A DNA stretch of 64,000 nucleotides from Actinokineospora inagensis DSM 44258 (lineage in GTDB: Bacteria > Actinomycetota > Actinomycetes > Mycobacteriales > Pseudonocardiaceae), in assembly GCF_000482865.1 (NCBI RefSeq), contig NZ_KI519517.1, positions 188,548 to 252,547 on the forward strand. The letters are read 5' to 3'. Positions 1 to 64,000 of this stretch are shown here, in pieces. Each line of letters starts with the position of its first letter. Positions within the stretch are counted from its first letter, which is position 1. The notes beneath the pieces were generated by a model. It was not told where the DNA came from, searched no databases, and saw only the letters and a list, made by a program, of their open reading frames with translations. The position numbers were made by a program, and so were the translations under genes.

Positions 1-765
1 GACCCGCTGGGGTCGATGCCGCGCATCGCCGAGTGGGTGCGCGACCAGCAGCGCGGCCTGCGCGACCGGCACGGCGTGCCCGGCGACGACGACCTGCGGT
101 TCTCGCCGCACTCGGTCGTCGTGTTCAGCACCGCCGAGCTCGCCGGTGACCCGATGGTGTCGGTGGCGGGCCCACACTACGTCGGCCCGTCGCTGGCCCG
201 GCGCAGGCCGGTGGAGTTCCCGTGGGCCCGGCTGCGGCCGGGCGCCCGGCTGGTGCTGGTCACCCTGGGCACCACGAACTCCGAGGCGGGCGGCCGGTTC
301 CTGGCCGAGTGCGCGCTGGCGCTCGCCGAGCTGCGGGACCGGGACCTGCAGGGCGTCGTGATCGACCCGGGCGGCTTCCTCGCCCCGGCCGGGGACGTGG
401 TCGTGGTCCCGTCGGCGCCGCTGCTGGACCTGATCCCGCGCGCGGCCGCGGTGGTCTGCCACGGCGGGCACAACACCGTGTGCGAGACCCTGGCGCACGG
501 TGTCCCGCTGGTCGTCGCGCCGATCCGGGACGACCAGCCGGTGGTGGCCGACCAGGTCGTCGCGTCCGGTTCCGGTGTGCGGCTGCGGTTCGACCACGCC
601 CGCGCACCGGACATCGCCAAAGCGGTGCGCGCGGTCACCGCCGAACCGGGTTACGTCGAGGCGGCCTGCCGGGTGCGGGCGTCGTTCGACCGGGCGGGTG
701 GCGCCCAGGCCGTGGTGTCCCGGGTGGAGGACCTAGTGCTCAGCTCGCGGATCGCGCGCAGGTAG
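1..765 (+). CDS. Glycosyltransferase, MGT/UGT type (5' end outside window)
   Basis: C-terminal part of a GT1-family glycosyltransferase; the frame is open from base 1, so the true start lies upstream and the first in-frame ATG (16) is probably internal. The nucleotide-sugar-binding half is visible: a segment LVLVTLGTTNSEAGG, then VVCHGGHNTVCETLAHGVPL followed by VVAPIRDDQPVVADQV, the HGG...E...G...P signature of natural-product glycosyltransferases. Family members move an activated sugar to a small acceptor in the cytosol. Its place beside two polyketide synthases suggests a tailoring role on their product (inference); donor and acceptor cannot be read. It runs convergently into the SARP gene, sharing about 115 bases at the 3' ends. 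Confidence 0.85.
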   Translation, partial: DPLGSMPRIAEWVRDQQRGLRDRHGVPGDDDLRFSPHSVVVFSTAELAGDPMVSVAGPHYVGPSLARRRPVEFPWARLRPGARLVLVTLGTTNSEAGGRFLAECALALAELRDRDLQGVVIDPGGFLAPAGDVVVVPSAPLLDLIPRAAAVVCHGGHNTVCETLAHGVPLVVAPIRDDQPVVADQVVASGSGVRLRFDHARAPDIAKAVRAVTAEPGYVEAACRVRASFDRAGGAQAVVSRVEDLVLSSRIARR

Positions 766-2501
766 AGCGGATCGATCCGGTAGCGGGTGTCGCCGTCCGC
801 CCGGGTGCGGCCCTGCGGTGCCGGGTCGGCCAGCCGGATCCAGGTGAGCCGGTCGAGCAGGTCGGTCGCGTCGTCGGGGGAGAGGTCGACGCTGCGGGCC
901 ACCCAGTCCGCGGACACCGCGTCCGGCCGGTCGTCGCGGTGCGCCAACCGCACCAGCGCCGCCCAGTCGGTGGCGTCGAGCCCGTCGGCGCTGCGCGCCA
1001 CGCTGGCCGCCAGGTCCAGCTTGCCCGCGGTCAGCGGCGGGTCGGCCAGCCGCTGCGCCAGCCTGCCCAGTGACCAATGTGGACGGTAGCGGGCGAGCTC
1101 GGCGAGCACGGCGGCGGCCATCGGCAGCCCGCGGCAGCGGGTGACCAGCGACCAGGCGGCCAGCGGTTCGCGTTCCACGCGGGCCTGCCCGACCCGGGAG
1201 GTGAACAGGGTCAACAGGTCCTCGGGCGCCATCCGCGGCAGTTCGACCGACACCACCGGGGCGGACAGCCGCGACGCGCACCCCAGCACCAGCGCGCTGT
1301 CCGGGGAACCCGGTGCCAGCGCGGAGAACTCGGTGCCGTCGGTCACGTTGTCCAGCACCACCAGCAGCCGGGAGTCCCTGGTGTGCTTGCGGAACGAGAG
1401 CACCCGGGCCGCGAGTCCTTCCGGGATCGCGGTGCCCGGCCGCAGCGCGCGCAGGAAGTTGCCGAGGATTTCGGTGGGGGAGTGCTCGGCGACGTCGGCC
1501 AGCAGCCTGCCGTCCGGGTAGGCCGCCCGCGCCTGCTCGGCCACGCGCGCGCAGAACGTGCTCGTCCCGACACCAGGCGCCCCGACGACGGCGAGCACCG
1601 CCGGACCCGATCGCGGTGTCCTGGTCAGCTCCGCCAACGCGAACTCCGCCTGCGGCCCGTGCCCGACGACCTCACCGGTCGGGAACACCTGTTCCGGGCG
1701 GCCGTAACGGGGAACCCGCAACGGGCGCACGGTCGACACCGGCGGCGCGGACTCCGGCGGCTCGTCGCGCAGGGCGCGTTCGAACGCCGACCGCAGTGCC
1801 TGACCGGGTTCCAGTCCGGACTCCCGCGCCAACCGGGCCCGCACGTCGTGGAACAGGTCCGTGGCGCGGGCGCGCTGACCGACGCAGGCGAACCCGAGCA
1901 GCAGCGACGCGTAGAGCTGTTCGTGCCGGGGGTCTTCGCGCACCACCCGGTCGACCTGCGCCAGCACCGCCTCCGGTCGACCGAGGTCGAGCTGCACCCG
2001 CAGGTACCGCTCCAGCACGCCGACCCGCACCAGGTCCAGCCGCGCCTTCTCCCGGCGCAGCACCGGGCCCAGCGACACGTCCGAGAGCACCTCGCCCCGG
2101 CACAGGTCCACCGCGGCGCCCAGCACGTCGGCTGCGGCGGCCGGGTCGCGGCCGCGCAGGTGCGACTCGGCGGTGTCGCGCAGCCGGAGCAGGTGCTCGG
2201 CGTCGAGGTAGTCGGCGGGCGCGAGCTCCAGCCGGTAGCCGACCTTGGGGGTGTGCAGGCACACCTCGGCGGTGCCGAACAGCTTGCGCAACTGCGAGAC
2301 GTAGGTCTGCACGATCCGGGCCAGCTTCGCCGACGGCGGCCCGGACCACAGCTCGTCGGTGATCGTCTCGTGCCGCACCACCGTGCCCGGGTTGGCCGCC
2401 AGCAGCGCCAGCAGCCTGCGCAGCTTGGGCTGCGTCGGGGTGACCGGCGCGCCGTCCAGGCTGCCGCGCAGCGCCCCCACGATCTCGATCCGAATGGTCA
2501 T
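651..2501 (-). CDS. AfsR/SARP-family pathway regulator with NB-ARC-like domain
   Basis: About 616 residues. Residues 1-95 form an OmpR-type winged helix (begins MTIRIEIVGALRGSLDG), residues about 100-245 a BTAD helical domain, followed by a P-loop ATPase-like region and a short winged-helix tail. This is the layout of large SARPs that switch on antibiotic clusters. Odd: the P-loop reads GAPGVGTST, so the Walker A lysine is replaced by Thr, while the Walker B-like LLVVLDN is kept; ATP control may be lost. It starts 12 bases after the ABC permease stop, so it is the last gene of the PKS-exporter operon. The last ~30 residues are antisense to the convergent glycosyltransferase gene. Confidence 0.88.
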   Translation of the reverse strand: MTIRIEIVGALRGSLDGAPVTPTQPKLRRLLALLAANPGTVVRHETITDELWSGPPSAKLARIVQTYVSQLRKLFGTAEVCLHTPKVGYRLELAPADYLDAEHLLRLRDTAESHLRGRDPAAAADVLGAAVDLCRGEVLSDVSLGPVLRREKARLDLVRVGVLERYLRVQLDLGRPEAVLAQVDRVVREDPRHEQLYASLLLGFACVGQRARATDLFHDVRARLARESGLEPGQALRSAFERALRDEPPESAPPVSTVRPLRVPRYGRPEQVFPTGEVVGHGPQAEFALAELTRTPRSGPAVLAVVGAPGVGTSTFCARVAEQARAAYPDGRLLADVAEHSPTEILGNFLRALRPGTAIPEGLAARVLSFRKHTRDSRLLVVLDNVTDGTEFSALAPGSPDSALVLGCASRLSAPVVSVELPRMAPEDLLTLFTSRVGQARVEREPLAAWSLVTRCRGLPMAAAVLAELARYRPHWSLGRLAQRLADPPLTAGKLDLAASVARSADGLDATDWAALVRLAHRDDRPDAVSADWVARSVDLSPDDATDLLDRLTWIRLADPAPQGRTRADGDTRYRIDPLYLRAIRELSTRSSTRDTTAWAPPARSNDARTRQAAST

Positions 2502-2513
2502 GGCGATCCTCGT

Positions 2514-3419
2514 TCAGGCCGACCGGCGGAAGTTCCGGGCGGCGATGGCGCCCCCGCCGAGCGCGGCGACCGCGGCCAGGCCGACCGCCATCGGCAGCGA
2601 CCAGCCGGGCACCCGGCCCAGCGCGAGCGCGCGGGCGGCGTCGATCGCGTAGGTCAGCGGGTTGACCGTGGCCACCGCCCGCACCCACGCGGGCATGCTC
2701 TGCAGCGGCATGTACGCGCTGCTGGAGAACATCAGCGGGTAGGTGGCGATGAAGGACACCGCCTGCATCAGCTCGATGCTGCGCTGCCAGGTCGCGATGG
2801 CGACGAACAGCCAGCTCAGCCCCCAGCCGACGAACAGCGTCAGCAGCACCGCCGCCGCGAGTCCCAGCGGACCCCCGTACGGGGCGAAGTCCAGGAACAG
2901 CACGGCAGCCACCACGATCGCCACCAACTGCACGGCCAGCCGCGCGGTGTCGGCGAACGTGCGGGCCAGCAGCACCGAGCCGGTGGCGATCGGCAGGCTG
3001 CGGAACCGGCCGATCACCCCGCTGTAGGTCTCGGCGACCAGCCCGGCGCCGGCGCCCATCGCGGTGATCATCGCGATGTTCACCAGCGTCGCGGGCATCA
3101 GGTAGTTGATGTACCCCTGGTACTGGGCCACCCCGGGCAGCGACCCGACCCCGGAGAACACCTGGCTGAACAGCAGCAGCAGCACGACCGGCTGCAGCAG
3201 CCCGAAGAACACCAGCCGCGGGTCGCCGAACGCGGCCCGCAGCGACCGGGTGGTCAGCACCCACACCTGGGTGCGCAGCGAGCTCCCGGTCCACTCGGTC
3301 CGGTCGCCGACCACGTCCTCGTCGCCGGGCTCGGCGTTGGTCGAACCCGCCTTGCTCGAACTGGTCTTGCTCGAACCCGTCTTGCTCGCACCCGAGCGCA
3401 GGTGCCGGGGCTTGCTCAT
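2514..3419 (-). CDS. ABC-2 type export permease (DrrB-like)
   Basis: 301 residues. A charged, Ser/Lys-rich N-terminus of about 60 residues is followed by six hydrophobic segments (for example LVFFGLLQPVVLLLLFSQVF and FVGWGLSWLFVAIATW), the fold of ABC-2 permeases that export daunorubicin-type drugs. The ATG at 3419 was chosen because it overlaps the stop of the ATPase gene as ATGA (3416-3419), giving translational coupling; longer reading of the same frame upstream is only a shadow of the ATPase gene. With the ATPase it should form a plasma-membrane exporter for the product of this cluster, also serving as self-resistance (inference from context). Confidence 0.9.
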   Translation of the reverse strand: MSKPRHLRSGASKTGSSKTSSSKAGSTNAEPGDEDVVGDRTEWTGSSLRTQVWVLTTRSLRAAFGDPRLVFFGLLQPVVLLLLFSQVFSGVGSLPGVAQYQGYINYLMPATLVNIAMITAMGAGAGLVAETYSGVIGRFRSLPIATGSVLLARTFADTARLAVQLVAIVVAAVLFLDFAPYGGPLGLAAAVLLTLFVGWGLSWLFVAIATWQRSIELMQAVSFIATYPLMFSSSAYMPLQSMPAWVRAVATVNPLTYAIDAARALALGRVPGWSLPMAVGLAAVAALGGGAIAARNFRRSA

Positions 3420-4432
3420 GGCGCCTCCCAGGTCGCGGTGTCCCACGCGGCGCGGTGCAGGGCGAGGTACACCTCGTCCAGCGTCGGTTCGGTGACGGTC
3501 AGGTCGACCACGGTCACCCCGTACTGGTCCAGGGCGCGCACCAGCGGCACGATCTGGCCCGCGGCGGGGATGGCCGCGGTGACCACGTACGCGTCCGGGT
3601 CCAGCACCGGTTTGAGACCGAGCCGGGTGAACTCCTCCAGCGCCCAACGGGCCGACCAGGCGTCCGGGAAGGTCACCGCGGCGGTCCGGGCGCCGACCTT
3701 CGCCTTCAGCTCGGTGGGCGTGCCGCTGGCGACCACGGCGCCCGCGGCCAGCACGACCAGGTCGTCGGCGAGCCGGTCGGCCTCCTCCAGGTACTGGGTG
3801 GTCAGCACGACCGTGGTGCCCTCGCGGGCCAGCAGCCGCACGGTGGTCCACAACCCGGTGCGGCTCACCGGGTCCAGCCCGGTCGTCGGCTCGTCCAGGA
3901 ACAGCACCTTGGGCGAGCCGACCAGGCAGGCGGCCAGGTCCAGCCTGCGCCGCATGCCGCCGGAGAAGGTCATCGAGACCCGGTCGGCGGCCTCCACCAG
4001 GCCGAACAGCTCGATCAGCTCGTCCGCCCGCGCCCGCGCCGCCTTGGCCGGGGCGCCCATCAGCCTGGCCACCAGCACCAGGTTCCCGCGCGCGGTCAGC
4101 GTTTCGTCGATCGAGGCGAACTGCCCGGTGAGCGCGATCCGCCTGCGCACCTGGTGCCCGTCGCGGGTCACGTCGAAGCCGCACACGGTGGCCGAGCCGG
4201 TGCTCGGCCTGGTTCGGGTGGCCAGGATGTCGACCAGGGTCGTCTTCCCGGCCCCGTTGTGCCCGAGCACGGCGAGCACGCTGCCCGCGGCGACCGACAG
4301 GGTGACCCCGGTCAGCGCGGTCACCGGACCGTAGCTCTTGCCGAGGTCGACCACCTCGATACGCGGCAGCCCGGTCGCCCCGGTCCGACTCGAAGAAAGG
4401 GGACCCAGTGCGTTCGTCCGATTTTCGGGCAC
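3416..4432 (-). CDS. ABC exporter ATPase, DrrA-like
   Basis: 338 residues from the GTG at 4432, chosen because AAAGGA lies seven bases upstream; a longer GTG start at 4480 is possible. Motifs in order: Walker A GHNGAGKTTL, signature SFSGGMRR-type (FSGGMRRRLDLAACL), Walker B VLFLDEPTTGLDP and a C-terminal domain typical of the DrrA daunorubicin-resistance group. Couples ATP hydrolysis to export through the adjoining permease, with which it overlaps by four bases. It follows the PKS gene directly, so exporter and synthase are probably co-transcribed, linking production to efflux. Confidence 0.92.
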   Translation of the reverse strand: MPENRTNALGPLSSSRTGATGLPRIEVVDLGKSYGPVTALTGVTLSVAAGSVLAVLGHNGAGKTTLVDILATRTRPSTGSATVCGFDVTRDGHQVRRRIALTGQFASIDETLTARGNLVLVARLMGAPAKAARARADELIELFGLVEAADRVSMTFSGGMRRRLDLAACLVGSPKVLFLDEPTTGLDPVSRTGLWTTVRLLAREGTTVVLTTQYLEEADRLADDLVVLAAGAVVASGTPTELKAKVGARTAAVTFPDAWSARWALEEFTRLGLKPVLDPDAYVVTAAIPAAGQIVPLVRALDQYGVTVVDLTVTEPTLDEVYLALHRAAWDTATWEAP

Positions 4433-4501
4433 CGGATCGTCCTTTCTGACAAATCGGGCCACTGTGGCCGCGAATCCCACCTGTGAATTGTTGATTGTGA
4501 A

Positions 4502-7500
4502 TCACTGACCGGGGTAATCCCATCCACTTATAAGGTCGTCCGGTTGGTCGACCGCCGGAACGGGTCGAATTGCGGTGATCGCCGCGGGTGGCCGGTCGTG
4601 CGCTCGCGGGCGATCGGTGTTCCAGGTGCCGGTGTCCGATGTGTTCGCGTTCACTGTCGGCGTGGTACTCGGGGCGGGTTCGGTGGTGTCCTGGTCGGCT
4701 GTCTGCGCGGTACTTGTGCTGTCCGGTCTGGTGTTCCCGGTGTCGGACGGGTCCAGGTGGCGGGCGAGGGCCGCCGGGGTGGGGTGGTCGAACACCAGGG
4801 TCGGTGGCAGCGCCCGTCCGGTCGCCGCGCTGAGTCGGTTGCGGAGTTCCACCGCGGACAACGAGTCGAAACCCAGTTCCCGGAACGGTCTCGTGGGATC
4901 GACCGCGGCCGGGTCCCGGTGGCCCAGCACCACGGCCACTTCCCGCCGCACCACCGTGAGCATGTCGGAGACCGGTTGCGCCGCAACGGGTTCCGGTGCC
5001 GGTTCGGCTGGTGTCAGCTCGCTGCGGCGCAGCGGGACGAGCACCGGCGCCGAGGTGGCGACCGCTCGGTCGAACAGCGCCAGTGCGTCCTCAGTGGACA
5101 GTGGGGCGACCCCGGCCCTGGCGATCCTGGCCAGGTCGGCCGCGGTGAGGTCGGCCGTCATCGCGCCGCGGTGTGCCCACACCCCCCAGGCCAGCGCCAT
5201 GGCGGGCAGCCCGATCGAGCGGCGGTGCCGGGCCAGCGCGTCCAGGTAGGCGTTGGCGGCGGCGTAGTTGCCCTGCCCCGCCGCGCCGATGGTGCCCGCC
5301 GCCGACGAGAACAGCAGGAAGAAGTCCAGGTCCGCGCCGGTCGTCAACGTGTGTAGATGCCGCGCGCCGGACACCTTGGGCAGCAGCACCCGCTCCACCT
5401 GGTCCGGGGTCAGCGCGTCCACGGTGCCATCGACCCGCTCGCCCGCCGCGTGCACCACCCCGACCAGCGGGCGGTCCACCTCGATCTTGGCCAGCACGGC
5501 GGCCAGCGCGACCCGGTCGGTGACGTCGCACGGGCGGATCACCACCGATTCCGCGCCCGCCGCGCACAACTGGCCGACCAGCGGGTCGTCCGGGGCGGCG
5601 GACCGGCTCAGCAGCACCAGGTGCCGCGCGCCGTGCGCGACCACCAGGTGCCGGGCGATGATCCGGCCCAGGGCGCCGGTGCCGCCGGTGACCAGCACGG
5701 TCCCGGTGGCCATCCGGTTGCTGGGCACGGTGAGCACCAGTTTGCCGGTGTGGGTTCCGGCCCGCATCCGGCGCAGGGGTTCGGCGATCTCCCGGATGTC
5801 CCAGGCCCGCGGCGGCGGCGGCGCCAGGTCGCCCGACGCGGCCAGCGCGACCACCCCGGCGAGGAGTTCGCCGATCCGCTCCGGTCCGGCGGAGTCGACC
5901 AGGTCGAACGCCCGGTAGTCGACGTGGTGTTCGCGCGCCACCCGCCCGGGGTCGCGCACGTCCAGCTTGCCCATGTCGACCAACCGGCCACCGGGGCGCA
6001 GCAACCGCAGCGAGGCGTCCAGCAGCGGGCCGGTGAGCGAGTTGAGCACCAGGTCCGCGCCGTGGAACCGGTCGGCGAACGCGGCGTCCCGCGAGGAGGC
6101 GACCTCTTCCACTCCCAGCGATCGCACCAGCGCCTGCTTGCCCGGTGACGCCGTGGCCAGAACCCGCGCGCCGTTGAGCCGCGCCAACGCCACCGCGGCC
6201 ATCCCGACCCCGCCCGCCGCCGCGTGCACGACCACGGTCTCACCGGGTCGCAACCCGCCGAGGTCGAACAACCCGTGCCAGGCGGTCAGGTAGGCAACCG
6301 GGACGGACGCGGCCACCGCGAACGACCACCCGGTCGGCATCCGGGCCAGGAACCGCTGGTCGGTCGTCGCGCGCGCCGAGAACGCGCCGGGCACCAACCC
6401 GAACACCCGGTCGCCCGGCGCGAACGCGGACACGCCAACGCCGACGCGGCGGACGACGCCGGCGGCCTCGGCCCCCATCTGCCCCAGGCCGGGGTAGTTG
6501 CCCAGCGCCAGCAGGACATCGCGGAAGTTCAGCCCGGCGGCCCGGATGTCGATCTCCACCTCGCCCGGTCCCGGCGCGGCCTCGTCTACCGGTGTAGGCG
6601 ATACCTCGTCCAGTGAGTGCCCAGCGCCCGGGGCGAGCCGCCAGCCGTCGGCGGGCAAGGTCAGCCCGTGCGGCCGGTGCGGGGCGAGCGTGGGTACGAG
6701 CACTTCTGTGTCGACCGAGAGGGCCGCGCCGACCGAGGCGGCGGCCAGCACGGGTACCACCAGGTCGCCGACCCGGTCCACCACCGCGAACCGGCCGGGG
6801 TGTTCCGCGCACGCGGACCGCATCAGGCCCCACACGGCCGCCCCGGGCAGGTCGGTGGGCGGCTCGTCCCCGGCCGATCCCCGGGTGACCACGGCGAGCG
6901 TCGACCGTTGCCACCGCTCGTCACCCAGCCAGGCGCGCAGGGTCTCCAGCGTCCACGAGACGGCCTCCAGCGGTGTGGTCCCGCCGCGCTCGACCAACAC
7001 CAGGTCCGGTGTCTGCGCACCCGCGTCGACCGCGCCCGCCAGTTCCGTGAGATCCCGGTACCGCGCGCCCGCGTCGACCCAGGCCGAGTCGCCCAACACG
7101 GCGACCTCGTTGTGCCGCGCCGGTTCGGTGGGAACCCAGTCGACCGAGTACAGGCCGCCCCGCGCCGTTCGCAGGCCAAGGGACCCGATGACCAGCACCG
7201 GCTTGCCGTCGGTGCCCGCGGCGGCGACCTCCACGATCGAGCCGTCCCGCACACCGATCCGCACCCGCAGCGCGCGGGCGCCCGCCAGGCGGGACCGGAC
7301 GTCGGTGAAGGTGTGCGGGAGCCCTTCAACTGTGTCGGTGTCGCCGAGGACGTGCAGGGCACCGTCCAGCAGCGCGGGGTGCACCTCGAACCCGCGGACC
7401 ACGTCCGGGTCGACGACGGTGTCGGCGTAGAGGTGGCCGTCGTCGCCGTGCCAGGCACGGCGCAACACGCGGAACGCGGGACCGTAGTGGTACCCGCGCG

Positions 7501-9346
7501 CGTCGAGGTCGGTGTAGAGCCGGTCGATGTCCACCGGCCGACCCGGCGGTGGCCAGGTCGTCGCCCAGGGCTGTTCTCGCAGCGGTTCATCGTCTGCGCG
7601 CAGCACGCCGGTCGCCCGAAGTGTCCACTGTGTACTGGAAGTCCGTGCCTCGACGCGCAGCGCGCGGGTTCCGTCGACCGGGGCTTGCGCGGTCAACCGG
7701 ACCTCACCGCCGTCGACCTGGATCGGCGCGTGCAGCACGAGTTCACCGACGACCGGGTGGCGGGTGCGTCTACCGACGTGCAACGCGCACTCCAGCAGCG
7801 CGGCGGCGGGCAGGATCGGCGTGCCCGCGACAACGTGGTCACCGAGCCAGGTCGCGGCGCCCAGCGCGCCGGTGAACACGATCTCGCCCTCGGCGCCCGC
7901 CGCGCCGTGGTCCAGGAACGGGTGCACGGCGACGGGTGTGCCGGACTCCAGTGGCAGGTAGTCGGGCAGCCAGTAGCGGACCCGGTTCCCGTCGCCGGGC
8001 TCCGGTTCGGTGGGCCAGGCCGCGTCGCCCTGCTCCAGCAGCACGTGGGCGTTGGTGCCGCTGATCCCGAAGCCGGACACACCGGCCCGGCGCGGTCGGC
8101 CGAGGTCGGGCCACGGCCGGTTGTCCCGCAACACCTCGATCCGCCCGGCGGCCCAGTCCACCTGGTCGGAGAGCTCGTCGACGTACAGGGTGCGCGGCAG
8201 CACCCCGTGCGCGAGCGCGGCGACCGCCTTGATCATCCCGGCCGCGCCCGCCGCCGCGGCCGAATGCCCGATGTTCGACTTCACCGAGCCCAGCCACAGC
8301 GGCGCTGTCCGCTCCCCGTACGCGGCCACCAGCGCGGTTCCCTCGATCTTGTCGCCGACCGGGGTGCCGGTGCCGTGCGCCTCGACCAGGTCGACCTGGT
8401 CCGCGGTCAGGCCAGCGTTGCGCAGCGCGCTCGTGATCACCCGTTCCTGGGCGGCGCCGCTCGGGGTGCGCAGGCCCTCGGTGGCGCCGTCGGAGTTCAC
8501 CGCGCTGCCGCGCACCAGCGCCAGCACGCGGTGCCCGTTGCGGCGGGCGTCGGCGAGCCGTTCGAGGACAACGATCCCGGCGCCCTCCGCCCACACCGTG
8601 CCGTCCGCGCCCGCGCCGAACGCCTTGCAGCGCCCGTCCGGGGCCAGACCGCGCACCTGGGCGAAGTCGACGATGCCACCGGGCGTGCACATCGCGGTCA
8701 CCCCGCCCGCCAGCGCGAAGTCGGTTTCCCCGGCGCGCAACGACTGGCACGCCAGGTGCACCGCCACCAAGGAGGACGAGCACGCCGTATCGATGGTCAG
8801 CGCGGGCCCGTGCAGACCGAGCGCGTAGGCCACCCGGCCGGAGACGACACTGCTGACGCTGCCGGTGAGCCGCTTGCCGGACACCAATGCGGGACTCAAG
8901 TGCAGCGGCATCCCGTAGTCGGAGTACGCGACCCCGGCGAACACGCCGGTCGCGCTCCCGTACATCGATTCGGGTGGCAACCCGGCGTGCGTCAATGCCG
9001 CCCAGCACACATCCAGCAGCAGGCGTTGCTGTGGATCCATCGCCAACGCCTCGCGCGGGCTGATCCCGAACCGCTCGGCGTCGAATAGCGGCAGGTCGTA
9101 AAGGAATCCGGCCTCCCGCGTGTAGGTGCGACCGGGGCGGCGCGGGCGGCGGTCGTAAAGCGCGTCCAGGTCCCAACCGCGGTCCCCGGGGAAGGGGCCG
9201 ATGCCGTCGCCGCCGGTGACCACCAGGTGCCACAACCCGGTCGGCGAGGTGGCTCCACCGGGAAAGCGGCAGCCGAGTCCGATTACCGCGATTGGCTCGG
9301 TCGGGCGGGGTTCGGTGTCCACTGGCCGAACATAAGCCGGGGTCAC
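4502..9346 (-). CDS. Type I PKS module lacking AT: KS-DH-ER-KR-ACP
   Basis: 1614 residues. KS (about 16-440) has Cys189 in DTACSSS, His324 and His361. DH (about 470-740) has His504 in HVVAGTPILP and Asp661. ER (about 915-1205) has LNFRDVLLALGN and GGVGMA. KR (about 1213-1420) has TGGTGALG, Ser1348 and Tyr1361. ACP Ser1495 is in LGFDSLS. A Thr/Pro-rich tail of about 75 residues follows. There is no room for an acyltransferase: only ~30 residues separate KS and DH, yet they contain RVRYWLPD, which resembles the post-AT linker ([11 protein letters not shown] in the second PKS). This looks like an excised AT. The module should add a fully reduced two-carbon unit if loaded in trans. GTG start at 9346; 9322 is also possible. 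No thioesterase. Confidence 0.93.
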   Translation of the reverse strand: MTPAYVRPVDTEPRPTEPIAVIGLGCRFPGGATSPTGLWHLVVTGGDGIGPFPGDRGWDLDALYDRRPRRPGRTYTREAGFLYDLPLFDAERFGISPREALAMDPQQRLLLDVCWAALTHAGLPPESMYGSATGVFAGVAYSDYGMPLHLSPALVSGKRLTGSVSSVVSGRVAYALGLHGPALTIDTACSSSLVAVHLACQSLRAGETDFALAGGVTAMCTPGGIVDFAQVRGLAPDGRCKAFGAGADGTVWAEGAGIVVLERLADARRNGHRVLALVRGSAVNSDGATEGLRTPSGAAQERVITSALRNAGLTADQVDLVEAHGTGTPVGDKIEGTALVAAYGERTAPLWLGSVKSNIGHSAAAAGAAGMIKAVAALAHGVLPRTLYVDELSDQVDWAAGRIEVLRDNRPWPDLGRPRRAGVSGFGISGTNAHVLLEQGDAAWPTEPEPGDGNRVRYWLPDYLPLESGTPVAVHPFLDHGAAGAEGEIVFTGALGAATWLGDHVVAGTPILPAAALLECALHVGRRTRHPVVGELVLHAPIQVDGGEVRLTAQAPVDGTRALRVEARTSSTQWTLRATGVLRADDEPLREQPWATTWPPPGRPVDIDRLYTDLDARGYHYGPAFRVLRRAWHGDDGHLYADTVVDPDVVRGFEVHPALLDGALHVLGDTDTVEGLPHTFTDVRSRLAGARALRVRIGVRDGSIVEVAAAGTDGKPVLVIGSLGLRTARGGLYSVDWVPTEPARHNEVAVLGDSAWVDAGARYRDLTELAGAVDAGAQTPDLVLVERGGTTPLEAVSWTLETLRAWLGDERWQRSTLAVVTRGSAGDEPPTDLPGAAVWGLMRSACAEHPGRFAVVDRVGDLVVPVLAAASVGAALSVDTEVLVPTLAPHRPHGLTLPADGWRLAPGAGHSLDEVSPTPVDEAAPGPGEVEIDIRAAGLNFRDVLLALGNYPGLGQMGAEAAGVVRRVGVGVSAFAPGDRVFGLVPGAFSARATTDQRFLARMPTGWSFAVAASVPVAYLTAWHGLFDLGGLRPGETVVVHAAAGGVGMAAVALARLNGARVLATASPGKQALVRSLGVEEVASSRDAAFADRFHGADLVLNSLTGPLLDASLRLLRPGGRLVDMGKLDVRDPGRVAREHHVDYRAFDLVDSAGPERIGELLAGVVALAASGDLAPPPPRAWDIREIAEPLRRMRAGTHTGKLVLTVPSNRMATGTVLVTGGTGALGRIIARHLVVAHGARHLVLLSRSAAPDDPLVGQLCAAGAESVVIRPCDVTDRVALAAVLAKIEVDRPLVGVVHAAGERVDGTVDALTPDQVERVLLPKVSGARHLHTLTTGADLDFFLLFSSAAGTIGAAGQGNYAAANAYLDALARHRRSIGLPAMALAWGVWAHRGAMTADLTAADLARIARAGVAPLSTEDALALFDRAVATSAPVLVPLRRSELTPAEPAPEPVAAQPVSDMLTVVRREVAVVLGHRDPAAVDPTRPFRELGFDSLSAVELRNRLSAATGRALPPTLVFDHPTPAALARHLDPSDTGNTRPDSTSTAQTADQDTTEPAPSTTPTVNANTSDTGTWNTDRPRAHDRPPAAITAIRPVPAVDQPDDLISGWDYPGQ

Positions 9347-9376
9347 CCGTAATCGCTACCCCCGGGCCTGTCGCGG

Positions 9377-9397
9377 GTTATAAGAAACAGCTATAAC
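9377..9397. promoter_or_regulatory. AT-rich inverted repeat in the divergent PKS/sulfation promoter
   Basis: In the 179-base gap between the two divergent operons, GTTATA and TATAAC (six-base arms, nine-base loop) lie in the only AT-rich stretch nearby (about 9377-9422). Position suggests shared promoters and an operator, possibly for the SARP or LuxR protein of the cluster, but no binding site consensus was matched. Confidence 0.35.
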
Positions 9398-9525
9398 ATC
9401 AGTTGGTAATAATTCCGGTAATGTCCCGACCTTGGCTGAGCAGCGGGCTTGTGCCATGCTGGCCGAACTTCCGGATCACGGCGGTTCGGATCCGGCATCC
9501 GCCCCTCGGCCATATGGAAGTCAGA

Positions 9526-11073
9526 ATGCCTCAATCGACGAAATGTGCCCCCGGACATGCGCGTTCGATGTTTATCGGCAGCATTACGGCGGTTATTGCA
9601 GTCGTTTTCTCCGGTTTACCCGGATCGGCGTCCGCGGCCGGGCTGCCGCCGTCGCCGATCGGCCCGCTCGGCGTGTTCGCCGCCCCGAGCGCCGCGGCGG
9701 CGCCACCGGTCGTCAAGCCCTACCTGTCCCGCCAGGACCTGGTGCCGCCGGTGATCAAGGTGGACACGAACACCGCGCCCACCTCGCCGGGCCTGATCCT
9801 GCTGACCCCCAAGGCGACCACCAACGAGCAGATGGGCCCGATGTTGGTCGACGACTCGGGCAACCCGCTGTGGTTCGACCAGCGCGGCGACAAGATCCGC
9901 CTGGTGATGAACGCGCAGAAGCAGACCTACCGGGGCAAGCCGGTGCTGATGTGGTGGGAGGGCGCGTTCATCCCGCTCGGCTGGGGCATGGGCACCGTCA
10001 CCATCGTCGACGACCACTACCGCACCGTCGCCCAGGTGGGCGTGGACAACAGCATCGACCTGCACGCCATCAAGATCACCCCGCAGAACACGCTGATCGC
10101 GGTGTCCTACCGGACGACGAACACGGTGCCTGGCGGCGTCTCGCTGCGGCCGATCGTGGAGAACGTCATCCGCGAGATCGACATCGCCACCGGCAAGGTG
10201 CTCTGGACCTGGTCGAGCCTGGACCACATCCCCACCAACGAGTCCTACCTGCGCTCCAACGAACTGGTGGCGTGGGACTACCTGCACTTCAACGCGGTCG
10301 ACCTCAACGCCGACGGCAACATCGTCATCTCCGGCCGCAACACGCACACCGTGTACACCATCGAGCGCGGCACCGGGAAGATCCTCTCCCGGATGGGCGG
10401 CAAGTTCTCCGACTACACCGTCGCCCCGGACGCGCAGTTCGCCTGGCAGCACAACGTGCAGGTGACGGCCAACGGCGACATCAGCATGTTCGACAACGAG
10501 CAGGGCGCCACCTTCCCGCCGACCTCGCCGACGCTGCCGTACTCGCGGGCGATCGTCGTGCACGTGGACCCGGCCACCAAGACCGTGTCGCTGGTCCGGT
10601 CGGTGCACACGCCGGACAACCTGGGCACCGGCGCGCAGGGCAGCAACCAGCCGATGCCGGACGGGCACGACTTCGTCAGTTGGGGCGACACCGGCCGCTA
10701 CAGCGAGTTCGACCAGAACAACCAGATGATCTACGACGCGCACTTCACCGGCGCCACGGTCAACACCTTCGTCGGCAACCGGGTCGACTGGCACGGCTAC
10801 CCGACCGAGCCGCCCGCGATCGCGGCCACCAAGACCGCCACCGGCGGGGTCACCGCGTACGCGAGCTGGAACGGCTCCACCGAGCTGCGCCGCTGGCAGT
10901 TGCTCACCGGCAACGACCCCAAGCACCTCAAGGTCGTCAGCGAGGTGCCGCGCGGCGGGTTCGAGACGTCGCTGACCGACGCCGGTGCCGCCACCTACGC
11001 CGCGGTCCGCGCGCTGGACGCGAACGGCAAGGTGCTGGCGACCTCACCGGTTGCGCAGGTGCAGGCCGGATGA
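9526..11073 (+). CDS. Secreted arylsulfotransferase (ASST)-family protein
   Basis: 515 residues from the ATG at 9526, chosen because GGAAG lies seven bases upstream and the N-terminus then reads as a signal peptide (basic start, hydrophobic MFIGSITAVIAVVFSGL, cleavage near SASA-A). The rest is a beta-propeller-like protein with repeated units such as DLNADGNIVISGRNTHTVY and HNVQVTANGDISMFDNEQG, as in the Arylsulfotran family. Relatives move sulfate between phenolic donors and acceptors without PAPS, outside the membrane. Overlaps the next gene as ATGA. Codon 31 is TTA (9616-9618), a rare codon that in actinomycetes can impose bldA control. Family assignment is from memory of sequence pattern; the catalytic His was not proven. 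Confidence 0.82.
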   Translation: MPQSTKCAPGHARSMFIGSITAVIAVVFSGLPGSASAAGLPPSPIGPLGVFAAPSAAAAPPVVKPYLSRQDLVPPVIKVDTNTAPTSPGLILLTPKATTNEQMGPMLVDDSGNPLWFDQRGDKIRLVMNAQKQTYRGKPVLMWWEGAFIPLGWGMGTVTIVDDHYRTVAQVGVDNSIDLHAIKITPQNTLIAVSYRTTNTVPGGVSLRPIVENVIREIDIATGKVLWTWSSLDHIPTNESYLRSNELVAWDYLHFNAVDLNADGNIVISGRNTHTVYTIERGTGKILSRMGGKFSDYTVAPDAQFAWQHNVQVTANGDISMFDNEQGATFPPTSPTLPYSRAIVVHVDPATKTVSLVRSVHTPDNLGTGAQGSNQPMPDGHDFVSWGDTGRYSEFDQNNQMIYDAHFTGATVNTFVGNRVDWHGYPTEPPAIAATKTATGGVTAYASWNGSTELRRWQLLTGNDPKHLKVVSEVPRGGFETSLTDAGAATYAAVRALDANGKVLATSPVAQVQAG

Positions 11074-12410
11074 GCAGCCGGGGCGCCGTTGTCTGGCTCA
11101 CCGGCTTGTCCGGGTCGGGCAAGTCGACCATCGCCAGGGCGCTGGCGGTCGAGCTGGCGGGCGCGGGCACTCCGACCGAGGTGCTCGACGGGGACGTGGT
11201 GCGCTCCGCGCTGTCCGCCGAACTGGGCTTCAGCAGACGCGATCGGGGCATCCAGGTGCAGCGGGTCGGCTACCTGGCCGACCTGCTGTCCCGGCACGGG
11301 GTGACCGTGGTGGTCGCGCTGATCTCGCCGTACCGGGAGAACCGGGACGCGGTGCGGGCCGCCCTCGAGGCGGCCGGGTCGTCCTTTGTGGAGGTTCATG
11401 TCCGCGCGCCGCTGCAGGAGCTGATCCGCCGCGACACCAAGGGCCTCTACCGCAAGGCGCTGGCCGGGGAGATCAACGCCTTCACCGGCATCAGCGATCC
11501 CTACGAGCCACCCGGCCAACCGGAACTGGTGGTGGACACCGACGAGTGCGACCCGGCCGACGCGGTCGCCGAGATCATGTCCGCGCTGCGCCGGGCGCAG
11601 GCGGCCGACTCCGGTGACCACGCGCTGGCCGGTGACCTCGCCGTCGCCGCCGGGCGGCGGCTGCTGGCGTTGCGCGCCGAACTGGGTTTCGCCGATCCCG
11701 GCGCGCTGCGCGACGCGGGCGACCAGGGCTCGCACGCGCTGCTGGCGGCCAAGATCGCCGAGCACCGGCCGCACGACCGGCTGCGCTCGGAGGAGGCGTC
11801 CGGCGACGGCAGCGGCGAGCGGCTGTGGATCGTCGACCCGCTCGACGGCACCCGCGAGTTCGGTGAGGCCGACCGCACCGACTGGGCCGTGCACGTGGCC
11901 CTGTGGTCCGGCGGCGCGCTCACCGCGGGCGCCGTCGCGCTGCCCGCCCGCGACCTGCTGCTGACCACCGCCGCCGCGGTCGCCCGGCCGCGCGCGCCGG
12001 GCCGGTTCCGGATCGCGGTCAGCCGCACCCGGCCGCCCGCGCTGGCCAAGGCGCTGGCCGAGGAGTTGGACGCCGACCTGGTCCCGATGGGCTCGGCCGG
12101 GGTGAAGATCGCCTCGGTGCTGCTCGGCGAGACCGACCTGTACGTGCACGGCGGCGGCCAGTACGAGTGGGACTCCGCCGCCCCGGTCGCGGTGGCGCTC
12201 GCCGCCGGGCTGCACGCGTCCCGGTTGGACGGTTCCCCGCTGGTCTACGGCCGCCCCGACGCGTGGCTGCCGGACCTGGTGGTGTGCCGGGCCGACGACG
12301 CCGACCGGGTGCTCGCCGCCGTGAAGACCGTTGAGCAGGCCGCTGAGCACGGTGTTGGGCACAGTGCCGCGCCGGGCGCCCCGGCCACCCGAGTTGAGGA
12401 GAAGGCATGA
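11070..12410 (+). CDS. Fused APS kinase (CysC) / PAP phosphatase (CysQ)
   Basis: 446 residues. Residues 1-~175 are an APS kinase: Walker A GLSGSGKST, then LDGDVVRSALSAELGFS and VVVALISPYRENRDAVR. Residues ~185-420 are a 3'(2'),5'-bisphosphate nucleotidase of the inositol monophosphatase fold: LRSEEA, DPLDGTREF and YEWDSAAPVAVALAAG, the three metal-site motifs. The protein would make PAPS from APS and remove the inhibitory by-product PAP, i.e. supply and clean up after the sulfotransferase encoded next. Both ends overlap neighbours as ATGA (11070 and 12407), so the three genes are translationally coupled. No ATP sulfurylase gene is in the window, so APS must come from elsewhere. Confidence 0.92.
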   Translation: MSSRGAVVWLTGLSGSGKSTIARALAVELAGAGTPTEVLDGDVVRSALSAELGFSRRDRGIQVQRVGYLADLLSRHGVTVVVALISPYRENRDAVRAALEAAGSSFVEVHVRAPLQELIRRDTKGLYRKALAGEINAFTGISDPYEPPGQPELVVDTDECDPADAVAEIMSALRRAQAADSGDHALAGDLAVAAGRRLLALRAELGFADPGALRDAGDQGSHALLAAKIAEHRPHDRLRSEEASGDGSGERLWIVDPLDGTREFGEADRTDWAVHVALWSGGALTAGAVALPARDLLLTTAAAVARPRAPGRFRIAVSRTRPPALAKALAEELDADLVPMGSAGVKIASVLLGETDLYVHGGGQYEWDSAAPVAVALAAGLHASRLDGSPLVYGRPDAWLPDLVVCRADDADRVLAAVKTVEQAAEHGVGHSAAPGAPATRVEEKA

Positions 12411-13039
12411 AGGTCATCGGCGTCGGTCTCGGCCGCACCGGCACGGCCTCGGTGAAGGCGGCGCTGGAGCAGTTGGGCTTCGGCCCCTGCTACCACATGT
12501 TCGAGGTCACCGCGCACCCCGAGCACGGCGAGCAGTGGCTCTCCGGGTACGCGGGCGGCCCGGTCGACTGGGCCGCGGTGTTCGCGGGCTACAAGTCCAC
12601 AATGGACTGGCCGGGCTGTTCGTTCTGGACCGAGCTCGTCGACCGCTACCCGGACGCGAAGGTCCTGCTGACCGTCCGCGACCCGCTGAGCTGGTACGGC
12701 AGCATGGCCCGCACCCTGTTGCCGGTGTGGAAGATGTCCACCGACCCGGCGCGCGATGTCCCCGGTTTCGAGTGGTACGGCCAACTCGTCAAAGCGATCT
12801 CCGACCACACCTTCGGCGGCGACCTCGACGACCGGGACCACCTGATCGGCGCGTTCACCGCGCACAACGACGCCGTGCGGGCCGCTGTCCCGGCCGACCG
12901 GCTGCTCAGCTACGAGGTCGGCCAGGGCTGGGCGCCGCTGTGCGAGTTCCTTGGTGTCGCGGTCCCCGACGGCGACTTCCCCCACCTGAACGACACCGCG
13001 TCGTTCCAGTCCATGGTCGAGCGGCTGCTGACCGCCTGA
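12407..13039 (+). CDS. PAPS-dependent sulfotransferase family protein
   Basis: 210 residues. The N-terminal P-loop-like GVGLGRTGTASVKAALEQLG is the 5'-phosphosulfate-binding loop of the Sulfotransfer_4 group, which covers the actinobacterial/NAD-dependent-epimerase-type sulfotransferases. VLLTVRDPLSWYGSM provides the 3'-phosphate-binding region. Expected to transfer sulfate from PAPS to a hydroxyl of a small molecule in the cytosol. Its start overlaps the stop of the PAPS-making enzyme (ATGA), and a PKS starts 54 bases downstream, so the acceptor is probably a polyketide intermediate or a carrier molecule (inference). Confidence 0.87.
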   Translation: MKVIGVGLGRTGTASVKAALEQLGFGPCYHMFEVTAHPEHGEQWLSGYAGGPVDWAAVFAGYKSTMDWPGCSFWTELVDRYPDAKVLLTVRDPLSWYGSMARTLLPVWKMSTDPARDVPGFEWYGQLVKAISDHTFGGDLDDRDHLIGAFTAHNDAVRAAVPADRLLSYEVGQGWAPLCEFLGVAVPDGDFPHLNDTASFQSMVERLLTA

Positions 13040-13092
13040 CCGCGTGACCATCTGACCGTCTGACCGCGGACGTCCCGCCGGAGGCACCACCG

Positions 13093-16000
13093 ATGGAAGA
13101 GTTGCGCGCCGAACTGCGCCGGTTGCGCGCCCGGGTCGCCGGGCTGACCGAGCCGATCGCCGTGGTCGGCACCGGCTGCCGGTTCGCGGGCGGGGTCGCC
13201 TCGGCGGACGACCTGTGGGACGTGGTCGCGGCGGGCCGGGACGTCGTGTCCGGCCCGCCGACCGACCGCGGCTGGGACCAGCGCGGCCTGACCGGCGGCG
13301 GGTTCCTCGACCACGCCCTCGACTTCGACGCCGACCTGTTCGGCGTCAGCCCGCGCGCCGCGCTCGGCATGGACCCGCAGCAGCGGGTCCTGCTGGAGGT
13401 GTGCTGGTCGGCGTTCGAGGACGCCGGGTTCACCCCGGGCGCGGACGAGTTGACCGGCGTGTTCGTCGGCGTCGCCCACCACGACCACGCCGCCCGGCTG
13501 CGCTCGGTGCCTGCCGAGGTCGCCGGGCACCTGGGGTTGGGCAGCGCGACCAGCGTCGTGTCCGGGCGGATCGCGCACACCTTCGGGCTCACCGGGCCCG
13601 CGCTGACCATCGACACGGCGTGCTCGTCGTCGCTGGTGGCGTTGCACTTGGCCGTCCAGTCGCTGCGGCGGGGCGAGGCCGAGGTCGCGCTGGCGGGCGG
13701 TGTGACGGTCATGTCGACGGCCACCACCTTCACCGAGTTCGCCCGGATGGGCGCCATCTCCCCGGACGGCCGGTGCCGCGCGTTCGCCGAGGGGGCGGCC
13801 GGGTTCGGGCCGTCCGAGGGCGCCGGGGTACTCGTGCTGGAACGGCTGTCCCGCGCGCGGGAACTGGGCCACCGGGTGCTCGCCGTGGTGCGCGGGTCCG
13901 CGGTCAACTCCGACGGCGCCGCGGGCTGGCTGACCGCTCCCGACGCGGACGCCCAGGCCAGGGTGATCGCCGCCGCGCTCGCCGACGCCGGGCTCCGACC
14001 GTCCGATGTGGACGCGGTGGAGGCGCACGGGACCGGCACCCAGCTTGGTGATCCGGTGGAGGCGCGGGCGCTGGCGGCCACCTTCGGACCGGGCCGGGAC
14101 CGGCCGCTGTACCTGGGGTCGGTCAAGTCGAACATCGGGCACACCCAGGCCGCCGCCGGGGTCGCCGGCGTGATCAAGACGATCGCCGGGCTGCGCCGCG
14201 GTGTGCTCGCCAAGTCCCTGCACATCGAACAGCCGTGCTCCGGCGTCGAGTGGGGGCCGATCTCGCTGCTGCGCGACCAAGTGGCCTGGCCCGACCACGG
14301 ACAGCCGCGCCGCGCGGGCGTGTCCGCGTTCGGCATCAGCGGGACCAACGCGCACGTGGTCCTCGAACAGGCACCCGAGCAGGTCGCCCCGGAACGTCCT
14401 TCGCGCCCCGACCCCGGTCTCGGCCTGATCAGCCCGACCGTGCCGCTGCTGCTCTCCGCAGCTTCCGCCGCCGCGCTGCGGGCGCAGGCGAACCTGCTCA
14501 AGGAGTCCTTACCCGGCGGCAGCACCGGCGGAGTCGGCGTGTCGTTGACGCGCAGGCCGGTGCTGGGCCACCGCGCCGTCGTGCTCGCCCACTCGGACCA
14601 GACCGCGGTGGCCGGGCTCGGTGCGCTGGTCGACGGGGACCCGGGCGCGGGTGAGCTCGTCGTCGGTCCCGGCGACGTCGGCCGGGGCGGTTCCGGGGCG
14701 GTCCTGGTGTTCGGCGGCCAGGGCTCGGAGTGGGTCGGCATGGGGGAGGACCTGCTCGCCTCCTGCGGGGTGTTCGCCGATCGGATGGCCGAGTGCGCCA
14801 AAGAGCTTTCCCACCTGGTCGACTGGGACGTCCGCGCGGTGCTGTCGGACCCGGACGCCCTGCGCCGGGTGGACGTGCTGCAGCCCACCCTCTTCGCCGT
14901 GATGGTCTCGCTCGCCGCCATGTGGCAGGCCTGCGGTATCCGGGTCGACGCGGTCGCCGGGCAGTCCCAGGGTGAGGTCGCCGCCGCCTGCGTCGCGGGC
15001 GCGCTGTCGCTGGGTGACGCCATGCGGGTCGCGGTCACCCGGTCCCGGCTGGTCGCCGCGCTCGACGGCGGCGCGATGGCCTGGGTGCACGCGCCCTGGG
15101 GGTGGGTCCACCAGGCCGCGCACACCATCCGCAGGTCGAACGGCGTGGACGGCACCGGCTGCGGGGCGGATGGCTGTCCGAGCACCGGGGTGTGGCTGGC
15201 GTCGGTGAACGCGCCCACGTCGGTCGTCGTCTCCGGGACCCCCGAGATCTTCGACGCCCTGCTCGCGTACTGCGACGAGCACGGCGTGCGGGCGGGCCGG
15301 ACTCCGATCGGCTACGCCTCGCACAGCCCGCACGTGGAGGTCGTCGAGACCGCGCTGCGGCACGAACTGCGCGACATCACCCCGCTGGCCGCGAAGATCC
15401 CGATGATCTCCTCGGTCACCGGCGCCGAGGTCGACATCGTCGACGCCGACTACTGGTACCGCAACCTGCGTGCCCCGGTCCGGCTGGACCGGGCCGTCGC
15501 CACGCTGCTGGCCCGCGGCCACACCGCGTTCGTCGACTGCAGCCCGCACCCGATCCTCAACCCGGCGCTGCACCGCAACCTGCACGGGCACACCACGCAC
15601 ACCAGCCACGCCGTCATCGCCACCATCCAGCGCGACGACGGCACGCCGAACCGGTTCCTGACCAACCTGGCCACCGCGCACGTGTCCGGGGTCGGCGTCG
15701 ACTGGTCGTCGCTGCTGGGTGGCCTGCCGGACCGGCCGGTCGCGCTGCCCGGGTACCCGTTCCAGCGGTCCCGCTACTGGATCCCGGCCGAACGGCGGTC
15801 GCTCGGCGCGCTGATGAGTACACAGTGGACGAAGGTGGACCCGGTCCCGGCCGAGGTGGTCTGGGCCGAGGACGCCCCGGCTGAGCCGTCCGGCCTGCTC
15901 GTGCTGCCGATCACCGCCCGGGAAACCGTCGACGCGCTGCGCGAGGTGTCCGGGTTGCTGACCCGCTGGCGCACCGACCCGGCGTGGGCGGGCGCCCGGC

Positions 16001-17079
16001 CGGTGGTGGTGACGCGGGGCGAGTCGCCGGACGACCCGGCGGCCGCCGCGGTCTGGGGGTACGTGCGCTCGGCCCAACTCGTCCACCCCGGTCAGGTCAA
16101 GCTGGTCCACCTGCCGACCGCCGAGCCCGCGGCCACCGTGGCCGCGGTCGTCGGCGCGGGGGACCAGTTGGTGGTCCGCGCGGACGGGGTCCACGAGCCC
16201 CGGCTGGTCCCGGCGACCGGGCAGTGCCCGGCGCCGGACCTCGGCCACGGCACCGTGCTGATCGCAGGCGGCACCGATGCCGACCGCGCGATGTTCGCCC
16301 GCGCCATGACCGACCTCGGCGCCCGCGACCTCCTCGTGCTCGGCCACCCACTGCCGGACCTGACCGACACGGCGCCGATCCGGTTCACCGATGACGACAT
16401 CCCGCGCGCACTGGCCCAAGTGGACTCACTGGCCGGTGTCGTCTACGCGGGCACCCGCTACGACGACGCCTTGGCCCTGCACGAGCTCACCGCAGAGGCA
16501 GGCCTCGCCCTGTTCGTACTCTCCAGCTCCGCCAACGGTCTGCTCGGCGGCAAGGGCGCCGTGCCCGCCGCCGCGTTCAACTCCCTCGCCCGCCGCCGCG
16601 CCACCCACGGCCTGCCCGCCAAGGCGATCGCCTGGGGTCCGGCGGAAGAAGGCCACCTCGGGGTGACCCCATTGTCCACAGAGGACAAGCGAGTGCTGGT
16701 CGGCGCCGCGCTGCGCACCCCGGAGCCCGTGCTGGCGGCGGTCGAACTGGACCCGGCCGCGCTGCGGGTCTGGCCGGTCGTGCCGCCGCCGCTGCGGCAC
16801 ATGGCCGCCCGCCAAGAGCCCACCCCGGCAGTGGGCACCGACCTGGACAGCCTGCTGGACCTGGTCCGCGCGCACGTCGCGGTCGTCCTCGGCCGACCGG
16901 GTGCCGCCGCAGTCCCCGCCGGGGCGGCGCTGCGCGACCTGGGTTTCGACTCGCTCACCGCGGTCGAGCTGCGCAACCGGCTCAGCCTCGCCACCGGCGT
17001 CGCGCTGCCGCCCACCCTGGTCTTCGACCACCCCACACCTGCTGCGGTGGCCGAGTGCCTCCGTGCGGAACTCGCATAG
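13093..17079 (+). CDS. Type I PKS: docking helix-KS-AT-inactive KR-ACP
   Basis: 1328 residues. A charged helix ([14 protein letters not shown]) resembles a docking domain, so it probably receives a chain from another protein. KS: Cys177, His312, His350. AT (about 535-850): Ser625 in GQSQGE and YASH at 741-744, the methylmalonyl-type signature. The KR region (about 920-1190) is degenerate: the Rossmann loop reads AGGTDADR and the catalytic Tyr position falls in [11 protein letters not shown], so no ketoreduction is expected. ACP Ser1287 in LGFDSLT. No DH, ER or thioesterase. Codon 473 is TTA (14509-14511). A GGAGG site precedes the ATG. Its AT is the only one in the window and could load the AT-less module in trans (inference). 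Confidence 0.93.
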
Positions 17080-17101
17080 CCCAACCCGGTTCGGAGGAAC
17101 C

Positions 17102-20100
17102 ATGCTTACATCCAGGAGGCGCACGACGGCGCGCGCGGCCAGAGCGGCCATCGCCACCGTCGCGCTCGGCACCGTGCTGAGCGGCGTCCACCTCGCCCCG
17201 GCGGAAGCGGCAGGTGCCCCGGCCACGGCCTGGTCACACTCGGTCACCCTGCTGACCGGTGACCGGGTGGAGGTGGACGCGCTGGGCAACCGGTCGATCC
17301 ACCCCGCCCCGAACCGGCAGAAGACCCTGTTCCAGTACTACGAGCGCGACGGCCACCACTTCGTCGTCCCGGTCGACGCGCTCGCCCCGCTCGCGAACGG
17401 CAAGCTCGACGAGCGCCTGTTCGACATCGACACCCTGCTGGCCGACAAGTACGACGACGCGCACACCCGGACCCTGCCGCTGATCGTCACCTACCAGCCC
17501 GGTCTGGCCCCCGCGCACCTCGCGGGCGTGGCATCGACGATGAACCTGGCGTCCATCAACGCCTCCGCCGTCGCCGCCAACCGGGACGGGTCGGCCTGGG
17601 CCGCGGTGAACACCCCGGGCGTGCGCAAGATCTGGCTCGACGGCACCCGCACACCGCTGCTGGACAAGAGCGCCCTGCAGATCGGCGCCCCGACCGCATG
17701 GCAGGCCGGGTACACCGGCAAGGGCGTCACCGTCGCCGTGCTCGACAGCGGCGTCGACACGACCCACCCGGACCTGACGACCCAGGTCGCGGCCGAGAAG
17801 AACTTCACCGACTCGCCGGACGGACTGGACTGGATCGGCCACGGCACCCACCTGGCGTCGATCATCGCCGGCACCGGGGCCAAGTACAAGGGCATCGCCA
17901 ACGGCGCCACCCTGCTCGACGGCAAGATCTTCGACGACGACGGGATGAGCCGCGACTCCTGGATCATCGCGGGCATGCAGTGGGCAGCCGACCAGGGCGC
18001 CAAGATCGTCAACCTGAGCCTGGGCATGAACGACCTGCCGGACACCGACCCCCTTGAGGACGCGGTCAACACGATCTCCGCGCAGAAGGGCACCCTGTTC
18101 GTCGTGGCAGCGGGCAACGACGGCCTCAACGGCGGCGGCACCGTCGGCTCACCCGCCAGCGCCGACGCCGCGCTCGCCGTCGGCGCGGTCGACCGCGCCG
18201 ACAAGGTCACCATCTGGTCCAGCCGCGGCCCGCGCATCGGCGACGGCGCGGTGAAGCCGGACATCACCGCGCCCGGCCTCGCCATTGTCGCCGCCCGCTC
18301 GGCGCAGTCGCAGGGCGACGGCCAGTACGTGGCCGAGACCGGTACGTCGATGGCCGCCGCGCACGTCGCCGGGGCCGCCGCCGTCCTCGCCCAGCAACAC
18401 CCGGACTGGACCGGTGAGCAGCTCAAGGACGTGTTGATGGCGAGCGCCAAGCCCGGCGCGCAGCAGACCATCTTCCAGGAGGGCGCAGGCCGGGTCGACG
18501 TCGCCGCCGCCATCACCCAGGCCGTGTCGGCCAGCCCCGCCTCGGTGCAGATGGGCGTCGAACGGCTCCCGGACACCGGCGGCCAGACCTTCACCAAGAC
18601 GGTCACCTACCGCAACACCGGCACCGCCGACACGACCCTGGACCTCAAGGTCGGCATGCTCGACCCGAACGGCAAGGCGTCCACCGTGCTGTCCGTGTCG
18701 CCCGCGCACCTGAGCGTCCCGGCGGGCGGCACCGCGACCGCGACCTACACCGCCAACCCGGCCGCCGCGAACGTGCAGGGCCTCTACCCGGGCATCGTCA
18801 CCGCGACCGGCCCGAACGGCACCGTCCGCACCCCGTTCGTCTGGGGCCGCTCGGTGCAGACCTACGAGATCACCGTCCCGCAGACCGGCCTGGACGGTCA
18901 GCCCGCGGTGAACAGCACCGTCACGTTCGTGTCCAAGGCCGCGGGCGCCAAGCAGTACCCGGTGCCGCCGTCCGGCCGCCTGCGGTTGCCCGCCGGTGAC
19001 TACTCGATCAACTCGGTGCTCATCGGCGACGAGGTGAACTGGCTGTTCCAACCGACGTTCACCGTCACCGGCGACGCGACGGTGGCCATCGACTTCCGGC
19101 AGACCAAGCGGCTGACCATCACCCCACCCACCCGGGACGCCACCGGCACCTTCGCCGACGTCGCCCTGTCCTACGGCGACTACGCGACCGGCATCGCCGG
19201 GACCGACCTCACCCGGACCTCGACCGGTACGGTCGGCGCCCCGATCGCGGGCACCGCGCTGACCACCAAGATCCAGACCCAGTGGGTGGCCGACAACGGC
19301 GACTTCTACGGCCTGGCGTACTTCGGCCACGGCAGCCTGCCGAACGGTCTGGACAAGCACCCGTCGAAGCGGGACCTGGCGCACGTCCGGGCCGACCTGC
19401 GCACCACCATCGCCGGTCACAACGGCCTGCGCGGCGCGTTCCCGTTCCCGACCGCGGGCAGCGTGCTGGACTCCAGCCCCGGGTACCAGACCTACGCGCT
19501 CCCGCACGTCCGCGACGAGTACTACACGACCGAGGCCGACGGGGCCGCCTGGACCACCGAGCTGATCCAGACCGCGCCCGGCAGCACGACCGCCGAGGAC
19601 ACGATCCTGAGCCCGCTGCGCCGCTACCAGGCGGGCCGCGGCTACACCGAGACGTTCAACCAGGGCGTGTTCGCGCCCGCGTTCCCGCTCGTCCCCAAGG
19701 GCCAGTCGTTCGTCGGCCGGAACAAGGACGCCATCCACGCCTCGATGTCGCTGTTCGGTGACGCCTCGGGCAACGCGGGCAACGGGTCCCTGTCCAGCAC
19801 CGTCACCTCCCTCTACCGCAACGACACCAAGGTCGGCGACTGGACCAACCCCACCCCCGCCACCTTCAACGTCCCCGCGGACGAGGGCACCTACCGGCTG
19901 ACCGCGGACGCCGTCCGCACCCCGGGCACCGGTGACGCCTCGACCCACGTGACGGCCGCGTGGACCTTCAAGTCCAGCCACACGGACGCGGACACCGCGC
20001 TGCCCATCTCCACGCTGCGTGTCCTCGCACCCGTCGACGCGAACAACTCGGCCGCCAAGGACAAGCTGTTCGTCATCCCGTTCGCCCTGCAACCCCAGGC

Positions 20101-20308
20101 GACCACCGACTACCAGTCACCGAAGACGCTGACGGTCGAGGTCTCCTACGACAGCGGCAAGACCTGGACCAAGGTCCCGGTCTTCTTCAACACCGCCCTC
20201 CTGCACCACCCCAACGCGACCGGCACGGTCTCCCTCCGCGCCGTCGCCACGGACAAGGCGGGCCAGACCGTCGAACTGACCGTGCTCGACGCGTACAAGC
20301 TCCGCTGA
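17102..20308 (+). CDS. Secreted subtilisin-like serine protease (S8)
   Basis: 1068 residues. The start is fixed by GGAGGAAC just before ATG 17102. Signal peptide: RRRTTARAARAA then a hydrophobic stretch ending APAEAAG. A pro-region leads to the S8 domain with Asp in VAVLDSGVDTTHPD, His in GHGTHLASII and Ser in GTSMAAAHVAG. The long C-terminal half (about 500 residues) contains beta-sandwich-like accessory modules. Exported peptidase. It starts 22 bases after the PKS stop and a strong hairpin follows, so it is probably the last gene of the sulfation/PKS operon. That is unusual for a general exoprotease; a role in maturation or release of the product is possible but unsupported. Confidence 0.93.
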   Translation: MLTSRRRTTARAARAAIATVALGTVLSGVHLAPAEAAGAPATAWSHSVTLLTGDRVEVDALGNRSIHPAPNRQKTLFQYYERDGHHFVVPVDALAPLANGKLDERLFDIDTLLADKYDDAHTRTLPLIVTYQPGLAPAHLAGVASTMNLASINASAVAANRDGSAWAAVNTPGVRKIWLDGTRTPLLDKSALQIGAPTAWQAGYTGKGVTVAVLDSGVDTTHPDLTTQVAAEKNFTDSPDGLDWIGHGTHLASIIAGTGAKYKGIANGATLLDGKIFDDDGMSRDSWIIAGMQWAADQGAKIVNLSLGMNDLPDTDPLEDAVNTISAQKGTLFVVAAGNDGLNGGGTVGSPASADAALAVGAVDRADKVTIWSSRGPRIGDGAVKPDITAPGLAIVAARSAQSQGDGQYVAETGTSMAAAHVAGAAAVLAQQHPDWTGEQLKDVLMASAKPGAQQTIFQEGAGRVDVAAAITQAVSASPASVQMGVERLPDTGGQTFTKTVTYRNTGTADTTLDLKVGMLDPNGKASTVLSVSPAHLSVPAGGTATATYTANPAAANVQGLYPGIVTATGPNGTVRTPFVWGRSVQTYEITVPQTGLDGQPAVNSTVTFVSKAAGAKQYPVPPSGRLRLPAGDYSINSVLIGDEVNWLFQPTFTVTGDATVAIDFRQTKRLTITPPTRDATGTFADVALSYGDYATGIAGTDLTRTSTGTVGAPIAGTALTTKIQTQWVADNGDFYGLAYFGHGSLPNGLDKHPSKRDLAHVRADLRTTIAGHNGLRGAFPFPTAGSVLDSSPGYQTYALPHVRDEYYTTEADGAAWTTELIQTAPGSTTAEDTILSPLRRYQAGRGYTETFNQGVFAPAFPLVPKGQSFVGRNKDAIHASMSLFGDASGNAGNGSLSSTVTSLYRNDTKVGDWTNPTPATFNVPADEGTYRLTADAVRTPGTGDASTHVTAAWTFKSSHTDADTALPISTLRVLAPVDANNSAAKDKLFVIPFALQPQATTDYQSPKTLTVEVSYDSGKTWTKVPVFFNTALLHHPNATGTVSLRAVATDKAGQTVELTVLDAYKLR

Positions 20309-20330
20309 CCGGCTGATCGACCGATTGAGA

Positions 20331-20370
20331 TCACCCGGGTGGTCCCGTCTCCGGCGGGCCACCCGGGTGA
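20331..20370 (+). terminator. Hairpin after the subtilase gene
   Basis: Perfect 12-base inverted repeat (TCACCCGGGTGG at 20331-20342, complement at 20359-20370) with a 16-base loop, 22 bases after the subtilase stop. No T-run, as is common in GC-rich actinomycetes. Confidence 0.7.
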
Positions 20371-20391
20371 CGCCGGTAGCCACGCGCCGAG

Positions 20392-22518
20392 GTGCCGCAC
20401 GACACTGGCCGGGTGCCCACCGACCCGGAACGAACCTGCGCGGTGTGCGGCGCACCGCTGGAACCCGCGGGCGGTCGCGGTGGTCGACCGGCCCGCTACT
20501 GCTCGAACGCCTGCAGGCAGCGGGCTTTCCGTCTCCGCCTGGAGGCGGGGAACACCGTGCCGCCCGCGTCCAGTCCCGATCTGTTCGTCGGCAGGCGACG
20601 TGAACTGGCGCTGCTGGCCAGGAGTTTCCGGACCGGTCGCCTGGTCACGCTGACCGGGCCGCCCGGTGTGGGCAAGTCCCGGGTCGCCAGGGAGTTCGCA
20701 GGCTCGTTGACCGGTACCGCTGTTCACCTGCTCGGTCGAGATGTGTGTCCCGATGCCGCGAGCGTGGTCGGTCGCGGACGAACCCTGGTGGTGCTGGACG
20801 ATGGCGACGTCCCCGACCTCGTCGACGCCCTGCTTTCCCGGTTTCCCCGGTTGCGGGTGTTGGTCACCGGACGGGAACCCTTGTCCACCAAGGGAGAAGT
20901 GGTCATCCGGCTGGCCGGTCTCGCGCTTCCCAAGGGGCGCACCATGGCCGCGCTGCTCGCCTCCGGCGCGGGGAAGCTGTTCGCCGCGCGGGCGGTCTTC
21001 GCGATCACCGAGGACAACGCGGGGCAGATCGCCGACCTGTGCGGCCGACTGGACGGGTTGCCGCTGGCCATCGAGTCGGCGGCACGGCTGGCCGGGGACC
21101 GCGACCTGCGCGCCGCGATCGACCGGAGCTACCGGCTGCTGAGCACGGCCGAGCAGCGCGTGTTCCGCCAGCTCGGCGAACTGCCCGCCGAGTTCGACCG
21201 CACCATGGTCGGTGAGCCGTCCCTGTTGCCCGCGTTGGTGGCGAAGTCGTTGGTGGAGCACGCTTCTGGGCGGTACCGGCTGCTCAACACCATCCGCCGC
21301 CATGCCGCTGAGCGGTTGTCGGCCTGCGGGGAACAGGGAGCCGTGCGGGACTGGTTGGCGGACAAGCTCGTCGAGGTGGTCGCGGGCCGGGTGAGTTGCT
21401 TGACCTTCGACGGTTCCGGTCTCTCTGAGGCGGCACTCGCGGCCGCGGTCGAGCACACCACGACCGATGACCGCCATGTGGTGCTGGCGGTCGCGCTGGC
21501 TCGGTTGCGGTGGGTCCGGCACCAGGTCGCCGACATCGACCTCCTCCGTCGCGCGATCGCGCTGGGACCGGACGGTGACCACCACAGCGACGCGTTGACC
21601 ACCCTCGCTTGGTTCACCACACTCGATCGCGACCACGACACCGCTGTGGGGCTGGCGCAAGCGGCCGCTCGTCGGGGCACAGGTGAACAGTTGACGCGCG
21701 CTCTCGACGTCCTCGGGCGGGTCCACCTGTTTCGCGGGGACTGCGCGCAGGCCGTCATGGCTTATCGCGGTTGTCTGCACCACGCGAGTCCAGGGGATCG
21801 GTTGTGGTGTTCGCGCGGGCTGGCGTGGGCTTTGTTGTTGGCAGGCGCGGAGGACGAGGCGGCGGCCATCATCGGCCAGGCGTTGGACATCCCGACCCCG
21901 ATGCCCACGCGCACCTGGGGAGCGCTCACGCACACGGATGGGCTGCTGAGGTTGGCCGGTGGTGATCTCGAAGGGGCGGAGACCAGGTTCACCGCCGCGT
22001 TGCGGGCGACGGCCGCCTACCGGTGCGACACGGCGTACTGCGTCGAGTCGCTGGCCATGGTCGCCGCCGTACGCGACGACCACTACCGCGCGCTGATCCT
22101 GTTCACCGGTGCCGCCGGGTTGCGGGCTTCCCACGATCTGGACGTCGAACCGGACTGGCGGCGACGCGTCGAGTCCACAATGGAGTTGTCGCGACTGGCG
22201 CTGGGGTCGGCGCGGGCGTCGGCGTCGGCGGCTTTCGGTCGCGCGTTGACCCCGGAGCAGTTGGTCGCGCACGCCGCGCCGGACTGGTCCGGTGGGCCCG
22301 TGACCGCCGCAGGCCCGTCCGGCCACCCGTTGACCGGCCGCGAACTGGAGGTGACCGCGCTGGTGGCGGCCGGGTTGACCAACCGGCAGATCGCGGTGCG
22401 GCTGCGGATCTCGGTCAACACGGTGAAAACGCACCTCGCGGGCATCGGGAACAAGTTGGACCTGCGTTCCCGCACCAGGATCGCGGTCTGGTACGCCGCG
22501 GCCGAGCGGGTTTCGTAA
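20392..22518 (+). CDS. LuxR-family regulator with N-terminal zinc-ribbon and ATPase domain
   Basis: 708 residues from GTG 20392 (GTG 20413 is an alternative). The first ~45 residues hold CAVCGAPL and ARYCSNACRQRAFR, a four-Cys zinc-ribbon-like head seen on some actinobacterial regulators. Then a P-loop ATPase (GPPGVGKSRVA; LVVLDDGD), a helical TPR-like middle, and a C-terminal LuxR helix-turn-helix (LTGRELEVTALVAAGLTNRQ... NTVKTHL). Cytosolic DNA-binding activator. It sits just upstream of the P450/A-PCP/thioesterase cassette on the same strand and is the likely pathway-specific regulator for it (inference). Confidence 0.87.
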   Translation: MPHDTGRVPTDPERTCAVCGAPLEPAGGRGGRPARYCSNACRQRAFRLRLEAGNTVPPASSPDLFVGRRRELALLARSFRTGRLVTLTGPPGVGKSRVAREFAGSLTGTAVHLLGRDVCPDAASVVGRGRTLVVLDDGDVPDLVDALLSRFPRLRVLVTGREPLSTKGEVVIRLAGLALPKGRTMAALLASGAGKLFAARAVFAITEDNAGQIADLCGRLDGLPLAIESAARLAGDRDLRAAIDRSYRLLSTAEQRVFRQLGELPAEFDRTMVGEPSLLPALVAKSLVEHASGRYRLLNTIRRHAAERLSACGEQGAVRDWLADKLVEVVAGRVSCLTFDGSGLSEAALAAAVEHTTTDDRHVVLAVALARLRWVRHQVADIDLLRRAIALGPDGDHHSDALTTLAWFTTLDRDHDTAVGLAQAAARRGTGEQLTRALDVLGRVHLFRGDCAQAVMAYRGCLHHASPGDRLWCSRGLAWALLLAGAEDEAAAIIGQALDIPTPMPTRTWGALTHTDGLLRLAGGDLEGAETRFTAALRATAAYRCDTAYCVESLAMVAAVRDDHYRALILFTGAAGLRASHDLDVEPDWRRRVESTMELSRLALGSARASASAAFGRALTPEQLVAHAAPDWSGGPVTAAGPSGHPLTGRELEVTALVAAGLTNRQIAVRLRISVNTVKTHLAGIGNKLDLRSRTRIAVWYAAAERVS

Positions 22519-22650
22519 CGCCCGTCGGGCCGGTCGACGGCTGGGGGAGGTCCGCCGCCCGCCCGCCCGGCGAGGATGGGGGGAGTCCGGGCGGGGCCGG
22601 GCACCGTCCACACCGGACGAACCGGTCTCCTGCCGAACCCGGAGAAACCC

Positions 22651-24258
22651 ATGACACCGCAGCAGATCAACGCCGCCCGACGAGCGGCGGCCTGCCCCCG
22701 CGAGCTGAGCGTCTTCTCGCTCACCGCCCGCGGCGGCGAGGAGCGGGCCAGGGCCCTGTTCCGCGCCCTGGCCGACCGCGGCCCGGTGCACTGGGACCCG
22801 TACGTGGCCGCCTGGCTGGTCTGCGGCCCAACCGAGGCCGCCGCCGTCCTCGCCGACCCCCGCTTCTCCGCCCACCGCGCCTCCTACACCGCCACTGAAC
22901 CCGCCGCCAAGCCCGCCAAGCCCACCGCGTCCGCCGCCACTGCGTCCGCCGTCACTGAACCCGCCGTCACCGCATCGATCGAACCCGCCGTCACCGAGCC
23001 CACTGCCGATCCCGTCGATCCCGCCGCTGTCGAGCCCGTTGAGTCCACCGCCACCGTCGCGTCTGCGGCCACCGCGTCCACCGTCGCTGAACCCGCCGCC
23101 GAGCCTGTCGAGTCCGCCGTCACCAGGCCCACCGCCACCGTCGCGTCCGCGTCCACCGTCGCTGAACCCGCCGTCACCGAGCCCGTTGAGTCCGCTGTCA
23201 CCAGGCCCACCGTCACCGCGTCGATCGCGTCCACGGCTGCCGCCACCGTGCCCACGGCCACCGCGTCGATCGAGCCCGCCGTCACCGCGTCCACTGCCAC
23301 TGGACCCGCACCCACCGCACCCACCGAGCCCACCGAGCCCGGCGCCACCGACCTGGATGCCATGGCGGCGCGGATGATGCTGTCCACCGACGGCCCCGAC
23401 CACCAGCGGTTGCGCAGGCTGGTGCAGGTCGTGCTGTCCCCCCGCCGCATCCGCGCCCTCGAACCGTGGATGCGTGAACTGGCCGCCGAACTGCTCCCCG
23501 CCGCGCCGGTCACCCTCGACTTCGCCGGGGTCGCCGCCGCGTTTCCCCTGCGCGTCCTCGGCCGCCTGCTCGGCCTCCCCGACGAAGACCTCCCGCTGCT
23601 GCGCGCCGGTTCCGACGCCATCACCGACATCGTCGGCGGCCTCAACCCCGCCACGGACGCCACGGTCCTCGCCCGAGCACGAGCCCTGCACGCCTACGCC
23701 ATCGATCTCGTCCACTCCCGCCGCGCCACCCCCACCGAGGACGGCGCCACCGCCTTCATCACCGCCGCCGCCGACCTGCCCGACGAGGACATCGCCGCCA
23801 ACCTGGTCATGCTCATCGCCTCCGGCCACCAAACCATGCCCGGTTTCCTCACGCTTTCCCTGCACCACGCCCTCGACAACCCCGGCACCCCGCCCCACAC
23901 CGTCCCCGAAGCCCTCGCCCACACCACTCCCTCCCGCTTCGTCGGCCGGGTCGCCACCACCCGCGCCACCCTGGCGGGCCACCAGATCGAACCCGGCGAC
24001 TCGGTGCTGGTCCTCCTCGCCTCCGCCAACTGGTCCGCCGACGCCCCACCCCCGGCCCGCCACCTCTCGTTCGGCATCGGCCCCCACCGCTGCGCGGGCG
24101 CCGCCATGGCGGAACTGGAGGCCACGGTCATGTTCGACCGCCTCGCCCAGGTCTGCCCGACGCGCGCCTCCGCCGAACCCGCCCCGCACAACGGAAATTC
24201 CAACCTGCCTGCCCTGACCAGCCTCCCCGTCACCCTGAACCCCACGGAGTCCCGATGA
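22651..24258 (+). CDS. Cytochrome P450-like protein with low-complexity insert, ExxR lost
   Basis: 535 residues from ATG 22651 (GGAGA six bases upstream). P450 landmarks: helix B end DPRFSAH, helix [15 protein letters not shown] and heme loop [10 protein letters not shown]. Three features are odd. About 153 residues of Ala/Thr/Val/Pro/Glu repeats ([25 protein letters not shown]) sit between helix B and helix C, replacing the substrate-facing BC loop. The helix K motif reads EALAH where EELLR is expected, so the ExxR arginine is absent. The I-helix reads ASGHQTM instead of AGxE/DTT. The remaining length matches a normal P450. It overlaps the A-PCP gene as ATGA, so it would act on the carrier-bound substrate if active; it may be a redox-dead relative. 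Confidence 0.85.
22890..23350 (+). repeat. In-frame low-complexity repeat tract inside the P450 gene
   Basis: About 460 bases built from short GCC/ACC/GTC/GAA-CCC units that keep the reading frame. Two consecutive units of roughly 80 bases (23053-23136 and 23137 onward) encode [15 protein letters not shown]...ESAVTRPT and [13 protein letters not shown]...ESAVTRPT. Smaller units encode ASIEPAVT several times. The pattern suggests expansion by slippage or unequal crossing-over. Confidence 0.85.
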
Positions 24259-25910
24259 CCGTCCTGAACCCCGTGCTGGACCCCTTGGCGGCCTCCGTGG
24301 TCGACCGCGTCCTGGACCACGTCCGCGCGAACCCAGACCAGACGTGCCTGCGCGGGCCGGACGGCGAGATCACCTATCGTCAACTCGACGCGGTGTCCCA
24401 ATCCGTCGCGGACCTGTTGGCCGAGCACGGTGTGACACCAGGGGAGATCGTGGCCATCGACGCGCCGCGGTCGGCATTGGTGATCTGCCTGGCGTTGGGG
24501 GTGTGGCGGGCGGGGGCGGCGTTCCTGCTGTTCGACCCGGTGCAGCCGCCCGCTCGCCGTGCCGAGTTGCTGGCGGACGCGAGGGTGCGGTTGCGGCTGG
24601 GTGTCAACGGGACGCAACCCGAGGTTGACGTGGTCGGCACCGATCCGGTCCCGGTCCCGGCGGACCTCGCCTACGTGGTCTACACCTCCGGCTCGACCGG
24701 TGCCCCCAAGGGAGTCCTGGTCCCGCACCGGGGTGTGCCGCAGATCGTGACCATGGGGGAGCACGGGTTCGGCATCGCGGCCACCGACCGGTTCGCGATG
24801 CTGGCGCCGCTGCACGTCGAGGCGGCCGTGTTCGAGTTCGCGGTGCCGCTGGCGATCGGGGCGCGGGTGGAGGTGCCGGAACCGGGCGCCGTGCTGACGG
24901 ACTTCCTGCGCGAGCGCGAGGTCACCGCCCTGGTCACCACCCCGACCCGGCTGGCCGACCTCGACCCGGCCGAACTCCCCGGACTGCGCCTTGTGATCAG
25001 CGCGGGGGAGGAGTTGACACCGGAACTGGCCCGGGTGTGGGCGAACGGCAGGCGGCTGGTCAACGGGTACGGCATCACCGAGGTCACCATCTGCAGCGCG
25101 TTCGCCGTCATCCCGCCCGACGTCCGCCGCGTCCCCATCGGCAAGCCCATCGCCCCCGACGCGGTCCGGGTGCTCGACGACGAACTACGACCGGTCGCCC
25201 CCGGTGGTCAGGGCGAGATGTACCTGGGCGGCCTCGGGGTCACCGCGGGCTACCTGGGTCAACCGGAGCTGACCGCGAAGTGGTTCGTCGAGGTCGACGG
25301 CGAGGTCCTCTACAAGTCCGGGGACTACGCGGAGATCGACGCCGACGGGGTCCTCTACTTCACCGGCCGCCGCGACGACCAGGTCCAGATCGGCGGCTAC
25401 CGCGTCGAACCCGGCGAGGCGCGGGCCGTCCTGCACGGTCACCCCTCGGTGCACGACTGCGCCGTCATCGCCCGTGACCAGCGGCTGATCGCCTACGTCG
25501 TCCCGCACGGCACGCCCGCGCCCGCCGCCGCCCTGCGCGACTGGCTGTCCGAGCGGCTGCCCGCGTACCTCGTGCCCACCCGGTACGTCGACGTGCCCGA
25601 ACTTCCCCGCACCGCCTGGGGGAAGGTCGACCAGCAGGCCCTGCCCGAGCCGGAGTCGCTGGCGGGCGCGGCCGCCGCGTCCCCGCTGGAAGCCGAGGTG
25701 GCCGCGGTTGTCGGTGACCTGCTGGACGGTCAACCCGTTGGCGCGGAACGGTTCGACGAGGACCTGTTCCTGCTCGGGATGACCTCGGTGCTGGTGGCCC
25801 GGCTGATCCGCCGGGTGGACACCGAGCTCGGGGTGCGGCTCAGCCCGGTCGACGTGTTCGAGCACCCCACGGTCCGCGAACTGGCCGAGATCGTGGCGGC
25901 GGCCCGATGA
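24255..25910 (+). CDS. Stand-alone NRPS adenylation-PCP didomain
   Basis: 551 residues. Adenylation domain: A3 YTSGSTGAPKG, A5 NGYGITEVT, A7 YKSGDYAEI, A8 GRRDDQVQIGGYRVEPGE, A10 lysine in WGKVDQ. PCP Ser in LGMTSVLVARL. Manual alignment to the GrsA phenylalanine pocket gives roughly E-A-F-T-I-A-G-I-C-K, close to the Phe code but with Glu in place of the Asp that normally holds the alpha-amino group, so the substrate is uncertain (perhaps an aromatic or beta-amino acid). No condensation domain. Coupled by four-base overlaps to the P450-like gene before and the thioesterase after; this trio resembles NikQ-NikP1-NikP2, which make a beta-hydroxy amino acid on a carrier. Confidence 0.92.
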   Translation: MTVLNPVLDPLAASVVDRVLDHVRANPDQTCLRGPDGEITYRQLDAVSQSVADLLAEHGVTPGEIVAIDAPRSALVICLALGVWRAGAAFLLFDPVQPPARRAELLADARVRLRLGVNGTQPEVDVVGTDPVPVPADLAYVVYTSGSTGAPKGVLVPHRGVPQIVTMGEHGFGIAATDRFAMLAPLHVEAAVFEFAVPLAIGARVEVPEPGAVLTDFLREREVTALVTTPTRLADLDPAELPGLRLVISAGEELTPELARVWANGRRLVNGYGITEVTICSAFAVIPPDVRRVPIGKPIAPDAVRVLDDELRPVAPGGQGEMYLGGLGVTAGYLGQPELTAKWFVEVDGEVLYKSGDYAEIDADGVLYFTGRRDDQVQIGGYRVEPGEARAVLHGHPSVHDCAVIARDQRLIAYVVPHGTPAPAAALRDWLSERLPAYLVPTRYVDVPELPRTAWGKVDQQALPEPESLAGAAAASPLEAEVAAVVGDLLDGQPVGAERFDEDLFLLGMTSVLVARLIRRVDTELGVRLSPVDVFEHPTVRELAEIVAAAR

Positions 25911-26668
25911 CCGCGTGGTTCCCCCGCGTCGCCCCGCTCGACTCGGCCCGGGTCCGGCTGGTGTGCCTGGGCGGCGCGGGAACCGGCGCCTCGGAGTTCT
26001 CCTCCTGGCGGCTGCCCGACTGGGCGCAACTGTGGGCGGCGCTGCTCCCTGGCCGCGAACGCCGCATCCGCGAGACCCCCGCCGCCACGATGGCCGAACT
26101 CGCCGACCCCCTGGTCTTGCAGCTCCCCAGCGACAACACCCCGTGGGTGATCTACGGCCACAGCTTCGGCGCGCTCGTCGGCTACGAACTCGCCCACCGA
26201 GCCGAGTCCCGCGGCCTCCCCCTCGCGGGCCTGGTCGTCGCCGGTTCCGTCCCACCCCACCTGCAAGCCGCCCGCGCCCCGGTCACCACCGACGACGACG
26301 AAACCCTCCTGCGCTGGGTCCTCGACACCGGCGGCGCCGACCCCGACCTCCTGTCCGACCACCGTTTCGCCACCTGGCTGGCCGAAGACCTCCGCACAAC
26401 CCTCCGCATCCGCCGCGCCTACCCCGCCGCCCTCCCCCCACCCCTGACCTGCCCCATCCTCACCCTCGGCGGTGCCAACGACCCCAACGCCACAGCGGCC
26501 GACCTGGAACACTGGCAGCACTACACCGTCGGCAAGTTCACCCGACGCGAGATCGGCGAGGGCCACTTCTTCCCGCGTACGTCGCGGGTTGCGGTAGTGG
26601 CGGAGGTGGTCGCGTTTGTGGATGAGGTGCTTGGCAGTGGGCCGGGTGCGTGTTCCAGCTTCCGGTAA
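25907..26668 (+). CDS. Type II thioesterase
   Basis: 253 residues, alpha/beta hydrolase of the RifR/GrsT group: nucleophile elbow YGHSFGALVGYEL, catalytic His in EGHFFPRTS, Asp in GGANDPNA. Such enzymes release amino acids or wrong acyl groups from carrier proteins. In the P450/A-PCP cassette it would free the (modified) amino acid from the PCP. It overlaps the A-PCP stop as ATGA. Its last ~33 codons are present a second time at 26959-27060 (ends ...VDEAITSGPGARSGLR), part of a local duplication. Confidence 0.9.
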   Translation: MTAWFPRVAPLDSARVRLVCLGGAGTGASEFSSWRLPDWAQLWAALLPGRERRIRETPAATMAELADPLVLQLPSDNTPWVIYGHSFGALVGYELAHRAESRGLPLAGLVVAGSVPPHLQAARAPVTTDDDETLLRWVLDTGGADPDLLSDHRFATWLAEDLRTTLRIRRAYPAALPPPLTCPILTLGGANDPNATAADLEHWQHYTVGKFTRREIGEGHFFPRTSRVAVVAEVVAFVDEVLGSGPGACSSFR

Positions 26669-26955
26669 GCAGGCCCTCCCACGTCGTCAGATCCTCGACA
26701 ACGGTGGCCGAGCCGTCCTCACCTGGCTCGACGCGGGCCAACCCCACCGCCACCCGCATCCACCACACAATCCGAGCCGCCATCGAAGCAGCCCCTCTGT
26801 CCACAGTGGAGTATTTACTCCTCGCCGAAGCCCGCCCGGCCCCCACCCCACTCCTCCCTCGACAACCCGCGTTTCGCGCTATCGTCGGAATTTGACTGGC
26901 CCCGGCCCCCGGTCGGAGTCCGGTGGGGGTTGGCGTCAAGGGCTCGATCGGGTGG
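26561..26955 (+). repeat. Collapsed left copy of a tandemly duplicated block
   Basis: This stretch is a mosaic of pieces that recur in the same order downstream: thioesterase/P450 tails (26561-26706, like 26959-27104), a TetR 3' end (26712-26812, like 28700-28810), promoter-like sequence (26846-26893, like 29083-29133) and an exact 41-base string (26915-26955, same as 31154-31194). It reads as a deleted copy of the block 26959-31194. No gene of its own. Confidence 0.75.
26712..26812 (+). pseudogene. TetR 3'-end remnant
   Basis: Copy of the last ~35 codons of the TetR gene at 28232-28813 (same CTCACCTGGCTCGACG string and same end near GTGGAG), with a short internal deletion that breaks the frame and no N-terminal DNA-binding part. 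Confidence 0.75.
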
Positions 26956-27022
26956 GGCGGCCACTTCTTCCCGCGTGTGTCGCGGGTAGTGGTGCTGGTC
27001 GGGGAGTTTGTGGATGAGGCGA

Positions 27023-28180
27023 TTACCAGTGGACCGGGAGCGCGGTCAGGCCTCCGGTGAGCACGTTCTCCCGCATCGTCAGGTTCTCGATGGCGGTGGC
27101 CAGGCGGAGGGTGGGGAAGCGGGTGGCCAGTTGGGTGAAGACCGCGCGTAGTTCGAGGCGGGCCAGTGGGGCGCCGATGCAGTAGCGGGCGCCGTGGCCG
27201 AAGGTGAGGTGGTTGGCCGGGCGGGTGAACTGGACGGCGTCCGGGTCGGGGAACACGGTCGGGTCGTGGTTGGCGGCGGTGGTGCTGAGCAGGACCAGGT
27301 CGCCGGTGTGGATGGCGGTGCCGTCGATCTCGAAGTCCGTGCGGGCGTAGCGGGGGATGCCGCTGCCACCGCGGACGGGGGAGCGCAGGATCTCCTCGAC
27401 GGCCTGGGGGACCAGGTCGGGGGTGTCGACGAGGGCCTGCCACTGGTCGAGGTTGGTCAGCAGCGTCACGGCGCCCAGGCCGATCTGGACGACGGTCGTC
27501 TCGTGGCCTGCGAACAGCAGCGTCATGGCCAGCATCGCCGCCTCGTGGTCGGGGATGTCGGTCAGCCGGGAGATCACGTCGTCACCGGGGTCGGCCCGTT
27601 TGCGGGCGACCAACTCCCTGCCGTATGCGAACAACGCTCCCAGGCCGCGCATCGAGCGGTCCCGGTCCCGGGTGTTGGCGGCGTCCTCGGTCCAGCCGCG
27701 GAACCGGTCGCGGTCGTCGTAGGGGACGCCGAGCAGTTCGCAGATCACCAGGACGGGCAGCGGTTCGGCGAGCCTGCGGTGTAGGTCGGCGGGTGGTCCG
27801 GCGGCTTCCAGGTCGTCCAGGAGTTCGGCGGTCAGCGCGTCGACCCGGGGCTGCAGCGCGCGGATGTGCCGGGGCGAGAAGTGCGGCTGGAGCAGTGCCC
27901 GCACCCGAGCCTGGTCGACCGGCTCGGTGTCGAAGTTGCCAAGCGGGCGGCCGAACAACGCCGAGTCCCCGGTCCGCGCCGCCCGCTCGGGGTCCGGGTG
28001 CGAACGCCCGAGACGGTCGTCGTCCAGCAGCCGCCGCACCCGGGCGTGCCCGGTGACCAGCCACGCCTCGTGCCCGACCGCCGTGCGCACCCGGTGCACG
28101 GCACCCGCCGACTGCAGCTCCCGCAACTCCGGCGGCATCGCCAACGGCCCCGGCTGTGCGAACGGTAACTGTGGGATCAC
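27023..28180 (-). CDS. Cytochrome P450
   Basis: 385 residues from GTG 28180 with AGAGGGGG upstream. Complete bacterial class I P450: I-helix FAGHETT, K-helix EEILR (ExxR intact), PERF-like region, heme loop FGHGARYCIG with Cys ligand and APLARLE. Hydroxylates or epoxidises a small substrate using ferredoxin-supplied electrons; no ferredoxin gene is adjacent. Divergent from a TetR gene with a palindrome between them, so probably repressed by it. Whether it belongs to the neighbouring biosynthetic cluster is unclear; its 3' end lies in the duplicated segment beside the thioesterase. Confidence 0.93.
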   Translation of the reverse strand: MIPQLPFAQPGPLAMPPELRELQSAGAVHRVRTAVGHEAWLVTGHARVRRLLDDDRLGRSHPDPERAARTGDSALFGRPLGNFDTEPVDQARVRALLQPHFSPRHIRALQPRVDALTAELLDDLEAAGPPADLHRRLAEPLPVLVICELLGVPYDDRDRFRGWTEDAANTRDRDRSMRGLGALFAYGRELVARKRADPGDDVISRLTDIPDHEAAMLAMTLLFAGHETTVVQIGLGAVTLLTNLDQWQALVDTPDLVPQAVEEILRSPVRGGSGIPRYARTDFEIDGTAIHTGDLVLLSTTAANHDPTVFPDPDAVQFTRPANHLTFGHGARYCIGAPLARLELRAVFTQLATRFPTLRLATAIENLTMRENVLTGGLTALPVHW

Positions 28181-28193
28181 GTGGTCTACCCCC

Positions 28194-28205
28194 TCTTGTA
28201 CAAGA
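28194..28205. promoter_or_regulatory. Palindrome between P450 and TetR genes
   Basis: Perfect 12-base palindrome TCTTGTACAAGA in the 51-base divergent gap. Size and position fit an operator for the adjacent TetR protein, which would control both genes. Confidence 0.6.
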
Positions 28206-28231
28206 TGACCTTAACAACATAGCCTCACCGG

Positions 28232-28813
28232 GTGAGCCCCGAGCGCCGCAGGCTGCCCCGCGCCGAACGCCGCGAGCAGATCCTGACCGCCGCCACCCGT
28301 GCGTTCGCCCGCACCGGTTTCGCCGCCACCGGCCTCGACCACGTCGCCGCCGAGGCCGGTGTCACCCACGTGATCCTCTACCGCCACTTCGCCTCCAAAA
28401 CCGACCTCTACCGCGCCGTCCTCGACCGCGCCTGTGACCACCTCGCCACCACCGTCGGCCCCGGCGACACCCAGTACGACGCCACTGCCGTCCCCGCCCT
28501 CCTCCGCGCCGCCGCCACCGACCCCGACGGCTTCCGCCTCCTCTTCCGCCACGCCACCCGCGAACCCGACTTCCGCGACTACGTCGACCGCCTCACCACC
28601 ACCTCCACCGACGTCGCCGCCCGCCACCTCGCCACCGCCATCCCCCCGGGCCCCTGGCTCGACTGGGCCACCCGCCTCGTCCCGGTAGTCGCCATCGAAG
28701 CCGTCCTCACCTGGCTCGACGCCGGCCAACCCAACCCCACCACCGCCGCCACCCGCATCCACCACACAATCCGAGCCGTCATCGAAGCAGCCCAACTGTC
28801 CACAATGGAGTAG
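28232..28813 (+). CDS. TetR-family regulator
   Basis: 193 residues, GTG start. N-terminal helix-turn-helix: REQILTAATRAFARTGF and GVTHVILYRHFASKTDLY, standard TetR_N. The C-terminal ligand domain has no specific signature. Divergent from the P450 at 27023-28180 and probably its repressor. The 3' end of this gene exists as a broken copy at 26712-26812. Confidence 0.9.
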   Translation: MSPERRRLPRAERREQILTAATRAFARTGFAATGLDHVAAEAGVTHVILYRHFASKTDLYRAVLDRACDHLATTVGPGDTQYDATAVPALLRAAATDPDGFRLLFRHATREPDFRDYVDRLTTTSTDVAARHLATAIPPGPWLDWATRLVPVVAIEAVLTWLDAGQPNPTTAATRIHHTIRAVIEAAQLSTME

Positions 28814-29053
28814 CCCTGTCGCGGTCCCCGTCCGCCGGACGCCCATCCGTGCCCCCGTGACCTTTTCGTGGCCCCGGCGATGGGCCGTTGATCGCCGGGG
28901 CCGGCATGACTTACGCCCCCGGCCGAACCCATGATCCGGGGTCACCAGATTCGGTGACACCACCGGACCGTTGACATGGACCCCAGATCTCGGCCCCGTC
29001 CTGGAGTCATTGCCGCACCACGCCCCGCCCGGCCCGCCCGTCGACCCGAGGCA

Positions 29054-29138
29054 GTTGTCCACACTCCGCCCGGTTGTCCACACCCCACCCCACTCCCCCT
29101 TGACAACTCGCGTTTCGCGCTATCGTCAGGAATGGCAC
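29054..29138 (+). repeat. Paired DnaA-box-like sites plus promoter-like element, copy 1
   Basis: The 325-base gap after the TetR gene holds no gene. It contains TTGTCCACA at 29054 and 29073 (19 bases apart), then TTGACA at 29100 and TATCGT at 29121, followed by CAGGAATGG. The IS3-like element starts at 29139 and splits this copy; its right part (GACCCCGGGTGGG) resumes after 30449. Confidence 0.65.
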
Positions 29139-29168
29139 TGAACCGCCCCGGGTTCGATAGAGACTCGT

Positions 29169-30148
29169 TTAGTTGGCTGATCCAGCCGGGGTTGGCTGGT
29201 GTTGACGGTAGTAGACGGTCTCGACGTCGGTGGGTGCCAGGGGTCCGATGCTGCTGTGTAGCCGCCGGTTGTTGTACCAGTCGATGTATTCCAGGGTGGC
29301 GTATTCGACCTGGTCACGGGTGCGCCAGGGGCCTTGGCGGTTGATCAGTTCGGTCTTGTAGAGCCCGATGGTCGACTCGGCCAGGGCGTTGTCGTAGGCA
29401 TCGCCCACCTAGCCGATCGAGGTGTCGATCCCGGCCGCGAGAAGGTGGTCGGTGAAAGTCAAAGACGTATATTGACTGCCCGCGTCGGAGTGGTGGATCA
29501 AGCCCGCCGTGATCGGGTGACCTGTGTGTCCACAATGCCATTTTTCAGCGCGTCGAGCACGAGCGTGGTGTGCATGGTGGTGTCGGCCTTCCAGCCCACG
29601 ATCCGGCGGGAGAAGACGTCGATGACGAACGCGACGTAGACGGTGCCCGACCAGGTGGGCACGTAGGTGAAGTCCGCCACCCACAACGCGTTCGGGCGTC
29701 CGGCGGTGAAGTCCCGGTCGACCAGGTCGCCTGCGCGGCGCCCGTCCTTGGCCGGGATCGTGGTGCGGCGGGGACGGCCGCGGACCACGCCGCTGATGCC
29801 CGGTTCACGCATCAGGCGCTCGACGGTGCACCGGGCGACCGTGATCCCCTTGTGGCGCAACGCGGTCCAGATCTTGCGCGCTCCGTAGACCTGGTAGTTG
29901 TCCCGCCACACGGACAAGATCTCGTTCTTGAGGTTCTCGTCGCGCACCGCTCGCGTCGAGGCGGGGCGGGCCTTGGCGGCGTAGTAGGTGGACGGGGCGA
30001 TCGTCACGCCTGTCCGGCGCAGGACGCGACAGATCGGCTCGACCCCGAACTCCTGTTTGTGCGGTCGATGTAGTCGATCACCGTTGCGTGGGGCGGTCGA
30101 GCTCCGCCGCGAAGATGGTCGCCGCCGACCGGAGAATCTCGTTGGCAC
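29169..30148 (-). pseudogene. IS3 OrfB transposase (frameshifted, with stop)
   Basis: Fragments of one rve-type DDE integrase lie in three segments: HKQEFGVEPICRVLRRTGV to VIDVFSRRIVGW (first Asp), then HHSDAGSQYTSLTF (second Asp) in another frame, then GDAYDNALAESTIGLYKTEL (catalytic Glu) after a TAG at 29409-29411. A one-base loss near 30066 also separates the OrfB start (VIDYIDR) from the rest. At least three lesions make it inactive. Confidence 0.9.
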
Positions 30149-30398
30149 GCTTCAGTTCCGCCACTTCACGCTTGAGGCGCTTGAGTTCCGCGGACTCTTC
30201 CGTCGTGGTCCCGGGACGGGCACCGTGGTCGACCTCGGCCTGCCTGATCCACTTACGCAACGTCTCCGGGGTCACCCCGAACCTCGGCGCGATCGAGCAC
30301 ACCGCCGCCTACCACGACGGGTACTCGCCCCGATGCTCCTGAACCAGCCGCACCGCCCGCTGACGCACCTCGGCCGAGTGCCGTGACGTACCTGCCAT
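30078..30398 (-). pseudogene. IS3 OrfA (HTH) with in-frame stop
   Basis: Begins [20 protein letters not shown] and continues through GVTPETLRKWIRQAEVD to the leucine-zipper-like ELKRLKREVAELKRANEIL, a typical IS3 OrfA of about 106 codons. A TAG at 30309-30311 interrupts it after EYPSW. Confidence 0.88.
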
Positions 30399-30583
30399 GA
30401 CTCCATCCTCCACAAGCAATGAAGTCCCCACCAAACCCGGGGCGGTTCAGCCCCGACCCCGGGTGGGTGGGCCCCTGTCTGGACCACGACGGCCGGTACG
30501 TCAAGCAGATCCGTGGCGCGGTACCCGATCGAGTCGCACCGCGCTGGTCCAACGCCTCGTCGCAGCCGATCGCCACAGGGGCC

Positions 30584-31069
30584 GTGGTTGGTCGTGGCGT
30601 CTGTGGTTGGCGGCACTGCCTGTGGTTGGCGGCAGTGTCCGCCGCCGACGCGGGCCTTGTGCCGGGCCTGTGCGCGGCCATGGAGATCCCGCTCTGTGGT
30701 TGGTCGGAGTGTCCCTGTTGGCGGCAGTGTCGGTGCTTTGGCGGCAATGCCGTGGTCGCTCGCAGTGCCTTTGGTTCGGTGGTAACGCCGTGGTCGGTCG
30801 CAGTGTCTGTGATTGCCCACAGTGCCCGTGGATGGTCGCAGTGCCCGTGGATGGTCGCAGTGCCCGTGGTCGGTCGCAGGGTTCATGGACGGTCGCAGTG
30901 TCCGTGATGGCCGACAGTGTCTGTGGTCGGCTGCGGCGCTCGTGGTTGGTCGCGGCGTAGGTGGTTGTCCGCACCATCTGTGGTTGCGCGTTGCGTGGCT
31001 GGTCGTCCGCCGCATCTGTGGTCGGCTGAGGTACTGGAGGGTTGTCCACATCTCGGGTGGTTGTCCACA
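30584..31069. repeat. Degenerate 19-bp tandem repeat array
   Basis: Within the 0.9-kb gene-free stretch 30450-31392, units of 19 bases with consensus near GTGGTYGGTCGCAGTGYCC recur: three at 30584, 30603 and 30622, then about twenty in near-perfect register from about 30694 to 31069. Two neighbouring units are identical (GTGGATGGTCGCAGTGCCC). The last units turn into GTTGTCCACA boxes at 31042 and 31061, again 19 apart. No convincing coding frame. Confidence 0.8.
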
Positions 31070-31194
31070 GCGAATCCGCGCGGCCCTTGACAGGTCGCCG
31101 ATCTTGATAGCCTCAGGAATGGGCCCCCGGCCCCGGGTGGGAGGGGTCTGGCTGGAGTCCGGTGGGGGTTGGCGTCAAGGGCTCGATCGGGTGG
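31042..31194 (+). repeat. Paired DnaA-box-like sites plus promoter-like element, copy 2
   Basis: TTGTCCACA at 31042 and 31061, TTGACA at 31087, TAGCCT at 31108, CAGGAATGG and GGCCCCGGGTGGG, then the 41-base string also found at 26915-26955. It is the uninterrupted version of the element at 29054. Confidence 0.65.
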
Positions 31195-31294
31195 ATCGCC
31201 GGGTGGGTAAGGGGTTTTGGGCGGGTCACTCTGGTGTGTTGCCAGTTTTCCAAAAGGTTGACACCCCGGTCGGGGCTGCACTTCAATCCGACTA

Positions 31295-31306
31295 TGGTCC
31301 AGACCA
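31295..31306. promoter_or_regulatory. DasR-type operator (dre) upstream of chitinase
   Basis: TGGTCCAGACCA, 86 bases before the chitinase start. It matches the chitinase-promoter element/DasR-responsive element of streptomycetes. TTGACA at 31258 with TTCAAT 18 bases on would put the site near the transcription start, fitting repression relieved by glucosamine-6-phosphate. Confidence 0.8.
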
Positions 31307-31392
31307 ATTGTCCGGGTTCCCGCCCCGGCGGATCGGGCCAGGCGCGGCGCGGCCGCGTTGTTCGCAGTTCCGCCACGGTCCCGGGAGGTCCT

Positions 31393-33015
31393 GTGCGTAC
31401 CCGACATCGCTTGTTGGCCGGTCTGAGCGCGGTCGCGTTCACCGTCTTGGGGTTGGTGGTCGCGCCGACCACCGCTGAGGCGGCGAACCTGTTGTCCAAT
31501 CCCGGGTTGGAGTCCGGTTCCCTGTCACCGTGGACCTGTTCGGCGGGTGCCGGGTCGGTGGTCGGTTCGCCGGTGCACGGGGGGAGCAAGGCGCTCGCGG
31601 GCGCGGCGACCGGGGGTGACATCGCGCGGTGTGCGCAGACCGTGGCCGTCAAGCCGAGTACCACGTACTCGCTTTCCGTGTGGGTGCGCGGCAACTTCGT
31701 CAACCTCGGCGTGACCGGTGGCGCGTCGCGGTGGACGTATGCCGCCGATTACGCGCAGCTCGGGTTCACCTTCACCACGACCGCGAGCCAGACCACCGCC
31801 GAGATCTACATCCACGGGTGGTACGGCCAGGGCACCTACTACGCCGACGACTTCGTCCTCGACGGTCCCGGCGGTGGCGGCGGCGACACGCAGCCCCCCA
31901 CCACGCCGGGCAACCCGCGGGTCACCGGTGTCACCTCGAACAGCGTCTCGCTCGCCTGGGACGCCTCGACCGACGACACCGGCGTAGTCGGTTACGACGT
32001 CGTCCGCGACGGCCAGGCCACCGCGGTCACCGGCACCAGCGCGACCGTGGGCGGTCTGTCGCCGAGCACCGCCTACAGCTTCACCGTCCGCGCCCGTGAC
32101 GCCGCGGGCAACGTCTCGACCGCGTCGGCGCCGGTGAGCGCGACGACCAGCAAGGACGACGGGCCTGGCGACCCCGGTCCGCGGTTCATCCAGGCCGCGC
32201 CGTACGTCTACCTCGGTTGGGGGAACCCGCCGACCGCGCCCGAGGTCATGAAGCCGACCGGCGTCAAGTGGTTCACCATGGCGTTCATCCTCGCCCAGAA
32301 CGGCTGCAGCCCGTCGTGGGACAGCCAACGCCCGTTGACCGGTGGCGCGGACGAGACCTTCATCAAGGCCGTGCGTGCCAACGGCGGTGACGTCGTCCCG
32401 TCGATCGGTGGCTGGAGCGGCAACAAGCTCGGCCCGAACTGCTCGACCCCCGAGGCGCTGGCCGGTGCCTACCAGAAGGTGATCGACGCCTACAAGCTCA
32501 AGGCCGTCGACGTCGACATCGAGAACACCGACGAGTTCGAGGCGCCCGCGGTGCAGGACCGCATCCTGTCCGCGCTGAAGATCGTGAAGGCCAAGAACCC
32601 CGGCTTCCACACGATCCTGACCATGCCGACCCTCACCACCGGCCCGAACTCGTGGGGCAACCGCCTGATCGAGCAGGCCAAGGCGCTCAACGCCGACATC
32701 GACAACTTCACCATCATGCCGTTCGACTTCGGTGGCGGCGCCGACATGTACGGCAACACCATCAACGCCACCGAGGGCCTCAAGACCAAGCTGAAGTCCA
32801 CCTTCGGCTGGACCGACGCCCAGGCCTACGCGCACATCGGCATCTCCGGCATGAACAACCAGAGCGACCAGGGCGAGAACACCACCCCGGAGATCTGGAC
32901 CAAGATCCGCGACTGGGGCAACTCGCACCACATCGGCCGCTTCACCTACTGGGCCGTCAACCGCGACCGCCCGAACTGGCAGTTCACCTCGATCACGGCG
33001 GGCTTCACCGGCTGA
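31393..33015 (+). CDS. Secreted GH18 chitinase with CBM and fibronectin III domains
   Basis: 540 residues from GTG 31393 with GGGAGG five bases upstream. Signal peptide of about 30 residues ending TTAEA-A. Residues ~31-155: carbohydrate-binding module of the CBM4/9 type (LLSNPGLESGSLSPWTCS). A Gly-rich linker, a FnIII domain (PGNPRVTGVTSNSVSLAWDA), then a GH18 barrel from about 280 with SIGGW and catalytic Glu377 in AVDVDIEN. Hydrolyses chitin outside the cell. Single gene followed by a strong hairpin; an upstream DasR-type operator points to control by N-acetylglucosamine metabolism. Confidence 0.93.
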   Translation: MRTRHRLLAGLSAVAFTVLGLVVAPTTAEAANLLSNPGLESGSLSPWTCSAGAGSVVGSPVHGGSKALAGAATGGDIARCAQTVAVKPSTTYSLSVWVRGNFVNLGVTGGASRWTYAADYAQLGFTFTTTASQTTAEIYIHGWYGQGTYYADDFVLDGPGGGGGDTQPPTTPGNPRVTGVTSNSVSLAWDASTDDTGVVGYDVVRDGQATAVTGTSATVGGLSPSTAYSFTVRARDAAGNVSTASAPVSATTSKDDGPGDPGPRFIQAAPYVYLGWGNPPTAPEVMKPTGVKWFTMAFILAQNGCSPSWDSQRPLTGGADETFIKAVRANGGDVVPSIGGWSGNKLGPNCSTPEALAGAYQKVIDAYKLKAVDVDIENTDEFEAPAVQDRILSALKIVKAKNPGFHTILTMPTLTTGPNSWGNRLIEQAKALNADIDNFTIMPFDFGGGADMYGNTINATEGLKTKLKSTFGWTDAQAYAHIGISGMNNQSDQGENTTPEIWTKIRDWGNSHHIGRFTYWAVNRDRPNWQFTSITAGFTG

Positions 33016-33031
33016 GGCGTCCAGAATGGAC

Positions 33032-33065
33032 GAAGCCCCCTCCCGGAACTCCGGGAGGGGGCTTC
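33032..33065. terminator. Bidirectional terminator between chitinase and metalloprotease
   Basis: Perfect 15-base stem GAAGCCCCCTCCCGG with the four-base loop AACT, lying between two convergent genes 60 bases apart. Confidence 0.9.
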
Positions 33066-33075
33066 GCTCTGGGGA

Positions 33076-33852
33076 TCAGCCGTTGATGGACTTGAGGCCC
33101 GCGTAGTCACCGGCGCCGAGGAGGCGGCGGGAGATGTCGCAGGGGGAGCTGGCCGGGGTCATCACCTGGGCGGCGTCCTTGGTCTGGTCGACGTGGGCGA
33201 GACCGGCGGTGTGCAGGCGCTCGTGGGTGAGGGTGGTCTGCAGGTCGTACTGGGCGCCGGTGCAGTTGGCGGGCTTGCTGGTGAACCAGGTGTACGCGGT
33301 GTTGTCGATGAGGGTGTCGGAGGCGACGACGACGCCCTTGGCGTTGTAGTAGGTGCAGGTGTAGGCGAGGGTCTTGGCCGGGAGGGTGCCCCAGCCGGTG
33401 ACCGACTTGCCGTCGTTGCCGGTGCAGGCGCCGTTCGCGTCGACCTGCGGCTTGAGGGTGGTGGTGCCGCCGTAGGCGTAGACGGTGGTGAAGTTGGCGG
33501 GCATCCCGCAGCGGTTGGCGCCGGTGGCGACGGTGTTGGACGCGGTCTTGATGGTGTCGAGCGCGGTGCCGGAGATGTTGGCCGGGACGCCGGTGCCGTT
33601 GTACAGCCAGGTCAGGGTGCCGCTGACCTTCCAGGACTTGGTGGCGTAGGTGGTGTCGGTGCAGGCGGTGTCGGCGGCGGCGGTGCTCGTGGTGGCGGCG
33701 GAGGCGTCGCCGTTGAAGGTGATGGCCTCGGCCTCGACGCGCACCTGGTTGTCGGTGGCGGCGATGGTGGCGGAGGTGGTGCCCTGCGCGGTGACGACCA
33801 CCGCGGAAGCGGCCAGGATGGTGGCGGCGATGGTGGTGATCGAGCGGCGCAT
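33076..33852 (-). CDS. Secreted zinc metalloprotease (matrixin-like)
   Basis: 258 residues from ATG 33852 (AGGGAC upstream). Signal peptide MRRSITTIAATILAASAVVV. The zinc site is HERLHTAGLAH at residues 210-220, the HExxHxxGxxH pattern of metzincins, followed 10 residues on by AAQVMTP, a Met-turn candidate. Four or more Cys suggest disulfides. The body is Thr/Ala-rich and not recognised further. Expected to be an extracellular protease; substrate unknown. Convergent with the chitinase and sharing its terminator. Confidence 0.85.
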   Translation of the reverse strand: MRRSITTIAATILAASAVVVTAQGTTSATIAATDNQVRVEAEAITFNGDASAATTSTAAADTACTDTTYATKSWKVSGTLTWLYNGTGVPANISGTALDTIKTASNTVATGANRCGMPANFTTVYAYGGTTTLKPQVDANGACTGNDGKSVTGWGTLPAKTLAYTCTYYNAKGVVVASDTLIDNTAYTWFTSKPANCTGAQYDLQTTLTHERLHTAGLAHVDQTKDAAQVMTPASSPCDISRRLLGAGDYAGLKSING

Positions 33853-34092
33853 TGGACTGTCCCTTCGGTTCTGGCTTGGTGAAACCAGATTCGCGGGCCA
33901 GGGGAGCGGGTCGGGTGCCCGCTCGGGTGCGAGACGGGTGCACCGCTCAGTTGGCACGCAGCGCAGTCGACAACAGGGGGTTGCCCCTGATCGGTACCCA
34001 CTCGTTCGGGAATCCAGGCCGCCGTGGCCCACCGGGAGGTCACGGTCGCCCCGTTCGGGACGGACCGTGTCACCCGGGCGTGGTCAACACCC

Positions 34093-34740
34093 CTATTTCG
34101 CGTTGAGGTAGGCCAGCACCGCGAGCACCCGTCGGTGCCCCGCCTCGTCGCTGGGCAGGTTCAACTTGCCGAAGATGCTGCGGATGTGCTTGTGCACGGC
34201 CCCGTCGCTGACGAACAGCAGCTCACCGATGGTGCCGTTGCCGTGCCCCTCCGCCATCAGCGCCAGCACCTCGCGCTCGCGCGGGGTCAGCGTGGCCAGC
34301 GGGTCGTCCGCCCGGTGCCGCACCAGCAGTTGCGCGATGACCTCGGGGTCCATCGCGGTGCCGCCCTTGGCGACCCGGCGCAGCGCGTCCAGGAACTGCT
34401 CGACCCGCCCGACCCGTTCCTTCAACAGGTAGCCGACGCCGCCCGCCCCGTCGGCGAGCAGTTCGGCCGCGTAGCTGTTCTCCACGAACGCGGACAGCAC
34501 CAGCACCGGCAGCCCGGGGTGCCGCCGCCGCGCCTCGGCCGCGGCCCGCAACCCGTCGTCGGTGAACGTCGGCGGCAACCGCACGTCCACCACCACGATG
34601 TCCGGGCGGTCCGCGGTCACCGCGGCCAGGAAGTCGTCGGCGTTGTCCGCGGCCGCGACGACGTCGATGCCCGCGGTGCGCAGCAACAGGACCAGCCCCT
34701 CGCGCAGCAGGGCGTCGTCCTCGGCGATCATGACCCGCAC
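34093..34740 (-). CDS. NarL/LuxR-type response regulator
   Basis: 215 residues from GTG 34740 (N-terminus then reads MRVMIAEDD as in relatives; an ATG at 34731 gives an ATGA overlap with the kinase stop). Receiver domain: acidic EDD pocket, phospho-acceptor Asp in IVVVDVRLPP, Lys in YLLKERV. C-terminal LuxR helix-turn-helix LTPREREVLALMAEG ... DGAVHKHIRSIF. Partner of the overlapping histidine kinase; targets unknown. Confidence 0.9.
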   Translation of the reverse strand: MRVMIAEDDALLREGLVLLLRTAGIDVVAAADNADDFLAAVTADRPDIVVVDVRLPPTFTDDGLRAAAEARRRHPGLPVLVLSAFVENSYAAELLADGAGGVGYLLKERVGRVEQFLDALRRVAKGGTAMDPEVIAQLLVRHRADDPLATLTPREREVLALMAEGHGNGTIGELLFVSDGAVHKHIRSIFGKLNLPSDEAGHRRVLAVLAYLNAK

Positions 34741-35990
34741 GGCAGCTCCACCCGCAGCTCGGTCGGCCCACCGGCCGGACTGGTCAACCCGGTGCGCCCG
34801 TCCAGCGCCTCGACCCGGCGGCGGATGCCGACCAGGCCGCTGCCCAGGTCCTCGTCGGCACCGCCGTGCCCGTTGTCGCTCACCGTGATCCGCAGGGTGT
34901 CCTCCGTGGCGTGCAGGGCGATCGCGGCGCCGGTGGCGCCGGAGTGCTTGGTGATGTTGGTCAGCGCCTCGGCGACGATGAAGTACGCCGCCGCCTCGAC
35001 CGCGGCCGGGCGGCGCCCGATGTCGGCGATGTCCAGTGCGCAGGGGATCGGGCAGCGGGCGGCCAGCGCGGTCACCGCGCCGTCGAGCCCCCGGTCGGAG
35101 AGCACCGGCGGGTAGATGCTGCGCACCACGTCCCGCAGTTCGGCCAGTGCGCTGGTCGCTGTGTCCTGCGCCGTGCGGATCAGGTCGAAGGCGGCGTCCG
35201 GGTCGCGCCCGCGCAACTGCTCGGCGATGCCCAGTTGCATGATCACCGCGGCGATCCTGGCCTGGGTGCCGTCGTGCAGGTCGCGTTCGATCCGACGCAG
35301 TTCCGCGCCGTGCGCGTCCAGGGCGGCGGCCCGCGACGCGGTCAGCTCGGCCACCCGGTCCGACAGCACCACGCCGTCCGCGGGCCGCAGCAGCCACCCC
35401 GCTAGACGGACCTGTCCGCGGAACGCGGCGGGAAGGACCAAGAGCGCCAGAGCGGCATAGATGATTCCGTACCCGACAGCGATCCCCGCGCGTGACCACG
35501 AGTTCACCTGGTAGTCGAACCCGCTGGGCACACCACCCGGCACCAGCCACCAGTACGCCGGGATCAACCACTGGTTGACCGCGCCCAACGGCAGCCCCAC
35601 GGCCAGGACCGCGAACGGCAGGCCGGACAGGCCGTGCAACACCATCCAGGCCAGGTCCCGGCGGGTGGCCGGGTCGGTGACAATGATCCGGACCTGGGTC
35701 CGCAACGGCCCGGTCACCACTCGGTGCGGCTCCGGGATCGGCGTCCCGGTGGCCCGCGCGACCCGGCGCCGCTCGACGCCGGTCAGCCACCGGCCCAGCC
35801 GCGCCGCCTCGGGCAGCACCGGCAGGCCCAGCCCGAACACCGCGCACAGCGCCACCACCAGCAGCAACCCGAGGACGGCCGCCAACGACAGCGCCGCCGT
35901 GCCGCCGCCGACGAGCAGGTACCGCACCGCTCGCCAGTGCCTGCCGAGCAGTCGGGTCGGGGGAGGGCTCACCCGGTGATTGTGCGGCAT
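34728..35990 (-). CDS. Sensor histidine kinase, NarX/DesK type
   Basis: About 420 residues from ATG 35990 (upstream ATGs at 36011 and 36119 exist; start uncertain). Several N-terminal membrane segments (LLLVVALCAVFGLGLPV; GLPFAVLAVGLPLGAV; YGIIYAALALLVLP), a HisKA_3 dimerisation helix with His in RIERDLHDGTQARI, and an ATPase domain with EALTNITKHS and DNGHGGADEDLGSGLVG. Autophosphorylates and passes phosphate to the response regulator encoded next. No extracellular sensor domain of note, so the signal is probably membrane-related (inference). Confidence 0.88.
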   Translation of the reverse strand: MPHNHRVSPPPTRLLGRHWRAVRYLLVGGGTAALSLAAVLGLLLVVALCAVFGLGLPVLPEAARLGRWLTGVERRRVARATGTPIPEPHRVVTGPLRTQVRIIVTDPATRRDLAWMVLHGLSGLPFAVLAVGLPLGAVNQWLIPAYWWLVPGGVPSGFDYQVNSWSRAGIAVGYGIIYAALALLVLPAAFRGQVRLAGWLLRPADGVVLSDRVAELTASRAAALDAHGAELRRIERDLHDGTQARIAAVIMQLGIAEQLRGRDPDAAFDLIRTAQDTATSALAELRDVVRSIYPPVLSDRGLDGAVTALAARCPIPCALDIADIGRRPAAVEAAAYFIVAEALTNITKHSGATGAAIALHATEDTLRITVSDNGHGGADEDLGSGLVGIRRRVEALDGRTGLTSPAGGPTELRVELPCGS

Positions 35991-36193
35991 CCGCCCGGTC
36001 CGGGTCGCCATCGGACCACAGTGGACGCCGACCCGGGTGACCCCGGTCTCACCGGCCAACCGATCGCCTGTGCCGTAACGGGTTGACCGGAACCGACCCG
36101 GGCGAGCACGGACAGGCACGGAGCGGGGTGCGAATGGGCAGCCGTGTTTGGCTGCCGGTCGAACTGCCGGTTGAATGGGCGGTGGTGGACGAC

Positions 36194-38443
36194 ATGCGCG
36201 AGAACGACACGAATGAGAAGGCCGCCGAACAGTCCTCGACCTTCGGCAGGCTCCTGCTGGAGCACCGGCGTGCGGCCGGGCTCACCCAGGAGCGGCTGGC
36301 GGCCGCCTCCGGGCTGAGCGTGCGCGCGCTGCGCGACCTCGAACGCGGGCGGGCCCAGGCGGCCCAGCGGCGGTCGTCGGAGTTGCTGGCCGACGCGCTG
36401 AGCCTGACCGGTGGCGACCGCGACGCGTTCCTGACGGCCGCCCGCGACGGCCGCAGGCGGGTCGCCTCCCCGGTCGGGCCGCCGTGCGCGGTGCCCCAGC
36501 CGGTGACCGACCTGCGCGGCCGGGACCGGGAACTGGCCGAGATCCGGGTTGCGGCGGACCACAGTCCGGTTGTCGCCGTGGTCGGGCAGCCCGGGGTCGG
36601 CAAGACGACGCTCGCCGTGTCCGCCGTGCACCAGTTGCGGCCGCACTTCCCGGACGGCTGCTACGCGGTCGACCTGCGCGGCGTGGACGAGACCCCGGTG
36701 TCCGCGCGGATGGCGCTCGACCGGCTGCTGCGCGCGCTCGGCGTGGCGGCCCAGCACGTCCCGGTGTCCCGGGAGGAGCAGTCGGCGATGCTGCGGATGG
36801 TGCTCGACGGTCGGCGCGTGTTGATCCTGCTGGACAACGCCGCCGACGAGGCCCAGGTGCGCCCGCTGCTGGTCACCAACCCCGGCTGCCTCACCCTGAT
36901 CACCTGCCGCCGCGCGCTGGGCGGGCTGGAGACCGCGCGCTGGGTGTGGCTGGACCCGCTGCCCCAGGCGGCCTCGATCGAGCTGCTGGGGGTCATCGCG
37001 GGCCCCGATCGGGTGCGCGCGGAGCCCGCGGCGGCCGCGGAACTGGCCGCGCTGTGCGGGAACCTGCCGCTGGCGGTGCGGATCGTCGGCAACCGGCTGG
37101 CCACCCGGCCGCGGTGGCCGCTGGGCTACCTGGTGGAGCAGTTGCGCGACGACCGCACCCGGCTCGGGTCGCTCTCGGTCGGCGACCTGCAGGTCCGCTC
37201 CGCGTTCGACGTGTCCTACCGGCGGCTCTCCGCCGAGGCCAGACCGGTGTTCCGGCGGCTCGCGGCGATCCCCGGTCCGGATTTCGGCGTGGAACTGGCC
37301 GAGGTCGTGTCCGGCGCGGCCGGGGTGCCCGGACTGCTGGACGAGCTGGTCGACGCGAGCCTGCTGCACACCGCGTCCACCCCCGGCCGCTTCCAGTTCC
37401 ACGACCTGATCCGGCTGTTCGCGGGGGAGCGGCTGGCCGCGGAGGAGACCGAGGCCGACCGGGGCGCCATCGTCGACGCGGTGCTCGACTACCTGCTCGG
37501 CACCGCGGTGTCGGCGGGGCGGGTGTTCTTCCCGGAGGTCCTGGAGACCGGCCAGTTCGCGTCCCGGCTGGAGGCGGCCCAGTGGTTGGAGGTCGAGGGC
37601 CCCAACTGGCTGGCCGCGCTGCGCACGGCGGCCCGGCTCGGTCGGCACCGGGCCGTGCTCGACCTGGCGAAGGCGATGCACTGGTACTCCGACGGCCGCA
37701 GCCAGGAACGCCCCTGGGAGGAGATCTTCTCGCACGGCGTCACCGCGGCGCGGGCGTTGGGCGACCGGTCGGCCGAGGCCAAGCTGCTCAACTTCGTCGG
37801 CTGGGCGCAACGCCGGTGCAACGGCGAGACCGAGGCTTCGCTGCTGACCCTGCGGCAGGCCCTGGCGGTCGCCACGGAAGCGGGCGACGAGCCGGAGCAG
37901 GGCTGGGCGCACATCTACATCGCGGGCTGCCTGCGGGTGCTGGGCAGGCTGGACGAGGCCTTGGAGCACGCCCGGCTGGCGACCTCGTTCGCGCACGTGT
38001 TCAGCTTCTGGATCGGCCAGTGCACCAGCCGCAACTTCCTCGGCCACGTGCTGCGCGACCTCGGCCAGTACGAGGAGGCGTTGGCGGTGCACCGGTCCGT
38101 GCTCGTCGACGCGGACGCGCACCGGGACAGCGCCAACCTGGAGATCCAGTTGTTCCTGCGCTCGGTCACCACCTCGTCCATCGCGCGGGTGCTGGTCGCC
38201 CTGGAACGCTGGGGCGAGGCGATCGACCTGTTCCAGTCCGCCCGCGAGTACGCCCAGGGCGGCCGGTTCATGGTCGAGGTCGCCGAATGCGCCTTGGGGG
38301 AGGGCACCGCCTGGCGCCAACTCGGCGCGTACGAGAACGCACGGACCTGCCTGCGGTTGGCGCTGGACACCTCGACCGAGGTCACCGCGCACGGCATCAG
38401 GCAGCGCGCACTGGCCGAGTTGGACCTGCTGCCCGGTTCGTAA
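36194..38443 (+). CDS. XRE-type HTH / NB-ARC / TPR regulator
   Basis: 749 residues from ATG 36194 (ATG 36134 is an alternative). Residues ~17-75: XRE helix-turn-helix (RRAAGLTQERLAAASGLSVR). Residues ~130-400: NB-ARC-like STAND ATPase with intact Walker A GQPGVGKTTLA, Walker B VLILLDNAAD and GNLPLAVRI. C-terminal half: helical TPR array (AHIYIAGCLRVLGRLDEALE; LRDLGQYEEALAVHRSV). STAND regulators couple ligand sensing to DNA binding. Divergent from the histidine kinase; the oxygenase gene 41 bases downstream could be its target. Confidence 0.88.
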   Translation: MRENDTNEKAAEQSSTFGRLLLEHRRAAGLTQERLAAASGLSVRALRDLERGRAQAAQRRSSELLADALSLTGGDRDAFLTAARDGRRRVASPVGPPCAVPQPVTDLRGRDRELAEIRVAADHSPVVAVVGQPGVGKTTLAVSAVHQLRPHFPDGCYAVDLRGVDETPVSARMALDRLLRALGVAAQHVPVSREEQSAMLRMVLDGRRVLILLDNAADEAQVRPLLVTNPGCLTLITCRRALGGLETARWVWLDPLPQAASIELLGVIAGPDRVRAEPAAAAELAALCGNLPLAVRIVGNRLATRPRWPLGYLVEQLRDDRTRLGSLSVGDLQVRSAFDVSYRRLSAEARPVFRRLAAIPGPDFGVELAEVVSGAAGVPGLLDELVDASLLHTASTPGRFQFHDLIRLFAGERLAAEETEADRGAIVDAVLDYLLGTAVSAGRVFFPEVLETGQFASRLEAAQWLEVEGPNWLAALRTAARLGRHRAVLDLAKAMHWYSDGRSQERPWEEIFSHGVTAARALGDRSAEAKLLNFVGWAQRRCNGETEASLLTLRQALAVATEAGDEPEQGWAHIYIAGCLRVLGRLDEALEHARLATSFAHVFSFWIGQCTSRNFLGHVLRDLGQYEEALAVHRSVLVDADAHRDSANLEIQLFLRSVTTSSIARVLVALERWGEAIDLFQSAREYAQGGRFMVEVAECALGEGTAWRQLGAYENARTCLRLALDTSTEVTAHGIRQRALAELDLLPGS

Positions 38444-38484
38444 TCCCGTTGCGCTCCACCGGGTTCGCGGGCCAAGGTCACGGC

Positions 38485-39279
38485 ATGGATCGCGAACTCG
38501 TCGACCGGTTCACCGCGGACGGCTTCCTCAAACTCGACCAAGCCGTCCCCGCGGACGTCGCCCAGGAATGCGCCCGGCTGCTCTGGGCGGAGATCCCGGC
38601 CGAGCCCGACGACCCCGCCACCTGGACCGAACCCGTGCACTGGGTCGCGGGCATGGGGCAGGAACCGTTCGCCCAGGCCATCAACACCCCCGTCCTGCAC
38701 GACGCCTTCGACACCCTCATCGGCCCCGGCCGCTGGGCGCCACGCGACTCAATGGGCTCCTTCCCGCTCCGCTTTCCACACGAGAGCGAACCGAACGACG
38801 CGGGCTGGCACATCGAAGGCAGCTACCAACCACCCGGCGCGGAAACGTACTGGACCAACGTGCATTCCACCGGCCGCGTCCTGCTGATGCTGTTCCTGTT
38901 CACCGACATCGACGAACACAACGCCCCAACGAGGATCCGGATCGGCTCGCACATGGACGCCCCGGCCGTACTCCGCGAGCACGGCAGTCGAGGCGCGTCG
39001 ATCTTCCACATCGGCCCGGACATCGAGGCCGCGTCCGCACACCGCCCCATCGCCCTCGCCACCGGCCGCGTCGGGGATGTCTACCTGTGCCACCCCTTCC
39101 TCGTCCACGCCGCCCAACCCAACCACGGCAACCAGCCACGTTTCCTCGGCCAACCCGCCCTCCTGCCATCGGAAACCTTCCACCGCGCGCCCTTCTCACT
39201 GACCGTCCTGGACCACACCCCACTCCCCATCGCCCGCACAATCCGCGACGCCCTCCACGGCGACCTTGCCGCGGAATAG
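38485..39279 (+). CDS. Phytanoyl-CoA dioxygenase (PhyH)-family oxygenase
   Basis: 264 residues. Jelly-roll Fe(II)/2-oxoglutarate enzyme of the PhyH type: first metal motif WHIEGSY, distal His in HPFLVHAAQPN, and the 2-oxoglutarate-binding Arg probably in QPRFLGQPAL. Most family members carry His-x-Asp; here it is His-x-Glu, which is less common. Predicted soluble hydroxylase of a small molecule; substrate unknown. It follows the NB-ARC regulator by 41 bases on the same strand. Confidence 0.82.
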   Translation: MDRELVDRFTADGFLKLDQAVPADVAQECARLLWAEIPAEPDDPATWTEPVHWVAGMGQEPFAQAINTPVLHDAFDTLIGPGRWAPRDSMGSFPLRFPHESEPNDAGWHIEGSYQPPGAETYWTNVHSTGRVLLMLFLFTDIDEHNAPTRIRIGSHMDAPAVLREHGSRGASIFHIGPDIEAASAHRPIALATGRVGDVYLCHPFLVHAAQPNHGNQPRFLGQPALLPSETFHRAPFSLTVLDHTPLPIARTIRDALHGDLAAE

Positions 39280-39646
39280 CAACGGGAATCGACACGGGAA
39301 GACTTCTCTCCTGATGTGGTCAACGCGCTGATCAAAGTCCGCCTCGCACGTCGGTGGGGCCCGTTCGCCTTGCCTGCCCCCTCGGCCGTGCATCGGGTCC
39401 TGACCCGTTACCAGCCGGCCCGACTTGTTCACCACGTCGAGCCGCCGACCTGCCGTTCATCGCCCACTGCCGCTATCTTGATTCGAGCCTCGGTCGCCCG
39501 CTGAGCAATGGCCTGGCAGCCCATTCGGCAGGTCCAGCCGCCGCACGCCACTCTCGAAACCCGGCGTTGCTCCTCACGCCGACCACCGAAGGCTCATCAC
39601 CACCCCTCACCGACACCAGTTCAGCCGTCATCGGCCTCTACTCCCA
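39280..39646. other. Gene-free stretch
   Basis: No coding frame with family resemblance or start signal was found on either strand. Base composition is slightly lower in GC than nearby genes, and the stretch leads directly into a tandem duplication, which suggests eroded DNA. Confidence 0.5.
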
Positions 39647-39858
39647 TGTCGCTGAACGAGTCTCTGCGTACCCGGACCGGTGATCAACCGGTATCGGGCT
39701 GCGGTGTGCGACCCTTCGGGCTTGGTGGCCGACTACCTCCAGCCTCTCCGGCTGTCGCTGAATGAGTCTCTGGGCACTCGGTCCGGTGATCAACCGGTAT
39801 CGGGCTGCCGTGCGCGACCCTTCGGGCTTGGTGGCCCGATACCTCCAGCCCTCCGACT
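39647..39858. repeat. 106-bp direct tandem duplication
   Basis: Two adjacent copies (39647-39752 and 39753-39858) share long identical strings, for example CCGGTGATCAACCGGTATCG and CGACCCTTCGGGCTTGGTGG. Each carries ACCGGTGATCAACCGGT-like dyad symmetry or its one-base variant. Non-coding. Confidence 0.85.
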
Positions 39859-39962
39859 TATCCACAACCTCGCTCGCCGTCCACAGCTTCGCCCTGCCAC
39901 TACTACCGCTGCTCAGGGGCCGATAGAATGGCCTCGGGGACGCCCCCCGGGAGGGTGGGGGC
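39858..39962 (+). repeat. Paired DnaA-box-like sites plus promoter-like element, copy 3
   Basis: TTATCCACA at 39858 (the canonical DnaA box) and CCGTCCACA at 39877, 19 bases apart, then TAGAAT at 39924 and a GC-rich tail. The last 44 bases (39919-39962) are almost identical to the complement of 60581-60625 (three substitutions and one indel). Confidence 0.65.
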
Positions 39963-40033
39963 ACGCCGGAGGCGTCCTGCCCTGCCCTGGGTGGGCGGGG
40001 TGGCGGGTGGCGGCCACCCCGCAGCCCGGTTGT

Positions 40034-41410
40034 CTAGAGGAGGGTGGCGGCCTCGGTGAGGGTGTGGCGGAGGATCTGTTCGATCTCGTCGAACTCGGGT
40101 TGGCCGCAGATCAGTGGCGGGGCGACCTGGACCACCGGGTCGCCGCGGTCGTCTGGGCGGCAGTAGAGGCCGTTGTCGAACAGGGCTTTGGGGAGGAAGC
40201 CGCGGATCAGGCGTTCTCGTTCGTCGGCGTTCAGGGTTTCCTTGGTGTTCTTGTCCTTGACCAGTTCGACGGCCCAGAAGTAGCCGTCGCCGCGGGTGTC
40301 GCCGACGATGGGGAGGTCGCGGAGTTTGCGCATGGTGTCGCCGAAGGCGGTTTCGTTGTCGAGGACTCGTTGGTTGAGGCCTTCGGCTTCGAAGAGGTCG
40401 AGGTTGGCCAGGGACACGGCGGCGGCGACGGGGTGGCCGCCGAAGGTGTAGCCGTGCGGGAACATGTTCTTGCCCTGCTGGAACGGTTCCGCCACCCGGT
40501 CGGTGGTGATCATCGCGCCGATCGGGGCGTAGCCGGAGCTCATGCCCTTGGCGCAGGTGATGATGTCCGGTTGGTAGCCGAACTTCGCGCAGGCGAAGGT
40601 GGTGCCGTGTCTGCCGAACGCGCAGATCACCTCGTCGGAGACGAACAGCACGTCGTACTTGTCGCAGATCTCCCGCACCCGCTGGAAGTAGCCGGGTGGC
40701 GGGGTGAGGCAGCCGCCCGAGTTCTGCACCGGTTCGAGCACCACGGCGGCGACGGTGTCCGGGCCCTCGAACAGGATCGCCTCCTCGATGCGGTCGGCCG
40801 CCCATCGTCCAAACGCGACTGGATCGTCGCCATGCGTGGACGCTCGGTAGATGTTCGTGTTGGGGACCCGGAAACCGCCGGGGGTCAACGGCTCGAAGTT
40901 CTGCTTCATGGCGGGCAGGCCGGTGATCGCCAGCGCGCCCTGCGGCGTGCCGTGGTAGGCGATCGCGCGGCTGATCACCTTGTGCTTCAACGGTTTCCCG
41001 ACCAGCTTGAAGTACTGCTTGGCGACCTTCCACGCGCTCTCCACCGCCTCGCCGCCGCCGGTCGTGAAGAACACCTTGTTGAGGTCACCTGGTGCTGCCG
41101 CGGCCAGTCGTTCGGCCAGCTCGATCGCGGGCGGGGTCGCGTAGCCCCACACCGGGAAGTACGCGAGCTCGCTCGCCTGCCGCGCCATGACCTCGGCCAG
41201 TTCCCGCCGCCCGTGTCCAACTTGGACGACAAAGAGACTTGACAGGGCGTCCAACACCTTGCGCCCCTGGGAGTCCCAGATGTACGCGCCCTCACCCCGG
41301 GTGATCACCGGGGTGTGCTGGGTGTTCAGCCGGGAGAAGTGCGGCCACAGGTTCCCCCAGCCCGCCTCGCCGGTGCCCGCGACCGCGGCGCTGTGCTCGG
41401 TGAGTGTCAT
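40034..41410 (-). CDS. Class III omega-aminotransferase (beta-alanine/taurine:pyruvate type)
   Basis: 458 residues. PLP fold type I, class III: TTGGGEAVESAWKVAKQY phosphate-binding region, VLEPVQNSGGC, Asp in VLFVSDEVICAFGR and the Schiff-base Lys in DIITCAKGMSSGYAPIGA. Moves an amino group from an omega-amino acid to pyruvate or 2-oxoglutarate, giving a semialdehyde. A methylmalonate-semialdehyde dehydrogenase is encoded just upstream on the same strand (22-base gap), so the pair fits beta-alanine or similar amine breakdown to acyl-CoA. Confidence 0.92.
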   Translation of the reverse strand: MTLTEHSAAVAGTGEAGWGNLWPHFSRLNTQHTPVITRGEGAYIWDSQGRKVLDALSSLFVVQVGHGRRELAEVMARQASELAYFPVWGYATPPAIELAERLAAAAPGDLNKVFFTTGGGEAVESAWKVAKQYFKLVGKPLKHKVISRAIAYHGTPQGALAITGLPAMKQNFEPLTPGGFRVPNTNIYRASTHGDDPVAFGRWAADRIEEAILFEGPDTVAAVVLEPVQNSGGCLTPPPGYFQRVREICDKYDVLFVSDEVICAFGRHGTTFACAKFGYQPDIITCAKGMSSGYAPIGAMITTDRVAEPFQQGKNMFPHGYTFGGHPVAAAVSLANLDLFEAEGLNQRVLDNETAFGDTMRKLRDLPIVGDTRGDGYFWAVELVKDKNTKETLNADERERLIRGFLPKALFDNGLYCRPDDRGDPVVQVAPPLICGQPEFDEIEQILRHTLTEAATLL

Positions 41411-41432
41411 TGTCGTGCTCCGTCCTGAGTGG

Positions 41433-42929
41433 TCAGTCGTTGCGGGGGAAGCCGAGGTTCAGACCACCCTGGTCGCTTTCCGGCCAGCGGGTGGTGACCA
41501 CCTTGCCCCGGGTGAAGAAGTGCACGCCCTCGGTGCCGTGCGCGTGCGTGTCGCCGAACAGCGAGTCCTTCCAGCCGCCGAAGGAGTAGTAGGCGACCGG
41601 GACCGGGATCGGCACGTTGACCCCGATCATGCCGACCTCGACCTCGTGCTGGAACCGCCGGGCCGCGCCGCCGTCGCGGGTGAAGATCGCGGTGCCGTTG
41701 CCGTACCGGTTCGCGTTGACCAGGGCCAGCGCCTCGGCGTAGGTGTCCACCCGGACGACCGAGAGCACCGGGCCGAAGATCTCGTCGGTGTACACCGACA
41801 TCTCGGGGGTCACGCCGTCGAGCAGCGTCGGACCGAGGAAGAACCCCGAGCCGTCCGCGTCCGGCACCACGTCCCGGCCGTCGACCACCACCCGCGCCCC
41901 CGCCTCCGCACCGGCGGCGACATAGCCCGCGACCCGGTCGCGGTGCGCGGCGGTGACCAGCGGACCCATGTCGCAGCCGCGGCGGCCGTCACCGGTGCGC
42001 AACCCGCGGGCGCGCTCGGCGATGGCCTCGACCAGCGGGTCCGCGATGTCGCCGACCGCGACGACCACGCTGATCGCCATGCACCGCTCGCCCGCCGACC
42101 CGAACCCGGCGTTGATCGCGGCGTCCGCGGTGATGTCCAGGTCGGCGTCCGGCAGCACGACCATGTGGTTCTTCGCCCCACCCAGGGCCTGCACCCGCTT
42201 GCCCGCCGCGCTCGCCCGCTGGTGCACGTACTGGGCGACGGGCGTGGACCCGACGAACGACACGGCCTTGATCGACGGGTGGTCCAGCAGCCCGTCGACC
42301 GCCTCCTTGTCGCCCTGCAGCACGGTGAACACCCCGTCCGGCAGCCCGGCCCGCCGCCACAGCCCGGCCATGAACAGCGCCGCCGACGGGTCCTTCTCGC
42401 TCGGCTTGAGCACCACCGTGTTGCCCGCCGCGATCGCGATCGGCACGAACCACAGCGGCACCATCATCGGGAAGTTGAACGGGCTGATGACCGCGACCGG
42501 CCCCAGCGGCTGGCGCAGCGAGTGCACGTCGACCCCGGTCGAGGCGTTCTCGGTGTGCCCGCCCTTGAGCAGGTGCCCGATCCCGCAGGCGAACTCGACG
42601 ACCTCCTGGCCGCGCGCGATCTCGCCCTGCGCGTCCGAGACGACCTTGCCGTGCTCGGCGGTGATGATCTCGGCCAGCTCGTCCCGCGCCGCGTCCAGCA
42701 GCTCGCGGAAGGCGAACAGGATCCGGGTCCGCCGGGCCAGTGCCGTGTCCCGCCACCCCGGGAACGCCGCGGCGGCCGACGCCACCGCCCGCTCGACGTC
42801 GTCGACCCCGGCCAGCGCGACCCGGCGGGCGAGCGCGCCGGTGGCCGGATCGAACACGTCCCCGGTCCGCCCGGACGTGCCGGGTGACTCCGCGCCGTCG
42901 ATCCAGTGCCCCACGATGTCCGTGCTCAT
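41433..42929 (-). CDS. mmsA: CoA-acylating methylmalonate-semialdehyde dehydrogenase
   Basis: 498 residues from ATG 42929 (AAGGGA upstream). Aldehyde dehydrogenase fold with the MmsA features: [48 protein letters not shown] and catalytic Cys in GERCMAISV. Converts malonate or methylmalonate semialdehyde to acetyl-CoA or propionyl-CoA with NAD. First gene of an operon with the aminotransferase, divergent from a PucR regulator. Could also feed propionyl/methylmalonyl-CoA pools used by the polyketide synthases (inference). Confidence 0.93.
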
Positions 42930-42990
42930 CCGCGTCCCTTCACCCACAACCGACTACCCCAACGGTGCCCCGCCGACGCCGGCGCAGCCA

Positions 42991-43048
42991 GTTACACAGT
43001 GAAGCCGATCCGGCCCGAGAGCCGACGATGTGTAAAGCACCGTGTTAC
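42991..43048. promoter_or_regulatory. Imperfect inverted repeat in mmsA/PucR divergent region
   Basis: GTTACACAGTG at 42991 and CACCGTGTTAC at 43038 form arms with 9 of 11 matches, in the 129-base gap between the mmsA operon and the PucR gene. A possible binding site for PucR. Confidence 0.35.
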
Positions 43049-43058
43049 CGTCGGTCTC

Positions 43059-44624
43059 GTGTATTTGACCGTGGCGGACGTCCTCGCCACCCCTGGCATC
43101 CAGGCGGGCGACCCGAGGGTTCGGGCCGGCGAGGAGAACCTGGACCAGCCGGTCCGCTGGGTGCACGTCAGCGAGATCGCCGAGGTCGCGGGCACCCTGG
43201 AGGGCGGCGAGCTGCTCCTGTCCACCGGCATCGTCGCCGTCGACCGCGCGGCTGACCTGGCCGCTTACGTCGAGCGGCTGCGCGCGGCCGGGGCGAGCGG
43301 GCTGGTGATCGAGTTGGGCAGGCACCTGCCGTCGCTACCGGAGCCGATGGTCCGCACCGCGCGCAGGCTGGGGTTTCCCCTGGTCGAGCTGCGCCGCACG
43401 GTCCGGTTCGTGGAGATCACCGAGGCCGTTCACAGCCGGATCCTGAACGTCCAGCACGAGCGCCTGCGGTTCACCGAACAGGTCAACCGCGTGTTCACGA
43501 CGCTGACCGTGGAGGGTGCCCGCGTCGACGAGGTCCTCGCCCAGGCAGGCGCGCTGAGCGGCCACCCAGTCGTCCTGGAAGACCTCGCCCACCACGCCCT
43601 CGCCCACAGCGGGACCACCCGCCCCACCGAACTCCTCCGCGACTGGGAGTCCCGTTCCCGCCTGGCCGCCGCGGGCGCCGAGACCACCGAGGCGGGTCCC
43701 GAGCGCTGGCTGTGCACCCCCGTCGGCCCCCGCCGCGGCCGCTGGGGACGCCTGGTCGTCCCGCGTACCGTGTCGAACCCGGAGCAGACCGTGCCGGTCC
43801 TCGAACGCGCCGCCGACACCCTCGCCATCACCCGCATGCTGCACGCCGAGACCCACGACCCCACCCTCGACGCCCACGGCGGCCTGCTCCGCGACCTCCT
43901 GGCGGGCCAGGTCACCGACGAGCAGGCCACCGGCGCCCGCCTCCGCGCCCTCGGCCTCCGCCCCGGCCGCACCTACGCCGTGCTCGTCCTCGCCACCCCG
44001 TCGACCACCACCGACCAAGCCCTGTTGGATGCCGCCGCCGCCACCGCGCGCAGCCAGGGCCTCGCCGCTCTTACCGGCATCACCGCCCCCGGCCGCGTCG
44101 CCACCGTCTTCTCTTGCACAGACGAGCCGTCAGCGCTCCGCTCGTTCCTGACCGACATCGACCTCCCCGTCGGCACCATCGCCACCGCCGCCACCCCCAC
44201 CACCCGCCTCGCGGGCCTCTCCGCCGCCCTCACCGAGGCCGTCCACATCGCCGACGCCATCACCGCCGACCCCACCCGCGTGGGGGAGCGCGACCTCTAC
44301 CGCAGCCGAGACCTCGGCGCCCGCGGCCTCCTCTGGTCCCTCCGCGCCGACCCCCGCCTCCACCAGTTCGTCGAACTCCAACTCCACCCCCTCCTCCAAG
44401 CCACCCCCGCCGCCCTGGACTTCCTCCGCGCCTACCTGTCCACCAACGGCAACATCGCCGACCTGGCCCGCACCCTCCACCTCAGCCGCCCCGCCGTCTA
44501 CGCCCGCCTCACCCGCCTGGCCACCACCCTCACCCGCGACCTCACCGACCCCGAAACCCGCCTATCCCTCCACCTGGCCGTCCTCGCCTACGACCAAACC
44601 CCCCACGACACCCCTCCCGGCTGA
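43059..44624 (+). CDS. PucR-family transcriptional regulator
   Basis: 521 residues from GTG 43059 (VYLTVADVL). N-terminal PucR sensor domain (MYLTVADVLATPGI ... GELLLSTGIV), central GGDEF-related region, C-terminal PucR helix-turn-helix (ALDFLRAYLSTNGNIADLAR ... LSRPAVYARLTRL). The family activates amine, purine or amino-acid catabolic genes. Divergent from mmsA and the aminotransferase and so probably their activator. Confidence 0.9.
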   Translation: MYLTVADVLATPGIQAGDPRVRAGEENLDQPVRWVHVSEIAEVAGTLEGGELLLSTGIVAVDRAADLAAYVERLRAAGASGLVIELGRHLPSLPEPMVRTARRLGFPLVELRRTVRFVEITEAVHSRILNVQHERLRFTEQVNRVFTTLTVEGARVDEVLAQAGALSGHPVVLEDLAHHALAHSGTTRPTELLRDWESRSRLAAAGAETTEAGPERWLCTPVGPRRGRWGRLVVPRTVSNPEQTVPVLERAADTLAITRMLHAETHDPTLDAHGGLLRDLLAGQVTDEQATGARLRALGLRPGRTYAVLVLATPSTTTDQALLDAAAATARSQGLAALTGITAPGRVATVFSCTDEPSALRSFLTDIDLPVGTIATAATPTTRLAGLSAALTEAVHIADAITADPTRVGERDLYRSRDLGARGLLWSLRADPRLHQFVELQLHPLLQATPAALDFLRAYLSTNGNIADLARTLHLSRPAVYARLTRLATTLTRDLTDPETRLSLHLAVLAYDQTPHDTPPG

Positions 44625-44634
44625 CGCTTTCCCG

Positions 44635-45645
44635 TCACCGGCAGGAATCCTGCACCTTGGCCAGGAACTTGGCCCACTGCCCGAGCACCCCTGAGAACCC
44701 CTCGCCGCGAAGAGTGAGTTCAAGAGTTTTCCGCAGCGGATGCGGCGATTCCAGAATCGCCTCGTTGCGTTCAGCCAGCCGCTGGAGCTCGACTTCGGTG
44801 GGCAGCCGGTCGCTTTTCGCGCTGTTGCACTCGCGGTGCGCGGGCGCCAGGTTCCACAGCAGGTCAAGATCGGGGCCCGCCCACCCGTTCACCAGGCCGA
44901 AGCGCCGCATCAGCGCATGGGGGAAGACGTGGTCCACCGCCACGGCAGCGCCATGGGCGATGATGTCGCCGCAGATCAGACACCGACCGCGCTGGAACCC
45001 GATCACGGAGTCCGCCAACCCCGCGATCGACCGCCGCCGGTACTTGTCCCGCAACGTGCCCGACTCCAGGTCGACGGCGACGCCCTGGGCGATCAGACCG
45101 CGTCCGATGCCCGAACTGAACGAGTTCTCCACGATGGCCCAACGCGCCGTGAGCTCGGCCCACAGTCCGGCGGTGCGCTCGGATGAGACGATCTCCAGCA
45201 TCGCCGGGGTGAGCACCACGGTGGGATCGGCGCCACGGCTCACCTCGTAGAAATCATGGGGCAATCGCGTATTCCCGGGCAGGTTCGGGAACTTCTTCAG
45301 CACCATCTGGCCCATCGACCGCCACGCCGCGTCGACCAATCGTTCGGTCGGGTGCCCCAGCTCCCTGGTCTGTTCCGCTTCTTGTCCGGCCACGGTCAAG
45401 AAGTCCCGCTCTCCTAATCCGGATTTCTCCGGCGCCTGCGGAGCGTCGGCCATGTGTTCCACCAAGCGCTGGGCATAAGGAACGGCCAGTTCCGACAATC
45501 GAACGTCGGTACGGCCTTGTCCGGCTGTTTCCAGCAGCGCGTGGGCAAAGGCGAACTTGTAGGTCCGGGAATTCGCGCCCAACAGCACGGCCATCCGCCA
45601 GGACGACCAGACGGTGGGTTCGCTGCGGTAGAGGGCGAACGTCAT
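44635..45645 (-). CDS. HNH endonuclease domain protein
   Basis: 336 residues from ATG 45645, which overlaps the methyltransferase stop (ATGA at 45642-45645). The C-terminal third holds an HNH/zinc-finger nuclease core: CLICGD, VDHVFPHALMRRF, LWNLAPAHRECNSAKSDRLP, with the two Cys pairs and the H-N-H residues in place. The N-terminal ~200 residues are unrecognised. Probably a metal-dependent DNA nuclease. The coupled methyltransferase suggests a linked function, perhaps modification/restriction or another defence role, but the methyltransferase lacks DNA-methylase motifs. Confidence 0.85.
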   Translation of the reverse strand: MTFALYRSEPTVWSSWRMAVLLGANSRTYKFAFAHALLETAGQGRTDVRLSELAVPYAQRLVEHMADAPQAPEKSGLGERDFLTVAGQEAEQTRELGHPTERLVDAAWRSMGQMVLKKFPNLPGNTRLPHDFYEVSRGADPTVVLTPAMLEIVSSERTAGLWAELTARWAIVENSFSSGIGRGLIAQGVAVDLESGTLRDKYRRRSIAGLADSVIGFQRGRCLICGDIIAHGAAVAVDHVFPHALMRRFGLVNGWAGPDLDLLWNLAPAHRECNSAKSDRLPTEVELQRLAERNEAILESPHPLRKTLELTLRGEGFSGVLGQWAKFLAKVQDSCR

Positions 45646-46262
45646 TCGGCAGCACCGACCAGCACCAGGGAACTCCACCGGACGTCGGGTCGACCCAGGA
45701 CGTCCGCTGTCTCGCTGTGGTGCACGGCCTTCAGCCCCAGCGCCCCGGCCAGGTCGACCGTCTCGACCACGGACACGTCGAACATCCGCCGCCCCGCCGG
45801 AACGGGGCCGTGGCGCAAGGTCAGGACCAGGCGACCGCCGGGTGCCAGGAGACCGGCTATCCGCGTCATGGCGGTGCGGCGTTCGACGTCGTCCAGGTGC
45901 ATCCACACCGCGCTGAGCAGGACGAGGTCGAAGACACCCCGCACCAACCGGAGCTCCGGCAGGCTGTCGTCGAGCCAGTGCACAGCGCCGCCGTGCAGCG
46001 CCCGGCCGATCACCCGGAACTCAGCGGTCGGCTCCACAGCGGTGACCGTGTGCCCCCGCGCGGCCAGGGCAGCGGCGTCACGACCGGTCCCCGCGCCGAT
46101 GTCGATCACCCGGCTCGGAGTGCCCGGCAGCCAGGCCACCACGGCGCCGTGGACTTGCTCGAAGCTCACGGCCTCGTACTCGTGGGCCAGCCGCTCAGCC
46201 GCCCCTGAGTAGCCCGTGGCGCCTGCCACGTGGCCACCCGACCCGGCGGATTCCCGGTTCAC
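45642..46262 (-). CDS. Class I SAM-dependent methyltransferase
   Basis: 206 residues. Rossmann methyltransferase with motif I VIDIGAGTGRDAAALAARG, motif II-like VTAVEPTAEF, FDLVLLSAVWMHL and LLAPGGRLVLTL, the Methyltransf_11/25 pattern of small-molecule or protein methylases. No (D/N)PPY motif of DNA amino-methylases and no PC motif. Translationally coupled to the downstream HNH nuclease. TTGACA-like sequences lie about 30-50 bases upstream of the start (minus strand, near 46290-46310). Confidence 0.87.
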   Translation of the reverse strand: MNRESAGSGGHVAGATGYSGAAERLAHEYEAVSFEQVHGAVVAWLPGTPSRVIDIGAGTGRDAAALAARGHTVTAVEPTAEFRVIGRALHGGAVHWLDDSLPELRLVRGVFDLVLLSAVWMHLDDVERRTAMTRIAGLLAPGGRLVLTLRHGPVPAGRRMFDVSVVETVDLAGALGLKAVHHSETADVLGRPDVRWSSLVLVGAAE

Positions 46263-46462
46263 CCTCAGTGTGCCCCAGCTTCATGTCAATTCGGCATGTC
46301 ACCGGTCAATCTAGTCGCTGGTCCCGGTCAGGTCGTAGGTCGCACTGTGGTGGCTGGGGTTGTCGGGAGGAGCGGGGGTCGTGTAAGGGCAGGCTGACAA
46401 CACTCTGCGACCGACACACTGCTCGCGGCGCTACACCCGAACGGCCGGATTGCGGCAGGCGG

Positions 46463-46705
46463 CTAACAATCCACTTCGGCCAGGAATCCGCCGACCGCTG
46501 TTCGAAATCCTGCTGGGTCTTCTGTCCACGGTAGGTGACCGGCGTCGGTCAGGTGTACACGTGACACCTTTGGTAGTACCCGTTCCAAGGAATCCACGGC
46601 CATGGTGTCCCACAATCCGGGGCCACCATGGCAGAACACCACCGGCACACCATTGCCCACCCGCGCGGCCCACAGTCGAATACCGTCTTCAGTCCATACC
46701 GCCAC
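46463..46705 (-). pseudogene. Alpha/beta-hydrolase with large internal deletion
   Basis: 80 codons from GTG 46705 join the N-terminus of a prolyl-iminopeptidase-like hydrolase (EDGIRLWAARVGNGVPVVFC then HGGPGLWDTMA) directly to its C-terminus (VSRVHLTDAGHLPWTEDPAGF, with the catalytic His). About 150 residues including the GxSxG nucleophile are missing, in frame. The product cannot be catalytic. The start overlaps the PepSY gene end by 17 bases. Confidence 0.75.
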
Positions 46706-48101
46706 GCCTCGGAGTATGGCCGGATGGAAGCCGATTGACCCAGGCGCCGGTGAGGGTGTCGAGGATGAGGAAGGCGAGCAAGCTCAAGCCCAGCAACGGA
46801 ATCGCCCAGCCGACGGCGATGAGGGCCAGTGGGGCCGGGACGATCGCCCACAGGGGGAGTCGTTGCCAGGCGCCTCGTCGGGGGGCGGCGCCGACGGCGG
46901 TGCGGGTTGGGCGGCGTTGCCACCACATGCGGTAGCCGAGGACGATCAGGGTGAGGATCGAGGCGGCCAGCAGGAACAGCGCGATCTGGTTGGCCAGGCC
47001 GAACAACCTGCCCATGTGCGCCTGGATGCCGAGTGTGGTCAGCTTCGCGAGCAGCGGTCGGTCGGCGAAGTCGGTGCGGGCGGTGATCGTGGCGGATGTG
47101 GGGTTTACCGCGATCTTGTCCAGGCGGATCGGCCATGTGTTGTCGACCTGGGCAGCGGTCCAGGCGTTGCCGGGATTGCTCGCGACGTCGATCTCGACGG
47201 GGCCGTCGAGGCCAGCGGTGCGTGCGGCGGAGAGCACCCGGTCGAACGTCGTGGGGTCCAGCGGTGTCGTGCCGCCGTGGCTCATGCCCGCGTGTTCCCC
47301 GTGTCCGGTCGATCCGGTCGAGGCGGTTCCCGGGAGGCTGGTGTCGAGCACCGGTGTCTTGGCGTGCAGTGCTTCCAGGGCCGCCGCGAAGTTGTCACCG
47401 GCGTAGGTCGACCAGGTCAGCCCGGTGACGGACAGGAACAGCGCGCCGAGCAGTGTCCACATCCCGAGGCTGGCGTGCCACGACCGGGTCCGGCGCACGC
47501 CCGTCGCGCTGGGGTCCGGTAGCAGCAGCGCCCGGACACGACGCCGGGAGTTGCGCCGCCGCACCAGCCACAGCACCAGTCCGGCCAGCGAGATCACCCA
47601 CAGCCAACTCGCCGCCAGCTCCGAGTACACCCGGCCCGGCTCGCCCAGCAGCAGGTTGCGGTGCAGCCCGTCCAGCCAGGTGGTGACCGGGGTGGCGCCG
47701 AACCAGGTGGTCAACTGGCCCTGCACCCGAGCGGTGTACGGGTCGACGTAAGCGGTGCGGGAGTTGTCGCCGATGCCGCTGAACACGACCTGCGTCACCA
47801 CGTCGGGGTCCTCGGCCACCACGACCCCGGTGACCGACCCGTCGGGCACCGCCGCCCGAGCCGCCGTGACCTGCTCCGCGAGCGGCAGCGGCGAACCCCC
47901 GGTCGGGGACACGGTCAGCACATCGCCGTAGAACAGGTCGTCAAGCTGCGGCGCCATCGAGTACAACAGTCCGGACACGGCGGCCACGATCAAGAACGGG
48001 GCCACGAACACCCCGGCGTAGAAGTGCAACCGGCGCAACAGCGGCACCACGGACCACCGTTGCGGAGCGGCAACCACGTCATCAAGCGGCGGAGCGGACA
48101 T
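46689..48101 (-). CDS. PepSY-associated TM protein
   Basis: 470 residues. Four membrane helices in the family layout: RRLHFYAGVFVAPFLIVAAV near the N-terminus, then AASWLWVISLAGLVLWLV, LGMWTLLGALFLSVTGLTWS and a C-terminal pair (IALFLLAASILTLIVLGY; LALIAVGWAIPLLGLSLLAF). Two extracytoplasmic PepSY-like regions lie between, plus a His-rich loop (HGEHAGMSHGG) that could bind metal. Relatives are often linked to iron or copper handling or act as ferric reductases. Single gene; function inferred only from family. Confidence 0.85.
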   Translation of the reverse strand: MSAPPLDDVVAAPQRWSVVPLLRRLHFYAGVFVAPFLIVAAVSGLLYSMAPQLDDLFYGDVLTVSPTGGSPLPLAEQVTAARAAVPDGSVTGVVVAEDPDVVTQVVFSGIGDNSRTAYVDPYTARVQGQLTTWFGATPVTTWLDGLHRNLLLGEPGRVYSELAASWLWVISLAGLVLWLVRRRNSRRRVRALLLPDPSATGVRRTRSWHASLGMWTLLGALFLSVTGLTWSTYAGDNFAAALEALHAKTPVLDTSLPGTASTGSTGHGEHAGMSHGGTTPLDPTTFDRVLSAARTAGLDGPVEIDVASNPGNAWTAAQVDNTWPIRLDKIAVNPTSATITARTDFADRPLLAKLTTLGIQAHMGRLFGLANQIALFLLAASILTLIVLGYRMWWQRRPTRTAVGAAPRRGAWQRLPLWAIVPAPLALIAVGWAIPLLGLSLLAFLILDTLTGAWVNRLPSGHTPRRGGMD

Positions 48102-48369
48102 CGAACACCTCGCGCGGGGAGTCGGGACTTCACGCACAAGTCGGACGTCCGCGCCTTGTGGTTCCCGGCTCCCAGCGGATGGCGGCAACTCACGCAGCGC
48201 ATTGCTGTCCGGGGAAGACACGTCATGCTCGACGGGCGAGAGGTCGGGCGGGTGATCCGTTTGACCAGTGAGCGGCTGTCGTTGCCGGGGACTGCTGTGC
48301 GGCAATTGGGGACTCCCGCACAGGTGCGTTCGACATTGAGCTACAAGCGCCCGCTGCCTTCACCACCCG

Positions 48370-49012
48370 GACGAAGCCCGCGTGGTGCCCGGAGTGCATC
48401 GGCGAGGTTTTCCGCGGTGCGGGCGTCGAGGTAGTGGAGCCGATGGCCGAGCCGCAGGATTGGTGGCTGACGAGGTGTCTCGTGTCGTCTGGGATTCGAC
48501 AGGAGCCGTGTGGTGGTACGCGGATTGGTGCGTCAGCAGTGGCAGGAACCGGTCCGCGATCGCGAGAAGTACCAAAGCCCGCGGTGTCCGAACTGCCGGA
48601 CCACCTCGGGTCGCCGGCGTGGCGAGACCCCGGTTTGGCCGCTGAGTGGAGCCCGACCAATCCTGTCACGGCATGGCGGGTGCGCCCCCACACGAGCACC
48701 GCGTTCTCGCCGGAGTGGATCTGTGCCACCGGTCCCGCGCACGTCTGGCGGTCACCGCTCAGTTCACGGTCCGGTGGCGCGGAATGCCCACAGTGCCGTG
48801 AACACGGCAAATCCCGGGTTGAACTCGACCATTGGGAGGCGGCGAAGGAGGTGTTCGGCCACGCGACCTCTGGCCTGGTGGTTCGTGACCGCGGGAGATC
48901 GCAATATCCTGATCGAGTACGACGGCGCGTACTGGCACCGGTCGCCAAGTTGCTGATCGACGAACGCAAGAGCAACGACTTGCTCGCGGCCGGGTATGTC
49001 GTCCGTGCGGCT
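48370..49012 (+). pseudogene. Frameshifted zinc-ribbon / Vsr-like nuclease remnant
   Basis: Pieces of one protein lie in different plus-strand frames: CPECIGEVFRGAGVEVVEP, then GLAAEWSPTNPVTAWRVRP with VWRSPLSSRSGGAECPQC (a treble-clef zinc-ribbon repeat), then NILIEYDGAYWHR (nuclease motif with conserved Asp) and LIDERKSNDLLAAGYVVR. Frame changes near 48895 and 48945 break the nuclease core. This is the pattern of actinobacterial zinc-ribbon proteins fused to a very-short-patch-repair-like endonuclease. Region 48102-48369 upstream shows no gene. Confidence 0.6.
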
Positions 49013-49044
49013 ACAAGACCGCCCCGGTGCGGTCAAGCCAGGTC

Positions 49045-49773
49045 TTACGCCGCTCGTCTGTGGGCGGTTGGGCGGAGGTGGCGCGGCCTGTGCTTTCGCG
49101 GGTTTGGCGCCCAGTCCCCCGGCTTGGCACTAGGACCCAAATCCTGGTCACCCTCCACCGCCGGCGTGCCGGGGGTGGGTTCGCGGCGGTGTGCGCGGGC
49201 GACGAGGTAGAGCAGGGCGAGGCCCGCCAACAGTGGACCGTGCGAGACCACGCGGATGGCGGTGGCGCTTCCGGCGATGATGTCGTGTGCCGAGAACAGC
49301 AGCAGGATGCCGACGAATCCGCTGAGGGTGGGGAGCAGGCCGGTGGCACGGTGCGCCTGCACGGCGGCGACGAGCAGGCCGATGCCGAGGGCGAGGTTCC
49401 AGGCGGCGCCCTCGTTGAACAGGTGGCTGGCCAGGTCGTGGCCGGTGAGTTCGTGGCCGGCGTGGTCCCCGGTCGCGCCGGTGAGGAACTGGGCCATGGC
49501 CAGCCAGACCTGGATCAGGGCGACGACGACGAGTGCCACCCGGGAGCCCAGTGCGGTTGGTTTGGGGCGGACCGCCAGTACCGCGTCGACGAGGTCGGGG
49601 GGTTGTTCGGCGGGGCGGACCCGGATGGTCCTGGTCAGGTGTTCGGCCTTGGCCTGCCACTGGGCGCAGGTCGGGCACTGGCCGAGGTGCGCGTCGACGT
49701 CGGCGGTGGGGGCGGGTTCGGCCTCGCCGTCGAGTCGGGCCGAGAGCGCTTCACGGCAGGTTTCACAGTCCAC
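49045..49773 (-). CDS. zf-HC2 anti-sigma factor with four TM helices
   Basis: 242 residues from GTG 49773 (VDCETCREALSARLDGE; a longer GTG at 49827 is possible). N-terminal zinc-binding anti-sigma domain with CETC and HLGQCPTCAQW (HxxxCxxC), then four hydrophobic segments (VALVVVALIQVWLAMAQF; LALGIGLLVAAVQA; LSGFVGILLLFSAHD; LLAGLALLYLVARA). Expected to hold the divergent ECF sigma factor at the membrane until a signal arrives. The start is 65 bases from the sigma start. Confidence 0.85.
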   Translation of the reverse strand: MDCETCREALSARLDGEAEPAPTADVDAHLGQCPTCAQWQAKAEHLTRTIRVRPAEQPPDLVDAVLAVRPKPTALGSRVALVVVALIQVWLAMAQFLTGATGDHAGHELTGHDLASHLFNEGAAWNLALGIGLLVAAVQAHRATGLLPTLSGFVGILLLFSAHDIIAGSATAIRVVSHGPLLAGLALLYLVARAHRREPTPGTPAVEGDQDLGPSAKPGDWAPNPRKHRPRHLRPTAHRRAA

Positions 49774-49838
49774 GTGGTGAATGGTCGCGCCGGTCGGCCC
49801 GTTGGTTCCCGACGGGGGTGTGGTTACGATCCGCGACC

Positions 49839-50393
49839 GTGAGCACACCCGATGACGACGTGACGCGCTGGGCGCTGCGGGCCCGGTCCGGTGACCGGGA
49901 CGCCCTGGAGCGCTTCGTGCGGGCCACCCAGCGGGACGTCTGGCGGTTCGTCGCCCACCTCGCGGACGTCAGCGTGGCCGATGATCTCGCGCAGGAGACC
50001 TACGCACGGGCGCTCACCACGTTGCGTGGGTTCGCCGGGCGTTCGTCGGCCAAGACCTGGCTGTTGGTGATCGCTCGCCGGGTCGTCGTCGACCAGGTGC
50101 GGATGGCCCGGTCCCGGCCGCGACTGGCCTCGGGGGCGGGCTGGGAACTGGCCGCCGATCGCGGCTCACCGGTCAGCGGCGCCGAGGCGGTGGTCGAACT
50201 GAACATGTTGCTCGACGCCCTGGACCCGGACCGGCGCGAGGCGCTGGTGCTGACCCAGGTACTCGGCCTGCCCTACGCCGAGGCGGCGGCCGTGGTGGGC
50301 TGTCCGATCGGCACCATCCGCTCCCGGGTCGCCCGAGCGCGTGAAGACCTCGTCCGCGCGGTCGAGGGTGGTTCCGCCACCGAGGTGGGTTGA
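49839..50393 (+). CDS. ECF RNA polymerase sigma factor
   Basis: 184 residues from GTG 49839. Sigma region 2 (YVRATQRDVWRF-type; ADDLAQETYARAL) and region 4 (LDPDRREALVLTQVLGLPYA ... GTIRSRVARARE) are intact. Directs polymerase to a small stress regulon; controlled by the divergent zf-HC2 anti-sigma factor. Confidence 0.92.
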   Translation: MSTPDDDVTRWALRARSGDRDALERFVRATQRDVWRFVAHLADVSVADDLAQETYARALTTLRGFAGRSSAKTWLLVIARRVVVDQVRMARSRPRLASGAGWELAADRGSPVSGAEAVVELNMLLDALDPDRREALVLTQVLGLPYAEAAAVVGCPIGTIRSRVARAREDLVRAVEGGSATEVG

Positions 50394-50438
50394 TCCACTG
50401 GTCACCCGCCCGTGTACACCGGCACGGGGGTGGACGAC

Positions 50439-50684
50439 ATGCAGTACGGTCGGTTCATGGCGGATGAACCCGGTGGTCCCGTGCTCGGCCCGACGCTGGC
50501 CGAGTGGCGCAAGGCCCGGGAGGAGACGGAGCGCCACCTCGCCACCGAGACCGACCTGCCGGACGTGCCGTGGGTGCAGCGACTCGCCGATCTGCTGACC
50601 ACCGAGCGCTCGTGGCAGGACCAGTACACCGAGCTGGTCGCGCTCGACAGCAGTGAGGGCCGGTTCCCGCCGTCCAACCGCTGA
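50439..50684 (+). CDS. Small hypothetical protein
   Basis: 81 residues from ATG 50439, preceded by GGGGGTGG. Charged, helical, no transmembrane segment; contains LAEWRKAREETERHLATE and WVQRLADLLTTERSWQ. No family recognised. It follows the sigma factor by 45 bases on the same strand and might be co-transcribed. Confidence 0.4.
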   Translation: MQYGRFMADEPGGPVLGPTLAEWRKAREETERHLATETDLPDVPWVQRLADLLTTERSWQDQYTELVALDSSEGRFPPSNR

Positions 50685-50761
50685 GTCCGCAATGCACAGT
50701 CCGCAGTGCACAGTCCTCAATGGACTGTGATGGAATGCCGAAGCGACAAGGAGATCGACGC

Positions 50762-50830
50762 GTGGTCGAAGGAACAGCCAAGTGGTTCGACGTCGAGGGC
50801 CCGCGCGCCGCAGCGGTGCCGGTCCGCTGA
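50762..50830 (+). pseudogene. Cold-shock-protein-like mini-ORF
   Basis: A GTG preceded by a strong AAGGAG opens 22 codons, VVEGTAKWFDVEGPRAAAVPVR then stop. The first ten residues match the start of CspA-type proteins (GTVKWFNxEKG), but the rest of the domain is missing. Either a truncated csp gene or a leader peptide for the DUF6292 gene that begins 17 bases on. Confidence 0.45.
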
Positions 50831-50847
50831 CCGCCGCGCGGCGCGTC

Positions 50848-51255
50848 GTGGTCTCGTCGGACGTGAACGCCCGGGGCGAGCCGGTGCGACTCGTCGCCGC
50901 GCTGGAGACCTACGTCCACCAGGTCGCGGTGCTGATCGGGGTACCGGTCGAAGCCGTGGCGCACGAGGTCACCGACACGGCCACGGCGTACGTCGGCTTG
51001 GCCGAACGACTTCCCGACTTGCCCGCCGGTGACCTGATGCTCGTCTGGGACGAGCGGCTCGGGTGGTACATCGGCGTCGAGCCGCACGGGTCCGTGATCT
51101 CCTACCTCGGCGGCCACGTCGTCCCCACTCCGGCTGAGGTGGCCCGCTTCGTCGCGGACGTCATCGCCGGTCACCACCTGAGCGAGGCGGGCACCGTCAC
51201 CCCGCTGCCCGACCGCCAGGCGCTGGCGGCGCGCATGGTCGCGGTCTCGTCCTGA
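50848..51255 (+). CDS. DUF6292 family protein
   Basis: 135 residues from GTG 50848 (GTG 50863 and earlier frames are possible). Matches the actinobacterial DUF6292 pattern: VRLVAALETYVHQVAVLIGV, TATAYVGLAERLPDLP, LMLVWDERLGWYIGVEPHG and SYLGGHVVPTPAEVARFVAD. Small soluble protein of unknown function. It is preceded by a cold-shock-like mini-ORF and converges on the response regulator with a four-base gap. Confidence 0.75.
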   Translation: MVSSDVNARGEPVRLVAALETYVHQVAVLIGVPVEAVAHEVTDTATAYVGLAERLPDLPAGDLMLVWDERLGWYIGVEPHGSVISYLGGHVVPTPAEVARFVADVIAGHHLSEAGTVTPLPDRQALAARMVAVSS

Positions 51256-51259
51256 GCGC

Positions 51260-51895
51260 TCACGCGGTGGCGAGCCCGGCCTGGTAGGCGAGGATCACCA
51301 GGTGGACGCGGTCGCGGGCGGAGAGCTTGAGCATGATGTGGGCGACATGGGCTTTGGTGGTGCCGGGGGTGATGTGCAGGCGTTGGGCGATCTCGCTGTT
51401 GGACAGCCCCGCGGCGATGAGGGTGAGCACTTCGCGTTCTCGTGGGGTGATGGCGGTGAGCCGGTCCGTGCGCGGTGGGCTGGTGTACGCGGCGATGAGT
51501 TTGCGGGTGACGCTGGGGGAGAGGAGCGCGTCGCCCGCGGCGACGACGCGGATGGCGGCGAGGAGGTCGGTTGACGGGGTGTCCTTGAGGAGGAATCCGC
51601 TGGCGCCCGCGCGGAGGGCGGCGAAGACGTACTCGTCGAGGTCGAAGGTGGTCAGGACGAGTACGCGCACCTCGGGCAGGGTGGCGGTGATCCGGCGGGT
51701 GGCCTCGATGCCGTCCAGTTCGGGCATGCGGATGTCCATGACGACGACGTCCGGGGGGTCGGCGGTCGCCAACTCGACGGCATCGGCCCCGTTGGCGGCC
51801 TCGGCGATGACGGTGAGGTCGTCGGCCGAGTTGACGATCTCGCGGAAGCCGGTGCGGATGAGGGCTTGGTCGTCGGCGATGAGCACCCGGATCAC
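51260..51895 (-). CDS. NarL/LuxR-type response regulator
   Basis: 211 residues from GTG 51895. Receiver with DD pocket in VLIADDQ, phospho-Asp in VVVMDIRMPELDG, Lys in FLLKDTP; LuxR helix-turn-helix ITPREREVLTLIAAGLSNSE ... GTTKAHVAHIML. Overlaps the kinase stop as GTGA (51892-51895). Probably controls the divergent ABC exporter genes. Confidence 0.93.
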   Translation of the reverse strand: MIRVLIADDQALIRTGFREIVNSADDLTVIAEAANGADAVELATADPPDVVVMDIRMPELDGIEATRRITATLPEVRVLVLTTFDLDEYVFAALRAGASGFLLKDTPSTDLLAAIRVVAAGDALLSPSVTRKLIAAYTSPPRTDRLTAITPREREVLTLIAAGLSNSEIAQRLHITPGTTKAHVAHIMLKLSARDRVHLVILAYQAGLATA

Positions 51896-53013
51896 GAGTG
51901 GTCCCCGTGCGGCAGTCGGGCGGCCACCTCGAAGCCGCCGGGTATCGGGCCTGCGCTGAGTTCACCGCCGCAAAGCGTCGTCCGTTCGCGCATTCCGATG
52001 AGGCCGTGACCGCCGGGACCGGGTGAGCCGCCGCGGCCGTTGTCGGTGATCGTGAGGAGCACGGCGTCTTCCGCGTAGGCGATCGTGACTCGGCAGGTCT
52101 GGGTCTCCGCGTGTTTGACCACGTTGGTCAGGGCTTCCTGCACGATCCGGTACGCCGAGACGTCGATCCCGGCGGGGAGCGGGTGGGGCGTGCCGTGCAG
52201 CACGACGTCCACGTCGACCCCCGCGCTGGACGTGCGTGCGACCAGCTCGTCCAGCCCGGCGAGGCCGGGGGCCGGTTCGAGTGATCCGGGGGAGCGCAGC
52301 ACGCCCAGCATGCGGCGCAGTTCGGTCAGCGCTTCGCGGCCGGTGGTCTCGATGACGCCGAGGGCGGCCGCCGCCGCGGCGGGCTTGCGGTCGAGGACCA
52401 GCCTGCCCATGTCGGCTTGAACGGTGATCACGCTCATGCTGTGCGCGACGACGTCGTGCAGTTCCCTGGCGATGCGCAGGCGCTCGTCGGTGACCAGCGC
52501 CGCGCGCTCACGTTCCCCCTGCGCTGCCAGGGTTTCCGCGTAGACGCGGTACTGGGCGCGCAACATCCCCGCACCCCAACCGATCACCACGACAGCGCCG
52601 GGTAGCAGCACTGTCACCCACTGTCCATTCCAGACTACCCCGCCCGCGACCACGGCCAGGACGACCGCGAGCGCCACATAGGACCGACGGGAACCCAGTG
52701 CTGCCAACGAATAGGCGACCAACGCCATCGGCACCGACGCGAGCGGCACCACCGGCACCACCGACGTGGCCAACGACAGTCCGAACGCCGGGACGCCCAG
52801 CCCGAACGCCAACCACGGCCGACGGCGCAGCACGAGCGGTACGGCGAGGAGCGTGGCGCCGAGCAGACCGACCAGGCGCGACGTGGGCCCCGTCCCGCTG
52901 ATCAGCGGACCTCCCCACGCCAGCACGACAGCGACCGCCGCGAGGCAGTCGAGCGCGAACCAGTGTCCCGGTCGCAGCCGCCGCAGCAGCGGTGGGCGCA
53001 CGTCGATCCCCAT
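51892..53013 (-). CDS. Sensor histidine kinase, DesK/LiaS type
   Basis: 373 residues from ATG 53013. Five or so N-terminal membrane helices with short loops (intramembrane-sensing type), a HisKA_3 helix with His in RIARELHDVVAHSMSVI, and an ATPase domain with EALTNVVKHA and DNGRGG. Such kinases next to two-gene ABC transporters usually sense cell-envelope stress or peptide antibiotics. Divergent from the ABC genes with a palindrome in between. Confidence 0.92.
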   Translation of the reverse strand: MGIDVRPPLLRRLRPGHWFALDCLAAVAVVLAWGGPLISGTGPTSRLVGLLGATLLAVPLVLRRRPWLAFGLGVPAFGLSLATSVVPVVPLASVPMALVAYSLAALGSRRSYVALAVVLAVVAGGVVWNGQWVTVLLPGAVVVIGWGAGMLRAQYRVYAETLAAQGERERAALVTDERLRIARELHDVVAHSMSVITVQADMGRLVLDRKPAAAAAALGVIETTGREALTELRRMLGVLRSPGSLEPAPGLAGLDELVARTSSAGVDVDVVLHGTPHPLPAGIDVSAYRIVQEALTNVVKHAETQTCRVTIAYAEDAVLLTITDNGRGGSPGPGGHGLIGMRERTTLCGGELSAGPIPGGFEVAARLPHGDHS

Positions 53014-53060
53014 CGGCCGACCGTAGCCGAGCGGCCGGAGCGCACACATCATTCCCCGGT

Positions 53061-53080
53061 CGTATGCCCACGGGCATACG
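53061..53080. promoter_or_regulatory. Palindrome upstream of ABC transporter operon
   Basis: CGTATGCCC-AC-GGGCATACG, perfect nine-base arms with a two-base centre, midway between the kinase start (53013) and the ATPase start (53161). A good candidate binding site for the response regulator of this locus. Confidence 0.6.
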
Positions 53081-53160
53081 CCGGTGGGTACCCGCCCGCG
53101 CGGCGATGACGGCCCCGCCCCCCGCCGGGCACGGTGAACCCCAGCAGAAAGGACACCACC

Positions 53161-54075
53161 ATGATCGAAGCCGATGAGTTGACCAAGACCTACGGCCGCC
53201 GCCGCGCGGTCGACCGGTTGACCTTCCACATCCCACCCGGCCGGGTGACGGGGTTCCTCGGGCCCAACGGCGCGGGCAAGTCCAGCACCATCCGCCTTGT
53301 CCTCGGCCTGGACTCGCCGACCCACGGCCGGGTGCTGGTCAACGGGCGGCCGTACCGGGCGTTGGACCGGCCGTTGCGCCGGGTCGGCGCGCTGCTCGAC
53401 GCGAACGCCGTGCACGGCGGCCGCCGGGCCCGCGACCACCTGCGATGGCTCGCCGAGACCAACGACATCCCGCGGGCCCGGGTCGACGAGGTGCTGGGCC
53501 TGACCGGCCTGACCGAGGTGGGACACCGGCGGGTCGGTGGGTTCTCGCTCGGGATGAAGCAGCGGCTCGGCATCGCCGCGGCGCTCATCGGCGACCCGGA
53601 GATCCTGATCTTCGACGAGCCGGTCAACGGCCTCGACCCGGACGGGGTGCACTGGATCCGCGGGCTGATCCGGTCGCTGGCCGCCGAGGGGCGCACCGTG
53701 CTGGTCTCCAGCCACCTGATGAGCGAGATGCAGTTGACCGCCGACCACCTGCTGATCCTCGCCCGGGGCAGGCTGCTCTCGGACGCGGCCATGGCCGACC
53801 TGGTCCGCTCCGGCGGCGGTGACGTGCTGGTCCGCACCGCGGGTGACTCACCGCTCGCCGCGCTGCTGACCGCCGGGGGCGCCACGGTGACCCCGGAGTC
53901 CGGCCGGGGTTTGGTGGTGACCGGGCTCGACCCGACCCGGATCGCCGAGGTGGCCGCCGCGCACGGCATCGCACTGGTCGAGTTGACCCCACGCGCGGCG
54001 TCGCTCGAAGAGGTCTTCCGCCGCATCACCGATCCCGAACTCCAGTACCGCGCCGACCGGGAGGGGACCCGATGA
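53161..54075 (+). CDS. ABC transporter ATPase (BcrA-like)
   Basis: 304 residues from ATG 53161 with AGAAAGGA upstream. Walker A GPNGAGKSST, signature FSLGMKQRLGIA, Walker B ILIFDEPVNGLDP, switch His in VLVSSHLMSEMQ. Belongs to the bacitracin/lantibiotic-resistance type ATPases. Coupled to the permease gene by ATGA. Probably induced by the adjacent two-component system. Confidence 0.92.
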   Translation: MIEADELTKTYGRRRAVDRLTFHIPPGRVTGFLGPNGAGKSSTIRLVLGLDSPTHGRVLVNGRPYRALDRPLRRVGALLDANAVHGGRRARDHLRWLAETNDIPRARVDEVLGLTGLTEVGHRRVGGFSLGMKQRLGIAAALIGDPEILIFDEPVNGLDPDGVHWIRGLIRSLAAEGRTVLVSSHLMSEMQLTADHLLILARGRLLSDAAMADLVRSGGGDVLVRTAGDSPLAALLTAGGATVTPESGRGLVVTGLDPTRIAEVAAAHGIALVELTPRAASLEEVFRRITDPELQYRADREGTR

Positions 54076-54842
54076 CCGGCCTGATCGCCGCGGAGTGGAC
54101 GAAGCTCCGCTCGGTGCGCTCGACGCCATTGGTCCTCGCCGTGGCAGCGGTGTCGACCATCGTGATCGCCGTGGTCCAGGCCCGCTCGGCGGCGAGCGCG
54201 TGGGACAGTTGGGGTCCGCGCGCCCGCGCCGAGTTCGACCCGGTGTTCTCGACCTTCTCCGGATTCCAGTTGGCGCAGTTGGCTTTCGGCCTGCTGGGTG
54301 TCCTGGCCGTCACCGCCGAGTACGGCACCGGCACGGTCCGGGCCACCTTCGCCGCCGCACCCCGGCGCGGCCGGGTGCTCGCCGCGAAACTCCTCGTCGT
54401 CGGCACGCTCACCCTGGTCGCGGGGGAGGTGCTGGCGTTCGCGGCCTTCTTCGCGGGCCAGATGGCGTTGGCGGGCAAGCACTTGGACACCGGACTCGGC
54501 GACCCGAACGTCCTGCGCGCGGTGCTGGGCCAGGGTTTCTACGTCGCCACCGTGGCCGTCCTCGGCGCGGCGATCGGCACCGTGCTCCGACACACCGCAG
54601 GCGCGACCGCGCTCACCACGGGACTGTTGTTCCTCGCGCCGACAGTGCTCAAAGCCTTCTCCGCCAACGGCTCCACGGCGTTGACCCACTGGGCGCCGGG
54701 AGTGGCCGCCGAGGGCCTGACCTGGACCAGGTTCCACGACCCGGAATGGCCGACAGCCGGGTTCGCGCTGCTGGTCTGCCTCACCTACCTCGCGGTGACC
54801 GTCGCCGCCGCGGCCTGGTGCTTGACCCGCCGCGACGTCTGA
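54072..54842 (+). CDS. ABC-2 family permease
   Basis: 256 residues with six hydrophobic segments (PLVLAVAAVSTIVIAVV; LAQLAFGLLGVLAVTAEY; LVAGEVLAFAAFFAGQM and others). The EYGTGTVRATFAAAPRRGRV motif is common in BcrB-like permeases. Partner of the ATPase that overlaps it by four bases. Ends at a hairpin shared with the convergent APC permease. Confidence 0.88.
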   Translation: MTGLIAAEWTKLRSVRSTPLVLAVAAVSTIVIAVVQARSAASAWDSWGPRARAEFDPVFSTFSGFQLAQLAFGLLGVLAVTAEYGTGTVRATFAAAPRRGRVLAAKLLVVGTLTLVAGEVLAFAAFFAGQMALAGKHLDTGLGDPNVLRAVLGQGFYVATVAVLGAAIGTVLRHTAGATALTTGLLFLAPTVLKAFSANGSTALTHWAPGVAAEGLTWTRFHDPEWPTAGFALLVCLTYLAVTVAAAAWCLTRRDV

Positions 54843-54856
54843 CCCGCCTGAACCGC

Positions 54857-54886
54857 GGTGGTGGCCACCGGCGGATGGCCACCACC
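54857..54886. terminator. Bidirectional terminator
   Basis: Eleven-base arms GGTGGTGGCCA (54857-54867) and their complement (54876-54886) with an eight-base loop, in the 50-base gap between two convergent genes. Confidence 0.8.
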
Positions 54887-54892
54887 ACCGGG

Positions 54893-56314
54893 TCATGCGG
54901 TCGCTTCCTGCTCCTCAACCGACCCGTGCAGTTCCCACTGCCCGCGCCTGCGCAGGACGAACAGGTAGTACAGGGTCGCCACCACGGCGATGCCGATGGT
55001 GGTCAGCAGGCTGGGCCGACCGACCGCCGGGTCGAGCGCGTTCTGCCAGATCACGTACACGAGGGCGGCCAGGGCCACCACCGGGGCGATGGGGAACCAC
55101 GGCATCCGGTAGGCGGCGTGTCGGGTTGAGCCGTTGCGGCGGCCGTTGATCACGGCGACGCACAGGAACGCGTAGACCGCCACGATCGAGGTTGAGGTGA
55201 CGACCAGCAGGAAGTGCTCGTCCACGAAGCACAGGGCCGTGCCGAAGATGCCGGTGACGATGGTGGCGATCCACGGGGTGTTGGTGCGCGGGTGGATGGC
55301 GGCGAGCGCCCGGCTGATCGTTCCCGGCCAGGCGGCGTCGCGGCCGGTGCTGAAGACCATTCGGGAGGTGATGAGGATGATGGCCAGCACCGCGTTCAGG
55401 ATGGCCAGCGCGATCGCCAGGCTGATGACGGTGTTCAGCGTGGACCCGCCGCGAGCGGTGACGAAGTAGCTCATCATGTTGTCCGAGGAGAACAGGTCGG
55501 TCAGCGACGGGGCGCCGATGAGGACCGAGGTGACCGGGATGAGCTCGGCCAGCACGGTGATGCCCAGCGCCCAGAGGATGGCGCGGGCGATGCCGCGGTG
55601 CGCGTTGGTGGTCTCCTCGCCGAAGTAGACCGCGGAGCCGTAGCCGTTGTAGGAGAAGATCGCGACCGCCGCGGCCGCGGCGATGATGCCGAACGAGGTG
55701 GGGCTCAGCCCGCCGTCGCCGGTGGCCGCCATCGGGGAGGCGACCAGGTCGCCGATGCCGCGGGCCGGGTTGACCAGGCCGAGGGCGGTGACGATCACCA
55801 GCGCGACCATCTCGATGGCCAGGAAGACGCCGGTGATCCAGGCGTTGACCTTGATGTCGAACACCGCCAGCACGGTGGCCGCCGCCGTGGTGACGCCGGC
55901 GACGACCGGGCCGTTCAGGCCGGGGATGAGCACCGACAGGTAGGTGCCGACGCCCAGGGCGATGACGGCGATGATGAGCAGTTGGGTGATCATCAGCAGC
56001 CCGAGCGTCACGAAGCCGGGCAGCTTGCCCAGGGTGCGCGCCACGATGGCGTACTCGCCGCCGCTGAGCGGGTAGGCCGAGGCCAGTTCCGCGTAGACGA
56101 ACGCCATGAACACGCCGACCACGGCCGCGATGACGAAGCTCCAGAACGCGCCGCTGCCCGCCTGGGTCACCACACCGGGGGCGATGATGAAGACCGAGGA
56201 CGCGGGCGAGATCGCCGACAGCGTGATGAGCAGCGTGCCGAGCACTTTCAGGCCCCGGCGCAGGCCGGGGGCGGGGGGTGACGAGGTGGGCAGGGAGGGC
56301 GCTGGATCCGGCAT
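54893..56314 (-). CDS. APC-superfamily amino acid permease
   Basis: 473 residues from ATG 56314 (GGAG upstream), about twelve membrane helices. Opens with ISPASSVFIIAPGVV, the conserved first helix of APC transporters, followed by SGGEYAIVARTLGK. Imports an amino acid, amine or related compound. Divergent from a TetR/DmpA-peptidase operon with a strong palindrome between, so import and peptide hydrolysis are probably co-regulated. Confidence 0.92.
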   Translation of the reverse strand: MPDPAPSLPTSSPPAPGLRRGLKVLGTLLITLSAISPASSVFIIAPGVVTQAGSGAFWSFVIAAVVGVFMAFVYAELASAYPLSGGEYAIVARTLGKLPGFVTLGLLMITQLLIIAVIALGVGTYLSVLIPGLNGPVVAGVTTAAATVLAVFDIKVNAWITGVFLAIEMVALVIVTALGLVNPARGIGDLVASPMAATGDGGLSPTSFGIIAAAAAVAIFSYNGYGSAVYFGEETTNAHRGIARAILWALGITVLAELIPVTSVLIGAPSLTDLFSSDNMMSYFVTARGGSTLNTVISLAIALAILNAVLAIILITSRMVFSTGRDAAWPGTISRALAAIHPRTNTPWIATIVTGIFGTALCFVDEHFLLVVTSTSIVAVYAFLCVAVINGRRNGSTRHAAYRMPWFPIAPVVALAALVYVIWQNALDPAVGRPSLLTTIGIAVVATLYYLFVLRRRGQWELHGSVEEQEATA

Positions 56315-56331
56315 GGCGGGTCTCCTCGAAC

Positions 56332-56360
56332 GAGTTCTTTGACTGGTCATCAAAGAACTC
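56332..56360. promoter_or_regulatory. Large inverted repeat in APC/TetR divergent promoter
   Basis: GAGTTCTTTGA and its exact complement separated by seven bases, immediately upstream of the permease start. A related TTCTTTGAT...TTGAAGAA motif lies at about 56422-56446 near the TetR start. Probable operators of the TetR protein. Confidence 0.7.
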
Positions 56361-56452
56361 AATGTGGCGTACGTCAATAAGGAACCACAAAACATCTGTG
56401 TTACGGCACCGAGTACTTGCGTTCTTTGATGATCGGTTGAAGAATCACCGGC

Positions 56453-57058
56453 ATGCCGAGACCCAGCAGGGCGCACCACAAGCGTGGTGAGCTGATCGCC
56501 GCCGCGCGGCAGGCCGTCCTCGACCGGGGCGTGCTCGACCTGCGGTTGCGCGACGTCGCCGACCAGGCCGACATGTCCACCGGATCGGTCCTGTACTACT
56601 TCCCGACCCTCGGTGACCTGCTCTACCAGGTGCAGACCGAGGCCGTCGAGCGGTTCTGCGTGGACCGCGAGGAGGCCGCCCGCCAGGAGCCGGACCTCCG
56701 GCGCAGGCTGGTCGCCACCATCCGGGCCGGGTTGCCCACCGGCCAGGACGACGAACTGTGCGTGCTCATCTACGAACTCGGCGCGTACGCCCGCCGCGAC
56801 CCGGCCTACGCCGCCCAGCACATCCGGTTGTGCGAGCGGCAGGTCGCGCTGTACTCCACGATCCTGGAGACCGGCGCGGCCACCGGCGTGTTCCGGCTGA
56901 CCCGCGACGCCACCACGATCGCGCGCAGCCTGGTCGCCCTGGAGGACGGGCTCGGCCTGCACCTGACCCAGGCCGTGCCGACCTTCACCACCCCCCAGGC
57001 CGAGGCGATGCTGATCGCCTACGCCGCCGACGCCACCAACTGCCCCCTGGAGTCCTGA
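56453..57058 (+). CDS. TetR-family regulator
   Basis: 201 residues. TetR_N helix-turn-helix (LIAAARQAVLDRGV; DMSTGSVLYYFPTLGDLLYQ) and a BetI-like C-terminal domain (ELGAYARRDPAYAAQHI). One base separates its stop from the peptidase start, so the two are one operon. Likely represses itself, the peptidase and the divergent permease until a ligand binds. Confidence 0.92.
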   Translation: MPRPSRAHHKRGELIAAARQAVLDRGVLDLRLRDVADQADMSTGSVLYYFPTLGDLLYQVQTEAVERFCVDREEAARQEPDLRRRLVATIRAGLPTGQDDELCVLIYELGAYARRDPAYAAQHIRLCERQVALYSTILETGAATGVFRLTRDATTIARSLVALEDGLGLHLTQAVPTFTTPQAEAMLIAYAADATNCPLES

Positions 57059-57059
57059 C

Positions 57060-58136
57060 ATGCGCGCCCGCGACCTCGGCCTGCGGCTCACCGGCGTCAC
57101 CGGTCCGCACAACGCCATCACCGACGTCCCCGGTGTCCAGGTCGGCTACACGACCCTCGTCGACGGCGACGCGGTCCGCACCGGGGTCACCGCGATCCTG
57201 CCGCGCCCGCCCGCCGACGTGCACCTGCCGTGTGCGGCGGGCCGGTACTCGCTCAACGGCAACGGCGAGATGACCGGCTCCGCGCTCATCGACGAGATCG
57301 GCCTGGTCCGGCTCCCGGTGCTGATCACCAACACGCACGCCGTCGGCCCGTGCCACCGCGGCGTGATCGACTGGGTGGTCCGGGAGAAGCCCCAGGTCGC
57401 CGAGCAGTGGCTGCTCCCGGTGGTCGCCGAGACCTGGGACGGCTACCTCAACGACATCAACGGCCCGCACATCCAGCCGTCGCACGCCGTCGCCGCCATC
57501 GACGCCGCCACCGGTGGTCCCGTCGCCGAGGGTTCGGTCGGCGGTGGCACCGGCATGAACTGCTACGCCTTCAAGGGCGGCAGCGGAACGTCTTCACGCG
57601 TAGTCGAATACGGCTCGGATTCCTACACGGTCGGCGCTTTCGTCCAGGCGAACTTCGGCTCCCGGCACGAGCTGACGGTCACCGGTGTCCTGGTTGGACA
57701 GTCCATTGCGGACGACAACCCGATGGAGGACACCGACTGGCTGATCCCGCCCGGCGCGGGCTCGGTGATCGCCGTCATCGCCACCGACGCCCCGCTGCTG
57801 CCCGGCCAGTGCACCGCGCTGGCCCGCCGCGTCCCGCTCGGTCTCGCCCGCACCGGCACGACCGGCTCGCACTTCTCCGGCGACATCTTCCTGGCGTTCT
57901 CCACCGGCAACCGGCACACGCCGTCCGAGTTCCCGCACGGCGACCCCGGCTACGACACCGTCCGGCACATCCCGTGGAACCGGATGGACGACTTCTTCGC
58001 CGCCGTGGTCCACTCGGTGGAGGAGGCCGTGCTCAACGCCCTGGTCGCCGCCGAGACCATGACCGGCCGCCTCGGTCACCGCTCGCCCGCGCTGCCCACC
58101 GACCGCCTGCTCGACCTGGTCAAGTCCGCCCGGTGA
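57060..58136 (+). CDS. P1/S58-family peptidase (DmpA-like aminopeptidase)
   Basis: 358 residues. Family signatures: AITDVPGVQVGYTTL near the start, GLVRLPVLITNTHAVG, EGSVGGGTGMNCYAFKGG and GTSSRVV, the segment in which family members self-cleave before a Ser to form the active N-terminal nucleophile. Cytosolic aminopeptidase, often acting on D- or beta-amino acid amides and beta-peptides. Full length; operon partner of the TetR gene and linked to the divergent permease. Confidence 0.92.
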   Translation: MRARDLGLRLTGVTGPHNAITDVPGVQVGYTTLVDGDAVRTGVTAILPRPPADVHLPCAAGRYSLNGNGEMTGSALIDEIGLVRLPVLITNTHAVGPCHRGVIDWVVREKPQVAEQWLLPVVAETWDGYLNDINGPHIQPSHAVAAIDAATGGPVAEGSVGGGTGMNCYAFKGGSGTSSRVVEYGSDSYTVGAFVQANFGSRHELTVTGVLVGQSIADDNPMEDTDWLIPPGAGSVIAVIATDAPLLPGQCTALARRVPLGLARTGTTGSHFSGDIFLAFSTGNRHTPSEFPHGDPGYDTVRHIPWNRMDDFFAAVVHSVEEAVLNALVAAETMTGRLGHRSPALPTDRLLDLVKSAR

Positions 58137-58137
58137 A

Positions 58138-59373
58138 CTAACGGCCCGGTCCGCGGTGGGTCTTCTTGACCTGTCCGGGTGGGATCTTCTTGGCCTGGTC
58201 GGTCGCCACCGTGGTGTCGGTGGTGTCCTGGGTGTCCTTGTCGAGGTTGACCACCACCTCCGGGGCGGTGGTCGCCTGCGCGGGGGTCGTCGTCACGGGG
58301 GCGGCGGCGGTGGACGTGACCGGGTCGCGGGTCGCGGGTTTGTGTCGCGGGACGACGAGGGTCGAGTCCGCGGACGACGGTGCCGGGAGCCGCGCGGCCG
58401 GTGTGCCGGGTGTCGCGGTGGTGTCGGGCGGCGGGGGCGCGTCCGACGAGGTGGTCGGGGTGGACAGCGACCACGCGAGCACCCCGGCGGTCAGCGCCGT
58501 CACCGCCGATCCCGCGACGACCAGCACCCTCGGCGCGACCTTACGGCGCGACCGGACCCGCTGGTCGGCGCGCAGGACTCGGGCGCAGCCCGCGGCATCG
58601 GGTCGGCGGCGCGGCGCCAGGGCGGTCATCAGGGAGAACAGCCGCACCAGGTCGTCGGGCAGGTCCCTGGGCACGGCGGGTGGCCGGTGCAGTCGGGCGA
58701 CGGCGGTCTCGATGTCGGTGCCCTCGTACTCCGGCTTGCCGCTCAGGCACTCCAGCAGCACCAGGCCGAGCGCGTAGATGTCGGCGGGGCAGCCCACCTC
58801 CACCCCGGCGACCTGTTCCGGCGCCAGGTAGGCCGCGGTGCCGGTCATCCGGCTGCTGCTGGTCAACCGGGGCGACCCGAGCAGCCGGGCGAGGCCGAAA
58901 TCCGCCAGCACCGCCCGGTCGTCGCGGGTCAGCAGGATGTTCGACGGCTTGATGTCGCGGTGCACGATCTCGTTGCCGTGCACGCAGGCCAGCGCGTCGG
59001 CCAGGTTCGCGCCGAGCCTGCGCACCCGCTCCAGCGGCAGCGGCCCGTCGGCGATCGCGTGCCGCAGGGTCGGCCCGTCGACCAGGCCCAGCACCAGGAA
59101 CGAGTGCGTGTCGTGGATGCCGCTGTCGTGGATCGGGACCAGCCCGGGGTGGTCCAGGCTGCGCAGGATGCGCACCTCGGCGTCGAAGCGCCTGCGGTCG
59201 GCCAGGTCCGAGTCGCGCCGGAACACCTTGACCGCCACGAACCGGTCCAGCGCGCGGTCGCGTGCCCGGTAGACCTGGGCCATCCCGCCGATCCCGATCA
59301 CCTCCGCCAGCCGGTACCGACCGGCCAGCAGGTCCCCGGGCGCGGGCAGCGTCACCCCTCGTTCGTCTGGCAC
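58138..59373 (-). CDS. Membrane Ser/Thr protein kinase (PknB type)
   Basis: 411 residues from GTG 59373. Kinase domain at about 18-270: GIGGMAQVYRARD, catalytic Lys in FVAVKVFRR, HRDIKPSNILL, DFGLARLL, APEQ. One membrane helix (VLVVAGSAVTALTAGVLAWS) and an extracytoplasmic tail of about 110 residues that is Thr/Pro/Ala-rich, without PASTA repeats. Phosphorylates cytosolic targets in response to an outside cue; targets unknown. Convergent with the peptidase gene, one base apart. Confidence 0.93.
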   Translation of the reverse strand: MPDERGVTLPAPGDLLAGRYRLAEVIGIGGMAQVYRARDRALDRFVAVKVFRRDSDLADRRRFDAEVRILRSLDHPGLVPIHDSGIHDTHSFLVLGLVDGPTLRHAIADGPLPLERVRRLGANLADALACVHGNEIVHRDIKPSNILLTRDDRAVLADFGLARLLGSPRLTSSSRMTGTAAYLAPEQVAGVEVGCPADIYALGLVLLECLSGKPEYEGTDIETAVARLHRPPAVPRDLPDDLVRLFSLMTALAPRRRPDAAGCARVLRADQRVRSRRKVAPRVLVVAGSAVTALTAGVLAWSLSTPTTSSDAPPPPDTTATPGTPAARLPAPSSADSTLVVPRHKPATRDPVTSTAAAPVTTTPAQATTAPEVVVNLDKDTQDTTDTTVATDQAKKIPPGQVKKTHRGPGR

Positions 59374-59579
59374 TCCAGCAGCATGCCCTGTCCGCCCACC
59401 GGATACCAGCGGCCGTCGAACCCTCCGTCGTCCTACTGTCCACAGGGGACCGACGGTGTATCGGGCAGGTTCACTAGCCCGATTGGACTACGTCGCCCGC
59501 CGACCGCGCCGGGCCGTTCGGGCCGGGGAGCGCCGACACCCCAGGTCGCGGGCAGAACCGGGTTGCATAAGATCTCCCG

Positions 59580-60218
59580 GTGGCCGACTTCGACGACTAC
59601 CCAGACACCACCGTTCTCCCGGTGCGCCAGCAGCAGATCTTGGCGGCGGTGCGGGACTGGGTGGTGGAGCACGGCTACTCGCCCAGCACCCGGCAGATCG
59701 GCGACGCCGTCGGGCTGCGGTCGTCGTCGGCGGTGAGCAAGCACCTGGCGAGCCTGGAAGACCGGGGTTACCTGCGGCGCGGCACCTCCGTCACTCGCCC
59801 CATCGACGTCCGGCTGTTCCTCGGCCCCGCGCCGGGCAACGGCTCGTCGGTCTCGGTGCCGGTGGTCGGGCACATCGCCGCAGGCACGCCGATCACCGCC
59901 GAGGAACAGGTCGACGACGTCCTCGACCTGCCGAAGGAACTCACCGGACGGGGCACCGTGTTCGCCCTGCGGGTCCGGGGCGACTCAATGGTGGACGCCG
60001 CCATCTGCGACGGCGACATCGTGGTCGTGCGCCAGCAGCACGAGGCGCACTCCGGACAAATCGTAGCCGCGATGATCGACGACGAGGCCACCGTCAAGGT
60101 CTACCGTCGCAGCAACGGCCACGTCTTCCTCGACCCCCGCAACGACGACTACCCCGTGCTGGACGGGGACAACGCCACCGTCCTCGGCATCGTCGTCTCC
60201 GTCCTGCGCAGCGTCTAG
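59580..60218 (+). CDS. lexA: LexA repressor
   Basis: 212 residues from GTG 59580. N-terminal winged helix (VRQQQILAAVRDWVVEHGYS; SSSAVSKHLASLEDRGYL) and S24 peptidase domain with cleavage site Ala-Gly in HIAAGTPI, Ser in GDSMVDAAI and Lys in ATVKVYRR. Represses SOS genes and self-cleaves with RecA after DNA damage. No clear SOS box was seen upstream, so autoregulation is unconfirmed. It may be a LexA paralogue rather than the main copy. Confidence 0.88.
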   Translation: MADFDDYPDTTVLPVRQQQILAAVRDWVVEHGYSPSTRQIGDAVGLRSSSAVSKHLASLEDRGYLRRGTSVTRPIDVRLFLGPAPGNGSSVSVPVVGHIAAGTPITAEEQVDDVLDLPKELTGRGTVFALRVRGDSMVDAAICDGDIVVVRQQHEAHSGQIVAAMIDDEATVKVYRRSNGHVFLDPRNDDYPVLDGDNATVLGIVVSVLRSV

Positions 60219-60560
60219 CGGCTCCGGTCCGGGCGGCGTTCGAGCACGGACACCCCGGATGCCGGTGACACGGTCGGCAGCACCACCTTCTGGAACACCC
60301 GGTGCGCGGGCAGATCCATCGAACGGGTCGGCTTCACCGACCGCCACGACCGCGCTGAACGGCGGCAGGAACCGCCTCCAGTTCGAACTCGACGTTCCCG
60401 ATCCCAGTGCGCCACGGCCACAGGACGTACTGCTGGAACACGATGCCCCGGTCCAGGCCGGACCCGGCGACCGGGACACCGCCACCTGCCCGTTGGTCGG
60501 CTGGGCCAGGCCCGCCAGCAGCGCCCGGCTCCCACACGACCGCTCCACGAACCCCTCCGA
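60215..60560 (-). pseudogene. Remnants of an SsuBC/TauBC-like ABC transporter
   Basis: On the minus strand, ATPase pieces lie in two frames: SRALLAGLAQPTNGQV (after a damaged Walker A) and GLDRGIVFQQYVLWPWRTG with IGNVEFELE, the Q-loop region of nitrate/sulfonate/taurine importers. A permease-like piece follows, RVFQKVVLPTVSPAS (EAA-loop pattern), near 60240-60330. Frameshifts and missing parts make it inactive. The FMN monooxygenase upstream on the same strand is a usual partner of such transporters. Confidence 0.6.
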
Positions 60561-60580
60561 AGGCCCCCGCGCGCGGCCCA

Positions 60581-60667
60581 GCCCCCACCCTTCCCGGGGG
60601 GCGTCCCCGGGGCCAGTCTACCGGCTGGGCAAGATCGACAGGGGGTGCTGCCGGGGGCTGTGGACAA
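60581..60667 (-). repeat. DnaA-box-like site plus promoter-like element, copy 4 (inverted)
   Basis: On the minus strand: TTGTCCACA (60667 to 60659), then TAGACT 47 bases on and the GC-rich 45-base tail that nearly matches 39919-39962. Only one clear box here. The adjoining stretch 60668-60929 has no intact gene; it carries two copies of GCAGCCCGCCCGCAGCGCG 25 bases apart (60768, 60793). Confidence 0.6.
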
Positions 60668-60929
60668 CTCGGCGCCATGGGGGTGCCGAACCACGTTGTG
60701 AGCGCGACTCACACAGCGAGGGTGGGCCGAGACGAGCACACGCAGGCCGTGAGAACCGCCAGTTCCCGCAGCCCGCCCGCAGCGCGCCCGCCGCAGCCCG
60801 CCCGCAGCGCGACGCCGCTGAGGGCGAGGAACGGGCCGCCACCAGTGGGCCGGTCAGCGACAGCAGCGTCTTCACCGGGAGCTTGCCGAGCGTGGCGAAT
60901 CTTCTCGATGCGCTGGTGTCCCCACCTAG

Positions 60930-62264
60930 TCAGCCTGCGGGGACGAGCCGGGGCGAGTCGAACCCGTCCGCCGGGCGGGCCAGGCCGTAGTGGTCGCGCA
61001 GGGTCGTGCCGGTGTACTCGGCGCGGAACAGGCCGCGGGAGCGCAGGATCGGTAGCACGGTGTCGATTAACTCGGTGAGCCCGGACGGCAGCAGCGGCGC
61101 CATCACGTTGAACCCGTCGGCCGCGCCGGTGGTGAACCACAGCTCGATGTGGTCGGCGATCTGTTCCGGGGTTCCGGTGACGACCTGGTGACCGCGGCCG
61201 CCGCCCAGCCGGGACAGCAGTTGCCGCAGGGTGAGCCGTTCGCGTTCGGCCAGGTCGCGCACCAGGGCGAACCGGCTCTGCGCGCCGTTGACGGTCTCCG
61301 GCAGCGGCGGCAGCGGTTGGTCCAGCGGGTGCCCGATCAGGTCGACGCCGATCATCTCGGAGAGTTGGCGCACCGCGCGGGCGGGCACGATCAGCTCGTC
61401 GAGTTCGTCGGCCAGCCGCCGTGCCTCGGCCTCCGTCGATCCCAGGATCGGCACGATGCCGGGCAGCACCTTGAGCGAGTCGACGCCGCGGCCGTGTCCG
61501 GCCAGCCTGCCTTTGAGGTCGGCGTAGAACTCCCGGCCGGACTCGATGGTCTGGTGCGCGGTGAACACCGCCTCCGCCCACTTCGCCGCGAACGCCTTCC
61601 CGTCCGCCGACGACCCGGCCTGCACCAGCAGCGGGTGCCCCTGCGGGATGCGGGGTGTGTTCAGCGGGCCGCGGACCTGGTGGAACCGGCCCGCGTGCGC
61701 GATCTCGCGAACCCGGTCGGGATCGGCGAAGCGCCCGCTGTTCCGGTCGACCACGACGGCGTCGTCGGCCCAGCTATCCCAGAGCGCGGTGACCACCCGC
61801 AGGTACTCGTCGGCCCGCTCGTAGCGCTCGGCGTGGTCGGCCGCCGCGCCCAGCGAGAAGTTCTGCGCCGCCCGGTCGCCCGCGGTGGTGACGATGTTCC
61901 AGCCCGCTCGACCGCCGCTGATGTGGTCGAGCGAGGCGAACCAGCGGGCCAGGTTGAACGGCTCGCTGTAGCTGGTGGACGCGGTCGCGATCAGGCCGAT
62001 CCGGGAGGTCACCGCCGCCATCGCGGTCAGCAGGGTGATCGGCTCGAACACCTGCGCCGCCGTGTGTTCGACATCGCCCCAGACCTGCACGCCGTCGGCG
62101 AGGAACACCGAGTCGAACCCGCCCGCCTCGGCGATCCGGGCCAGTTCCTGGTAGTGCCGGACATCGCCGAGCCGGGCCGGGTCGGTGCGCGGGTGCCGCC
62201 ACGCCGCCTCGTGGTGACCCACCCCCATCAGGAAAGCGTTGAGGTGCAAGGGGCGTTCGGACAT
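60930..62264 (-). CDS. FMN-dependent monooxygenase, NtaA/SnaA/DszA family
   Basis: 444 residues. Luciferase-like flavin monooxygenase of the nitrilotriacetate/dibenzothiophene-sulfone subgroup: LNAFLMGVGHHEAAWRHP, FDSVFLADG, FASLDHISGGRAGWNIVTTA, RYERADEYL, PLLVQAGSSADGKAFAA. Oxidises organosulfur or amine compounds with FMNH2 supplied by a separate reductase (none adjacent). Next to broken sulfonate-type transporter genes, so probably left over from a sulfur-scavenging locus. A ROK regulator lies upstream. Confidence 0.92.
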   Translation of the reverse strand: MSERPLHLNAFLMGVGHHEAAWRHPRTDPARLGDVRHYQELARIAEAGGFDSVFLADGVQVWGDVEHTAAQVFEPITLLTAMAAVTSRIGLIATASTSYSEPFNLARWFASLDHISGGRAGWNIVTTAGDRAAQNFSLGAAADHAERYERADEYLRVVTALWDSWADDAVVVDRNSGRFADPDRVREIAHAGRFHQVRGPLNTPRIPQGHPLLVQAGSSADGKAFAAKWAEAVFTAHQTIESGREFYADLKGRLAGHGRGVDSLKVLPGIVPILGSTEAEARRLADELDELIVPARAVRQLSEMIGVDLIGHPLDQPLPPLPETVNGAQSRFALVRDLAERERLTLRQLLSRLGGGRGHQVVTGTPEQIADHIELWFTTGAADGFNVMAPLLPSGLTELIDTVLPILRSRGLFRAEYTGTTLRDHYGLARPADGFDSPRLVPAG

Positions 62265-62367
62265 GGCTGTGCTCCAGGAATGGGCTGGGATTCGACCGGA
62301 TGAGCAATTTCCGCGGCACCATCCTGTTTCAGCCGCTCACGGCCGGTCAACTTTGCGACCGGTGAAA

Positions 62368-63549
62368 TTAATTCCTGCCCAGCCGGTGGGACGCCGCCGC
62401 GACCAGCGCGCCGACCGGGTCCCGGTACACCTCGCCCAGCGCCACCCCGGCCGCCGACAGTTCGAGGATGTCCGTGGTGGGGACCCCGCTCGCGCGCACC
62501 GACCGCGCGGGCTCGGCGCACACCAGCGACCGGTCCCGCACCTCGGCCCTGATCGCGTCCAGGCATTCCGGGATCGCCGCCGCGCCGAGCTCCGCCACGA
62601 TCAGCACATCCGGGTTCACGATGTCGTACAACAACGCCGCCGCCCGTCCGACGACGTGTCCCCGTTCGATGAACAGGGTTCGCGCGGCTTCGTCTCCCTC
62701 GGTCGCCGTCCGCAGCAGTTCCCAGAACGGTGTCGCGGCGACCCGGTGCGCCCATGCCTGATCGGATACCGTCGCCTCGAAACAACTGAAATGACCGCTC
62801 GCGCAACGGATGTCCGGATCGCCGACCGGTAAATGCGCCACGACACCCGCGCCCGAACGTCGCCCCCGGTGCACTTCCCGGCCGGTTCGGACCGCCGCGT
62901 CAACGACATTGCCGACGAAGAGGTACAGCACGGACTCGTCCGGATCGACGGTTCCGAACAGTTCCTCGGCGTGCATGAGCCCTCTGGTGTGGTTGTCGAC
63001 GTAAACCGGCAACGGCACCTGTCCGGCCACGACATCGCGCACCGGCACCGCCCGCCACCCCAATGACGGGTGCTCGACCAACACCCCGGCGTCCGCGTCC
63101 ACCCAGCCGCCGGTGGCGACCCCGACCGCGCGCGTGCGCTCCGGGTCCACCCATTCCGCCGCGGCTTCGGCGATCTTGCCGACCATCGAGACCGGGTCTT
63201 CTCCCTGGTAGGGCACCCGCCGTTGCCGCACCACCCGTCCACACAGGTCCACGACACCCACCGTGCCGAACTCGTGCGCCAGGTGGATCCCGATGACCTC
63301 GCACGCCTCCGGGTTCACCGCCAACGGCACGTGTGGGCGACCGACCCGCCTTTCCGGCCGGACCGCGGTTTCCCGCAGCAACCCGCTGTCCAGCAGCAGT
63401 GAACTGTGCCTGGTCACCGCGGCGCCGCTCATCCCCACCAGCCGCGCCAACGCCCGTCTGGACAGCGGTCCGTGCCGCACTGCCGCGCGCAACAACGCGG
63501 CCGTACTGGCCGCGAACCGGTCGTCACCTTCCCCCAGGACCGCCGACAC
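62368..63549 (-). CDS. ROK-family transcriptional regulator
   Basis: About 393 residues from GTG 63549; the start is uncertain because no ATG lies between it and the upstream TetR stop. N-terminal winged helix (AAVRHGPLSRRALARLVGMS, AAVTRHSSLLLDSGLL), then the ROK ATPase-like fold (VIGIHLAHEFGTVGVVDLCG; AVGVATGGWVDADAGVL; YVDNHTRGLMHAEELFG). The zinc motif common in ROK proteins appears only in part (CASGHFSCFE). Probably a sugar-responsive repressor; 103 bases upstream of the monooxygenase on the same strand. Confidence 0.85.
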   Translation of the reverse strand: MSAVLGEGDDRFAASTAALLRAAVRHGPLSRRALARLVGMSGAAVTRHSSLLLDSGLLRETAVRPERRVGRPHVPLAVNPEACEVIGIHLAHEFGTVGVVDLCGRVVRQRRVPYQGEDPVSMVGKIAEAAAEWVDPERTRAVGVATGGWVDADAGVLVEHPSLGWRAVPVRDVVAGQVPLPVYVDNHTRGLMHAEELFGTVDPDESVLYLFVGNVVDAAVRTGREVHRGRRSGAGVVAHLPVGDPDIRCASGHFSCFEATVSDQAWAHRVAATPFWELLRTATEGDEAARTLFIERGHVVGRAAALLYDIVNPDVLIVAELGAAAIPECLDAIRAEVRDRSLVCAEPARSVRASGVPTTDILELSAAGVALGEVYRDPVGALVAAASHRLGRN

Positions 63550-63665
63550 GTCTTCGATCGTCGCACGGCCGTGTCGGTTCCGGAGGTCGTTCCACAGCGC
63601 GGGAAGACTTGCGCGGGCGGGCCTACTGGTTTCCGCACCGGAGTCGAGTGTCCACAGTGGCCTGT

Positions 63666-64000
63666 TCAGTGCGTGCGCAGCCCCACGGTCACCGCGTCGA
63701 TGAGCCGTGCGGTGTTCCTCGATTCCCGGAGTGTTCGTTCGGCGACCCAGGTGATTCCGCCTGCCAACAACAGCACGTCGTCCGCGGTCAATTCTGCGCG
63801 CACCGATCCCTGTTCTTGCGCGCTTTTCAGCAATCCGGCCAGTTCGGTTCGCATTTCCGCGACCGGTCCGGGAACCGGGTCGAGCGCGCTGTCCACAATG
63901 GACGCTGACGCGCCGCGGTAGACGGCGACCCGGTCGACGAAGGTGTGCAGCCACTCGACGAGGGCGGTACCCGCGTCGGCGGACTTCGCGAGTTTCCGCG
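63666..64000 (-). CDS. TetR-family regulator, C-terminal part (runs off window)
   Basis: The frame is open to the window edge: ALVEWLHTFVDRVAVYRGAS, then LAGLLKSAQEQGSVRAELTA, DDVLLLAGGITW and a C-terminus ending DAVTVGLRTH. This is the ligand-binding half of a TetR protein of the kind with a C-terminal DDV-LLxxG motif. The DNA-binding half lies beyond base 64000. It ends about 115 bases before the ROK gene start. Confidence 0.75.
   Translation of the reverse strand, partial: RKLAKSADAGTALVEWLHTFVDRVAVYRGASASIVDSALDPVPGPVAEMRTELAGLLKSAQEQGSVRAELTADDVLLLAGGITWVAERTLRESRNTARLIDAVTVGLRTH

Follow-up and report, generated by a model that had tools for sequence, protein, structure and literature searches.

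Two-step sulfation by way of an enol or phenol sulfate carrier has, in the literature consulted, been described for caprazamycin and close liponucleosides, where it is tied to a type III polyketide synthase (PKS). The window analysed here, a stretch of 64,000 nucleotides from Actinokineospora inagensis DSM 44258, encodes an ASST, a CysC-CysQ fusion and a PAPS-type sulfotransferase beside modular PKS genes (Table 1), and raises the question of what carries and what receives the sulfate at such a locus. The reading favoured here, with a probability of about 0.6, is a caprazamycin-type two-step relay in which the secreted ASST sulfates an exported glycolipid, using a carrier loaded by the sulfotransferase. 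It builds on enzyme families, active-site residues, the relation to Cpz4 and Cpz8 and the conservation of the whole cluster, as read from sequence and a structure model; from there we infer secretion, the order of the steps and the glycolipid acceptor.

Table 1. Sulfation cassette and neighbouring cluster genes (positions counted from the first nucleotide of the window).
Feature	Position	Strand	Remarks
Glycosyltransferase gene end	1..765	+	385 aa, start upstream at G000:C2:188155
AfsR/BTAD-type regulator	651..2501	-	syntenic
ABC-2 membrane protein	2514..3365	-	PF01061, syntenic, exact start uncertain
ABC transporter ATPase	3416..4480	-	PF00005, syntenic
PKS1	4502..9346	-	KS-DH-ER-KR-ACP, no AT, divergent from ASST gene
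ASST	9526..11073	+	Cpz4 kind, 515 aa
CysC-CysQ fusion	11070..12410	+	446 aa
PAPS-type sulfotransferase	12407..13039	+	PF17784, Cpz8 clade, 210 aa
PKS2	13093..17079	+	KS-AT-degenerate KR-ACP, one module, methylmalonyl-type AT motifs
S8 subtilase	17102..20308	+	1068 aa, last conserved cluster gene

All three cassette proteins have Pfam matches: the ASST, above the curated cut-offs, to PF14269 (2.1e-49, 169 bits, cut-off 27) and PF05935 (2.7e-22, 79.7 bits, cut-off 24.2), the fusion to PF01583 (1.2e-55) and PF00459 (1.5e-24), and the sulfotransferase to PF17784 (3.2e-66, 223.7 bits). The preliminary description, which had named an ASST, a PAPS-producing and PAP-clearing fusion and a PAPS-type sulfotransferase, was correct in these identities and in their coordinates. 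It had also described the genes as coupled by ATGA overlaps that run straight into a PKS gene; such overlaps are present at the ASST/CysC-CysQ and CysC-CysQ/sulfotransferase junctions, but the sulfotransferase gene is separated from PKS2 by 53 bp, with GGAGG before PKS2. The ASST is read from an ATG at 9526 to a stop at 11073, an in-frame ATG at 9514 and a TTG at 9403 being alternative starts. In a crude hydropathy scan, which served to pick the start as well, 12/12 ASSTs examined had a hydrophobic N-terminus, and the protein is probably secreted.

The structure model of the ASST (pLDDT 83) matches Cpz4 (9kf6) with Z 50.6 and rmsd 1.8 over 447 aligned residues at 42% identity, covering the mature length. 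In a structure search with this model, Cpz4 (9kf6 and 9kf4, identified as such by their structure titles) scored Z 50.6 and 50.2, AssT 31.0-31.7, and the next row 21.8; the modelled fold is the beta-propeller of Cpz4 and AssT. AssT positions 252, 356, 374 and 436, the first three of which we take to be further active-site residues, align with H180, H254, R271 and H309; each piece of this alignment is weak, scoring -0.2 bits (252), 4.5 bits (356/374) and 14.0 bits (436). Cpz4 has identical residues at these positions, and all four are invariant in 19/19 alignment rows. The catalytic histidine, whose absence the preliminary description had named as a refutation, is found as H309, aligned with H436 of AssT, which is reported to be the sulfated residue (PMC13426309). 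In a midpoint-rooted tree the ASST of the window does not group with Cpz4 and forms its own lineage on a long branch, with the partial G076 sequence as sole companion. It also has the highest dN/dS among five cluster genes (median 0.54). The separate lineage and the high dN/dS suggest that its donor and acceptor may differ from those of Cpz4. A search of plasmids turned up an ASST in 5 records, with identities of 32.5-37.0%.

The fusion protein carries the P-loop GLSGSGKST at residue 12 of its CysC part, presumably the APS kinase motif, and DPLDGT at 256 in the CysQ part, which we take to be the CysQ metal motif; it is a predicted APS kinase (PAPS synthesis) joined to a PAP phosphatase (PAP clearance). 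The nearest solved protein to the sulfotransferase is 9kf1 (53% identity), whose record title reads only "Sulfotransferase family protein". We infer that 9kf1 is Cpz8 from the neighbouring PDB codes and from its 87% identity to a sulfotransferase of Streptomyces massasporeus whose locus has a set of genes like that of cpz. In a midpoint-rooted tree of 29 sequences the sulfotransferase of the window falls into one clade (ultrafast bootstrap 98) with those of G158, G290 and S. massasporeus and with 9kf1, and in both G158 and S. massasporeus an ASST and a Cpz6-like type III PKS adjoin the sulfotransferase. It is thus predicted to be of Cpz8 type and PAPS-dependent, and Cpz4-like and Cpz8-like enzymes are found together in one operon or neighbourhood. 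The structure match to Cpz4, the four kept active-site positions and the Cpz8-clade sulfotransferase mark the pair as caprazamycin-type two-step enzymes. The link to caprazamycin that had been proposed at the outset is strongly supported, Cpz4 being the nearest solved protein to the ASST and the sulfotransferase belonging to the Cpz8 clade.

KS, AT and ACP lie together on PKS2, which makes it a cis-AT type I PKS module, and PKS1 is without an AT. The nucleotide-binding and catalytic-Tyr motifs of the PKS2 KR are lost in 7/7 clusters, with KS, AT and ACP motifs intact, and no TE was found when looked for in PKS2. PKS1 has damaged reductive parts in G009 and altered ones in G012, so that its product may vary between genomes. 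The upstream part of the cluster encodes a PUFA-type synthase, an ACP, a hydrolase and a glycosyltransferase. This synthase, which we take to be hglE-like, lies upstream of the window and has NMO/ER, KS, AT, ACP, KR and DH over two proteins, the ACP match in the first being weak (0.00034).

Seven of 16 Actinokineospora genomes share the cluster in syntenic form: the genome of the window and six of the 15 others. An ASST was found in 6/15 of these others, with identical gene order in all six; the neighbourhood, whose absence from all related genomes the preliminary description had named as a refutation, is present in them. Records of A. terrae and A. diospyrosa also contain the ASST-CysCQ-sulfotransferase-PKS2 set; the scan of genome contigs covered the best 80 of 547 confirmed loci. 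The -4 overlap between CysCQ and sulfotransferase is kept in 7/7 clusters and that between ASST and CysCQ in 6/7 (155 bp in G009), and pairwise dN/dS for five genes is below 1 in all 105 values. Kept gene order, overlaps and dN/dS below 1 argue that the neighbourhood is more than chance. The second PUFA-type protein occurs, at 70% or above, in precisely the seven cluster-bearing genomes among the 16. The PKS1/PKS2 pair accompanies the sulfation cassette in 7/7 clusters, and 3/3 related PUFA-glycosyltransferase clusters have neither, so that PKS pair and sulfation genes behave as one add-on.

The seven cluster-bearing genomes, single-contig G006 among them, showed no Cpz6-like type III PKS; the best match in these seven to the Cpz6-like enzyme of G158 is 33%. 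In the favoured reading, a pyrone of the Cpz6 type is not what carries the sulfate. The genome of the window does encode one type III PKS, a PF02797 protein on contig C70 that is about 30% identical to the Cpz6-like enzyme of G158, with methyltransferase-like and UbiA-like genes adjoining. The preliminary description had stated that there is no type III PKS, which holds for the cluster but not for the genome. It had placed a modular PKS in that position, which is true of the one-module PKS2 but overlooked the divergent PKS1 and the PUFA-type synthase. Its proposal is partly supported: the two-step sulfation system survives as regards the caprazamycin-type enzymes, and a type I polyketide may be the carrier or acceptor, but the final acceptor more probably comes from the PUFA-type synthase together with the glycosyltransferase than from the modular PKS.

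In the favoured relay, APS would be supplied by a CysN-type ATP sulfurylase encoded on another contig (CysN is on contig C24) and converted to PAPS by the CysC domain in the cytosol. The Cpz8-like sulfotransferase would there transfer sulfate to a small enolic or phenolic carrier, for which a PKS1/PKS2 enol is possible, and the CysQ domain would remove leftover PAP. Once the sulfated carrier had left the cell, the secreted Cpz4-like ASST would take the sulfate onto His309 and pass it to the final product. The acceptor would most likely be a glycosylated lipid that the cluster's own PUFA-type synthase, ACP, hydrolase and glycosyltransferase produce and its ABC transporter exports.

Alternatively, PKS1 and PKS2 might extend the lipid, giving a PUFA-polyketide glycolipid as acceptor, with an ordinary cell phenol as carrier, e.g., the product of the unlinked type III PKS. 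This is unlikely, although it has a real chance of being correct. One type III PKS orthologue group (at least 69%) is present in 7/7 genomes with the cluster versus 2/9 without, and sulfotransferase-ASST loci in Saccharopolyspora and others have no PKS in the fetched stretch. Some type III PKS is, however, found in 7/9 genomes without the cluster as well as in 7/7 with it. In the cluster-bearing rpoB clade, 8/9 genomes have the orthologue group, the eighth being G005, which is without the cluster; outside that clade it is present in 1/7 (G013). Its link to the cluster is thus mostly kinship, and co-occurrence was set aside as a reason for making the unlinked enzyme the source of the carrier, which is retained as a rival.

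Rather less is to be expected of the proposal that PKS1 and PKS2 replace Cpz6, the beta-keto chain of PKS2 becoming a hydroxypyrone or similar enol that is then sulfated. PKS2 can condense but not reduce and lacks a detected TE, the PKS pair comes and goes with the cassette, and the caprazamycin carriers are reported to be triketide pyrones (PMC4257720, PMC6731281). However, a single PKS2 condensation makes no pyrone, two rounds or a beta-keto substrate being needed; PKS1 is a reducing enzyme, and its reductive parts vary as noted above; co-presence may merely reflect joint acquisition; and in 9/10 other sulfotransferase-ASST neighbourhoods in the family the approximately 20 kb fetched show neither kind of PKS, so that the relay may be independent of a local PKS. 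The full scheme, in which AT-less reducing PKS1 feeds non-reducing, TE-less PKS2, the beta-keto product released becomes a pyrone-like enol sulfated by the Cpz8-like enzyme, and the secreted ASST sulfates the sugar of the PUFA-type glycolipid outside the cell, is doubtful; if true, it would be a trans-membrane sulfate shuttle built from type I polyketide chemistry. It is improbable that there is no relay at all, the sulfotransferase sulfating the product directly in the cell and the ASST shifting sulfate among other molecules outside. Direct sulfation is reported for notonesomycin, a type I polyketide, where deletion of the PAPS-dependent sulfotransferase gene left the unsulfated form only (PMC7081687). 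PF17784 sulfotransferases also lie near type I PKS genes, with no ASST in the fetched stretch, at loci L107 and L177. Separate roles are nevertheless hard to reconcile with genes that stay together in 7/7 clusters, with their kept overlaps and with a sulfotransferase of the Cpz8 clade. In curacin-type decarboxylation, sulfation at the beta-hydroxyl ends the chain. A similar termination here would explain a sulfotransferase gene just before a PKS gene with no detected TE, but is thought very improbable, since the dead PKS2 KR should give no beta-hydroxyl, the sulfotransferase is a free-standing PF17784 protein of the Cpz8 clade, and the ASST would be left without a role.

Among 394 genomes of the class, an ASST is present in 11 (E 1e-60) and the sulfotransferase in 55 (E 1e-40), both occurring only in the genome of the window; given this rarity, each enzyme can probably function without the other. 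In the open-licence literature, among the matches listed (titles and abstract starts), no description was found of an ASST with a type I PKS, of this cluster, of an actinobacterial PUFA-type glycolipid cluster of this kind or of the sulfated glycolipid that the cluster predicts. The words sulfotransferase and Actinokineospora are absent from PMC13291983, and searches of that literature for the PDB codes and SgdX2 gave nothing related among the matches listed. The system is compact, and deleting its genes one at a time can show what carries the sulfate.

With caprazamycin (Cpz4, Cpz6, Cpz8) the locus shares a Cpz4-like ASST and a sulfotransferase of the Cpz8 clade, and in the cpz-like S. massasporeus locus a CysQ gene adjoins the sulfotransferase. 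It differs in that no counterpart of Cpz6 was found in cluster or genome, CysC is fused to CysQ, and the ASST stands apart from Cpz4 in the tree; furthermore, caprazamycin is a liponucleoside, whereas this is a PUFA-type and type I PKS cluster with a glycosyltransferase. Glycopeptide clusters (Aba19, Teg19) also have an ASST inside an actinomycete product cluster, Aba19 being reported at 39% to Cpz4/LpmB (PMC11727664), but these have an NRPS scaffold and several Sulfotransfer_1 enzymes. The sulfatostatin adp cluster (AdpST) similarly combines polyketide synthase, sulfotransferase and PAPS genes in one operon, but its PKS is of type III, one PAPS enzyme sulfates directly, and its five genes include no ASST (PMC12135136). 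The notonesomycin cluster pairs a type I polyketide with a PAPS operon and a sulfotransferase; this enzyme is Stf3-like and sulfates directly, and the available part of the source does not mention an ASST (PMC7081687). Saccharopolyspora-type loci have CysC, CysQ, a PF17784 sulfotransferase and an ASST together, but the sulfotransferase is of another clade and the stretch fetched showed no PKS. These loci, and the occurrence of an equivalent enzyme pair in a lipid-glycoside cluster without the type III PKS in seven genomes of one genus, suggest that the relay known from caprazamycin is portable and its carrier not fixed.

The sulfation relay coupled to a PKS that was proposed in the preliminary description proved right in substance, and the cassette with its surrounding cluster is a real, conserved and new form of two-step sulfation. 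The ASST, CysC-CysQ fusion and sulfotransferase genes have the coordinates and identities first given to them, Pfam and solved structures being in agreement. The expected ATGA overlaps are present in the window sequence at both junctions, ASST/CysC-CysQ and CysC-CysQ/sulfotransferase. These genes were also said to run straight into a PKS; a PKS gene (PKS2) does come next, but it is separated by a 53-bp gap bearing GGAGG and encodes a single module.

Features of the sulfation cluster and of the loci compared with it (window positions unless a locus is named)
Feature	Position	Strand	Basis or content
NMO-KS-AT-ACP-KR protein	upstream of window		2194 aa
KS-AT-DH protein	upstream of window		1393 aa
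ACP	upstream of window		
Alpha/beta hydrolase	upstream of window		
Glycosyltransferase, gene start	upstream of window		
ASST	9526-11073	+	Pfam and solved-structure matches
CysC-CysQ fusion	11070-12410	+	Pfam and solved-structure matches
Sulfotransferase	12407-13039	+	Pfam and solved-structure matches
PKS2	13093-17079	+	single module; Pfam and solved-structure matches
S8 subtilase	17102-20308		
P450, A-PCP, thioesterase	22576-26668		consecutive genes
L014 (G009), PKS1	5075-9406		
L040 (G158, another genus of the family)	7078-13996		type III PKS, ASST, Cpz8-clade sulfotransferase, CysC, CysQ together
L071 (window's genome, other contig)	2380-4986		type III PKS, methyltransferase-like, UbiA-like prenyltransferase genes, consecutive (neighbours by eye)
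L098 (Streptomyces massasporeus JCM 4139)	5042-10639		ASST, HMG-CoA-synthase-like gene (by eye), type III PKS, CysQ, sulfotransferase, consecutive

The structure model of the ASST (pLDDT 83) matches the caprazamycin ASST, Cpz4, with Z-scores of 50.6 (9kf6) and 50.2 (9kf4) at 42% identity, and bacterial AssT with 31.0-31.7; the next fold down scores 21.8. Lack of the catalytic His in the ASST had been named as grounds for rejecting the proposal, and this residue is retained. In a profile alignment AssT positions 252, 356, 374 and 436 fall on H180, H254, R271 and H309, all invariant across the 19 aligned ASST rows. The AssT pieces of this alignment are weak when taken alone (-0.2, 4.5 and 14.0 bits), while Cpz4 aligns over the full length (601 bits) with identical residues at all four active-site positions. 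In a tree of 21 ASST sequences, the window's protein and a partial sequence from G076 form a separate lineage that is not sister to Cpz4. The ASSTs of two other loci, L042 and L046, start with a twin-arginine-like signal.

Six of the 15 other Actinokineospora genomes carry the ASST, at 66-70% identity, and all six are syntenic, with a glycosyltransferase, an AfsR regulator, an ABC pair and PKS1 on one side and ASST, CysC-CysQ, sulfotransferase, PKS2 and S8 protease on the other. The CysC-CysQ/sulfotransferase overlap is maintained in all seven clusters, the ASST/CysC-CysQ overlap in six. Nei-Gojobori dN/dS ratios, which are rough at this GC content, were below 1 in all 105 pairwise comparisons (five genes, 21 pairs each), with medians of 0.54 for ASST, 0.38 for the sulfotransferase, 0.32 for CysC-CysQ, 0.31 for PKS1 and 0.29 for PKS2. 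An rpoB tree groups the seven genomes that bear the cluster in a single region, alongside the cluster-less G005 and G001 (the latter placed with a support of only 0.285), and the simplest reading of this distribution is inheritance with loss.

The cluster extends upstream of the window. All six other clusters have counterparts, at 70-94% identity, of the PUFA-type proteins, ACP, hydrolase and glycosyltransferase encoded there (G006 and G011 included for the glycosyltransferase). Of 16 genomes, those with a match of at least 70% to the KS-AT-DH protein are precisely the seven that bear the cluster. Further upstream, AKR and SDR genes occur in all six other clusters, and a LysR gene in the three whose stretch extends that far. 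On the opposite side the S8 protease is the last conserved gene, since the LuxR, P450 and A-PCP genes located beyond it in the window could not be found in the 15-17.6 kb fetched there in five of five genomes. The protease closes the cluster in 7/7, with no role suggested; the P450, A-PCP and thioesterase genes, outside the conserved block, are possibly a separate small NRPS-like cluster. Sister clusters in G002, G007 and a second locus of G003 encode a related PUFA-type synthase, hydrolase and glycosyltransferase (39-58% identity), the ACP being detected in two of the three. Within 40-60 kb they gave no match to ASST, CysC, CysQ or sulfotransferase, and PKS1 and PKS2 gave nothing beyond single-domain matches. 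The glycolipid core thus occurs alone, and the PKS pair and sulfation genes behave like a single added unit; three cases are too few to decide whether both parts share a function.

PKS2 has KS, AT and ACP motifs in 7/7, with small changes in G011 (GIGH for NIGH) and G009 (NVGH and ACSSA). Its AT motifs, YASH and RVDVLQ-like, are presumably those of a methylmalonyl-specific domain. Neither the nucleotide nor the Tyr motif is present in any of the seven PKS2 KR domains, whereas PKS1 has both intact. PKS1 has no space for an AT, its KS running to about 436-458 and its DH beginning at 475; the linker between them is equally short in 7/7. The KR Tyr is altered in PKS1 of G012. In PKS1 of G009 about 120 ER residues, those for nucleotide binding included, are missing in frame, and the KR lacks its Tyr motif; either the reducing half is decaying or the assembly is wrong here.

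A family search found the sulfotransferase (1e-20) in 47 of 297 genomes, at 50 places, 42 of them outside the genus. Among 21 of these 42 (stretches of about 20 kb, G028 included), ASST was present in 10, CysC with CysQ in 10, type III PKS in one (G158), and ASST combined with type I PKS in none. The best 80 of at least 547 confirmed named loci, some records being shared with that survey, divide as follows: the whole set was found in two, both Actinokineospora; ASST, CysQ and type III PKS in one (S. massasporeus); ASST, CysC and CysQ in four Saccharopolyspora; CysC and CysQ only in three Saccharopolyspora; ASST only in one; type I PKS only in one; and none of these genes in 68. Among the matches listed, the named loci with the sulfotransferase most similar to the window's are those of Actinokineospora terrae and A. 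diospyrosa. In a class sample of 394 genomes, ASST (1e-60) was found in 11 and the sulfotransferase (1e-40) in 55, both solely in the window's genome; ten genomes (L178-L187) have ASST without sulfotransferase. CysC, CysQ, sulfotransferase and ASST occur together, with no PKS in the fetched stretch, in Saccharopolyspora and a second genus (L099, L103, L104, L105; L042, L045, L052). In L107 (Nocardiopsis sp. CNR-923) and L177 (G662) a PF17784 sulfotransferase is close to a type I PKS, with no ASST in the fetched stretch.

The window's sulfotransferase is 53% identical to the solved chain 9kf1, taken to be Cpz8, which is itself 87% identical to the S. massasporeus enzyme. In a midpoint-rooted tree of 29 sequences it groups with these two, G158 and G290 (support 98). 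The S. massasporeus gene set corresponds to that of caprazamycin and probably marks a caprazamycin-type liponucleoside cluster. The G158 locus is a second Cpz-type set.

PKS1 and PKS2 are candidates for making the sulfate carrier, and nothing beyond; a type I polyketide as sulfate carrier or acceptor, as proposed earlier, is possible. The cluster is indeed devoid of a type III PKS, the genome's sole PF02797 gene lying on another contig, C70, and its product is a possible carrier source. Type III PKS genes are found in 7/7 genomes with the cluster and 7/9 without, the C70 orthologue group in 7/7 versus 2/9. This group follows the rpoB clade (8/9 inside, 1/7 outside) more than the cluster, G005 being positive without it. 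Against the Cpz6-like protein of G158, the C70 protein shows about 30% identity, the closest one from a cluster-bearing genome 33% (G011) and that of S. massasporeus 66%. In the window's genome the neighbours of the C70 gene (locus L071) are, by eye, a methyltransferase gene and one for a UbiA-like prenyltransferase.

In caprazamycin biosynthesis Cpz8 sulfates a pyrone, from which Cpz4 then transfers the sulfate (PMC6731281, PMC4257720); a sulfated histidine is described as the intermediate of AssT (PMC13426309). For the window's pair, APS would be supplied by CysN encoded elsewhere in the genome, the CysC-CysQ fusion would make PAPS and clear PAP, and the acceptor, judging from cluster content, is probably a sugar-bearing PUFA-type lipid. 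By homology, the sulfotransferase and ASST would perform the same two-step chemistry as Cpz8 and Cpz4.
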